Assembly: GCA_016744535.1 (NCBI GenBank)
Contig: JADGEE010000018.1
Span: 1-38,461 of the forward strand
Reading direction: 5' to 3'
DNA from: Campylobacteraceae bacterium
GTDB lineage: Bacteria; Campylobacterota; Campylobacteria; Campylobacterales; BB28
DNA: 38,461 bases
Shown piece after piece: positions 1 through 38,461 of the stretch (position 1 is the stretch's first letter; every line of letters begins with the position of its first letter). Under the pieces are notes generated by a model. It searched no databases and was not told the DNA's origin. It worked only from the letters and a program-made list of their open reading frames with translations. The position numbers were made by a program, and so were the translations under genes.

Positions 1-62
1 ATTTAATATATTTTAACAATTCATATATAAAAATTATATTTATATATTTTAAGGAGGAATTA

Positions 63-206
63 GTGGGAATTTTAATACTTTTTATAAAAATAGTAATTTT
101 AATTGTAGCCTCTCTCTTTTTTGTAAAAGGGGTTAGTTGGTTGGTTCAAAAATTTGAAAGTAGAAATAAAGAGAAAGATATAAAAGAGATAGAAGATAAA
201 AAATAG
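63..206 (+). CDS. small single-pass membrane protein (47 aa)
   Basis: A GTG-start ORF of 47 codons plus stop, preceded by a strong Shine-Dalgarno (AAGGAGG ending at 57, 5 nt before the GTG). Residues 2-26 form one hydrophobic segment and the remainder is a highly charged Lys/Glu tail, so a single membrane anchor with a cytoplasmic tail is likely. It ends 34 nt before purU and probably shares its transcript. I do not recognise the family. The good ribosome site and membrane/charged architecture argue that it is real; its function is unknown. Confidence 0.65.
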   Translation: MGILILFIKIVILIVASLFFVKGVSWLVQKFESRNKEKDIKEIEDKK

Positions 207-240
207 TAGTATTTTAAAAAAATTAAAAAAAGGTATTAAA

Positions 241-1077
241 GTGAAATATATACTTTTAATAGATTCTCCAGATGCTAAAGGGTTAGTTTATGAAGTTACA
301 AAAACACTTTATAAATATAATTTAAATGTAGAAACAAATAGAGAATTTGTTGATAAAGAGAATAGTAAATTTTTTATGAGAACTGAATTTAGTGGGGAAG
401 TTGAAGTTGAAATTGATAATTTAAAAGATGAATTAAAAAAGAATCTACCTCAAAATGCTCATATAAAATTAACTAAACACAGAAAAAAAGACATTATTTT
501 AATGGTTACAAAAGAGAGTCATTGTCTAGGTGATATTTTAATTAGAGATTTTGGAAATGAGTTAGATGCAAATATAAAAGCAGTTGTATCAAATTACGAT
601 GTATTAAAACCATTAGTTGAAAAATTTAATATTCCATATTTTTGTGTGCCAACTGAAGGTTTAAGTAGAAGTGAACACGAAGATAGAGTTATGGATGTTA
701 TAAATAGTTTTGAATTTGATTTTATAGTTTTAGCTAAATATATGAGAATTTTATCACCAAATTTTGTAGAGAGTTATGAGCAAAAAATTATAAATATTCA
801 CCACTCATTTTTACCTGCTTTTATTGGAGCTAATCCATATAAACAAGCACACCAGCGAGGAGTTAAAATTATTGGTGCAACTAGTCATTTTGTAAATAAT
901 AATTTAGATGAAGGTCCAATTATAGCCCAAGATATAAAGAGAATTGACCATAGTTTTAATTGGAGAGATATGCAAAAAGCTGGAAGAAATGTAGAAAAAA
1001 TAGTGCTATCTAATGCACTAAAATTAGCACTAGAAGATAGGATATTTGTATATGCCAACAAAACAGTCATATTATAG
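241..1077 (+). CDS. purU: formyltetrahydrofolate deformylase PurU
   Basis: Hydrolyses 10-formyltetrahydrofolate to formate and tetrahydrofolate, balancing the one-carbon pool for purine synthesis in the cytoplasm. The 278-aa length is normal. An N-terminal ACT domain (about residues 1-80) is followed by a formyltransferase-fold domain. The catalytic triad is visible: N185 and H187 in NIHHSFLPAF, and D223 in LDEGPII; the 38-residue gap between N and D matches PurN/PurU. Translation starts at GTG 241 after an AAAGG-like site. The 3' end overlaps the next small ORF, so the cluster is probably co-transcribed. Confidence 0.93.
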   Translation: MKYILLIDSPDAKGLVYEVTKTLYKYNLNVETNREFVDKENSKFFMRTEFSGEVEVEIDNLKDELKKNLPQNAHIKLTKHRKKDIILMVTKESHCLGDILIRDFGNELDANIKAVVSNYDVLKPLVEKFNIPYFCVPTEGLSRSEHEDRVMDVINSFEFDFIVLAKYMRILSPNFVESYEQKIINIHHSFLPAFIGANPYKQAHQRGVKIIGATSHFVNNNLDEGPIIAQDIKRIDHSFNWRDMQKAGRNVEKIVLSNALKLALEDRIFVYANKTVIL

Positions 1078-1276
1078 ACATCTACCTGATGAGGATATAG
1101 ATCATAAAAAACCTGTAAAGACTCTAAGTGATTATCCAGAGGATATTCAAAATATAATGAGTGAAGTTACTAAATTAAAATTTAAAACAATGCTAAAAAA
1201 ACACTCAAAAGTTATGGCTGTTTTAATTAAAATTTTAATTAAAGGTGAAAAACAGTTGGAAAATAAAAATGTTTAA
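1052..1276 (+). CDS. conserved-looking small protein between purU and trmL
   Basis: A 74-residue ORF that overlaps the end of purU by 26 nt and the start of trmL by 8 nt. ATG 1052 is preferred to TTG 1046 because the AGGA at 1039-1042 lies 9 nt from the ATG but only 3 nt from the TTG. The product is basic and hydrophilic, with predicted helices in the second half and no signal peptide. Overlap at both ends suggests translational coupling. No family recognised and no function assigned. Confidence 0.6.
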   Translation: MPTKQSYYRHLPDEDIDHKKPVKTLSDYPEDIQNIMSEVTKLKFKTMLKKHSKVMAVLIKILIKGEKQLENKNV

Positions 1277-1733
1277 TATTGTATTAGTGACTCCGCAAAT
1301 ACCGGGTAATACTGGAACTATTGGAAGAATTTGTGTAGCTACAAATTCAACTCTACACTTAATTAAGCCTCTTGGATTTAATATTGATGATAAATCAGTA
1401 AAGAGAGCTGGACTTGATTACTGGTCAGATTTAAAATTAAAAGTTTATGACTCTTTAGATAAATTTTTAGAGTTAAATCCTATTGATGATAGACACTTTT
1501 TTGCTACAACTAAAAGCAATAAAAATTACTTTGAAGCTAAATTTAAAAAAGATGATTTTCTCTATTTTGGCAGAGAAGATGGTGGATTACCCGAAGATTT
1601 AATGCAGAAAAAGTTAGAAAATAGAATTACAATACCTATGAGTAAAAAGACTAGAAGCATAAATTTAGGAATTTCTGTTGGTATTATTTTATATGAAGCT
1701 ATAAAACAAAATTTTGGAGAAATTGATTTATGA
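1269..1733 (+). CDS. trmL: tRNA (cytidine/uridine-2'-O-)-methyltransferase TrmL
   Basis: SPOUT-class methyltransferase that 2'-O-methylates the wobble base of tRNA-Leu isoacceptors using SAM. The start at ATG 1269 gives 154 aa, the usual size, and begins MFNIVLVTPQIPGNTGTIGR, the family N-terminus. Knot motifs are visible at FGREDGGLPEDL and near the C-terminus at IPMSKKTRSINLGISVGI, where the family has a conserved Asn followed by hydrophobic residues. Upstream in-frame ATG 1245 would add nine atypical residues and is rejected. The start overlaps the preceding small ORF; the stop overlaps the next start (ATGA). Confidence 0.92.
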   Translation: MFNIVLVTPQIPGNTGTIGRICVATNSTLHLIKPLGFNIDDKSVKRAGLDYWSDLKLKVYDSLDKFLELNPIDDRHFFATTKSNKNYFEAKFKKDDFLYFGREDGGLPEDLMQKKLENRITIPMSKKTRSINLGISVGIILYEAIKQNFGEIDL

Positions 1734-1858
1734 AAGATATAATTGATATTATAGTTTTAATTCTATTTGTAATTTTTATGGTTGCTTTACTTAAAGGGTT
1801 TAATCAAAAAATGATGAATAAACATAAAGAGAGACAAGAGGATTTAAATAAAAAGTAA
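1730..1858 (+). CDS. small single-pass membrane protein (42 aa)
   Basis: The ATG overlaps the trmL stop codon (ATGA), the classic coupled-translation arrangement. The 42-residue product has one hydrophobic segment (about residues 3-22) followed by a basic, hydrophilic tail. Its architecture resembles the 47-aa protein at the start of the window, although the sequences are not obviously related. Function unknown. Confidence 0.55.
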   Translation: MKDIIDIIVLILFVIFMVALLKGFNQKMMNKHKERQEDLNKK

Positions 1859-1911
1859 TTTTTAAAAATATTTATATATAATGGAAAATTCTATAATAAA
1901 AGGAGTTTCTA

Positions 1912-2262
1912 ATGAAAAGAAAAGAAGAAGCTATTGAATTTTTAAATAGTATGGAAAATATTGTACTTAAATTTAAAGATGGTTTAGAGTTTGTAAAATC
2001 ACATAACACAGTTGCAAGTGAAAAAAAAGTTATTGAAATTAGTGATTTAGAGAAAATTATATATTTAGATTTGAGTAATAATAACTTGCTAGGTTTACCA
2101 AGAGGGTTATCATCACTTTGTAATTTAGAAGTTGTAATTTTAGATAATAACCATTTTAGTAAACCAACTAGAGTCTTAAGAGGTCTTAAAAGTTTACGAG
2201 TTTTATCTATGAAAAATAATAGTTTAAGTTATCTTCCAAAGGGTTTAACAATTATGACTTAA
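1912..2262 (+). CDS. leucine-rich-repeat protein (116 aa)
   Basis: Cytoplasmic-looking protein with no signal peptide. From about residue 48 it carries three leucine-rich repeats of about 23 residues (IIYLDLSNNNLLGLPRGL, LEVVILDNNHFSK, LRVLSMKNNSLSYLPKGL), matching the LxxLxLxxNxLxxLP consensus. The N-terminal 45 residues are a charged helical cap. A strong AAGGAG lies before ATG 1912. Such short LRR proteins usually mediate protein contacts; no partner can be named. It ends 5 nt before the convergent next gene. Confidence 0.8.
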   Translation: MKRKEEAIEFLNSMENIVLKFKDGLEFVKSHNTVASEKKVIEISDLEKIIYLDLSNNNLLGLPRGLSSLCNLEVVILDNNHFSKPTRVLRGLKSLRVLSMKNNSLSYLPKGLTIMT

Positions 2263-2267
2263 CTCTC

Positions 2268-2702
2268 TTATAACTCTTCAATCTCTTTAATACTCTCCAT
2301 ACTAATCTCTTTAATCACTTTTCTTGGGGTTTTGTAACCCATAATTTGATAAAGAATATCTTCTGTTTTAGAATCAATTATGTGCATAGTTGGGCAAAAT
2401 TCAGAAGATAAAAAATCTGGATAAGTGTGAATATTTGGTCTTTCAAAATTTACAAAAACATAGTGATTATTTATAATTTCAACTACTTTCTCATTTGTTA
2501 AAACATATTTTTTTGTTCTTTCACAAAATGGACATCCTGTCGTTGAAACTAATGCCAATATATATTTACCCTCTTTTTTAGCTAACTTTAGGGCATCATC
2601 ATAATTATGCACTATATTTTTAATTACACTCTCATACTCATATTTTTTATTTTCTGCGTAGAGAAAATTAAATAGTAAAATAATTATAAAAACATATTTC
2701 AT
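2268..2702 (-). CDS. periplasmic thioredoxin-fold protein, SoxW/DsbD-gamma-like
   Basis: 144 aa with a signal peptide (residues 1-16, ending LYA) and a thioredoxin-like domain carrying CPFC at C57-C60. A hydrophobic strand precedes the motif (YILALVSTTGC), and a cis-Pro region follows at FCPTMHIID, as in single-domain thioredoxins of the SoxW/DUF255-like type. Likely reduces or protects periplasmic disulfides, possibly of cytochromes; the next gene, divergently transcribed, encodes a cytochrome c. The specific substrate is unknown. The start is supported by AAGGAG upstream of the ATG. Confidence 0.8.
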   Translation of the reverse strand: MKYVFIIILLFNFLYAENKKYEYESVIKNIVHNYDDALKLAKKEGKYILALVSTTGCPFCERTKKYVLTNEKVVEIINNHYVFVNFERPNIHTYPDFLSSEFCPTMHIIDSKTEDILYQIMGYKTPRKVIKEISMESIKEIEEL

Positions 2703-2733
2703 ACTTTATCTCCTTAATATATTTATTGCTTAT

Positions 2734-2739
2734 ATTATA
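2734..2739 (-). promoter_or_regulatory. -10 element for the thioredoxin-fold gene
   Basis: A perfect TATAAT on the minus strand about 32 nt upstream of the start codon, in very AT-rich sequence. No clear -35 is seen, as is usual for Campylobacterota sigma-70 promoters. In this base composition chance matches occur. Confidence 0.4.
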
Positions 2740-2775
2740 ATATTAATCTTTTATTATAAATTAATTTTTTAATGA

Positions 2776-2781
2776 TATAAT
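2776..2781 (+). promoter_or_regulatory. -10 element for the cytochrome c gene
   Basis: TATAAT 48 nt upstream of the TTG start of the cytochrome c gene, back-to-back with the minus-strand element at 2734-2739. Predicted from sequence only. Confidence 0.4.
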
Positions 2782-2828
2782 ATTTTCTGATGAGGAATTT
2801 TAAAAAAATCTATTGAAAAGGAAATTTA

Positions 2829-3161
2829 TTGAAAACGGGAATATTTGTATTTGTACTAAGCCTTGCAAGTCTGTTATCGGCAAATGAGACATTTGACACA
2901 AAATGTTCAACCTGTCACGGTTTAAAAGGGGAAAAAGAGATTACTGGAAAAATTGGGCATACTAGAGCATTAGCTTCAATTGATAAAGAGGAGTTAGTTA
3001 CATTAATGACAGGCTATAAAGATGGAACTATTCACGAGGGTGAGGGACAACACGGTTTAGGTAAAATAATGAGAGGACAACTTAGACCATTAAGTAGTGC
3101 TGATATTGAAGATTTAGCTTTACATATTTTAAGTTTAAACAACAAAGCAGCAAAAAAGTAA
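2829..3161 (+). CDS. monohaem c-type cytochrome
   Basis: 110-aa exported electron carrier. Residues 1-18 are a signal peptide (cleavage likely after LLSA). The haem-attachment motif CSTCH lies at C26-H30. A Met-containing segment (KIMRGQL, about residue 80) is the likely second axial ligand, followed by the usual C-terminal helix (SADIEDLALHILSL). The start is TTG 2829, with AAAGG about 8 nt upstream and immediately before the signal peptide. Class I small soluble cytochrome, similar to the c553 type; its redox partner cannot be told from context. Confidence 0.87.
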   Translation: MKTGIFVFVLSLASLLSANETFDTKCSTCHGLKGEKEITGKIGHTRALASIDKEELVTLMTGYKDGTIHEGEGQHGLGKIMRGQLRPLSSADIEDLALHILSLNNKAAKK

Positions 3162-3176
3162 ATTAAACTTCTTTGC
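3150..3176. terminator. bidirectional hairpin between cytochrome c and pglE
   Basis: GCAAAAAAGT (3150-3159) pairs with ACTTCTTTGC (3167-3176) with one A/C mismatch; loop 7 nt. It lies between two convergent genes, overlaps the cytochrome stop codon and is flanked by T-rich sequence, as expected of a shared terminator. Confidence 0.55.
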
Positions 3177-3184
3177 TTTACTCT

Positions 3185-4309
3185 TTAGAAATTGCTATTT
3201 ATAATTTCACTTATCATTTTAACATCATCATCACTCATACTTGTTCCACTTGGTAGACATAAACCTCTACCGAATAAATCTTCACTAACTCCATTAACTA
3301 AACTTTTTGCATCTTTAAATAGTGGTTGTAAGTGCATCGGTTTCCATAGTGGTCTTGATTCGATATTTTCTCTCTCAAGTGCTTTGATAACTCTATCAAT
3401 TAACGCTCCATCTTTAAATAAAATAGCACTAAGCCATCTATTTCCAATAGAGTTTTCAAGTTCAGGCATAAACTCTACTTCATTATTTAAGTAATTTTTA
3501 TATAAATTAAAAATTTCTCTTTTTCGTTTGATTCTATCACTTAAAATTTCCATTTGTCCTCTACCAATTCCTGCTACAATATTACTCATTCGATAGTTAT
3601 ATCCATAAGTTTTATGCTCATAGTGTAAATGATTCTCTTTTGCTTGAGTTGATAAAAATTTAGCCTCTTTTATTAAAGTTTCATCATCACTAACTAAAAC
3701 ACCTCCACCACTTGTGGTTATAATTTTATTTCCATTAAATGAGTAAATTCCAGCTTTTCCAAAAGTACCTGATTGTTTTTTATTAAATGTAGCACCTAGA
3801 GATTCTGCACTATCTTCAATTAAATAGACTCCAAACTCATTACATATATTTGTAATATTCTCTATATCTGCACTCTGTCCATAAATATGGGTTAAAATTA
3901 GTGCTTTTGGCATTTTTTTATCTGATTTTTTTCTACCGCTTAACTCTTGATATAATAAATTAGGGTCTAAGTTCCAACTTTCATAATCACTATCTATAAA
4001 AAATGGTATAGCTTTTTCGTATAAAATTGCATTTATTGAACCGATAAAAGTAAATGTTGATGCTAAAACCTCATCACCATCTTTTATACCTAAAATTCTA
4101 AGTGCTAAATGGATTGCACTTGTTCCACTTACAACAGCTAAGGCATATTTTGCACCTGTATAATTTTTAATTGCCTCTTCAAATTTATTTAAATTTTCTC
4201 CAACTGGTGCAATGTAATTTTCTTCAAAAGCATCTTTTATATATTTTAGCTCATTTCCTCCCATATGTGGAGGTGATAAAAAAATTCTATCTTTTATATT
4301 TTCTCTCAT
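3185..4309 (-). CDS. pglE: PglE-like UDP-sugar C4 aminotransferase (DegT/DnrJ/EryC1 family)
   Basis: PLP-dependent transfer of an amino group to a UDP-4-keto-6-deoxy-GlcNAc, the step leading to bacillosamine-type sugars used for protein glycosylation or surface glycans. 374 aa, full length. The PLP lysine is K195 in FNGNKIITTSGGG; N-terminal FLSPPHMGGNELKYI and the C-terminal LCLPSGTSMSDDDV are characteristic of Campylobacter PglE. The partner dehydratase (pglF) and acetyltransferase (pglD) are not in this window, so the gene stands alone between a cytochrome and a beta-lactamase. Related aminotransferases for other UDP-sugars (e.g. PseC) remain possible but fit the N-terminus less well. Confidence 0.85.
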   Translation of the reverse strand: MRENIKDRIFLSPPHMGGNELKYIKDAFEENYIAPVGENLNKFEEAIKNYTGAKYALAVVSGTSAIHLALRILGIKDGDEVLASTFTFIGSINAILYEKAIPFFIDSDYESWNLDPNLLYQELSGRKKSDKKMPKALILTHIYGQSADIENITNICNEFGVYLIEDSAESLGATFNKKQSGTFGKAGIYSFNGNKIITTSGGGVLVSDDETLIKEAKFLSTQAKENHLHYEHKTYGYNYRMSNIVAGIGRGQMEILSDRIKRKREIFNLYKNYLNNEVEFMPELENSIGNRWLSAILFKDGALIDRVIKALERENIESRPLWKPMHLQPLFKDAKSLVNGVSEDLFGRGLCLPSGTSMSDDDVKMISEIINSNF

Positions 4310-4325
4310 TTTTTTCCTTTCATTA

Positions 4326-5084
4326 TTAAATTAAATTCAAAAATTTCAGTATATCTTTAGTAATCTTTTTAGCTTTTATTCCGTCAGCCTCTAATCCTTT
4401 AATAGTTGTAACAAAAAAATAATTTCTATTTTTCAGCTCTAAATAACCGATAAACCAACCTCTATTATTAACACTTCCCGTTTTTGCAGAGAGTTTTATA
4501 CTATTTTTATCTGAAATTATTAAAATCTTTTTAACAATATCTATATCTTTTTTTGAAAATGGTAAATTATAATTATAAAACTTTTTTAAAAGTTCAAGTT
4601 GTTCAAATGGTGAAATTTTCAAACTAGAATTTAACCAAAATTTATCAATACCTCCACTAATATCAATATTTCCATAATTTAACTTTTTGATATATTTATT
4701 CATATTTTGCTTACCAACCATTAAAGCTAACTTTTTAAAATACCATACAACAGAGTATTTAATAGCACTCTCTAGCGTATGATTATCATTCCAAATAAGA
4801 TATTCTCTATTCTTTCCATCCCATTTAAATTCACTATTTTCATCTTTTAAATTTTTACTATCAAGTCCAATTAAAGCGTTATATATCTTAAATGTTGAAG
4901 CTGGGCTAAATCTTTTATCAGCTTTTTTTCTATTATAGAAGATATAACTATCTTGTTTCTCATCATAAATAATAAAAACTCCATCATATCCATTAAAAAA
5001 TGGCTTTAACTCTTTATCTTTTGAAACTTTAAATTCTGCAAAAGAGAGTGTTATAAAAAAAATAACTATTAAAACTATTCTCAT
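4326..5084 (-). CDS. class D (OXA-type) beta-lactamase
   Basis: Periplasmic serine beta-lactamase, 252 aa from the ATG at 5084, which begins a clear signal peptide (MRIVLIVIFFITLSFA); an upstream in-frame ATG at 5129 would prefix 15 residues before the signal and is rejected, and AAGG lies upstream of 5084. All class D motifs are present: S63-T-F-K66 (active serine and carboxylated lysine), S111-V-V, Y137-G-N and K201-T-G, followed by the usual W210. Intact, so probably active on penicillins; spectrum cannot be read from sequence. It is next to pglE rather than in a mobile cassette, consistent with a resident chromosomal OXA. Confidence 0.88.
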   Translation of the reverse strand: MRIVLIVIFFITLSFAEFKVSKDKELKPFFNGYDGVFIIYDEKQDSYIFYNRKKADKRFSPASTFKIYNALIGLDSKNLKDENSEFKWDGKNREYLIWNDNHTLESAIKYSVVWYFKKLALMVGKQNMNKYIKKLNYGNIDISGGIDKFWLNSSLKISPFEQLELLKKFYNYNLPFSKKDIDIVKKILIISDKNSIKLSAKTGSVNNRGWFIGYLELKNRNYFFVTTIKGLEADGIKAKKITKDILKFLNLI

Positions 5085-5173
5085 TTTCAACCTTTTTATT
5101 AATTTATGTATTATATAATTATTACACAATTATTTAGTATAATAATTATATTTAAATCAAATAGGAGAATGGA

Positions 5174-5884
5174 ATGAAATTAATATTGATGCTATTTATA
5201 GCTTTTAATCTGTGGGCAGGTCTTCCAAAAAAGGCAGAAGGTGATAGATATTTTGTTGCGGCTAAAAAGAGTGTAAAGAAGAGAGATTATAGAGGTGCAA
5301 AAGAGTATTTAGATAAAATTATAAAATTAGATGTAAAATTATCAAAATCTGGTGAATTTCACTATTTTTATGCAAAATCTTTATCAGGACTTGGTTATCA
5401 TAAAGAGGCTATGGATGAGGTAAAAATGTTTTTACACAGAAGTGGAGAGAAAACAAAATATTATAATGAAGCACTTGAAGTCTATAACTTTAGTGAAAAA
5501 AGAGTTTTACAACAAGATAAAAAATCATCAAACTATGGAAATCATCAAAATTATCAAAATACACAAAGAGTTTCAAATAGAAAATCAAATTGTGTAAATG
5601 GTCTATGTTTTGCAGAAGATGAAAATGTTAAAGTTAGTTGGAATGATGCTAATAACTATTGCAAAAATAGAGGAAAAAGACTCCCAACAATTGGTGAGTT
5701 AAAAAGAGTATATTTAGCTGATGGTGGAGATAATAAAAGAGTACCAAATGGATTTATAAATAAATTTTACTGGTCATTAACAGGACTTGATAGTAATAGT
5801 GCTTACTATTTTAATTTTTTTGTGGGTGATGATAGATGGAGTTCAAAACATCAAAGTCACTATGTAAGATGTATAAATAGATAA
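5174..5884 (+). CDS. secreted protein: TPR-like N-terminus plus DUF1566/Lcl C-terminal domain
   Basis: 236 aa. A signal peptide (residues 1-15) is followed by a helical region (about 20-115) resembling two TPR units (AKKSVKKRDYRGAKEYLDKI and the FHYFYAKSLSGLGYHKEAMD segment), then a polar Gln/Asn/Ser linker, then a C-terminal domain starting about residue 135. That domain shows the DUF1566/Lcl_C pattern: SWNDANNYCKNRGKRLPTI, a central FYWSLT, YYFNFFVGD and a final VRCI. Cysteines flank the domain. Such domains occur in surface and lipoproteins of Campylobacterota. ATG 5174 lies 6 nt after AGGAG. Confidence 0.75.
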   Translation: MKLILMLFIAFNLWAGLPKKAEGDRYFVAAKKSVKKRDYRGAKEYLDKIIKLDVKLSKSGEFHYFYAKSLSGLGYHKEAMDEVKMFLHRSGEKTKYYNEALEVYNFSEKRVLQQDKKSSNYGNHQNYQNTQRVSNRKSNCVNGLCFAEDENVKVSWNDANNYCKNRGKRLPTIGELKRVYLADGGDNKRVPNGFINKFYWSLTGLDSNSAYYFNFFVGDDRWSSKHQSHYVRCINR

Positions 5885-5893
5885 TAAAAACTC

Positions 5894-7225
5894 TTATATT
5901 GGAACATAGATTTCAACTATTGGAACATAGATTTCAACTTGTGTTCCATATATTTCTCTATTTTTAGTTATATTTTTAATAGTTATTTTACCTTTCATAC
6001 TATTTTCAATTATACTTTTTATCATATACAAATCTAAAGAAGTCCCTTGGTTTGTATCTTTTGTACTAAAGTATGGATTAAATAGTTTATCTTGAATTTT
6101 TTTATCAATTCCACCTGCATTGTCTCTAATAACTATTTTTAAATATTTATCTTCAATTTCAAGCTTAACTACTATCTCTTTTTGTTTTATATTTCGTTCT
6201 ACAAATGCGTCTCTTGAATTTACAATTAAATTAAGAATGACTTGAATTAATTCATTTTTATATCCTAATACTCTATTATCTTTATTATTACATATACACT
6301 GAAGTTTAATTTTGAAATTATTCAATTGTGCATCGACTAAAGTATGAAGACCTATAATTATCTCTGGGAGTTTAAAATACTCTTTTTTATTATTTGATTT
6401 AAAAAAATTCCTAAAGTTATCTATTGTTTGTGACATAAAATTTATCTGTTGCATAGCCGATTTTTCTAACTCACCCACATCTTTGCTACTTATCTTTTCA
6501 TTTGATTGATATTTTAAAGTAAAACTTTGCATAACTATACTTAGAATATTTAAAGGTTGTCTCCATTCGTGGGCTATCATTGATAAAAGCTCACCCATTT
6601 GAGTATATTTTGATTGTTGAAATAGTAAAATATCTTTATCTCTACTTTTTTTCGTCTCAATTTGAATCTGTTTTTCTAAATTTAAATTTAATTTTACTAG
6701 CTCCTGTTTTCTCTTTTCACTCTCCATTGCACCTGCAATTGCTAGTGCTAAAGTTGAAAGAATAGCTTTATCGTCATTTGACCAAATTCTCTCATTAACA
6801 CAATCATCAAAACCTATGAATCCAAACCATCGTCTATCTACAAATATTGGAATTTCTAACATAGATTTTATGTTTTGTTCTTCTAACATAATTCTCTCTT
6901 TTTTAGCTAAATTTTTAATTATTACTTCATAATAACTATTATTTGAGAGTTTGTCATACATATCTTGAAAAATATTTTTATAATTTAAATTTTGAAGTTC
7001 TTGGTTATCTATTTCAGCTGTTATATGATTTTTTGTCCACTCATATTTTTGAGATGTTAAAATTTCACCATTTTTAATAGAGTTTTCAAAGATATAGACT
7101 CTATCTACACCAGTAATAGCTCCAATTTCAGAAAGTGTAAAATTAATAGTTTTAGATAAATTATCTGTAATTAGTAACTCTTTTAGTATCGTAAAAATTT
7201 TCTTTAAAAATTCATCTTTCTGCAT
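5894..7225 (-). CDS. GAF-domain histidine kinase, orphan, with altered G2 box
   Basis: 443 aa from ATG 7225 (AGGA 7-8 nt upstream; an extra 14 residues from 7267 have no such support). Residues about 15-170 are a GAF sensor domain with no membrane segments, so the kinase is cytoplasmic. A coiled coil leads into HisKA with phospho-acceptor H219 (MIAHEWRQPLNIL), then an ATPase domain with N box NLIVNSRDAF and G1 box DNAGGI. The G2 box reads GTSLDLYM (G394-L399) instead of GTGLGLYM, so two glycines of the ATP lid are replaced. The C-terminus carries a seven-residue duplication. No response regulator is adjacent. Confidence 0.85.
   Translation of the reverse strand: MQKDEFLKKIFTILKELLITDNLSKTINFTLSEIGAITGVDRVYIFENSIKNGEILTSQKYEWTKNHITAEIDNQELQNLNYKNIFQDMYDKLSNNSYYEVIIKNLAKKERIMLEEQNIKSMLEIPIFVDRRWFGFIGFDDCVNERIWSNDDKAILSTLALAIAGAMESEKRKQELVKLNLNLEKQIQIETKKSRDKDILLFQQSKYTQMGELLSMIAHEWRQPLNILSIVMQSFTLKYQSNEKISSKDVGELEKSAMQQINFMSQTIDNFRNFFKSNNKKEYFKLPEIIIGLHTLVDAQLNNFKIKLQCICNNKDNRVLGYKNELIQVILNLIVNSRDAFVERNIKQKEIVVKLEIEDKYLKIVIRDNAGGIDKKIQDKLFNPYFSTKDTNQGTSLDLYMIKSIIENSMKGKITIKNITKNREIYGTQVEIYVPIVEIYVPI
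5898..5939. repeat. in-frame 21-bp tandem duplication at the kinase C-terminus
   Basis: Two identical 21-bp units (5898-5918 and 5919-5939) lie immediately before the stop codon of the histidine kinase. They encode VEIYVPI twice. As 21 is a multiple of three, the reading frame and stop are kept. Confidence 0.95.
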
Positions 7226-7314
7226 AATTGATTTCCTAATTTTAAATAAATAGAAAATAAAAGACATTCATTATATAATAAATTTTTTATGAAATGATAT
7301 AGAAAAGGTTACAA

Positions 7315-8391
7315 GTGAATTTAATTTATGATTATCTTGATACCGAGTTAGAAGAGTCGATAAAACCAAAGTTTAGAGTTAAACAAATTTATAATTGGTT
7401 ATATAAAAAATATGTAAATAATTTTGATGAGATGAAAAATTTACCAAAAAACTTAAAAGAAGAGTTAAAAGATAAATTTGAAATTGATAATATTAAAATA
7501 GCAGATATTCAAGAGGCGAGTGATGGTACAAAAAAGTATCTATTTAAGTTATCTGATGGACATACAATTGAGACAGTTTTATTAAAAATGAAAGAGAAAG
7601 TTATTGATAAAGATGGTAAAGTTTTAAGTGGTGAAAAATTTACAGTTTGTATATCGAGTCAAGTTGGTTGTAAAGTTGGGTGTAGTTTCTGTTTTACTGC
7701 AAAAGGTGGATTTATTAGAAATCTAAGTGCTGGTGAAATTGTATATCAAATTTTAGCAATTAAAAGAGATAACAATATAGTTGAAAATAAAAGTGTAAAC
7801 ATCGTGTATATGGGAATGGGTGAGCCACTAGATAATTTCGATAATTTAGTCAAATCAATTAAAATTTTTACTAATTTAGATGGCTTAGCAATTGCCCCAA
7901 GACGCCAAACAATCTCTACAAGTGGATTAAGTTCTAAAATAGAAAAATTAGGAAAATTAAATTTAGGGGTAAATATTGCAATTAGTCTTCACGCTGTTGA
8001 TGATGAGTTAAGAGAAGAGTTAATCCCAATGAACAGAGCTTATAATATAAAATCAATTATAGATGCGATAAAAAAATATCCAATTGATGAGCGAAAGCGA
8101 GTAATGTTTGAGTATTTAATCATCAAAGATGTAAATGATGATTTAGCAAGTGCTAAAAAATTAGTAAAGCTTTTAAATGGAATAAAAGCAAAAGTAAATT
8201 TAATCTATTTTAACCCTCACGAAGGGAGTATTTATCAAAGACCAACTAATAAAAAAGTAAATGAATTTCAAGAATTTTTACATAATAGAGGCTTGTTATG
8301 TACAATTAGAGAATCAAAAGGGATTGACATAGACGCTGCTTGTGGACAACTTAGAGAAAAAGAATTAAAAGAAAAAAGACTTTTTACTTGA
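7315..8391 (+). CDS. rlmN: dual-specificity 23S rRNA/tRNA adenine-C2 methyltransferase RlmN
   Basis: Radical-SAM enzyme that methylates C2 of A2503 in 23S rRNA and A37 of several tRNAs. 358 aa. The [4Fe-4S] cluster cysteines are C119-x3-C123-x2-C126 (CKVGCSFC). The SAM-binding GEP motif is in [10 protein letters not shown], and the C-terminal cysteine that forms the methyl-cysteine intermediate lies in DAACGQLR. The start is GTG 7315, after AAAAGG. Divergent from the histidine kinase; followed by purH 54 nt on. Confidence 0.95.
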
Positions 8392-8445
8392 TAAGTTTTA
8401 AAGTAGAAATTACTTATAATAAATATAAAAATTTAAAGGAATTTA

Positions 8446-9978
8446 ATGAGAGCGTTAATAAGTGTAAGTGATAAGAGTGGGGTTATTTTGTTTGCAAAAG
8501 AGTTAGTAGATTTAGGATATGAGATAGTTTCAACTGGGGGAACTTTAAAAAAATTAAAAGAGAATGATATTAATGCAGTAGATATAAGTGAAGTGACAAA
8601 ATTCCCTGAAATGTTTGATGGAAGAGTTAAAACACTAAACCCAATGGTTCACGGTGGGATTTTATATAGAAGAGATAATAAAAGCGATGTAGAGACTGCA
8701 AAAGAGTACGGAATTATAGGAATTGATATAGTTGTTGTAAATTTATATCCATTTAAAGAGACAACTAAAAAAACCGACAATTTTGATGAAGTTATTGAAA
8801 ATATTGATATTGGAGGACCAACGCTTGTTCGAGCAAGTGCTAAAAATTATAAAGATGTAATTATTGCTACAAATCCAAATGATTATACAACTATAATAAA
8901 TACTATTAAGGACAATAAAAATACTATTGAATTTAGAAGAGATTTAATGATAAAAGCATTCGAGCATACAGCTAGTTATGACGCTTTTATTGCAAATTAT
9001 ATGAATAAAAAATTTAATAGTGGTATAGGTGAAAATCAATTTATCGTAGGTCAAAAAGTAATAGATACAAGATATGGTGAAAATCCTCATCAAAAAGGTA
9101 CTTTATATCAATTTGAAGATTTTTTTAGTAATAACTTTAAAACTCTCAAAGGCGAAGCTAGTTTTAATAATTTAACAGACATAAATGGAGCTATGAAAAT
9201 TGCTGGAAACTTTGGAAATAGAGAAGCTGTATGTATCTCAAAACACGGAAATCCTTGTGGATTTGCAATAAAAGATACTCTACTTGAAAGTTATGTAGAA
9301 GCTTTAAAATGCGATCCAATTTCAGCTTATGGTGGAGTTGTAGCAGTTAATGGAGTAGTAAATAGAGAGTTAGCACTTAAAATGAATGAGATATTTTTAG
9401 AAGTAATTATTGCAGGTGATTTTGACGAAGACGCGATAGAAGTTTTTAACTCAAAAAAGAGAATTAAATTATTTAGTCAAAATTCTAAAAAATTAGTTTT
9501 ATCAAATGACGAGATAGATTTTAAACATATTGATGGCGGATTTGTATTTCAAGATAGTGACAAAGTGGAAGATGATGAAGTTAAAAATTCAAAATTAATG
9601 AGTAAAAGAGAAGCCTCAAAAAGTGAATTACAAGATTTAGAAATAGCTTATAAAGTGGCTAGTTTAACTAAATCAAATTGTGTAGTTTATGTAAAAAATT
9701 CTGCAATGGTAGGAATTGGAATGGGAATGACAAGCAGAGTAGACGCTGCTAAATGTGCTATTAAAAAAGCTAAAGAGGTTGGATTAAGTATTGAAGGATC
9801 TGCACTAGCGAGTGAAGCATTTTTTCCATTTAGAGACTCTATTGATGCTGCGGCAACTGCTGGAGTTAAATCTATAATTGAACCAGGTGGAAGTATTAGA
9901 GATAAAGAGATAATAGAGGCAAGTGATGAAAATGAAATTGCTTTATATTTTAGTGGAAAAAGACACTTTTTACATTAG
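8446..9978 (+). CDS. purH: bifunctional AICAR transformylase / IMP cyclohydrolase PurH
   Basis: Catalyses the last two steps of IMP synthesis. 510 aa, normal length. The N-terminal MGS-like cyclohydrolase domain (about 1-145) has SDKSGV, STGGT and [15 protein letters not shown]; the C-terminal transformylase domain has [17 protein letters not shown], the [14 protein letters not shown] segment and the terminal [16 protein letters not shown] precedes ATG 8446. With purU upstream in the window, two one-carbon/purine genes occur in the same region but not the same operon. Confidence 0.96.
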
Positions 9979-10007
9979 TCTCTTTTTTTTCTTTAATTAA
10001 TAAAATT

Positions 10008-10202
10008 TTATTTTAACAATTTATTAACTTTTTTTATCTCCTCTTGTAATTCACTTAAAAGTATTCCAAGACCTATAATATCACCTTTTTGAAAGTGAAA
10101 TCTCTCATTATCCATATACAATAATGAACTTATTATAAAATCCATTTTATTGTAAATAGTGTTTAATTTATCACTAGCATTGTTTATATTTTCTGTTTTC
10201 AT
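10008..10202 (-). CDS. small hypothetical protein (64 aa)
   Basis: A 64-residue ORF on the minus strand with AAAGG about 7 nt before its ATG. The product is predicted mainly helical: an N-terminal polar stretch, then two amphipathic helices (about 12-30 and 45-64) ending in a Lys/Glu-rich heptad-like pattern (LLSELQEEIKKVNKLLK). No signal peptide or membrane segment. It lies between purH and the defence island, convergent with purH. No recognised family. Confidence 0.5.
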   Translation of the reverse strand: MKTENINNASDKLNTIYNKMDFIISSLLYMDNERFHFQKGDIIGLGILLSELQEEIKKVNKLLK

Positions 10203-10336
10203 TTTGTGCCTTTATTTTTTATAAATTATATATAATTAATTCTATGGAATCAATTCACAAATATTTTTCTAAAAATTTGAAAATAAAGAAAATATTTTGT
10301 TAAAATTAAAAAAAAAATTATGCAAAGTGGTTAAAA

Positions 10337-10924
10337 TTGAAAAATAATATAACTAAATTTTATGAAAAAAATTACAAAAATTTAATTAAAATGTATAATA
10401 ATGCCGATATTAAAATATTAAATAAACTTTTTGATGAATATATAAAAAAAAGTAACAAAGTTTTAGATATTGGATTTGGCAGTGGTAGAGATTTAAAATA
10501 TATTAAAAATTTAAGTGCAAAAGTTTTCGGAGTAGAAAGTTGTGAAGGCTTTATTGAAAATTTAGAAAAAGAAATTTATTTTAAAAATAGGGTATATTTT
10601 GCTACACTTCCAAATCTAAAATTAAATCTAAATTTTAAATTTGATGTAATTATCTCTATAGCTGTTTTTATGCACTTAAGTAAATCAGAAATTCAAGAAT
10701 CTATTAAAAATATAAAAAAATATTTAAAAAATGGTGGAGTAGTTATAATTAGTTATTCTATAGGTAAAAGAAAAAATGATGAAAGATTTTTTGAAAATTT
10801 AAGTATTGAATTTATGAGAGAGAGTTTTGAAAAGTTTGAGTTTAGAGAAGTTAAATTAATTAATAATAGTGACGCTTTGAGCAGAGAGATTGAGTGGGTA
10901 AGCCAAGTATTTAAATTAATGTGA
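10337..10924 (+). CDS. class I SAM-dependent methyltransferase
   Basis: 195 aa with a Rossmann methyltransferase core: motif I VLDIGFGSGRDL (residues 42-53), an acidic residue ending the next strand (VFGVES, about 60), motif IV region FDVIISIAVFMHL, and post-motif YLKNGGVVIISYS. This pattern fits small-molecule or protein methyltransferases (Methyltransf_11/tellurite-resistance type), not base-modifying DNA enzymes, which carry NPPY/DPPY. The start is TTG 10337, with only a weak AGTGG upstream. It lies 59 nt before the DUF262 gene; whether it belongs to the phosphorothioation system is unclear. Substrate unknown. Confidence 0.75.
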   Translation: MKNNITKFYEKNYKNLIKMYNNADIKILNKLFDEYIKKSNKVLDIGFGSGRDLKYIKNLSAKVFGVESCEGFIENLEKEIYFKNRVYFATLPNLKLNLNFKFDVIISIAVFMHLSKSEIQESIKNIKKYLKNGGVVIISYSIGKRKNDERFFENLSIEFMRESFEKFEFREVKLINNSDALSREIEWVSQVFKLM

Positions 10925-10937
10925 ATTGAATTTTAAA

Positions 10938-10943
10938 TATAAT
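10938..10943 (+). promoter_or_regulatory. -10 element for the phosphorothioation/restriction operon
   Basis: TATAAT 40 nt upstream of ATG 10984, followed by AAAGG at about 10971-10975. It is the best promoter candidate for the long run of genes to 19620, in which later intergenic gaps are 11 nt or less. Prediction only; AT-rich sequence gives chance matches. Confidence 0.4.
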
Positions 10944-10983
10944 GTTTTTTTATAAATTTAAAATGATATAAAGGTTTTTTATT

Positions 10984-12837
10984 ATGTCTAATTTTAGTTC
11001 AAATTTGCTTAGTATAAGTATGTTACTTAAAAATGAATATGATGATGTAGATAAGGGGAAGACATACTCTATACCACATTATCAAAGAAGATATGTTTGG
11101 AATGATGAAAATGTTGAAAAATTAGTAGAAGATTTAGTAGAAAGTTTAAATGATGATAAAGAATATTTTATAGGAGGTATTGTATTATCAAGAGAGACAA
11201 TAGAAAATAATAAAACAGATTGTTTAGAAGTAATTGATGGACAACAAAGACTTACTACTTTAGCAATTTTAACAGCAACGATAGTATATGTTTTAGAATT
11301 AAATGAGAATAACTATAAAAATGATTTATTAGAATATAGGAAACAAAAAGCTAAAGAATTATCAGAATTAATTATTTTTAAAAAAACTACAAAAGATAGA
11401 AAAGTAATAGAAAAAGTAAAAATAGAAAGAATGGATTCTTTAAATGAGTTATTTGTTCAAATATTAAAAATATTAATAAACTTTGAATGGAAAAATGAAA
11501 AAGATAAATTAAATAAATTTACCAATATACAAGAAGAATATAAAAATAAATTAATTTCAATTACAAAAAAACTTATTGATAAAGTAAAACAGATTGATAG
11601 TACTGATAGTGACCATCTTATAAATTTCATAGACCATTTATTTGATAAAACTAAAATTGTTGTTACAAAAACAAATGATATTGATACAGGATTTTTAGTA
11701 TTTGAAAAATTAAATGATAGTGGAATCGCATTAGAACCCGAAGATTTACTAAAAAATTATATATTTAAAAATTCTAATGAAACTGAATATAAACAAATAT
11801 CAGAAAAATGGGAAATATTTTTAAATATTGTATCTGAAATAAATATTAAATCTAAGATTAAACCTAGAGAGTTTCTTGAAAACTATATAGTAATTAATGG
11901 GATAGATATAAAAAATAAAAGCATCTTTTATAATTTAAAAAAATTAAAGACAGAAAATTTTAATTTATCTATGGAACTTCTTGATGATTTAATTACTATA
12001 GCAACAAAATATAAAGAGTTAAGAAATAATAGTTTTATTTCAAAATATTTAAATGCTATGAATTTTAAATTAGGTTATATAATTATTTTAGCTACATATA
12101 AAGTTTTAGGTGAACAAATTTATGAAAAGAATATAAAAGAAATTTTAGCCATTGTTGTAAGATTTGGGCTAACTTTTATTTTAACTGGAAATCCTAGAGG
12201 AATAAGTCAAGAAGTTCCAAAATTATCTAAATTACTAACAGAAGACAAATTATTAGATGAAAATAAAATTTTAGATAGATTTAAAAATAAAATCAATGAA
12301 TTAATTCATAATAAAAAACAGGAATTTTATCAAAGTATAGTAAACAATGACTTTTATAATAAACATAAAAAAATAACGAAATTTTTGTTTAGTATTTTAA
12401 ATTATCATTTAGATGGTACAAAAATAGGTATAAATACTTTAACAATAGAACATTTAATGTCACAAAATCCAAATAAAAACTGTACATACTCTAGTATAAA
12501 TAATGATAATATACAACTTTATACTAATAAAATAGGTAACTTGACAGTAATACACCAGTCTGGTAATTCTAGCTGTGGAAATAAGTGTTTTCACGAAAAA
12601 GTAAAATGTTTATTAGAAAATCAAAATATTTATATTACAAGGTCTATAAAAGAAAATCAAAATAATAAAACAAGAAAAACAAAATTTAATAATTTTCAAT
12701 CAAAATATGATTTTAAACCTTTAAATGATAATTCTGTTTGGGGAAAAGAGTATATTGAGAATAGAAGTGAATCTTTAGCTAAATTAGCTGAATATGTTGT
12801 TATAGAGAAGAATATGCTTATTAATTATTTTGAATAA
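10984..12837 (+). CDS. DUF262/DUF1524 (GmrSD/SspE-like) restriction effector
   Basis: 617 aa. The N-terminal DUF262 (ParB-like NTPase) domain shows IPHYQRRYVW (about residues 33-42), FIGGIVL, and the signature D85-G-Q-Q-R89 in VIDGQQRLTTL; the domain continues with FEKLNDSGIALEPEDLLKNY. The C-terminal DUF1524 domain carries the HNH-type nuclease pattern: H490 in IEHLMSQNP, G518-N-L in KIGNLTVI and a final GNKCFHEK. GmrSD and BrxU cut modified DNA, and SspE of the Ssp phosphorothioation system has this same DUF262-DUF1524 layout and senses phosphorothioate. Here it sits 11 nt before dndC, so a role as the phosphorothioate-dependent effector is inferred. Other modified-base targets are possible. 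Confidence 0.85.
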   Translation: MSNFSSNLLSISMLLKNEYDDVDKGKTYSIPHYQRRYVWNDENVEKLVEDLVESLNDDKEYFIGGIVLSRETIENNKTDCLEVIDGQQRLTTLAILTATIVYVLELNENNYKNDLLEYRKQKAKELSELIIFKKTTKDRKVIEKVKIERMDSLNELFVQILKILINFEWKNEKDKLNKFTNIQEEYKNKLISITKKLIDKVKQIDSTDSDHLINFIDHLFDKTKIVVTKTNDIDTGFLVFEKLNDSGIALEPEDLLKNYIFKNSNETEYKQISEKWEIFLNIVSEINIKSKIKPREFLENYIVINGIDIKNKSIFYNLKKLKTENFNLSMELLDDLITIATKYKELRNNSFISKYLNAMNFKLGYIIILATYKVLGEQIYEKNIKEILAIVVRFGLTFILTGNPRGISQEVPKLSKLLTEDKLLDENKILDRFKNKINELIHNKKQEFYQSIVNNDFYNKHKKITKFLFSILNYHLDGTKIGINTLTIEHLMSQNPNKNCTYSSINNDNIQLYTNKIGNLTVIHQSGNSSCGNKCFHEKVKCLLENQNIYITRSIKENQNNKTRKTKFNNFQSKYDFKPLNDNSVWGKEYIENRSESLAKLAEYVVIEKNMLINYFE

Positions 12838-12848
12838 AAAAGGTATTT

Positions 12849-14135
12849 ATGAATAAATCACAACAAACAAAACAATTAATTAAAAATCACTACTTAGCAG
12901 ACTCTCGTCCATTAGTAGTGACTTTTAGTGGTGGAAAAGATAGCACAACAGTTTTACAGCTTACAATGGAAGTTTTACAAGAGTTAAAAAAAGAGAATAA
13001 AATAATAAAAGATACTTATATTGTCTCTTCTGATACTTTGGTGGAAATGCCAATTATTGAAGAGTATTTAAACAATACTCTAAATAAAATTAATCAATAT
13101 TGTAAACAAGAGAATTTAAGAGTTACAACACATTTAATTAAACCAAAAGAGGAAGATTCTTTCTTTACTTTAATGATAGGTAGAGGTTATCCTGCTCCAA
13201 ATAAGTGGTTTAGATGGTGTACTGATAGATTAAAAATTAAACCTACTACGGATTTTTTAAGTCAATTAGTAGATAAACATCAATCTATATTAATGCTACT
13301 TGGCGTTAGAATTGATGAGTCTATTAGTCGTGCTATCTCTATTAAAAGTAGAGATTTAAATTATAAGGGTTTATCACCTCACGACCAAATTCCTAACGCT
13401 TATGTTTTATCTCCCATAAAAGATTGGAGTAATGCAGAGGTTTGGACATTTTTAACTGAATGTGAAACTCTTTGGGGAAATCATAAATTAATGATGAGTC
13501 TATATGATAAAGGAAGTAGTGAGGCTGATTGTAATATCGCGTTAAATCCAGAGTCGCCTAGTTGTGGAAAAACTCGTTTTGGTTGTTGGACTTGTACTGT
13601 TGTCGATAAAGATAAATCTATGGATGGAATGATTAAAAGTGGTGAAGAGTGGATGTTACCTCTGTGGGATTATAGAGAGAAGTTATTAAAATATAGAAAT
13701 AGAGAAGATAAACGAAATAGTAGACGAAAAAACTCACAAAGAGGTTTAGGAGATTTCACACTCGCTACTAGAGAAGAGTTATTAGAAGATATTTTTATAA
13801 TAGAAAAAATGAGTGAATTTAAAAATAGAGATATAGAATTAATTTCAGATATAGAGTTAGAGTTAATTCAAAAGAATTGGGATAGAGATGGTGATATAGA
13901 AAATTCAGCTCTAAAGTTAGCTAAAAAATATAAAAGATTAAAAAATAAATCTGTTGAAAATAGTGAAATAGAGAATATTTTAAGTGAGTTAAATATTGAT
14001 TTTTCAAAAGAGTTATTTAAGAGAATCTATGAGATAGAAGTAAATAGAAAAAACTTATCAAATAGAGTTGGAATACTTCAAGATATAGAGAGTAGAGTTA
14101 AAAATTATTCTAAGGGATTATTTATTGAGAATTAA
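12849..14135 (+). CDS. dndC: DndC, PP-loop ATP pyrophosphatase / sulfurtransferase of DNA phosphorothioation
   Basis: 428 aa, PAPS-reductase-like. PP-loop SGGKDS at residues 27-32 binds and hydrolyses ATP to activate the DNA phosphate. C124 lies in WFRWCTDRLK. Four cysteines, C228, C239, C246 and C249 (the last three in SCGKTRFGCWTC), are placed to bind the [4Fe-4S] cluster known in DndC. The C-terminal third is charged and helical. DndC takes sulfur from a cysteine desulfurase (DndA or IscS); none is encoded here. AAAGG precedes ATG 12849, and the stop overlaps dndD by 11 nt. SspD of the Ssp system is related, but the dndD/dndE neighbours favour Dnd. Confidence 0.9.
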   Translation: MNKSQQTKQLIKNHYLADSRPLVVTFSGGKDSTTVLQLTMEVLQELKKENKIIKDTYIVSSDTLVEMPIIEEYLNNTLNKINQYCKQENLRVTTHLIKPKEEDSFFTLMIGRGYPAPNKWFRWCTDRLKIKPTTDFLSQLVDKHQSILMLLGVRIDESISRAISIKSRDLNYKGLSPHDQIPNAYVLSPIKDWSNAEVWTFLTECETLWGNHKLMMSLYDKGSSEADCNIALNPESPSCGKTRFGCWTCTVVDKDKSMDGMIKSGEEWMLPLWDYREKLLKYRNREDKRNSRRKNSQRGLGDFTLATREELLEDIFIIEKMSEFKNRDIELISDIELELIQKNWDRDGDIENSALKLAKKYKRLKNKSVENSEIENILSELNIDFSKELFKRIYEIEVNRKNLSNRVGILQDIESRVKNYSKGLFIEN

Positions 14136-15867
14136 AGAGTTATTGTTAAAAGATATATTTTCATATTATGGTATACATAGTATAAAATTTGATAAATTTA
14201 CTTTTATAATTGGTGAAAATGGGTTTGGAAAAACTGCTATTTTAAATAGTATAAAATTAGCTTTAGGTAAAAAAGATATCGATAAAAACTCTATTTTAAA
14301 TAGTGAAAGTAGTGAAAAAAATTGTTATATAGAGGTAGATTTTGAAGAGTTTAAAATCAAAAGAGAGTGGGATTTTAAAGAGAATATTGAGAGAGTAGAG
14401 ATTAAATTAGAAGATGAGGTTTTAGAGGATTTTGAAGCAGAAGAGTTTATAAAAGAGAAATTTCCATTAGAGATAATTGATTTTATATTTTTTGATGGTG
14501 AAGTGGAAAAAAATTTAATAATTTCAAAAAAATCTCATCTGAAAAAACTCTTTGAGCATATTTTTGATTTAGATATATTTGCAAATATGAAAAGTGATTG
14601 TTTAAGAGTTGCAAAAAAATTATTAAAAGATATAGAGAGTATTGAACTTCAAGAGTTTCAAGGCTTGGAATCTAAAAGCGAAACTATTTTAAAAGAGATA
14701 GAAAGCTTAAAGTTAAAAATAGAAAACGATAATTTAGAATTAAAAAAATTAAATTTAGAGTTAAAAAATTTAGAGTTAAAGGTAAAAACTCATAGTAAAG
14801 CTATTGCAAATTTAAAAGAGAAATTAAATATTAAAAATGAAGAGTTAGAGGAGTATTTAAAAAAATTTAGAGAGATAAATCTTTATCAAATGCCTCTTAT
14901 TTTAAATAATATGTTGCTAAAAAATATAGAGAATAAAAATATTAATTTTATAGAGATAAAAAGTGAAAATGAATTTAAAAACAAGTTTACATCATTTTAT
15001 GAAATGATTAAAACTGATATGAGTGAAGAGGAGCTTTTAAGAGAGTTTTATAATATATTTGCTAATTCTATTTTAGATTTAAATTTAAAATACTCAAAAG
15101 ATGATTTTAAAGATATTTTAGAAAATATCAAAAGAGTTAATATAGAAATTGAAAATATTGAAGAAAAATTAAAAAATGTTAGAAAAAAATCTACTGATGA
15201 GATATTAAATGAGTTAGAAAAAACTCAAACAGAAAAGTTAAAAAATAGAGAAATTTTAGAGTTTAATTTAATAGATAGTGAAAAAAAATTAGAAACTTTA
15301 AATTTAGAAAATAAAGAAGTAGAAGCTAAACTTAGAATTGAATTTATAAATAAGAGAGAAAAATTTGCAAATATTAAGAGTTATGAAGAGTTATTTAATA
15401 TCTCAAAAGGTGCAGATAAAATTTATATTTTAAAGTTAAAACAGAATTTAGAGGATTTTAATAAAATATTTGCAATTAATTTAAAACCATTTTTAGCAAA
15501 ATATCATCATATAAGCAAAATATTTTTAAATGAAGATTTTAATATTATTTTACTTGATAAAAAAGAGAGTACATTGAATCTATCACTTATTTCAGCTGGA
15601 CAAAAACAGATACTTAGCTTTTTAATTATAAATAGTGTATTAGAGTTTAAAAATTTTAGTGATTTTATGCTTATAGATACACCATTTGGAAGGCTCTCAA
15701 ATGAAAACAGAGATTTTATATTAAATGATTCATATATGAAATTTGAAAATTTAACCCTACTTATGACAAGTAGTGAATTTGACTATATTAAAACAAAAAA
15801 TTTAAATTTTAAAGAATATCATTTAGCAAAAAATATGTTTGGTACAGAGGTGAAGTATGGCAGTTAA
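14125..15867 (+). CDS. dndD: DndD, SMC-like ATPase of DNA phosphorothioation
   Basis: 580 aa from TTG 14125, with AAGGGA 7 nt upstream. Walker A is GENGFGKT (residues 30-37); the ABC-type signature is S490-A-G-Q (ISAGQKQILSFL); Walker B is FMLIDTPFG around D518. Between them, about residues 170-420, is a long Leu/Lys/Glu coiled coil, so the protein has head-coil-head SMC/Rad50 architecture. No CxxC zinc hook is seen in the coil. In the family it provides ATPase activity thought to alter or nick DNA structure during sulfur incorporation. Somewhat shorter than the roughly 660 aa of typical DndD, mostly in the coil. Overlaps both neighbours by 11 nt. Confidence 0.88.
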   Translation: MRIKELLLKDIFSYYGIHSIKFDKFTFIIGENGFGKTAILNSIKLALGKKDIDKNSILNSESSEKNCYIEVDFEEFKIKREWDFKENIERVEIKLEDEVLEDFEAEEFIKEKFPLEIIDFIFFDGEVEKNLIISKKSHLKKLFEHIFDLDIFANMKSDCLRVAKKLLKDIESIELQEFQGLESKSETILKEIESLKLKIENDNLELKKLNLELKNLELKVKTHSKAIANLKEKLNIKNEELEEYLKKFREINLYQMPLILNNMLLKNIENKNINFIEIKSENEFKNKFTSFYEMIKTDMSEEELLREFYNIFANSILDLNLKYSKDDFKDILENIKRVNIEIENIEEKLKNVRKKSTDEILNELEKTQTEKLKNREILEFNLIDSEKKLETLNLENKEVEAKLRIEFINKREKFANIKSYEELFNISKGADKIYILKLKQNLEDFNKIFAINLKPFLAKYHHISKIFLNEDFNIILLDKKESTLNLSLISAGQKQILSFLIINSVLEFKNFSDFMLIDTPFGRLSNENRDFILNDSYMKFENLTLLMTSSEFDYIKTKNLNFKEYHLAKNMFGTEVKYGS

Positions 15868-16249
15868 AACAACACAAGAGATAGAGAGTTATATAACTCC
15901 TCTTTTTAAACTTTTAAAATTAAATCCAAAAGAACCAAAATGGATAGGACTTAGATTTATGATAAATATTTCACTATCCATTAAACATAAAAAATTTCAA
16001 ATTGAATTAAATAGTGATTTTAATGGGAGTGAATATCAACTTAAACAATTAACAGGTGAGCATAAAGAAAATGAAAATTTTACAAACTACTATCATAAAA
16101 TGATAGAATCTTATGATGAGATGGAGTTAAAAACTGTTAGAGAGTTTGAAAAAAGATTAGAGTATCATATCCAAAGAGGATACGAAATATTAAATAAATC
16201 ACAAACTAAAAAATTTAATATTTATGAATTTATGCTTCAAGAGTTTTAA
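15857..16249 (+). CDS. dndE: DndE-like phosphorothioation protein (DUF1832)
   Basis: 130 aa, the size of DndE. It overlaps the dndD stop by 11 nt. It is basic and mainly helical, with the RFMINISLS segment (about 35-43), a central LKQLTGEH and a C-terminal helix ending RLEYHIQRGYEIL; this layout matches DUF1832/DndE, whose tetramer binds nicked DNA. Similarity to the E. coli protein by eye is weak, so the call rests on order (C-D-E), size and the LTGE/HxxRG features. A different small DNA-binding partner is the alternative. Confidence 0.72.
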   Translation: MAVKTTQEIESYITPLFKLLKLNPKEPKWIGLRFMINISLSIKHKKFQIELNSDFNGSEYQLKQLTGEHKENENFTNYYHKMIESYDEMELKTVREFEKRLEYHIQRGYEILNKSQTKKFNIYEFMLQEF

Positions 16250-16252
16250 AAA

Positions 16253-17164
16253 ATGACAGCTATAAAAAATAAAAATATAAAATCACCTTTAAACTATATA
16301 GGTGGAAAACATAAATTATTAAATCAAATTACACCATTATTTCCAATAAAAATCAATACATTCGTTGATTTATTTGCAGGTGGTTGTAATGTGGGCATTA
16401 ATATAGAAGCTAATAGAATAATATTTAATGATAATTTAATATATTTAATTGAAATGTTTCAAATATTTCAAAGTAATAGTGTTAAAAATACTGTTAATCA
16501 TATTGAAAATAGAATAAAAGAGTTTGAGTTATCAAAAACAAATGAACAAGGATATAAAAAATTTCGTGATTTTTATAATCAAACTAAAATTAAATTAGAT
16601 TTATTTGTATTAATTGCTTATTCTTTTAATTATCAAATTAGATTTAATAATAGTCATAAATTTAATACTCCATTTGGACGAAATAGAAGTAGTTTTAATG
16701 ATACTATGAAACATAATTTAATAAATTTTATTATGAAATTAAAAGAAAAAGAGAGTGAATTTTTAACCTTTAGTTTTGAAAATTTTGATTTTTCAATATT
16801 AAGTAAAGATGATTTTGTTTATTGTGACCCTCCATATTTAATTACAACAGGTTCTTATAATGATGGGAAAAGAGGTTTTAAAGGTTGGAGTGAAAACGAA
16901 GAATTTAAATTATTAGATATTTTAGATAATTTAGATAATAAGAATATAAAATTTGCACTTTCAAATGTTATACAACATAAAGGTAAAGAAAATTTAATAT
17001 TAAAAAATTGGTTAAAAAAACAAAATTATAAAATAAATTTTTTAGATAAAAACTATTCAAATTCAAATTATCAAACAAAAATAAGAGATAAGAATGCAAG
17101 TATTGAAGTTCTTATTACAAATTATACTCCAAATACTAAAAAAAGAGAAAAACATTATGTTTAA
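16253..17164 (+). CDS. D12-class (Dam-type) DNA adenine-N6 methyltransferase, M1
   Basis: 303 aa. Alpha-type amino-methyltransferase layout: motif X NYIGGKHKLL (about residues 14-23), motif I VDLFAGGCNVG (about 39-49), a target-recognition region in the middle (with TPFGRNRSSFN), and catalytic motif IV CDPPY (about 193-197). Resembles the N-terminal half of FokI-type bifunctional methyltransferases and DpnII/Dam relatives. Starts 3 nt after the dndE stop, so likely co-transcribed with the phosphorothioation genes, and overlaps the putative endonuclease by 8 nt. Methylates adenine on one strand of an unknown, probably asymmetric, site. Confidence 0.9.
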   Translation: MTAIKNKNIKSPLNYIGGKHKLLNQITPLFPIKINTFVDLFAGGCNVGINIEANRIIFNDNLIYLIEMFQIFQSNSVKNTVNHIENRIKEFELSKTNEQGYKKFRDFYNQTKIKLDLFVLIAYSFNYQIRFNNSHKFNTPFGRNRSSFNDTMKHNLINFIMKLKEKESEFLTFSFENFDFSILSKDDFVYCDPPYLITTGSYNDGKRGFKGWSENEEFKLLDILDNLDNKNIKFALSNVIQHKGKENLILKNWLKKQNYKINFLDKNYSNSNYQTKIRDKNASIEVLITNYTPNTKKREKHYV

Positions 17165-18548
17165 AAACTTATGGATTTTAACAGAAGAAAGACCAAAAAA
17201 AGAGGTTATAGAAGTAATTTTTAACAAATATTTAACAGATAATAAAATTGCAAGTTTCATTGATAATATTAGAATAATACCAATTTTAAATAAAGATGAG
17301 TTTTCTTTTACTTATGAAATAACAGGAATTAAAACACCTAAAATTTTAAATATTTATTTGAAAATAATAAGTGGAACATCTAGCTTTGTAGATTATTTAG
17401 TTTTTGAAAGTATTAATGAGCCAAACCAAAATGATATACCAATATATGCAATTGAAGAGACTAAAACTGATGACAAAGAGAGTAGAAATACAGGAGTATA
17501 TCAACGGTGTTCTAAATTTGTATATGTAGATTTTTTCTATCCAAACATATCGAAAATAATGTTATATAATTTACAAATAGAGCAAAAAAAAGAAGCAACA
17601 TTAACATATATTTTTGGTACAAAAATGTTAAAGACATTAGGTGTTGAAATTTTGGGTAAAAAAGGAATTAATAATGAAAAATATAATGCTTTTAAAACAA
17701 TTGATGAGTTAATAGATTTAAAAAATAGTATGCCTAAAACTAGAAATGGTGTTACAGTTAGACTAACAAAAAAAAATAATTCTATTGAAATAAGTGCACG
17801 ATTAGAGAAAAGTGGTAAATTAGGAAGTGACCCAAGTATAGGAATGACTACAATTATTTCAAATTGTCTTAGAAAGTTGGGTTGGAACAAAGATATTATC
17901 ATTACGCAACATAATTTACCGAACCAACAAAGTGTAGGTAAAAATAATAAATTTATTCAAATTGCAAATAAATTAAATATAAAACTTGAAAATTTAAATA
18001 TACCAATAGCTAAACCCAAAAATCAATATTGGTATTATGAAATTAATGGTGAAAAAATTAGTACAATTTTTTTAGATATTGTAGTAGATGAATTTTCTCA
18101 AGGTTTTACAATATATCACAATCACGCTGGTTGTGAAAGAGGATATTTTTTAACAAAAGATGGTAAAAAATTAACAATTGAAAAATATACTGATAGAGAT
18201 AAATATAAGGGTGGAGATAAAACTCAAATTATTAATCTTCCTGATTTAGTATTAATAGATAATTCTGAAGATTTAATTATCAATATTGAAGGAGAAATGT
18301 ATAAAAATGCAAAAGCAGGAATTAAACAATTAGAGGGCTTTGACGCTTTTGAAAAACATTATATAACAAAATACTATCCTAAGTTTGAAATAAATCGTAC
18401 AGTTGTTTTGTATGGTAGTGAAGATAATAACAGACCTATTGGGAAAATTAGTTTTATTTTAAATACTCAAGGTAAAATATTAATTAGCTTAACAGCACCT
18501 AAATTATTTCAAAAATCATTTGATAATATTTTTGATTATTGGAACTAA
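17157..18548 (+). CDS. putative type II restriction endonuclease (unrecognised)
   Basis: 463 aa from ATG 17157, which overlaps the M1 stop by 8 nt; in-frame ATG 17094 lies inside M1 and would add 21 residues derived from its coding sequence. I do not recognise the family. A PD-(D/E)xK-like arrangement is visible: D79 in SFVDYLVFES, then E101-T-K103 in YAIEETKTDD, 22 residues later. The context, between two adenine methyltransferases with almost no gaps, is the main reason for the call. It lacks helicase or Walker motifs, so types I and III are excluded. The C-terminal region (DIVVDEFSQGF, GCERGYFLT, PDLVLIDN, INIEGEMY) contains further acidic candidates that could equally form the active site. 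Confidence 0.7.
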   Translation: MFKNLWILTEERPKKEVIEVIFNKYLTDNKIASFIDNIRIIPILNKDEFSFTYEITGIKTPKILNIYLKIISGTSSFVDYLVFESINEPNQNDIPIYAIEETKTDDKESRNTGVYQRCSKFVYVDFFYPNISKIMLYNLQIEQKKEATLTYIFGTKMLKTLGVEILGKKGINNEKYNAFKTIDELIDLKNSMPKTRNGVTVRLTKKNNSIEISARLEKSGKLGSDPSIGMTTIISNCLRKLGWNKDIIITQHNLPNQQSVGKNNKFIQIANKLNIKLENLNIPIAKPKNQYWYYEINGEKISTIFLDIVVDEFSQGFTIYHNHAGCERGYFLTKDGKKLTIEKYTDRDKYKGGDKTQIINLPDLVLIDNSEDLIINIEGEMYKNAKAGIKQLEGFDAFEKHYITKYYPKFEINRTVVLYGSEDNNRPIGKISFILNTQGKILISLTAPKLFQKSFDNIFDYWN

Positions 18549-18549
18549 T

Positions 18550-19620
18550 TTGAGATTTATAGGTAATAAAGAAAGATTAGTTGATTGGATATATTCAACA
18601 ATAAAATCTAACAATATTAACGGGGAAATCTTTTTTGATTTTTTTTCTGGAACATCAAATGTTGGTAAATTTTTTAAAGAAAAAAATTATCAAATAGTAT
18701 CATCTGATTTATTATATTTTAGCTATGTATTACAAAGAGCATATTTAGTAAATAATGAAACTCCTCAATTTCAAAAACTAATATCAAATATAAAAATTAA
18801 ATCAAATTTATTAATAGCAAATAATTATGAATTAATAATAGAGTTTTTAAATCAATTAGCATTAATAGATGGATTTATTTATAATAATTATGCTCCTAGT
18901 GGTACAAAACAGTTATTACAACCTAGAATGTACTTTATAGATGATAATGCCAAAAAAATAGATGCTATTCGTATAAAAATAGAAGAGTGGAAAATAAATA
19001 AATTAATAGATGATAATGAATATTTTATATTATTAGCTTGTTTAATTGAAAGTGTTCCATTTTTTGCAAATATTTTAGGTGTATTTGCTGCTTTTAAAAA
19101 AGGTTGGGATAAAAGAGCATTAAAACCTTTCTTATTAAAACCAATTAAGATATATAAAAATACTAAAAATCATTTTGTTTTTAATACTTCTAGTTTAGAA
19201 TTATTGCAAAAATTTAAATATGACATAATATATCTTGACCCACCATACAATCAAAGACAATATGCACCAAATTATCATTTGTTAGAAACTATTGCAAAAT
19301 ATGATAATCCTGAAATTAAAGGTATTACAGGAATGAGAAATTATGATAATCAAAAATCAAATTTTTGCAATAAAGAAAAAGCATTAAATGATTTAGAATT
19401 AATTCTTAAATCTAATAATTATAAATATATTTTATTAAGTTATAACAATGAAGGAATAATGCCTAAAGAAGATATTTTACAAATTATGCAAAGATATGGA
19501 AGTGTAAAAATTGAGGAATATAATTATTTGAGATTTAAAAGTAACAATAATGGTAAAAATAAAAATAAAAAATTTATAACAGAGTTATTATATATATTAA
19601 AAAACAAAACACATAATTAA
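18550..19620 (+). CDS. D12-class DNA adenine-N6 methyltransferase, M2 (FokI-like)
   Basis: 356 aa from TTG 18550, one nucleotide after the endonuclease stop; this start gives the family N-terminus MRFIGNKERLVDWI. ATG 18520 would overlap by 29 nt and add ten residues. Motif X is FIGNKERL, motif I FFDFFSGTSNVGKFF, and catalytic motif IV LDPPYNQRQYAPNYHLLE, typical of the COG3392/FokI-C-terminal group. M1 and M2 are only distantly alike, so each probably methylates one strand of a non-palindromic site. No gene follows before gyrA, making this the end of the island. Confidence 0.9.
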   Translation: MRFIGNKERLVDWIYSTIKSNNINGEIFFDFFSGTSNVGKFFKEKNYQIVSSDLLYFSYVLQRAYLVNNETPQFQKLISNIKIKSNLLIANNYELIIEFLNQLALIDGFIYNNYAPSGTKQLLQPRMYFIDDNAKKIDAIRIKIEEWKINKLIDDNEYFILLACLIESVPFFANILGVFAAFKKGWDKRALKPFLLKPIKIYKNTKNHFVFNTSSLELLQKFKYDIIYLDPPYNQRQYAPNYHLLETIAKYDNPEIKGITGMRNYDNQKSNFCNKEKALNDLELILKSNNYKYILLSYNNEGIMPKEDILQIMQRYGSVKIEEYNYLRFKSNNNGKNKNKKFITELLYILKNKTHN

Positions 19621-19668
19621 ATTTATGAAAAAGTAAAAATTAACGCTATATTAGATTTTTAGTATATA

Positions 19669-19679
19669 TATAGTAAAAT
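19669..19679 (+). promoter_or_regulatory. candidate -10 region for gyrA
   Basis: TATAGT (19669-19674) overlaps TAAAAT (19674-19679), 29-39 nt upstream of the gyrA ATG, which is preceded by GAGGA. The gap after the island (87 nt) makes a separate gyrA promoter likely; the exact hexamer cannot be fixed by eye. Confidence 0.35.
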
Positions 19680-19707
19680 AAAAGCAAAAACTTGAGGATA
19701 AATTTGG

Positions 19708-22200
19708 ATGAATGAAAACAATTTGATTGAAGAAGATATTCAAAATATAGATATTGAAACTACTCTAAAAAGTAGCTATCTCGATTACTCTATGAGTGTT
19801 ATCATCGGTAGAGCTTTACCTGACGCGAGAGATGGATTAAAACCAGTTCATAGAAGAATACTTTATGCTATGAATGATCTTAGTTTAACTCACCGTTCAG
19901 CCTATAAAAAGTGTGCTAGAATTGTTGGGGATGTAATTGGTAAATACCACCCACACGGAGATAATGCTGTTTATGATGCACTTGTAAGGTTAGCACAAGA
20001 TTTTTCAATGAGAGTTCCACTTGTTGATGGACAAGGAAACTTTGGGTCAATTGATGGAGATAATGCTGCTGCTCAAAGATATACAGAAGCTAGAATGACG
20101 GCAATTTCTGAAGAGATTTTAAGAGATATAGATAGAGACACAGTCGATTTTGTACCAAATTATGATGATAGTATGAGAGAACCTGATGTTCTACCTAGTC
20201 GTGTTCCTAATCTGCTTTTAAATGGAAGTAGTGGTATTGCAGTTGGAATGGCAACAAATATTCCACCACATAATTTAAATGAATTAATTGATGCTTTAAT
20301 GATTATGATTGATAATCCTGATACCTCTTTAAATGAGATAATGGAATTTATCAAAGGACCAGATTTTCCTACTAAAGGGATAATTTTTGGAAAAGCTGGA
20401 ATAATTCAAGCATATACTACTGGAAAAGGTAGAATTAAAGTTAGAGCTAAAACTCATATAGAGACTAAACCTAGTGGAAATAGAGAAGTAATTGTAATTG
20501 ACGAACTTCCATATCAAGTAAATAAATCAAGGTTAATTGAGCAAATTGTATATTTAGTAAGAGATAAACAAGTTGAAGGAATTAGCGAAATTAGAGATGA
20601 GAGTGATAGAGATGGGATTAGAGTTGTAATTGAGCTTAAAAAAGATGTGATGAGCGAAGTTGTATTAAATCATCTATTTAAATCTACAAATCTACAAGTA
20701 ACTTTCGGAATTATGTTAATTGCGATAGATAATAAAGAGCCAAAACTATTTAATTTAAAAGAGCTTTTAAATATATTTATCAAACATAGAAAAACTGTAA
20801 TTATTAGAAGAACTATTTATGAACTTCAAAAAGCTGAAAGTAGAGCTCATATTTTAGAGGGTTTAAAAATTGCCCTAGAGAATATTGATGATATTGTTAA
20901 AGTTATAAAAGCTAGTTCAAACACACAGATGGCAAAAGAGAATTTAAGTGATAAATTTAATTTGAGCGAAATTCAAGCTAGTGCGATTCTTGATATGAAA
21001 TTAAATAGATTAACTTCACTTGAAATTGAAAAGATAGAGAATGAATATAATGCACTTTTAAAAGAGATGGAAAGACTTAATGAAATTTTAAAAAGTGAAG
21101 ATAGATTAAAAGTCATTATCAAAGAGGAGTTAATAGAAATTAGAGAGAAATTTTCTTCTAAAAGAAATACAGAAATTGAAGATGATTATGACGAAATTGA
21201 TGTAAAAGATTTAATTATAAAAGAGGAAGTTGTAGTTACAATGACTCACAAAGGTTACATCAAAAGAGTTCCTAGCAAAACTTATGAGAAACAAAATAGA
21301 GGTGGAAAAGGCAAAACTGCTTTAACTACTTATGAAGATGATTTTATTAAAGATTTCTTTACAGTAAATAGCCACGATACTTTAATGTTTGTGACAAATA
21401 AAGGTCAATTATATTGGCTTGAAGTTTACAAAATACCTGAAGCTGGAAGAGTAGCAAAAGGAAAAGCTATTGTTAATTTAATCAATTTAGATGAAGATGA
21501 ATCAATTAGAGCAGTAATCGCTACAACAGATTTTGCCGAGAGTAAATCTCTTGTATTTTTTACTAAAAATGGAACTGTTAAGAGAACAAACTTAAGTAAT
21601 TTTTCAAATATTAGAAAAAATGGAGTAAGGGCTATTGTATTAGATGATAATGATGAGTTAGTTACAGCTAATATTTTAGATGAAAACTCAAAAGAGGTAT
21701 TTATTGCAACAAAAAGTGGTATGGGAATTAAATTTACAATTAATGATGTTAATTTACGAGAGATAGGAAGAAACGCAAAAGGTGTTCGTGGAATTAAATT
21801 TAAAAGTAAAAATGAAACTGATGAAGTAATTGGAGCAATTACAATTTCAAGTGATGAAGATGAGGTTTTAACTGTAAGTGAGCGAGGAATTGGGAAACGA
21901 ACTACGGCTGGTGAATTTAGATTACAAAGTAGAGCAGGAAGTGGCTCAATTGCAATGAAGCTTACAAATAAAACTGGTGATTTAATAGGAATTGTGAGTA
22001 TAGATGCACATAATGATTTAATGGCACTTAGTGCAAAAGGTAAGATGATTAGAGTTGAAACTGATTCAATTAGAAAAGCTAGCAGAAATACAAGTGGTGT
22101 AAAAATAATTAACGCCTCTGATGATAAAGTTGTATCAATTGCAAAATGCTTTAAAGAGAAAGATGAAGAGTCAGAGATAGATTCAGAAGTTCAAGAATAA
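19708..22200 (+). CDS. gyrA: DNA gyrase subunit A
   Basis: Breaks and rejoins DNA in the A2B2 gyrase that introduces negative supercoils. 830 aa, full length. Catalytic tyrosine Y125 is in [10 protein letters not shown]. The GyrA box needed for wrapping is QNRGGKGK, followed by a six-bladed beta-pinwheel C-terminal domain and an acidic tail. In the quinolone region ([20 protein letters not shown]) the position equal to E. coli S83 is N86; Asn here is wild type in H. pylori, so this does not by itself show resistance. GAGGA lies 9 nt before ATG. Confidence 0.97.
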
Positions 22201-22209
22201 AATATTTAA

Positions 22210-24141
22210 ATGTTTCTAAAAAGTCTGAAACTCAAAAATTTTAAAATATATATAGATAAATATTTTGAGTTTAATGAGGGTTTAATTGCAATTATTGGCA
22301 GAAATGGTTCAGGTAAATCAAGCATTTTTGAAGCGATACTCACAGCGTTTTATGGGTTGGCTAAAAAAGAGTTTTTATTAAGTTCTAACGCAAATTCTTC
22401 TGCCAAGGTTGAAATTGAATTAGAGTTTATTTTTGAAAAATTTATCTATAAAATAGTGAGAATATATAGTGGTAAAAGACTTCTAGCTGATGCTAAAATC
22501 TACAAAAACAGTAAATTAATAGAATCTAAAACAACTTCAGTAAATAGATATATCTCAAATCTTTTGGGAATGTCTAAAGAGGCATTTTTAAATACAGTTT
22601 TTACAACTCAAAAAGAGTTAAGTTCCTTAAGTAATATGAATGTCGATGAGAGAAAAAAAATTATTAGAAAATTACTAGGATTTGAAAAATTAGATTACAT
22701 AGAAAAAGAGTTAAAAAATTCAACTAAAAAAAGAGTATTACAGACACAAATAGAAGAGTTAAAGAGTTATTTAATAGATGAGATTCAAATTAATAGAGAT
22801 TTAAAATTTTTACTAAAAGAGTTAAAAGAGTTAAATAAAAAATTACAAAATTTAGAAGATAATAAATTAGATTTTACAGAAGATATTAAAAATTTAAGTG
22901 AAGAAGTTAAAAAATTAAATGAATATAGAGAGAAATTAAATTCACTAAAATATGAAATTAATATTTTAAAAGAGAAGTTAGATAATATAAAATTTAATTT
23001 AAATGAAAAAGAGTTAGAGTTAAAAGAGTTAAATTTTAAAAAGAGTGAATTAAATTTATCTATTAGAGATGAATTTAATAAAACTCAAAATTTAAGAGAT
23101 GAGTTGATAAAAAAAGTTTCAGAAGAAGAGGGAAATATTAAAACTCTAACTAGACAAATAGTAGGTTTAAAAAAATTAGGAAAAAATTCTACTTGTCCAA
23201 CTTGTGAGCAAATATTGCCAAATTTTAATGATATTATAGATTCATTAAATGATAAAATTTTAATACATAATCAAAATATTGAAAATTTAAATTTAAAAGA
23301 GACTCAAGAAAAGTTAAATGAGTTAAAACCAAAATATGAAAATATGTTAAAAATTTCAGAGTTAATTAAAAAGATACCAAAATTAAAAGATAATATTTTA
23401 AAATTAAAAAGTGAGAAAGTGATAAATTTAAGTCTATTAGAGTCAAAAAAAATAGAGTTAGAAGAGAGTGTTTATGATGAGGATTTACATAAAAAAATAT
23501 TGACAGATTTAGAAAAAAAACAAGAAGAGAGAGATAAATTATTAAAAGAAAACTCTTTAATTAAAGATGAATTGAATAAAAATAGAGTTAAAAAAGAGAT
23601 ATTTGAAGATAAGTTAAATAATAATAATAAACTAAAAGATAATATAAAACAAAAAGAGCAAAACTTAGATGATTATAAAAAAATAATAGAAGCAATTAAA
23701 AGTTTTAAAGTTGAGATAAATTCAACTGTTTCACCAAAAATTAGTCAAGAGGCTAGTAAAATATTCTCATTTGCTACAAAAAATTTATATCAAAATTTAA
23801 GAGTTGATAATGATTTTAACTTTTTTATTGAAGATGAAAAAGATGAATATCCAATAGAGAGATACTCTGGTGGTGAAATTGATTTAGCAAATTTTGCACT
23901 TAGAGTTGCTATTTCAAAAGTTTCAAATTATATAAATTCAGATAAAAAAATCTCTATTTTAGCATTTGATGAAATTTTTGGCTCACAAGATGAGATTAGA
24001 AGAGAGGAGATAATAGAAATTTTAAATAATCTCCTAAAAGAGTATTCTCAAATATTTGTAATTACTCATATTGAAGATGTAAAAGAGTCATTTGAAAATA
24101 TTTTAGAACTTAATCTTAATCCCACTCTGGTTGAAAAGTAG
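22210..24141 (+). CDS. sbcC: SbcC/Rad50-like SMC ATPase
   Basis: 643 aa, much shorter than E. coli SbcC (about 1050). Walker A GRNGSGKSS is near residues 30-38; a zinc-hook C329-P-T-C332 sits mid-coil; the signature YSGGEIDLANFALR and Walker B ISILAFDEIFGSQD are near the C-terminus. This is Rad50/SbcC architecture, acting on DNA ends with an SbcD/Mre11 nuclease. No sbcD is adjacent; gyrA ends 9 nt upstream and may share the transcript. The 3' end overlaps the convergent transporter gene by 26 nt. The zinc hook separates it from DndD in this window. Confidence 0.85.
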   Translation: MFLKSLKLKNFKIYIDKYFEFNEGLIAIIGRNGSGKSSIFEAILTAFYGLAKKEFLLSSNANSSAKVEIELEFIFEKFIYKIVRIYSGKRLLADAKIYKNSKLIESKTTSVNRYISNLLGMSKEAFLNTVFTTQKELSSLSNMNVDERKKIIRKLLGFEKLDYIEKELKNSTKKRVLQTQIEELKSYLIDEIQINRDLKFLLKELKELNKKLQNLEDNKLDFTEDIKNLSEEVKKLNEYREKLNSLKYEINILKEKLDNIKFNLNEKELELKELNFKKSELNLSIRDEFNKTQNLRDELIKKVSEEEGNIKTLTRQIVGLKKLGKNSTCPTCEQILPNFNDIIDSLNDKILIHNQNIENLNLKETQEKLNELKPKYENMLKISELIKKIPKLKDNILKLKSEKVINLSLLESKKIELEESVYDEDLHKKILTDLEKKQEERDKLLKENSLIKDELNKNRVKKEIFEDKLNNNNKLKDNIKQKEQNLDDYKKIIEAIKSFKVEINSTVSPKISQEASKIFSFATKNLYQNLRVDNDFNFFIEDEKDEYPIERYSGGEIDLANFALRVAISKVSNYINSDKKISILAFDEIFGSQDEIRREEIIEILNNLLKEYSQIFVITHIEDVKESFENILELNLNPTLVEK

Positions 24142-25054
24142 TATGAATTATAGAAAATTTATGCTCTAATTTATGATTTAACTCTTTTATCAATTTATGA
24201 TATTCATCTAATGAATCTGATTTTAATTTAATATGAGTAGTTAAATTATACATATTATTTGTAATTTCCCAAATATGAATATCGTGTGCTTCAATAATTT
24301 TTTCATTCTCTTCTAAAAATTTTTTAACGATATCTATATCTATTGGAGAAGTCTCTAATAAAATATTAATTGAATCTCTAAGTAGTGTATATGACCATTT
24401 AGCAATAATTAACGCTACTAATAGTGCTAATATAGTGTCTATAATATACCAGTTTGTAAAAAGTACAATAATTGCTCCAATTACTATTGCAACTGAAGAG
24501 AGTGCATCAGCTAACATATGCAAAAAGGCTGATTTTAAATTAATATTATCTTTATCACCTTGCATTAAAATAATACCCGTTACTATATTTACAATTAATC
24601 CTATAATCGCTGTTATAATAGTTATTTTCATATCAATTACTTCAGGATTTATAAATCTCTCAATGGCTTCATAGATAATCCAAATTACACTAAGTGCAAT
24701 TGTTAAACCATTTATAAAAGCAGCTACTATTTCAATTCTATAATATCCAAATGTTTTTTGTAGTGGTGCTGGTTTTGAGGCTAAAATTATAGCAATCAAG
24801 CTAATAGCTAAGGCAAAAGAGTGAGTAAACATATGAATTGCATCTGAAATTAGTGCCAGTGAATTTGCAAATATACCTGCAATTAACTCTATTATCATTG
24901 TAATAAAAGTAATAGCTAATGCTATCTTTAAAAGCTTTTTATCTAAAGTTCTAAAGTCGTGAGAGTGAGTTTCTCCATCTTTATGTGAGTGATTATGATG
25001 TGAATCTTTAATTAAAGGTCTATGAGAGTGAACTCCGAAAATGCAATTTTCCAT
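24116..25054 (-). CDS. cation diffusion facilitator (Zn/Co/Cd efflux) transporter
   Basis: 312 aa, inner-membrane proton-coupled metal exporter of the CDF/CzcD type. The N-terminus is His-rich (residues 9-32, ten His). Six membrane helices follow (about 42-240), then a cytoplasmic C-terminal dimerisation domain (IIEAHDIHIWEI). The TM5 metal site is H179-x3-D183 as expected, but the TM2 site is H74-x3-H78 where most zinc CDFs have H/D-x3-D. Substrate is probably Zn2+ or Co2+; the altered site leaves this open. Overlaps the sbcC 3' end by 26 nt. A short gap separates it from glnK upstream on the same strand, with a hairpin between. Confidence 0.88.
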   Translation of the reverse strand: MENCIFGVHSHRPLIKDSHHNHSHKDGETHSHDFRTLDKKLLKIALAITFITMIIELIAGIFANSLALISDAIHMFTHSFALAISLIAIILASKPAPLQKTFGYYRIEIVAAFINGLTIALSVIWIIYEAIERFINPEVIDMKITIITAIIGLIVNIVTGIILMQGDKDNINLKSAFLHMLADALSSVAIVIGAIIVLFTNWYIIDTILALLVALIIAKWSYTLLRDSINILLETSPIDIDIVKKFLEENEKIIEAHDIHIWEITNNMYNLTTHIKLKSDSLDEYHKLIKELNHKLEHKFSIIHTTFQPEWD

Positions 25055-25153
25055 ATTAATTCCTAAAATATTTTATTTGATTTAATATGTCATAAAAAAG
25101 CTTAAATGATGTTTTTAAATGATTAAAGAGTAGTTAAAAATGAAGAAGTTTAA

Positions 25154-25498
<345 letters not shown>

Positions 25499-25508
25499 TT
25501 AAATTTCC

Positions 25509-26723
25509 TTACTTTGTCTGTCTTGAAAATTCAGGATATGCTTCAAGTCCAGTTTCGTGTAAATCTTCACCGTCATACTCTTCAACTTCACTAACTCTTA
25601 GCCCCATAATTTTATCTAAAATATACCATACAATAAATGAACTTATGAATACAAAAAGACCAATTACTACAATTCCTTTAATTTGTGCTAAAAACGTAAC
25701 TTCTGGATTGAAAATTGCAACAGCAAGTGTTCCCCATATACCAGCTACTAAATGCACACTTAAAGCTCCAACTGGATCATCAATTTTTAATTTATCAAAA
25801 AATGGAACTGCAAATACAACTATCGCACCACCAACTGTACCAACAATAAATGCAGCTATCATTCCATTATCAGGTCCTGCCGTAACTGAAACAAGCCCAG
25901 CTAATGCACCATTTAAAACCATAGTTAAATCAACTTTTTTATAAATTATATGAGTTAATATCGCAGCTATAATTGCCCCAGCAGCAGCAGCCATATTTGT
26001 ATCAGCTATAACTAATGCAATTGCGTCAATATCACCTTTGCTACCCATTGCTAATTGACTTCCACCATTAAATCCAAACCATCCCATCCATAAGATAAAT
26101 GTTCCTAGTGTTGCAAGTGGTAAACTTGAGCCTTGAATTGGTCTTATTTTTCCATCTCTTGAGTATTTTCCTTTTCTAGCACCTAGTATTAAAACACCAG
26201 CAAGTGCAGCCCATCCACCAACAGAGTGTACAATAGTTGAACCAGCAAAATCACTAAAACCTGCAAGTAAACCACCAAGTTCACTTCCACCCCAAGACCA
26301 GTGTCCTTGAATTGGATAAATAACACCTGAAAGTACTACAACAAATAGTAAAAATGGCCATAACTTCATTCTTTCAGCCACAACTCCACTAATTACACTT
26401 GAAGCAGTTGCAACAAAAACAACTTGAAAGAAAAAGTCACTCATAACAGAATGGTCATCATAAGCAATACCGCTTAACATTAAACCACTACCGATGAAAT
26501 CATTACCATCACCATACATTAAATTATAACCTATAAAGTAGTACATTACACAAGCAATTGAGTACAACATAATATTTTTGGTTAAAATTACAACATTATT
26601 TTTAGTTCTTGTAAGACCAGCTTCTAACATTGCAAACCCAGCAGCCATCCACATAACTAAGATAGCCATCATTACAAGTAGAAAACTATCTAATACATAT
26701 TTTACATCAGCAAAATTTTCCAT
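25509..26723 (-). CDS. amtB: ammonium transporter AmtB
   Basis: 404 aa with eleven predicted membrane helices, no long signal peptide. Family signatures include the FSDFAGSTIVHSVGGWAAL segment and its channel His (HSVGG), a second channel His in the SVHLVAGIWGTLA segment, and GWFGFNGGS. Conducts NH4+/NH3 across the inner membrane and is gated by GlnK encoded just downstream. AAAGGAG precedes the ATG; a candidate promoter is listed at 26757-26762. No sigma-54 -24/-12 element was seen. Confidence 0.96.
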   Translation of the reverse strand: MENFADVKYVLDSFLLVMMAILVMWMAAGFAMLEAGLTRTKNNVVILTKNIMLYSIACVMYYFIGYNLMYGDGNDFIGSGLMLSGIAYDDHSVMSDFFFQVVFVATASSVISGVVAERMKLWPFLLFVVVLSGVIYPIQGHWSWGGSELGGLLAGFSDFAGSTIVHSVGGWAALAGVLILGARKGKYSRDGKIRPIQGSSLPLATLGTFILWMGWFGFNGGSQLAMGSKGDIDAIALVIADTNMAAAAGAIIAAILTHIIYKKVDLTMVLNGALAGLVSVTAGPDNGMIAAFIVGTVGGAIVVFAVPFFDKLKIDDPVGALSVHLVAGIWGTLAVAIFNPEVTFLAQIKGIVVIGLFVFISSFIVWYILDKIMGLRVSEVEEYDGEDLHETGLEAYPEFSRQTK

Positions 26724-26756
26724 CTAAAACTCCTTTGTTTTATTTTTTCAGTTGAG

Positions 26757-26762
26757 AGTATA
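26757..26762 (-). promoter_or_regulatory. candidate -10 for amtB-glnK
   Basis: TATACT on the minus strand about 34 nt upstream of the amtB ATG. No -35 recognised, usual for this phylum. Low certainty in AT-rich sequence. Confidence 0.35.
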
Positions 26763-26933
26763 ACTTTTTTTAGTTATTTTAATAGCTATTTAATGATTAA
26801 AAAATAATCATATATCTTTTTTATAATAACTTAAAATATATACTAAGTTATATTTTTGTAACTTTTAATAAAAGAATAACAAAATTAATAAACATTTAAT
26901 TATGAGTTAATTATTTATTAATATAAAGGATAA

Positions 26934-26939
26934 TATAAT
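26934..26939 (+). promoter_or_regulatory. -10 element for the secreted-protein gene at 26989
   Basis: TATAAT 50 nt upstream of ATG 26989. A start about 7 nt downstream would lie at or just after the in-frame TTG at 26944, which supports choosing ATG 26989 as the real start codon. Confidence 0.45.
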
Positions 26940-26988
26940 CTTTTTGTTAAAATCTAATAAACAATCAAGAATAGGAGTGAAAGGAAAA

Positions 26989-28191
26989 ATGAAAAAAGCT
27001 TTACTTTTTATAATTTTCAGCACACACTTAATAGCAGATATAAGTAGTGAGGTTAAGTTAAAAGAATCTGTAATTCAACATAGAGTTGTAGTAAATGAAA
27101 TAACTATGGATAAAAAGGTTAATTTAACAAATTCTAATGGTGGAACTATATTGAGTAAATTTTATTTAGAAGCTAATGATGGGGTAACAATAACAGTGAA
27201 ACCAAATTTAGATAATAGTAGTGACTATACAAAAATAAAATTATACAAGGAGGGTTATACAAAAACATATTTAAAAAATGAAGGCTCTTATGGTGATTTA
27301 ACTACACTTAATTACAAAGCAAAATCTAATGGCTATTATTATCTAAGTTTAGATAGTAGTTCAGGTAGCTATAATGTTGGAATATATAGTGCATTTTTTA
27401 ATATAGGTATTTCCAATTCTATAAATAGTTATAACCATAGTTCATACACTGCAAAAAAAATAATCAGTGGCAAATTTACGATAAATAAAGATATGTCAAA
27501 TTGGTATTATTTTAAAAATAGTACAAAAAATAATCATTATTTAAATTTAATACCTTATTTGAATGATGATTATTTATCAATTACATTATTTAAGCGAAAT
27601 AGTAAAGATAATTATTCTGATGATATGAAAAGTGTTAGTCTTTATACGAATGAAAGTGTAAATATTGCTAATCTAATAAATACAGATGGAACATATTTAT
27701 TAAATATAAGAAGTAGTTCCGATGGATATTATGAATTAGAAACAAATGATATTTTTAATACAGTAGTTGATACAGTAGTTGATACAGTAGTTGATACAGT
27801 AGTTGATACAGTAGTTGATTTAAATATAATAAAGTCTAATTCATTAGAGTTAAGACCAAAGTGGAATTTAGTTTCAATTCCAGGTTACAATAATTATGAA
27901 GCAGATAAGTTATTTAGCATTATTTTAAATAAAGATACAAATATGTCAAAAAAGAATGCAATATCTAAAGTTTTTTCATATAATATTGTGACACAAGAAT
28001 GGAATGAATACACTCCAGGAAATCAAGATAATGATAGATTTATTATTACTCCTCAAATGGGATTATGGATATATAATGAATTTAATTTTACTTATAAATT
28101 TGATATTAGTGTTAATGGAAATGAAAATTTTACTTATAAAGAAGGTTTAGTTAAAGATAATTTAAATCTTCCATTTCCAACACCATTTTAA
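26989..28191 (+). CDS. secreted protein with two PPC-like beta domains, VVDT repeat and WNLVSIPGY domain
   Basis: 400 aa from ATG 26989, which has AAAGG upstream and starts a signal peptide (MKKALLFIIFSTHLIA). Two beta-rich segments (about residues 30-130 and 145-250) each end in a Gly-Tyr-Tyr pattern (SNGYYYLSLDSSSGSYNVGIY; TDGTYLLNIRSSSDGYYELE), resembling bacterial pre-peptidase C-terminal domains. A linker of five DTVV-type tetrapeptides follows, then a C-terminal domain from about 290 with WNLVSIPGY, W..YTPG and MGLWIY. That domain also occurs in the next gene, 27 nt on. Periplasmic or surface protein; function unknown. Confidence 0.7.
   Translation: MKKALLFIIFSTHLIADISSEVKLKESVIQHRVVVNEITMDKKVNLTNSNGGTILSKFYLEANDGVTITVKPNLDNSSDYTKIKLYKEGYTKTYLKNEGSYGDLTTLNYKAKSNGYYYLSLDSSSGSYNVGIYSAFFNIGISNSINSYNHSSYTAKKIISGKFTINKDMSNWYYFKNSTKNNHYLNLIPYLNDDYLSITLFKRNSKDNYSDDMKSVSLYTNESVNIANLINTDGTYLLNIRSSSDGYYELETNDIFNTVVDTVVDTVVDTVVDTVVDLNIIKSNSLELRPKWNLVSIPGYNNYEADKLFSIILNKDTNMSKKNAISKVFSYNIVTQEWNEYTPGNQDNDRFIITPQMGLWIYNEFNFTYKFDISVNGNENFTYKEGLVKDNLNLPFPTPF
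27760..27819 (+). repeat. five perfect 12-bp tandem repeats (acagtagttgat)
   Basis: Unit acagtagttgat repeated five times without a mismatch inside the secreted-protein gene. It encodes a TVVD run joining the beta domains to the C-terminal domain. Twelve bases keep frame, so copy number can vary without inactivating the gene. Confidence 0.97.
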
Positions 28192-28218
28192 ATTTCAATA
28201 AAATAAAAAGGAGATTTT

Positions 28219-28737
28219 ATGAAAAAAGTTTTAAGTTTAGCTACGGCTATAAGTTTGTTTGGAAGTTCTTTATTATTAGGAGATACTAGTAATTATCCTC
28301 CTTCAATTCCTTTGGGTATTAATGTAGACATACAAATTGGAGTTTCATTTACTGGTACTGGTACTTCTACGACAATGACATTGGGTTTAACACCTGGTTG
28401 GAATTTAGTTTCAATTCCAGGATATTCTCGTTATTCATTAGATGATATGTTTGGTGTAGATATTACAAATAGTAGTAAAATGGCTATGGTTTCATTTGTA
28501 AATTCTGTTTGGGTATTTGATGTAAATTTAGGTAAGTGGCATACTTATATTCCTGGAGATAGGAATGATTATTTTAGAAGTTTAAAACCTGGTGAGGGGA
28601 TTTGGGTAGATGCTAAATATAATGCTTCATATGAATTTACTGCAACAACAGTTGGTGAAGAAAAAGTGAGATATAAAGATGAAGGTGGAAGTGGTATTAT
28701 TATGGATAATGTTCCTCCTATGCCTTGGGATAATTAA
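28219..28737 (+). CDS. secreted small protein with WNLVSIPGY domain
   Basis: 172 aa. Signal peptide at residues 1-20 (MKKVLSLATAISLFGSSLLL), AAGGAG before ATG. Residues 58-142 match the C-terminal domain of the preceding gene: GWNLVSIPGY, a W/Y pair with PG (KWHTYIPGD), LKPGEGIWV and SYEF. It thus consists of little more than that domain plus a Gly/Thr-rich linker. The two genes are 27 nt apart and likely co-transcribed. I know no function for the domain. Confidence 0.7.
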   Translation: MKKVLSLATAISLFGSSLLLGDTSNYPPSIPLGINVDIQIGVSFTGTGTSTTMTLGLTPGWNLVSIPGYSRYSLDDMFGVDITNSSKMAMVSFVNSVWVFDVNLGKWHTYIPGDRNDYFRSLKPGEGIWVDAKYNASYEFTATTVGEEKVRYKDEGGSGIIMDNVPPMPWDN

Positions 28738-28926
28738 AAGATAATTTTTTTACCTTTTTTTCTCTTCTCTATTTTTTCATTAACTTTTTAATAAAAAATC
28801 AATAAACTTACAAATATAATTAATTATTATTAAAAAAATAATATCAATTTGACCACATATTTTTCAGATAAAAATTTAGATGTATATATTGATAATTTAA
28901 TCTAAAAAATAAAATAGGATAATTAA

Positions 28927-29823
28927 ATGAGATTTGTAGACCCAAAAAATGATATTGCATTTAAAAAAATATTTGGAGATGAGAATCACACAGAGATATT
29001 AATATCATTTTTAAATGCTATTTTAGATTTTAAAGATGATAATAAAATAAAAAATGTAAAAATTTTAAATCCATATCAAGCACCAAAAATAGAAGAATTA
29101 AAAGAGACAATATTAGATATTAAAGCTATGAATGAGAAAAATGAGACATTTATAGTTGAAATGCAGAGAAAAGATTTAAATAATTTTCAAAAAAGAAGTT
29201 TATATTATACTTCAAAAGCTTATATTCAACAATTAGATAAGAAAAAAGATTATTCTACATTAAAAAAAGTCTATTTTATTGGAATAGTAAATTTTAAAAT
29301 ATTTGCAAGTAAACACTATTTAAGTAAACATTTAATCATTAATCAAGAAAATAATAAACAAGAATTAGATAATTTTGAATTTACATTTATAGAATTACCT
29401 AAGTTTAAAATTAATAAAAATGAAATAGACAAATTAAATACTATTACTGAAAAATGGATATGGTTTTTAAAACATACTCAAAAACTTGATTTAATACCTA
29501 AAGAATTTGAAAATATAAAAGAGTTTAAAGAGGCTTTTTTAATAGCAACTCAATATAAATGGAGTCAAAAAGATATAGAAATTTATGAGTATATGACTTT
29601 AAAAGAGTATGATGAAATTAATGCAATAGAGACATCATTTGGTAAAGGATTAAAGCAAGGTTTAGAACAAGGTTTAGAACAAGGTTTAGAACAAGGAGAG
29701 AAAAATAAGCAGTTAGAGATTGCTAAAACTCTTATATCATTAGGTGATGATATTAATAAAATATCTAAAGTAACAGGCTTAAATAAGTTAGAAATAGAAA
29801 CTTTAATAAAAAATTTTATCTAA
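28927..29823 (+). CDS. Rpn/PDDEXK_2-family nuclease (putative transposase family), copy 1
   Basis: 298 aa. Opens with MRFVDPKNDIAFKKIFGDEN, the N-terminal signature of the TIGR01784/PDDEXK_2 family, related to E. coli Rpn recombination-promoting nucleases. Putative catalytic residues are D64 (ILDIKA) and E78-x-Q80 (FIVEMQRK). The C-terminal part has three GLEQ repeats and a short helix-turn-helix-like end (INKISKVTGLNKLEIETLI). Despite the family label, no terminal inverted repeats were seen. The second copy begins 45 nt downstream. Confidence 0.88.
   Translation: MRFVDPKNDIAFKKIFGDENHTEILISFLNAILDFKDDNKIKNVKILNPYQAPKIEELKETILDIKAMNEKNETFIVEMQRKDLNNFQKRSLYYTSKAYIQQLDKKKDYSTLKKVYFIGIVNFKIFASKHYLSKHLIINQENNKQELDNFEFTFIELPKFKINKNEIDKLNTITEKWIWFLKHTQKLDLIPKEFENIKEFKEAFLIATQYKWSQKDIEIYEYMTLKEYDEINAIETSFGKGLKQGLEQGLEQGLEQGEKNKQLEIAKTLISLGDDINKISKVTGLNKLEIETLIKNFI
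29656..29691 (+). repeat. three 12-bp repeats (caaggtttagaa) in Rpn copy 1
   Basis: Perfect triplicate of caaggtttagaa encoding QGLE units, ahead of a partial fourth. The same array is present in copy 2 at 30598-30633. Confidence 0.95.
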
Positions 29824-29825
29824 AA

Positions 29826-29844
29826 AACTCAATTTTTTTGAGTT
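29826..29844. other. hairpin between the two Rpn copies
   Basis: AACTCAA (29826-29832) pairs perfectly with TTGAGTT (29838-29844) around five T. No T-run follows, so it is a weak terminator at best. It is absent after copy 2. Confidence 0.5.
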
Positions 29845-29868
29845 AATATATTATATGAGGATAACTAT

Positions 29869-30765
29869 ATGAGATTTGTAGACCCAAAAAATGATATTGC
29901 ATTTAAAAAAATATTTGGAGATGAGAATCACACAGAGATATTAATATCATTTTTAAATGCTATTTTAGATTTTAAAGATGATAATAAAATAAAAAATGTA
30001 AAAATTTTAAATCCATATCAAGCACCAAAAATAGAAGAATTAAAAGAGACAATATTAGATATTAAAGCTATGAATGAGAAAAATGAGACATTTATAGTTG
30101 AAATGCAGAGAAAAGATTTAAATAATTTTCAAAAAAGAAGTTTATATTATACTTCAAAAGCTTATATTCAACAATTAGATAAGAAAAAAGATTATTCTAC
30201 ATTAAAAAAAGTCTATTTTATTGGAATAGTAAATTTTAAAATATTTGCAAGTAAACACTATTTAAGTAAACATTTAATCATTAATCAAGAAAATAATAAA
30301 CAAGAATTAGATAATTTTGAATTTACATTTATAGAATTACCTAAGTTTAAAATTAATAAAAATGAAATAGACAAATTAAATACTATTACTGAAAAATGGA
30401 TATGGTTTTTAAAACATACTCAAAAACTTGATTTAATACCTAAAGAATTTGAAAATATAAAAGAGTTTAAAGAGGCTTTTTTAATAGCAACTCAATATAA
30501 ATGGAGTCAAAAAGATATAGAAATTTATGAGTATATGACTTTAAAAGAGTATGATGAAATTAATGCAATAGAGACATCATTTGGTAAAGGATTAAAGCAA
30601 GGTTTAGAACAAGGTTTAGAACAAGGTTTAGAACAAGGAGAGAAAAATAAGCAGTTAGAGATTGCTAAAACTCTTATATCATTAGGTGATGATATTAATA
30701 AAATATCTAAAGTAACAGGCTTAAATAAGTTAGAAATAGAAACTTTAATAAAAAATTCAATCTAA
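29869..30765 (+). CDS. Rpn/PDDEXK_2-family nuclease, copy 2
   Basis: 298 aa, identical to copy 1 except the penultimate residue (S for F). The upstream ribosome site differs slightly (GAGGATAA versus AGGATAA), as does the 3' flank. It ends 19 nt before the gltA start codon, so gltA may be read from the same transcript. The identical bodies with different flanks suggest gene conversion or a recent duplication with edge divergence. Confidence 0.88.
   Translation: MRFVDPKNDIAFKKIFGDENHTEILISFLNAILDFKDDNKIKNVKILNPYQAPKIEELKETILDIKAMNEKNETFIVEMQRKDLNNFQKRSLYYTSKAYIQQLDKKKDYSTLKKVYFIGIVNFKIFASKHYLSKHLIINQENNKQELDNFEFTFIELPKFKINKNEIDKLNTITEKWIWFLKHTQKLDLIPKEFENIKEFKEAFLIATQYKWSQKDIEIYEYMTLKEYDEINAIETSFGKGLKQGLEQGLEQGLEQGEKNKQLEIAKTLISLGDDINKISKVTGLNKLEIETLIKNSI
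30598..30633 (+). repeat. three 12-bp repeats (caaggtttagaa) in Rpn copy 2
   Basis: Same QGLE-encoding array as in copy 1, with the same copy number. Confidence 0.95.
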
Positions 30766-30784
30766 AAAACAAAGGAGAATGGTT

Positions 30785-32059
30785 ATGAAGAAAAGTATTA
30801 CTTTTACTGATAATAGAAATGGGAAGAGTGTAGAGTTTCCAATATTAGAACCTAGTTTGGGGGCTGATGTAGTGGATATTAGAACACTTTATAAAGAGAT
30901 GGGAATTTTCACTTATGATCCTGGTTTTTCTGCTACTGCAAGTTGTAGCTCTGATATTACTTTTATTGATGGAGGTAAGGGTGAGCTTTTATATCGTGGT
31001 TATCCAATTGAGGAGTTGGCTGAAAATAGTAACTATTTAGATGTTTGTTATCTTATTTTAAATGGAGAATTACCTCAAAAAAATAGTTATGATAAAATGA
31101 ATGATTATATTAAGAGTGAGTATTTACTACACGAGGGGTTAAAAAATTTATTTAATGCTTTTCAAGATAATGCCCATCCTATGGCAACACTAACTTCAAC
31201 AGTAGCTGCTTTATCTTCATTTCATTTTGAGCATTTAGATATTGATAATGAAGCTGAATATAGAGAGATGGCTTATAAGATAGTAGCTAAAATTCCAACT
31301 ATTGCGGCATATAGTTATAGACACTCCCACGGACTTCCTCTAATTTATCCTGATATGGATAGATATTTTACTAAAAACTTTTTATATATGATGAGAGCAA
31401 AACCAAATGGAAAAGCTAATATAGATGATGTTGAAATGAGAGCATTAGATACAATTTTTTCACTTCACGCTGACCACGAACAAAATGCTTCAACTTCGAC
31501 AGTTCGTGCTGTTGCTTCAACTGGTGCTCATCCCTACGCTGCAATTTCAGCAGGAATTGGAGCATTATGGGGGAGAGCTCACGGTGGAGCAAATGAGTCT
31601 GTAATTTCTCAACTAGAGATGATAGGTGATGTTAAAAATGTTGAAAAATTTATTAAAAAGGCAAAAGACCCTAATGACTCATTTAGATTAATGGGATTTG
31701 GACATAGAGTTTATAAAAATTTTGACCCTCGTGCAAAAGTTTTAAAGAAATTAAGAGATGAGTTAAAAGGTAAAGTTGAAATTGATGATAAAATTTCTAA
31801 AATAGCAGATAGAGTTGAAGAGATAGCATTAAGTGATGACTATTTTATAAAGAGAAATTTATATCCAAATATCGATTTTTACTCTGGTACTATTTTAACG
31901 GCACTTCAGATTCCAAAAGATATGTTTACACCAATATTTGTAATTGGTAGAACTATTGGTTGGATTGCTCAATGGATTGAACTTAAAAAAGATAGAGAAG
32001 CAAAAATAGCAAGACCTAGACAGTTATATACAGGTAAAAAGAGAAGACATATAAAATAG
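30785..32059 (+). CDS. gltA: citrate synthase
   Basis: Condenses acetyl-CoA and oxaloacetate to citrate, first step of the TCA cycle. 424 aa, type II. Catalytic triad H266 (GRAHGGANE), H307 (GFGHRVYKNFDPRA) and D364 (NIDFYSG) sits at almost the same numbering as E. coli (264, 305, 362). ATG 30785 is chosen over 30779 because AAAGGAG ends at 30777, 7 nt from the former but only 1 nt from the latter. It follows the Rpn pair closely and ends in a terminator. Confidence 0.96.
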   Translation: MKKSITFTDNRNGKSVEFPILEPSLGADVVDIRTLYKEMGIFTYDPGFSATASCSSDITFIDGGKGELLYRGYPIEELAENSNYLDVCYLILNGELPQKNSYDKMNDYIKSEYLLHEGLKNLFNAFQDNAHPMATLTSTVAALSSFHFEHLDIDNEAEYREMAYKIVAKIPTIAAYSYRHSHGLPLIYPDMDRYFTKNFLYMMRAKPNGKANIDDVEMRALDTIFSLHADHEQNASTSTVRAVASTGAHPYAAISAGIGALWGRAHGGANESVISQLEMIGDVKNVEKFIKKAKDPNDSFRLMGFGHRVYKNFDPRAKVLKKLRDELKGKVEIDDKISKIADRVEEIALSDDYFIKRNLYPNIDFYSGTILTALQIPKDMFTPIFVIGRTIGWIAQWIELKKDREAKIARPRQLYTGKKRRHIK

Positions 32060-32071
32060 TTTTCTCTTTTT
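32036..32071 (+). terminator. intrinsic terminator of gltA
   Basis: AAAAAGAGAAGAC (32036-32048) pairs over 13 positions, with one G-U, with GTTTTCTCTTTTT (32059-32071); loop 10 nt; the descending arm ends in a T-run. It overlaps the gltA stop codon. Confidence 0.8.
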
Positions 32072-32099
32072 TCTAATTTTAAAATTAAAAGGAAAAAAA

Positions 32100-33317
32100 A
32101 TGAATGTTTTAGAAAAAATTTTAGAGTTTAATAAAATCGAAAAAGATAATATTAAGATAGAGTTAATGAGTGACACGGCATTTGCATTTTTTAGAGGAAC
32201 TTCACATCTATTTTTTGAGCATCTCTCAAAAATGCCACATAATATATTTAATAATAGAGATTTATTGTGTTGGATTCAAGGAGATTCTCATATCGGAAAT
32301 TTAGGTTTTTCAAATAAGTCATCTAATTCAACAAAAAATATTAGATTTGATGTGAATGATTTTGATGAATCATTTATTGCAACACCATTTTTAGATTTAA
32401 TTAGATTTTGTGTATCGATAGGATTCTTTTTTGATGAGTTAAATAAGAGAGATGATATTGAGTTAGTTTATAAAGATACAGAAGTTATGGAGCAATTTTT
32501 AAATAACTACTTTAAATATGTAACAAAAAATAGTTATATAAAATATGATTTTAATGAGAGTAAGTTTTTAAAAAAAATTTATCAAAAAGTTCAAAAAAGA
32601 GTAGATGTTAATTATGAAAAAGCTAGAATTAATAAATTTACTAAGATAGTTAATAATAAAAGAATCTTTGATTACTCAAATGAATCTATTATAGAGTTAA
32701 ATAAAACTATTAAAGAGAAATTATTAAAAAAATTAAAAAATAAGTATGAAATTATAGATATTTGTAAAAGAGTTAGTGCAGGAGTTGGCTCTTCACATTT
32801 AAATAGATTTTATATGTTAGTCAAAGAGAAAAATAGTGAAATTTTATTAGAGATAAAAGAGCAACTACTTCCATCATATCTTGAGCATTTTAGCAAATTT
32901 AAAAGTCTATATAAAAAAGATTATAAAAATTACTCTAATGCAAAAATTCATATAACAGCAAAAAAAGAGATGATGAATGATTATGATAAACATTTAAGTG
33001 AAATTAATTTTGAAGGTAAAAATTATATTATAAAATCTATTTTTAACGCAAAATATAGCTTAGATATAGAAAAATTTTTTGATAATAGCGATAATATTGA
33101 AAAATTTTTAAATAATATAGAAGATTATATAACTCTTTGTGCAATTTCACTCTCAAATGCTCATAAAAAATCTGCATTAAATCAAAAGAAATTTATTAAA
33201 AGTATGAAAAATATTTCTAAAAAAAATAAATTTGAAATAGAGACAATGATTTTAAAATCATATACTACTAATATTTTAATGTATGAGCATTTTGTAAGAG
33301 ATTTAATAAGAAAATAA
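32100..33317 (+). CDS. DUF2252 family protein
   Basis: 405 aa, cytoplasmic. N-terminal motifs FRGTSHLFF, GDSHIGNLGF (residues 61-70) and FDVNDFDES (83-91) are the DUF2252 hallmarks; the GDxHxxN and DxxD patterns resemble the catalytic and metal-binding loops of aminoglycoside-phosphotransferase-like kinases, so a kinase activity is plausible but untested here. The rest is Lys-rich and helical, with a conserved-looking ISLSNAHKKS near 350. Lies 40 nt after gltA, beyond its terminator, with a purine-rich ribosome site (AAAAGGAAAA). Confidence 0.85.
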   Translation: MNVLEKILEFNKIEKDNIKIELMSDTAFAFFRGTSHLFFEHLSKMPHNIFNNRDLLCWIQGDSHIGNLGFSNKSSNSTKNIRFDVNDFDESFIATPFLDLIRFCVSIGFFFDELNKRDDIELVYKDTEVMEQFLNNYFKYVTKNSYIKYDFNESKFLKKIYQKVQKRVDVNYEKARINKFTKIVNNKRIFDYSNESIIELNKTIKEKLLKKLKNKYEIIDICKRVSAGVGSSHLNRFYMLVKEKNSEILLEIKEQLLPSYLEHFSKFKSLYKKDYKNYSNAKIHITAKKEMMNDYDKHLSEINFEGKNYIIKSIFNAKYSLDIEKFFDNSDNIEKFLNNIEDYITLCAISLSNAHKKSALNQKKFIKSMKNISKKNKFEIETMILKSYTTNILMYEHFVRDLIRK

Positions 33318-33335
33318 GTAGTATTACCTATTTTC
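33310..33335. terminator. bidirectional terminator between DUF2252 gene and pyrB
   Basis: GAAAATA (33310-33316) pairs with TATTTTC (33329-33335); inside, after one mismatch, GTA pairs with TAC. It overlaps the stop codons of both convergent genes. Confidence 0.6.
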
Positions 33336-34203
33336 CTATTAATAAGTTTAAAATAGCCATTCTTATGGCTACTCCATTTTTAACTTGTTCTAAAACTTTA
33401 CATCTATTATCAGCTAACATCTCATCATCTATATCTACATTTCTATGAACTGGACCTGGATGAAGTAAAATTATATCTCTATCACCTATTAACTCTTTTG
33501 TAATGCAATAGTTACTGGCATAATCTTTTAAACTTGCAAAACTTTGAGTTGAGTGTCTCTCTGTTTGAGTTCTAAGACTCATAATAATATCAACCTCATC
33601 AATTACATCATTAAGTGAATAAGTGCTTCTTAAATTTGTTTTTGGCATAAAATGTGGTGGTGCTACTAAGATAACTTCTAATCCAAATCTACTTAAGAGT
33701 TTAATATTTGAATTTGCTACACGACTACTCTTAATATCTCCTACAATTGCAATTTTTTTACCCTTTAAATTTGGAATATACTCTTTAATAGTAAATAAAT
33801 CTAAAAGTGCTTGAGTTGGGTGTGCGTGTGAGCCATCACCTGCATTTATAATTGAGCAATTAACATAATTTGATAAAAGTTTTGGGACTCCTGAGTCTTT
33901 ATGTCTTATAATAATAGCTGATGGATTCATACTGTCTAAATTTGCAGCAGTATCAAAAAGTGTTTCACCTTTTTTCGCTGAACTTGTAGATACATCTAAA
34001 TTTATAACTTCTGCTTTAAGTCGCTTTGAGGCTACTTCAAAACTACTTCTAGTTCTAGTAGAATTTTCAAAAAATATTGTAATTATAGTTTTATTTATTA
34101 AATTATCAAGTGGCTTATCACTTAAAAATTTTTTTGCATTTTCAAAAACACTTTCTATTTCGTTGATAGTAAAATCAACTGTATCAATTAAATGCTTTGG
34201 CAT
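33328..34203 (-). CDS. pyrB: aspartate carbamoyltransferase catalytic subunit
   Basis: Forms N-carbamoyl-L-aspartate from carbamoyl phosphate and aspartate, the committed step of pyrimidine synthesis. 291 aa. The carbamoyl-phosphate loop S48-T-R-T-R52 ([13 protein letters not shown]) and the second signature [11 protein letters not shown] are intact; the SAKKGET loop and [11 protein letters not shown] are also seen. No pyrI regulatory subunit is adjacent, as is usual in this phylum. Confidence 0.96.
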
Positions 34204-34261
34204 AAAAACCCTTTTTTTATTCTTATTTTAACATTTTAAGAGTAAAGATGTATCTTTAAAA

Positions 34262-35509
34262 TCAATTTGTTTTATATTTTAAATAGATTTTAATCGAACT
34301 ATATATATTTAAAAAAAGTAATATATTAGAAATTGCAAATATTAAAGAGGCTAATTGTATTAATAAAAAATTTTCAAAAAATATAGCAATTATAAAAATA
34401 GTTATTGAAATAATATGTAAATTTCTCTGAATTACTATTTTTTTATCATCTATCATCTCTCTCATAGTTGGTATATCAAATAATCCTTTTGAGTTTAAGT
34501 GAAACCAAGTTAAAAAAGGGACTATTTTATAAATCATTGCATTCATAAGTGAAATTACAAATCCACCACCAAAAGTGATAGCTAGTATCATTTGTGGTAA
34601 ATTAAAAAACTCCATTATAAACCAGTATATAAGCCCAAAAGCAAAAAAGTATAATGATATTTGCCAAAAAATCACACTTTGGTCTCTTAATTTTCTTTTT
34701 CGATTTTTTAATTTTTGAAATGTTAAATATATATAGTAAAAACTAACTATTATCATAAATATTTTATAAAATATATTTAATCCTAAATTAAAAAAACTAT
34801 TTAATGTATAGATAATAAGTAGTGTAAAAATAGAGTAGATAATAGTTTTTTGCTCTTTATCTGAATATGGAGTTGCTACCCAAAACATTGGAATCACTTG
34901 AAATGAGATACCAACTATAAGCATAAAAACCCAGCCAAAAAATATTAAATTATAATGCAAAGATGCTAAATTGTAGTGAATCTCACTGATATTTGAAGTT
35001 GCGTGTGAGATTGTTAAATGAATAGCTATTAAGAAAGAGAATAGTAAAAAACTAAGGCTTAATATCATAGCTATGATAATTGGTGTCTTTTTTTCTACTT
35101 TAATAAGCTCTTTTAGAGTTGCAAATATAAAAAATAAAATTGAGAAACTAAGAGTAGTTGTAGCAATAAAGAGTAATATTTTTTCATATAGATAAAATCC
35201 TAAAAAAAATGAGAGAATTCCCACTATTAAGAAAATATATGTAAAATTTGATACAAAAACTATATTTTTAATAACTGCTCCTGCCACAACTGGTAACATC
35301 TGTTGTAATGCTCCAAACATAATCATAACCATAAATCCTATTGTAACAACATGAAGTAAGGCTATTGTGATAGTATCGTGTGCTACGATATCGCTATTAA
35401 AAAATAGAACTAGAAGGGAAGCTAAAATTGCAAAAATTGGAGCTGTTAAAAAAAACTTGATAGGTGCAGAAAATGGTGGGGCTTGTTCAAGTGAGAGTCC
35501 TACAAACAT
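34262..35509 (-). CDS. polytopic membrane protein, NnrS / haem-copper-oxidase-I-like
   Basis: 415 aa with about twelve hydrophobic helices and no large soluble domain. Two related segments recur: LLHVVTIGFMVMIMFGALQQMLPVVAG (quoted in parts: LLHVVTIGF, MFGALQQMLPVV; H53) and LHYNLIFFGWVFMLIVGISFQVIPMF (LHYNLIFFGW, GISFQVIPMF); their His residues and those at H44 and in IHLTISHATS could ligate haem or metal. This resembles NnrS-like and oxidase-subunit-I-like proteins found in nitric-oxide and denitrification clusters. Its start overlaps the DUF2249 stop (TAATG), so the two are coupled. Specific activity cannot be stated. Confidence 0.65.
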   Translation of the reverse strand: MFVGLSLEQAPPFSAPIKFFLTAPIFAILASLLVLFFNSDIVAHDTITIALLHVVTIGFMVMIMFGALQQMLPVVAGAVIKNIVFVSNFTYIFLIVGILSFFLGFYLYEKILLFIATTTLSFSILFFIFATLKELIKVEKKTPIIIAMILSLSFLLFSFLIAIHLTISHATSNISEIHYNLASLHYNLIFFGWVFMLIVGISFQVIPMFWVATPYSDKEQKTIIYSIFTLLIIYTLNSFFNLGLNIFYKIFMIIVSFYYIYLTFQKLKNRKRKLRDQSVIFWQISLYFFAFGLIYWFIMEFFNLPQMILAITFGGGFVISLMNAMIYKIVPFLTWFHLNSKGLFDIPTMREMIDDKKIVIQRNLHIISITIFIIAIFFENFLLIQLASLIFAISNILLFLNIYSSIKIYLKYKTN

Positions 35510-35772
35510 TATAAATCCTTTATATAATTACTAATATCTTTAAATTTACCATTGTAAATATATATAATAAATTCACTATTTATATTTTTTATAATATAGT
35601 TATATCCATTTAATTTTAACATATTCAGTAGTGGAGTAGGTTCAATCCTATGTAGCATTTTTATATAACTTTTCTCATCTAATTTACTTAAATTAGAATT
35701 TATTAAAATTATAGGTTCTGGTGCTTCGAGTTCTCTACAATCTAGTAAAATTTCATTTATATTAGTTTTCAT
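35509..35772 (-). CDS. DUF2249-like small protein
   Basis: 87 aa, soluble, no signal. Begins with the DUF2249 signature LLDCRELEAPEPI and continues with HRIEPTPLLNMLKLNGY, the pattern of a small TusA-like alpha/beta fold. DUF2249 proteins accompany hemerythrins and NO-reductase genes in many denitrifiers, and the same is seen here. The stop overlaps the start of the polytopic protein by one base. Role in sulfur or metal/haem handling is an inference from family context only. Confidence 0.72.
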   Translation of the reverse strand: MKTNINEILLDCRELEAPEPIILINSNLSKLDEKSYIKMLHRIEPTPLLNMLKLNGYNYIIKNINSEFIIYIYNGKFKDISNYIKDL

Positions 35773-35787
35773 TTTAATTAATTTCTT

Positions 35788-35892
35788 CTATTTCATTTTC
35801 ATACGTAATGCTAAATGAGAGCCTATTTTCCCACTTTTTAATTTTGTTAAAATAGACGAAACTCTTAACACTTCTAATTTCTCATTATTCAT
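35788..35892 (-). CDS. possible very small protein (34 aa) in the hemerythrin cluster
   Basis: An ATG-started ORF of 34 codons filling the gap between the hemerythrin and DUF2249 genes on the same strand. The product is basic (MNNEKLEVLRVSSILTKLKS at the start, ending in LALRMKMK) and likely helical. The ribosome site is weak (GAG only), so this may be a chance ORF. It would lie 29 nt after hemerythrin and 15 nt before DUF2249. Confidence 0.35.
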   Translation of the reverse strand: MNNEKLEVLRVSSILTKLKSGKIGSHLALRMKMK

Positions 35893-35921
35893 TAAATTAT
35901 CTCATAAAAAAATATTTTACA

Positions 35922-36347
35922 CTAAATTGCTTTCATTTTTTCTATTATTTCATCTGAATTTAGAGCGTTATCAGCTAAATTATACATCATTTGCTCCTCT
36001 TTCATATTATGTTGTTGCATTATAAAAAGAAGATTCTCACTAAGTCCTAAAAATTTCTCTTTATTATTATTTTTTATAGCTTCTTGCATTTGATTAAAAA
36101 GATTTCTCATCTGTTCGTGTTCCATTAACATAACTCCAGTTGGATTACATCCACCACCCTCACAGTCATTAAACTCTTTAAACATAACTTCCTCTTCCAT
36201 TTTAAAGTGTTTTAACATATGTGATACAAATTCATCAAACATAATTTTTCCACCATCAAAATTTCCACTATCAACAATATTTTCAAGATTTGCAAATTGA
36301 TTATCACAATCTCTGTGGTCTTTTGTCATAAATTCATTTATAGTCAT
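35922..36347 (-). CDS. hemerythrin-family (HHE) protein
   Basis: 141 aa four-helix non-haem di-iron protein. Ligands are placed as in the family: H11 (KDHRDCD), H43 and H47 with E51 (HMLKHFKMEEE), H77 (MEHEQM), H113 and E117 (QQHNMKEEQ). Likely binds O2 or NO, or repairs iron-sulfur centres as in the ScdA/YtfE group, but lacks the ScdA N-terminal domain. AAGGAT precedes the ATG. A perfect FNR-type box upstream suggests control by oxygen or NO. Confidence 0.9.
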   Translation of the reverse strand: MTINEFMTKDHRDCDNQFANLENIVDSGNFDGGKIMFDEFVSHMLKHFKMEEEVMFKEFNDCEGGGCNPTGVMLMEHEQMRNLFNQMQEAIKNNNKEKFLGLSENLLFIMQQHNMKEEQMMYNLADNALNSDEIIEKMKAI

Positions 36348-36372
36348 TTTTTATCCTTCATATTTTTTTGTA

Positions 36373-36378
36373 ATATTA
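36373..36378 (-). promoter_or_regulatory. -10 element of the hemerythrin promoter
   Basis: TAATAT on the minus strand. A start 7 nt downstream (36366) would place the centre of the FNR-type box at -41.5 and give a 5' leader of about 18 nt. Confidence 0.55.
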
Positions 36379-36400
36379 ACAAATTTAAAATTTTTTTACA

Positions 36401-36414
36401 TTGATATTAATCAA
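36401..36414. promoter_or_regulatory. FNR/CRP-family box (NssR/DNR/FNR-type)
   Basis: TTGATATTAATCAA is a perfect match to the palindrome TTGATnnnnATCAA. Its centre (36407.5) is 41.5 bp from the predicted start at 36366, the standard class II activator position, so it should activate the hemerythrin cluster. It is about 127 bp upstream of the leu promoter and probably does not act there. Confidence 0.75.
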
Positions 36415-36535
36415 CTTATTTTATCTATATTTTACATAAAATATCTAAAAATACTTTACCAAATTATATGGCAGAAAATTTTTAAAACTATTTGATATTT
36501 ATTAATCATTAAGCAAAATTTTATTTTTATTTAAA

Positions 36536-36541
36536 TAAAAT
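36536..36541 (+). promoter_or_regulatory. -10 element for the leader peptide-leuA transcript
   Basis: TAAAAT 34 nt upstream of the leader ATG. A start near 36548 would leave about 27 nt before the leader codon. Prediction only. Confidence 0.4.
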
Positions 36542-36574
36542 GTTCGCTATTCAAATTAAAAATAGGAGTCTAAG

Positions 36575-36646
36575 ATGGAAATCAAAAACCATTATTGCAA
36601 AAAATTCAATGCTAATGCTAATTTACTCCTGCTCGTACTACTTTAA
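36575..36646 (+). CDS. leuL: leu leader peptide (23 aa, ending LLLLVLL)
   Basis: ATG 36575 lies 6 nt after AGGAG (36564-36568). The peptide reads MEIKNHYCKKFNANAN then LLLLVLL. Six of the last seven codons are leucine (TTA CTC CTG CTC, then GTA, CTA CTT), five of them from the CTN box that neighbouring genes seldom use in preference to TTA. It precedes leuA by 86 nt. This is the layout of a leucine-sensing leader that controls leuA by ribosome stalling. No classical GC-rich terminator is visible downstream, so the mechanism is open. Confidence 0.8.
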   Translation: MEIKNHYCKKFNANANLLLLVLL

Positions 36647-36732
36647 TACCTTAATTATTTAATCACAACAACACATTTTCAAACACTTTAAAACTTTTTT
36701 TAGTTATTATTTTTATAACAAAAGGAACAATT
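36647..36732 (+). other. leader-leuA spacer
   Basis: The 86-nt spacer is very AT-rich. Only weak pairings are seen: AACT/AGTT around a T7 loop near 36692-36706, and GTTAT (36703-36707) with ATAAC (36715-36719) just before the leuA AAGGA. The other part of the gene-free stretch from 36348 holds the FNR box and the two promoters listed separately. Confidence 0.5.
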
Positions 36733-38256
36733 ATGTCAAAAGATAAAGATATAGTCAAAATATTTGACACGACTTTAAGAGATGGGGAACAAAGCCCAGG
36801 TGCTTCGATGAACACAAAAGAGAAGATAGAAATTGCAAAACATTTACAAAAATTAGGTGTTGATATTATAGAGGCTGGTTTTGCAGCAGCGAGTGATGGT
36901 GATTTTGATGCGATAAAGCAAATTACAAGAGTAGTTGATAAAAGTATAGTTTGTTCATTAGCAAGAGCTATTGATAATGATATAAAAAAAGCAGGTGAGG
37001 CTTTAGTTGAAGCAAAATATAAAAGAATACATACTTTTATAGCTACAAGTCCTATTCATATGCAGTATAAATTAAAAATGACTCCTGATGAAGTTATAAA
37101 AAGAGCAGTGGAATCTGTAAGTTATGCTAAAACTTTTGTAGATGATGTGGAGTTCTCTTGTGAAGATGCTGGTAGAAGTGAAATGCCATTTTTAAAAGAG
37201 ATTATAGATGCAGTTATAAATGCTGGGGCTAAAACAATTAATATTCCCGATACTGTGGGTTATCGCTTACCTATGGAGATGGGTGAAATTATAAAAGAGT
37301 TAAATGAATTTATAGACAATAGAGCAACTATTTCAGTTCATTGTCATAATGATTTAGGTTTGGCATCGGCAAACTCATTATTTAGTGTATTAAATGGAGC
37401 TAGACAAATTGAATGTACGATTAATGGTTTAGGTGAGAGAGCTGGAAATGCGTCATTAGAAGAAGTTGTTATGACTATGAAAATTAGAAAAGATATATTT
37501 AAAAATATGGATACAAATATTAACACAAAAGAGATTTATCCAGCTAGTCGTTTAATTGCAACTGTAACAGGGATTGAGCCTCAACCAAATAAGGCAATTG
37601 TTGGTAAAAATGCTTTCGCACACGAAAGTGGAATTCATCAAGATGGAGTTTTAAAACACAAAGAGACTTATGAAATTATGAGAGCTGAAGATATTGGATT
37701 ATCTAAAAATTCAATTGTTTTAGGTAAATTATCAGGTCGTCACGCCTTTAAAGATAGAGCCGAGAAGTTGGGATTTGATTTAAGTGACGAAGAGTTAAAG
37801 TCAGCATTTGAGAGATTTAAAAAATTAGCAGATAGAAAAAGAGAGATAGCTGATGCCGATATTAGAATGATTATAACCGATGAGACTACAACTATTAAAG
37901 ACTTTTATAAGTTAGTAAATTTACAATTAGCAGATTGTCAAGATGGTTTAGCCACAGCGGCAGCAACTATTGAGTTTGAAGATAATAAATTAACTGACGC
38001 AGCTGTTGGAGATGGAACGATTGATTCTGTATTTAAAGTAATTGATAGAATTAGTGGATATAACGGTGTATTAAAAGATTATAGAGTTGAAGCAGTAACA
38101 GAGGGTAGAGACGCTTTAGCAAAAGTTATTGTAAAAGTTAATTTTGATAAAGAGACATTTATAGGACACGGTTTAAATATAGATACAATGATAGCAAGTG
38201 CAAAGGCCTATATAGGGGCTTTAAATAGTTATTTATCAATGAAAAAAGTGAAATAA
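36733..38256 (+). CDS. leuA: 2-isopropylmalate synthase
   Basis: First committed step of leucine synthesis: acetyl-CoA plus 2-oxoisovalerate to 2-isopropylmalate. 507 aa. The TIM-barrel domain has [14 protein letters not shown] (R16, D17) and the metal ligands H203 and H205 ([11 protein letters not shown]); [14 protein letters not shown] marks the linker region. The C-terminal LeuA regulatory domain (about 395-500) that binds leucine is present, so feedback inhibition is likely in addition to leader control. AAGGA lies 7 nt before ATG. Confidence 0.96.
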
Positions 38257-38277
38257 AAAAATTTTATTTCACTTTTT
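38243..38277. terminator. bidirectional terminator after leuA
   Basis: A perfect 16-bp stem: AAAAAGTGAAATAAAA (38243-38258) with TTTTATTTCACTTTTT (38262-38277), loop of three A. It covers the leuA stop codon and has A and T runs on both sides, so it can also end the convergent gene entering from the right. Confidence 0.88.
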
Positions 38278-38283
38278 ATTTAT

Positions 38284-38461
38284 CTAAAAATCTATTATCT
38301 CTTCATCTAATAAATTATTTAATTTTATAAAAAATTGTGTTTGTTTAAAGTTTAATTCATTAAATATTTTTAACTTTTCAAGAGGAACAGAATAAGCATA
38401 TTTTAATAACTCTATTTGAGTATTGGCATATTCTAAAAATAGATCATAATGTTTATCAATA
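38284..38461 (-). CDS. C-terminal end of an unrecognised protein (partial)
   Basis: An open minus-strand frame runs from the window edge to TAG at 38284-38286, giving the last 58 residues of a protein whose start lies outside. The fragment is helical and Leu/Lys/Asn-rich (for example HYDLFLEYANTQIELLKYAY, ending LLDEEIIDF), with no recognisable motif. Convergent with leuA across the shared terminator. Confidence 0.6.
   Translation of the reverse strand, partial: IDKHYDLFLEYANTQIELLKYAYSVPLEKLKIFNELNFKQTQFFIKLNNLLDEEIIDF

Follow-up and report, generated by a model that had tools for sequence, protein, structure and literature searches.

We found that P1 and P2, the products of two adjacent genes in a 38,461-nucleotide contig of a Campylobacterales genome (the window), share a segment of ~90 residues whose likeness is far beyond chance. 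The segment recurs throughout the genome, where 99 such modules were counted in 59 proteins (3.0 Mb, 40 fetched regions read). P1 and P2 are best read as minor members of this family, each holding a lone half, here called S, of what would be a mainly beta, extracellular two-lobe domain, which we term the GWNL domain. The explanation that we favour, with roughly even confidence, is that this domain mediates surface attachment or docking without covalent bonds.

P1 and P2 share one half-module

A sequence-only reading of the window had described WNLVSIPGY, a W..Y.PG motif and a G.W segment in the same order in both genes. All three are present in that order, the latter two as WNEYTPG and GLW in P1 and as WHTYIPG and GIW in P2. 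The genes lie on the same strand, 27 nt apart, with AGGAG shortly 5' of each ATG. In a BLASTP comparison of P1 288-397 with P2 57-169, 35 of 114 positions were identical and 66 of 114 positive (E 2e-20). The features are as follows (positions in the window).

26989..28191, + strand: P1, 400 aa counted from the ATG; signal-peptide-like start, N-terminal region of ~240 residues, one S-type half-module near the C-terminus
27037..27753, + strand: P1 residues 17-255, distantly PPC-like, common to the genome-mate L099 (BLASTP E 2e-18)
27758..27819, + strand: perfect 12-bp repeat, 5.2 copies, in frame, encoding a (TVVD)n linker ahead of the P1 module
27838..28104, + strand: module of P1, a lone S half scoring 31.7 bits with the S and 15.4 with the G profile
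27862..27888, + strand: WNLVSIPGY in P1, residues 292-300
28219..28737, + strand: P2, 172 aa; little beyond signal peptide and module
28297..28311, + strand: PPSIP motif in P2, residues 27-31, directly after the likely signal peptide
28378..28638, + strand: module of P2, a lone S half scoring 47.6 bits with the S and 26.0 with the G profile
28399..28425, + strand: WNLVSIPGY in P2, residues 61-69

Both N-termini show Lys followed by a hydrophobic stretch, as is typical of signal peptides, and both pass a crude hydrophobicity rule. This makes the earlier description of the two proteins as secreted plausible and suggests export. The smaller protein was rightly characterized as almost only the shared domain. 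The two PPC-like domains proposed for the front of P1 fared less well: P1 17-255 aligns to residues 467-700 of L099, in which residues 619-686 score 20.9 bits against PPC (PF04151; cut-off 25.9), so that a distant PPC likeness is weakly supported, but the P1 region itself gave no Pfam match at E ≤ 1 and no convincing internal repeat by BLASTP (best E 0.033). The TVVD repeat is likely a length-variable linker. Judging from their sequences, P1 and P2 are probably co-transcribed, exported proteins with lone S halves; each contains a single module, and neither a complete S+G unit nor a trace of a second module was found. A promoter scan returned 19 sites compared to 20.2 in shuffled sequence.

The sequence-only reading had further suggested a secreted pair with a common binding module. 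The common module stands, and binding may be its role, but P1 and P2 as a private two-gene system were ruled out, because the module is present in 59 proteins of the genome. P2 is also nearer to L105 (E 1e-32) and L106 (4e-32), which are encoded elsewhere in the genome, than to P1 (3e-18). For P1, the similarities to L105, L106, and P2 are roughly the same. No P1-like neighbour of L106 or L108 was present in the regions read, and the upstream side of L105 was masked. When 39 relatives and the own genome were searched with P2, the sister genome G001 gave no match, and the only relatives that did were G007 and G019, via the module. P1 likewise found no match in G001 among 10 genomes searched, of which G007 alone matched, again via the module. 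Since G001 is 88% complete, loss of P1 and P2 there is unproven.

The pair is flanked by genes that we take to be amtB/glnK on one side and by two near-identical 298-aa ORFs on the other. The latter are arranged in tandem (28927-29823 and 29869-30765), have translations identical except near the last residues, and are presumably Rpn/PD-(D/E)XK transposase-family proteins. The window also contains a cluster at 10984-19620 that we assume to be a DNA phosphorothioation (DndCDE-like) set, presumably comprising a DUF262-like protein (617 aa), a PAPS-reductase-like protein (428 aa), an SMC-like protein (580 aa), a protein of 130 aa, and DNA methylases.

The module is mostly placed at the ends of diverse proteins, most with signal-peptide-like starts

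With the P2 segment as query, five further copies, P1 included, were found in the genome at E ≤ 1.1e-4, and a profile built from 16 copies (A2) gave 97 matches at E ≤ 0.1. In 36 of the 59 proteins, the C-terminus is reached at most 5 residues after the last module, compared to a mean of 1.56 and a maximum of 7 in 2000 random placements, and most of these C-terminal copies finish in ..GFWIK(K) or near that. In 11 proteins the first module begins within 35 residues of the N-terminus; 12 belong to neither group, 4 of which end in a degenerate G half. A signal-peptide-like start was assigned to 50 of the 59 module proteins but to only 89 of 314 other ORFs by the crude hydrophobicity rule.

The remainder of these proteins is diverse. 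Among the families listed (best 25 of 52), we found Big_9, FG-GAP, PKD, RCC1, subtilase, PA14, laminin-G, Lcl_C, PrcB_C, and Lipoprotein_15, and the cargo further includes DUF1800 and Ig/cadherin-like domains. The carbohydrate-related domains Cthe_2159, Laminin_G_3, and PA14 occur in one member each among the families listed. No Pfam or NCBIfam family matches more than 4 of the 59 proteins (best 25 of 52 and 42 families).

S and G halves alternate and are predicted to form a compact unit

The module occurs in two forms, which were assigned by the residue after GWNLx, S/A/T in the S half and G in the G half. Their consensus sequences are GWNLIS.P...W.y...W...G.GfW (S) and GW.L.G...iW.f...W...I..G.GFWIK (G), in which Trp residues are invariant, and a single hhalign comparison showed that the two are homologous (probability 99.2%, E 3e-19). 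Neighbouring copies alternate between S and G in 39 of 40 pairs of the own genome and in 48 of 50 pairs of the named loci introduced below (2 unassigned); as the typing residue was picked after viewing the own-genome copies and ~20 named proteins belong to a single group of propeller orthologues, the fairer test is provided by the fetched parts of an Ignavibacteria genome (G425), with 23 of 23 pairs, and of an archaeon (G426), with 6 of 7.

Two-module proteins of the own genome with a C-terminal pair carry S (or A)-G in 21 of 28 cases and the reverse in 7, and the four N-terminal pairs are split 2 and 2. At the other named loci, C-terminal pairs are S-G in 12 of 14 cases (2 unassigned) and N-terminal pairs G-S in 21 of 22, nearly all of the propeller family. 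Lone modules at chain ends are of the G type in 13 of 14 cases, the exception being L093, an ORF of 68 aa close to the end of a contig. Among the lone G halves, seven at the N-terminus (L086, L101 with two, L102, L103, L107, and L116) have two Cys each at similar positions, which probably form a disulfide; two or more Cys are present in 7 of 23 lone modules compared to 2 of 76 tandem ones. By profile score, P1, P2, and L108 carry lone S halves. L105 (G 43.9 versus S 36.0 bits) and L106 (G 44.6 versus S 36.5 bits) lean towards G, so the designation as lone S is not valid for all of the group to which P2 belongs.

Some module genes are themselves arranged in recurrent neighbourhoods. Four gene pairs (L112:1180-5755, L113:2501-5971, L114:5827-8850, and L117:1450-6122) encode a protein with an S and a degenerate G half, followed by a protein of ~500 aa with a C-terminal S-G pair. 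At L115, two adjoining giants of 1619 and 2330 aa (2622-7478 and 7514-14503) end in a near-identical four-module C-terminus, S-G-S-G.

AlphaFold predicted the tandem unit as a compact structure of beta strands and one four-residue helix (pLDDT 95.4, pTM 0.87). Structure prediction, which had been proposed as a check, gave a mainly beta model of moderate confidence for P2 (pLDDT 68.3, pTM 0.64), in which the module consists of beta strands and one short helix, with pLDDT blocks of 73-88 and one loop at 50. Comparison of the tandem model with PDB structures yielded nothing above Z 2.5, a value obtained with a chain that is not a cupin (rmsd 3.3 over 62 residues), and the P2 model gave weak cupin-like matches (best Z 4.2 over 87 residues, rmsd 3.9). 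A predicted viral protein, A0A8D9C8P8, resembles the tandem model (E 6.4e-5, probability 1.00, TMq 0.66, rmsd 4.9). Relatives at the sequence level were not found in phages by tblastn, and a scan of viral contigs gave 8 pattern matches, none of which was confirmed.

The module matches no described family in the libraries searched

The domain had been called undescribed-looking, a designation that would have fallen with a match to a well-described family. It holds for the libraries searched: sequence searches against Pfam, NCBIfam, PHROGs, and the PDB returned weak and inconsistent matches only, and for P1 and P2 all matches in Pfam and NCBIfam stayed below the cut-offs. The sole recurrent Pfam match, DUF1737 (PF08410), was obtained for 17 of 41 tandem units (best E 0.0011) and for neither P1 nor P2 at E ≤ 10. 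No NCBIfam model matched more than one of the 41 tandem units, and a 41-row tandem profile found no PDB sequence at E ≤ 10. With a profile of 5 rows, a Kelch chain of the PDB was reached at E 0.0017, but no individual stretch passed. Kelch_3 reached E 0.13 with P2 (13 versus 22 bits) and a propeller lectin 16.3 versus 200 bits with one tandem unit; the profiles thus do not place the module among Kelch or beta-propeller repeats. Among the papers listed by our literature searches, we found no description of the GWNL motif. As far as these searches reach, neither the GWNL family nor its rule of two halves nor the neighbouring lipoprotein (see below) has been described; anchoring modules as a kind are already known.

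The distribution is patchy, with local bursts

Searches of other genomes extended the family to distant bacteria and archaea. Among 60 Campylobacterales genomes including our own, 14 were positive at E ≤ 0.001, which corresponds to 13 of 59 relatives: the sole other member of the genus has 41 copies, six have 12-32, and the rest 1-8. In an even sample of the phylum, at least 11 of 396 other genomes were positive at E ≤ 1e-6 (12 of 397 with the own genome counted), a lower bound because the survey scored no more than 14 candidates for each genome. A single S-half pattern, run against named genomes, recovered 48 loci, mostly in Campylobacterota (Sulfurovum, Sulfurospirillum, Thiovulum, and cave MAGs); the others are from archaea (Methanomethylicota and Methanogenium) and from Dehalococcoidia, Deltaproteobacteria, Lentisphaerae, Bacteroidota, Ignavibacteria, Cloacimonadota, and Patescibacteria. 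A scan of genome contigs with P2 alone gave 23 pattern matches, none confirmed. Thiovulum was rejected as the host of the window: the T. stygium locus is found in G038 (L057 equals L165 along 3219 nt), and G038 belongs to a different family.

Whole-genome counts in 12 of the named record genomes ranged from 1 to 65, with 65 in an Ignavibacteria genome, 55 in a Bacteroidota genome, followed by 34, 28, and 20 (an archaeon), and with the single copy in a Dehalococcoidia genome. Around the Ignavibacteria genome, 15 of 61 genomes, itself included, matched at E ≤ 1e-5, and the 14 others hold 1-3 copies. These uneven counts indicate a patchy distribution with local bursts. In the fetched parts, no more than 12 residues separate the last module from the C-terminus in 7 of 8 proteins from the Methanomethylicota archaeon, in 8 of 23 from the Ignavibacteria genome, and in 10 of 16 from the sister genome, where 5 more are N-terminal.

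A PPxIP motif accompanies the module in a subset of Campylobacterota

The motif PPx[IV]P, which directly follows the likely signal peptide of P2, occurs 7 times in 40,384 aa of module proteins compared to a single occurrence in the 138,237 aa of the remaining ORFs of these regions, many of them spurious. Its carriers are five of the 59 module proteins (P2, L105, L106, L108, and L109), and 54 are without it. In the whole genome, the PPQIP pattern was found at 4 places, all in module proteins, with 2 in the reversed control.

The motif also ends a tiny lipoprotein. We examined 20 Campylobacterota genes with an N-terminal module pair, all of which are propeller homologues, 37-53% to the one from T. 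stygium (L165, itself among the 20); PF09826 was tested for L165 and for L119 of the own genome, and the other 19 examined are L165 homologues. At 17 of the 20 loci, all orthologues of one gene pair and not independent events, the propeller gene is followed by a gene for a lipoprotein of 42-62 aa with PPx[IV]P plus 2-4 residues at its end (for example L159:8097-8249, with 16 further loci alike); the two genes overlap by up to 4 nt or lie up to 10 nt apart. The fetched loci, 1,425,238 bases in all, contain 24 frames with a C-terminal PPx[IV]P, namely those 17 and 7 that are not lipoprotein-like. The lipoprotein is missing at the propeller loci of two Thiovulum species and of the sister genome and was not found at the propeller of the own genome, nor in the fetched sister-genome, archaeal, and Ignavibacteria regions.

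The tiny lipoprotein could bind the propeller instead of the module. PF09826 was found in 3 of 200 Campylobacterota genomes, the own included, and all 3 also have the module, so that a propeller control free of the module is absent from this sample. Since PPxIP also accompanies the module in P2, L105, and L106, which are too short for a propeller, the module appears the likelier partner of the motif. That PPxIP is a ligand of the module is perhaps the case, a tentative proposal argued from association. The motif is not confined to such contexts: G007 has a tiny PPSIP lipoprotein with no module gene in its 13-kb contig, and in-frame PPxIP in 20 stretches picked from pattern matches lay in a mixture of exported and housekeeping proteins. 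It was also seen in cytoplasmic- or membrane-looking proteins unrelated to modules, and L281 (G052:C7), which we take to be a SecG-like protein, has two PPAIPVS repeats in its tail. At the nucleotide level, the PPxIP pattern was counted 35 times in the own genome compared to 16 in the reversed control, and the other genomes of the seven scanned were hardly above theirs (G007, 26 versus 21).

Attachment or docking as the favoured function

The placement of the module at the ends of unrelated, putatively exported cargo, its many copies, the presence of a separate type IX secretion (T9SS) signal in some carriers, and its occurrence in archaea argue for attachment or docking rather than export. 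The GWNL module, located at the extreme C-terminus or just after the signal peptide, would dock to a partner and thereby retain unrelated exported proteins at the surface of the cell or within the matrix. For some Campylobacterota, this partner might be the tiny lipoprotein, whose C-terminal PPxIP tip the module would hold. P2, which combines PPSIP and module in one chain, may be a small adaptor or a self-associating surface protein.

A different ligand is conceivable. As a carbohydrate-binding module (CBM), the domain would tie exported proteins to exopolysaccharide, stalk or sheath, and PPxIP would be an unrelated feature of linkers. CBMs commonly have invariant Trp residues, come in tandem, and are attached to diverse cargo; all three features are found here, and some of the cargo is carbohydrate-related (Cthe_2159, Laminin_G_3, and PA14). 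We nevertheless regard this as unlikely: the coupled PPx[IV]P lipoprotein speaks for a protein as ligand, as does the motif in module proteins of the P2 type, and no CBM family is among the matches listed for the module.

Less probable still, the terminal pair could be a secretion or sorting signal for a dedicated export machine, similar to the C-terminal domain of T9SS cargo. The diversity of the cargo and the 36 of 59 copies flush with the C-terminus, with their common ending, would fit such a signal, but not the 11 N-terminal placements, the presence of the module in archaea and Dehalococcoidia, or the copies in P1 and P2, which are unpaired and do not coincide with a chain end. Moreover, among 12 scanned proteins from outside Campylobacterota, 4 carry a separate T9SS domain (PF18962, above cut-off) downstream of the module, which is thus not the same thing as the T9SS signal. 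Equally doubtful is a ligand-free structural cap, a stable beta unit shielding the chain ends of exported repeat proteins; terminal location, the compact predicted fold and the Cys enrichment of lone modules, suggestive of selection for stability, agree with it, but a cap needs neither a P2 that is little beyond the module nor coupled lipoprotein genes nor internal copies upstream of T9SS domains.

Within the favoured docking function, a bolder extension is that S and G halves are complementary partners: lone-S receptors (P1, P2, and L108) would complete lone G ends in trans, and PPxIP lipoproteins or P2-like adaptors would tether the assembly. We consider this improbable. If true, it would amount to a self-sorting surface-assembly system of bacteria and archaea.

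Irrespective of the partner, S/G alternation offers a simple recognition rule for the GWNL domain, and the module, once named, would provide an annotation for the termini of many exported proteins now labelled "hypothetical". The coupled tiny lipoprotein provides a ready test of protein fixation at the surface of sulfur-cycle Campylobacterota.

Comparison with known systems

PPC (PF04151) concerns only the N-terminal region of P1, through its distant relation to the PPC-like region of L099; it is not the shared module, and the match is below cut-off. Trans-docking of lone S and lone G halves would follow a logic like that of cohesin and dockerin but with unrelated sequence, the module having no cohesin or dockerin match. 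As an analogy only, WW, GYF, and SH3 domains are likewise aromatic-rich small beta modules found beside or fused to proline motifs, although they are not among the Pfam matches of P1 and P2 at E ≤ 10.

The T9SS C-terminal sorting domain (PF18962) is similar in being a C-terminal beta domain on diverse exported cargo. It differs in that the GWNL module is also N-terminal (11 N-terminal and 12 other placements beside the 36 C-terminal ones) and occurs outside T9SS phyla too, and PF18962 matched neither P1 and P2 (E ≤ 10) nor the 41 tandem units (E ≤ 1). SLH domains are tandem domains for the non-covalent anchoring of proteins to the cell wall. SLH is not among the Pfam matches of the module, and the GWNL domain is a predicted two-lobe beta unit in Gram-negatives and archaea, but the two share the general plan of a short tandem module that is attached to either end of unrelated secreted proteins and present in many copies per genome.
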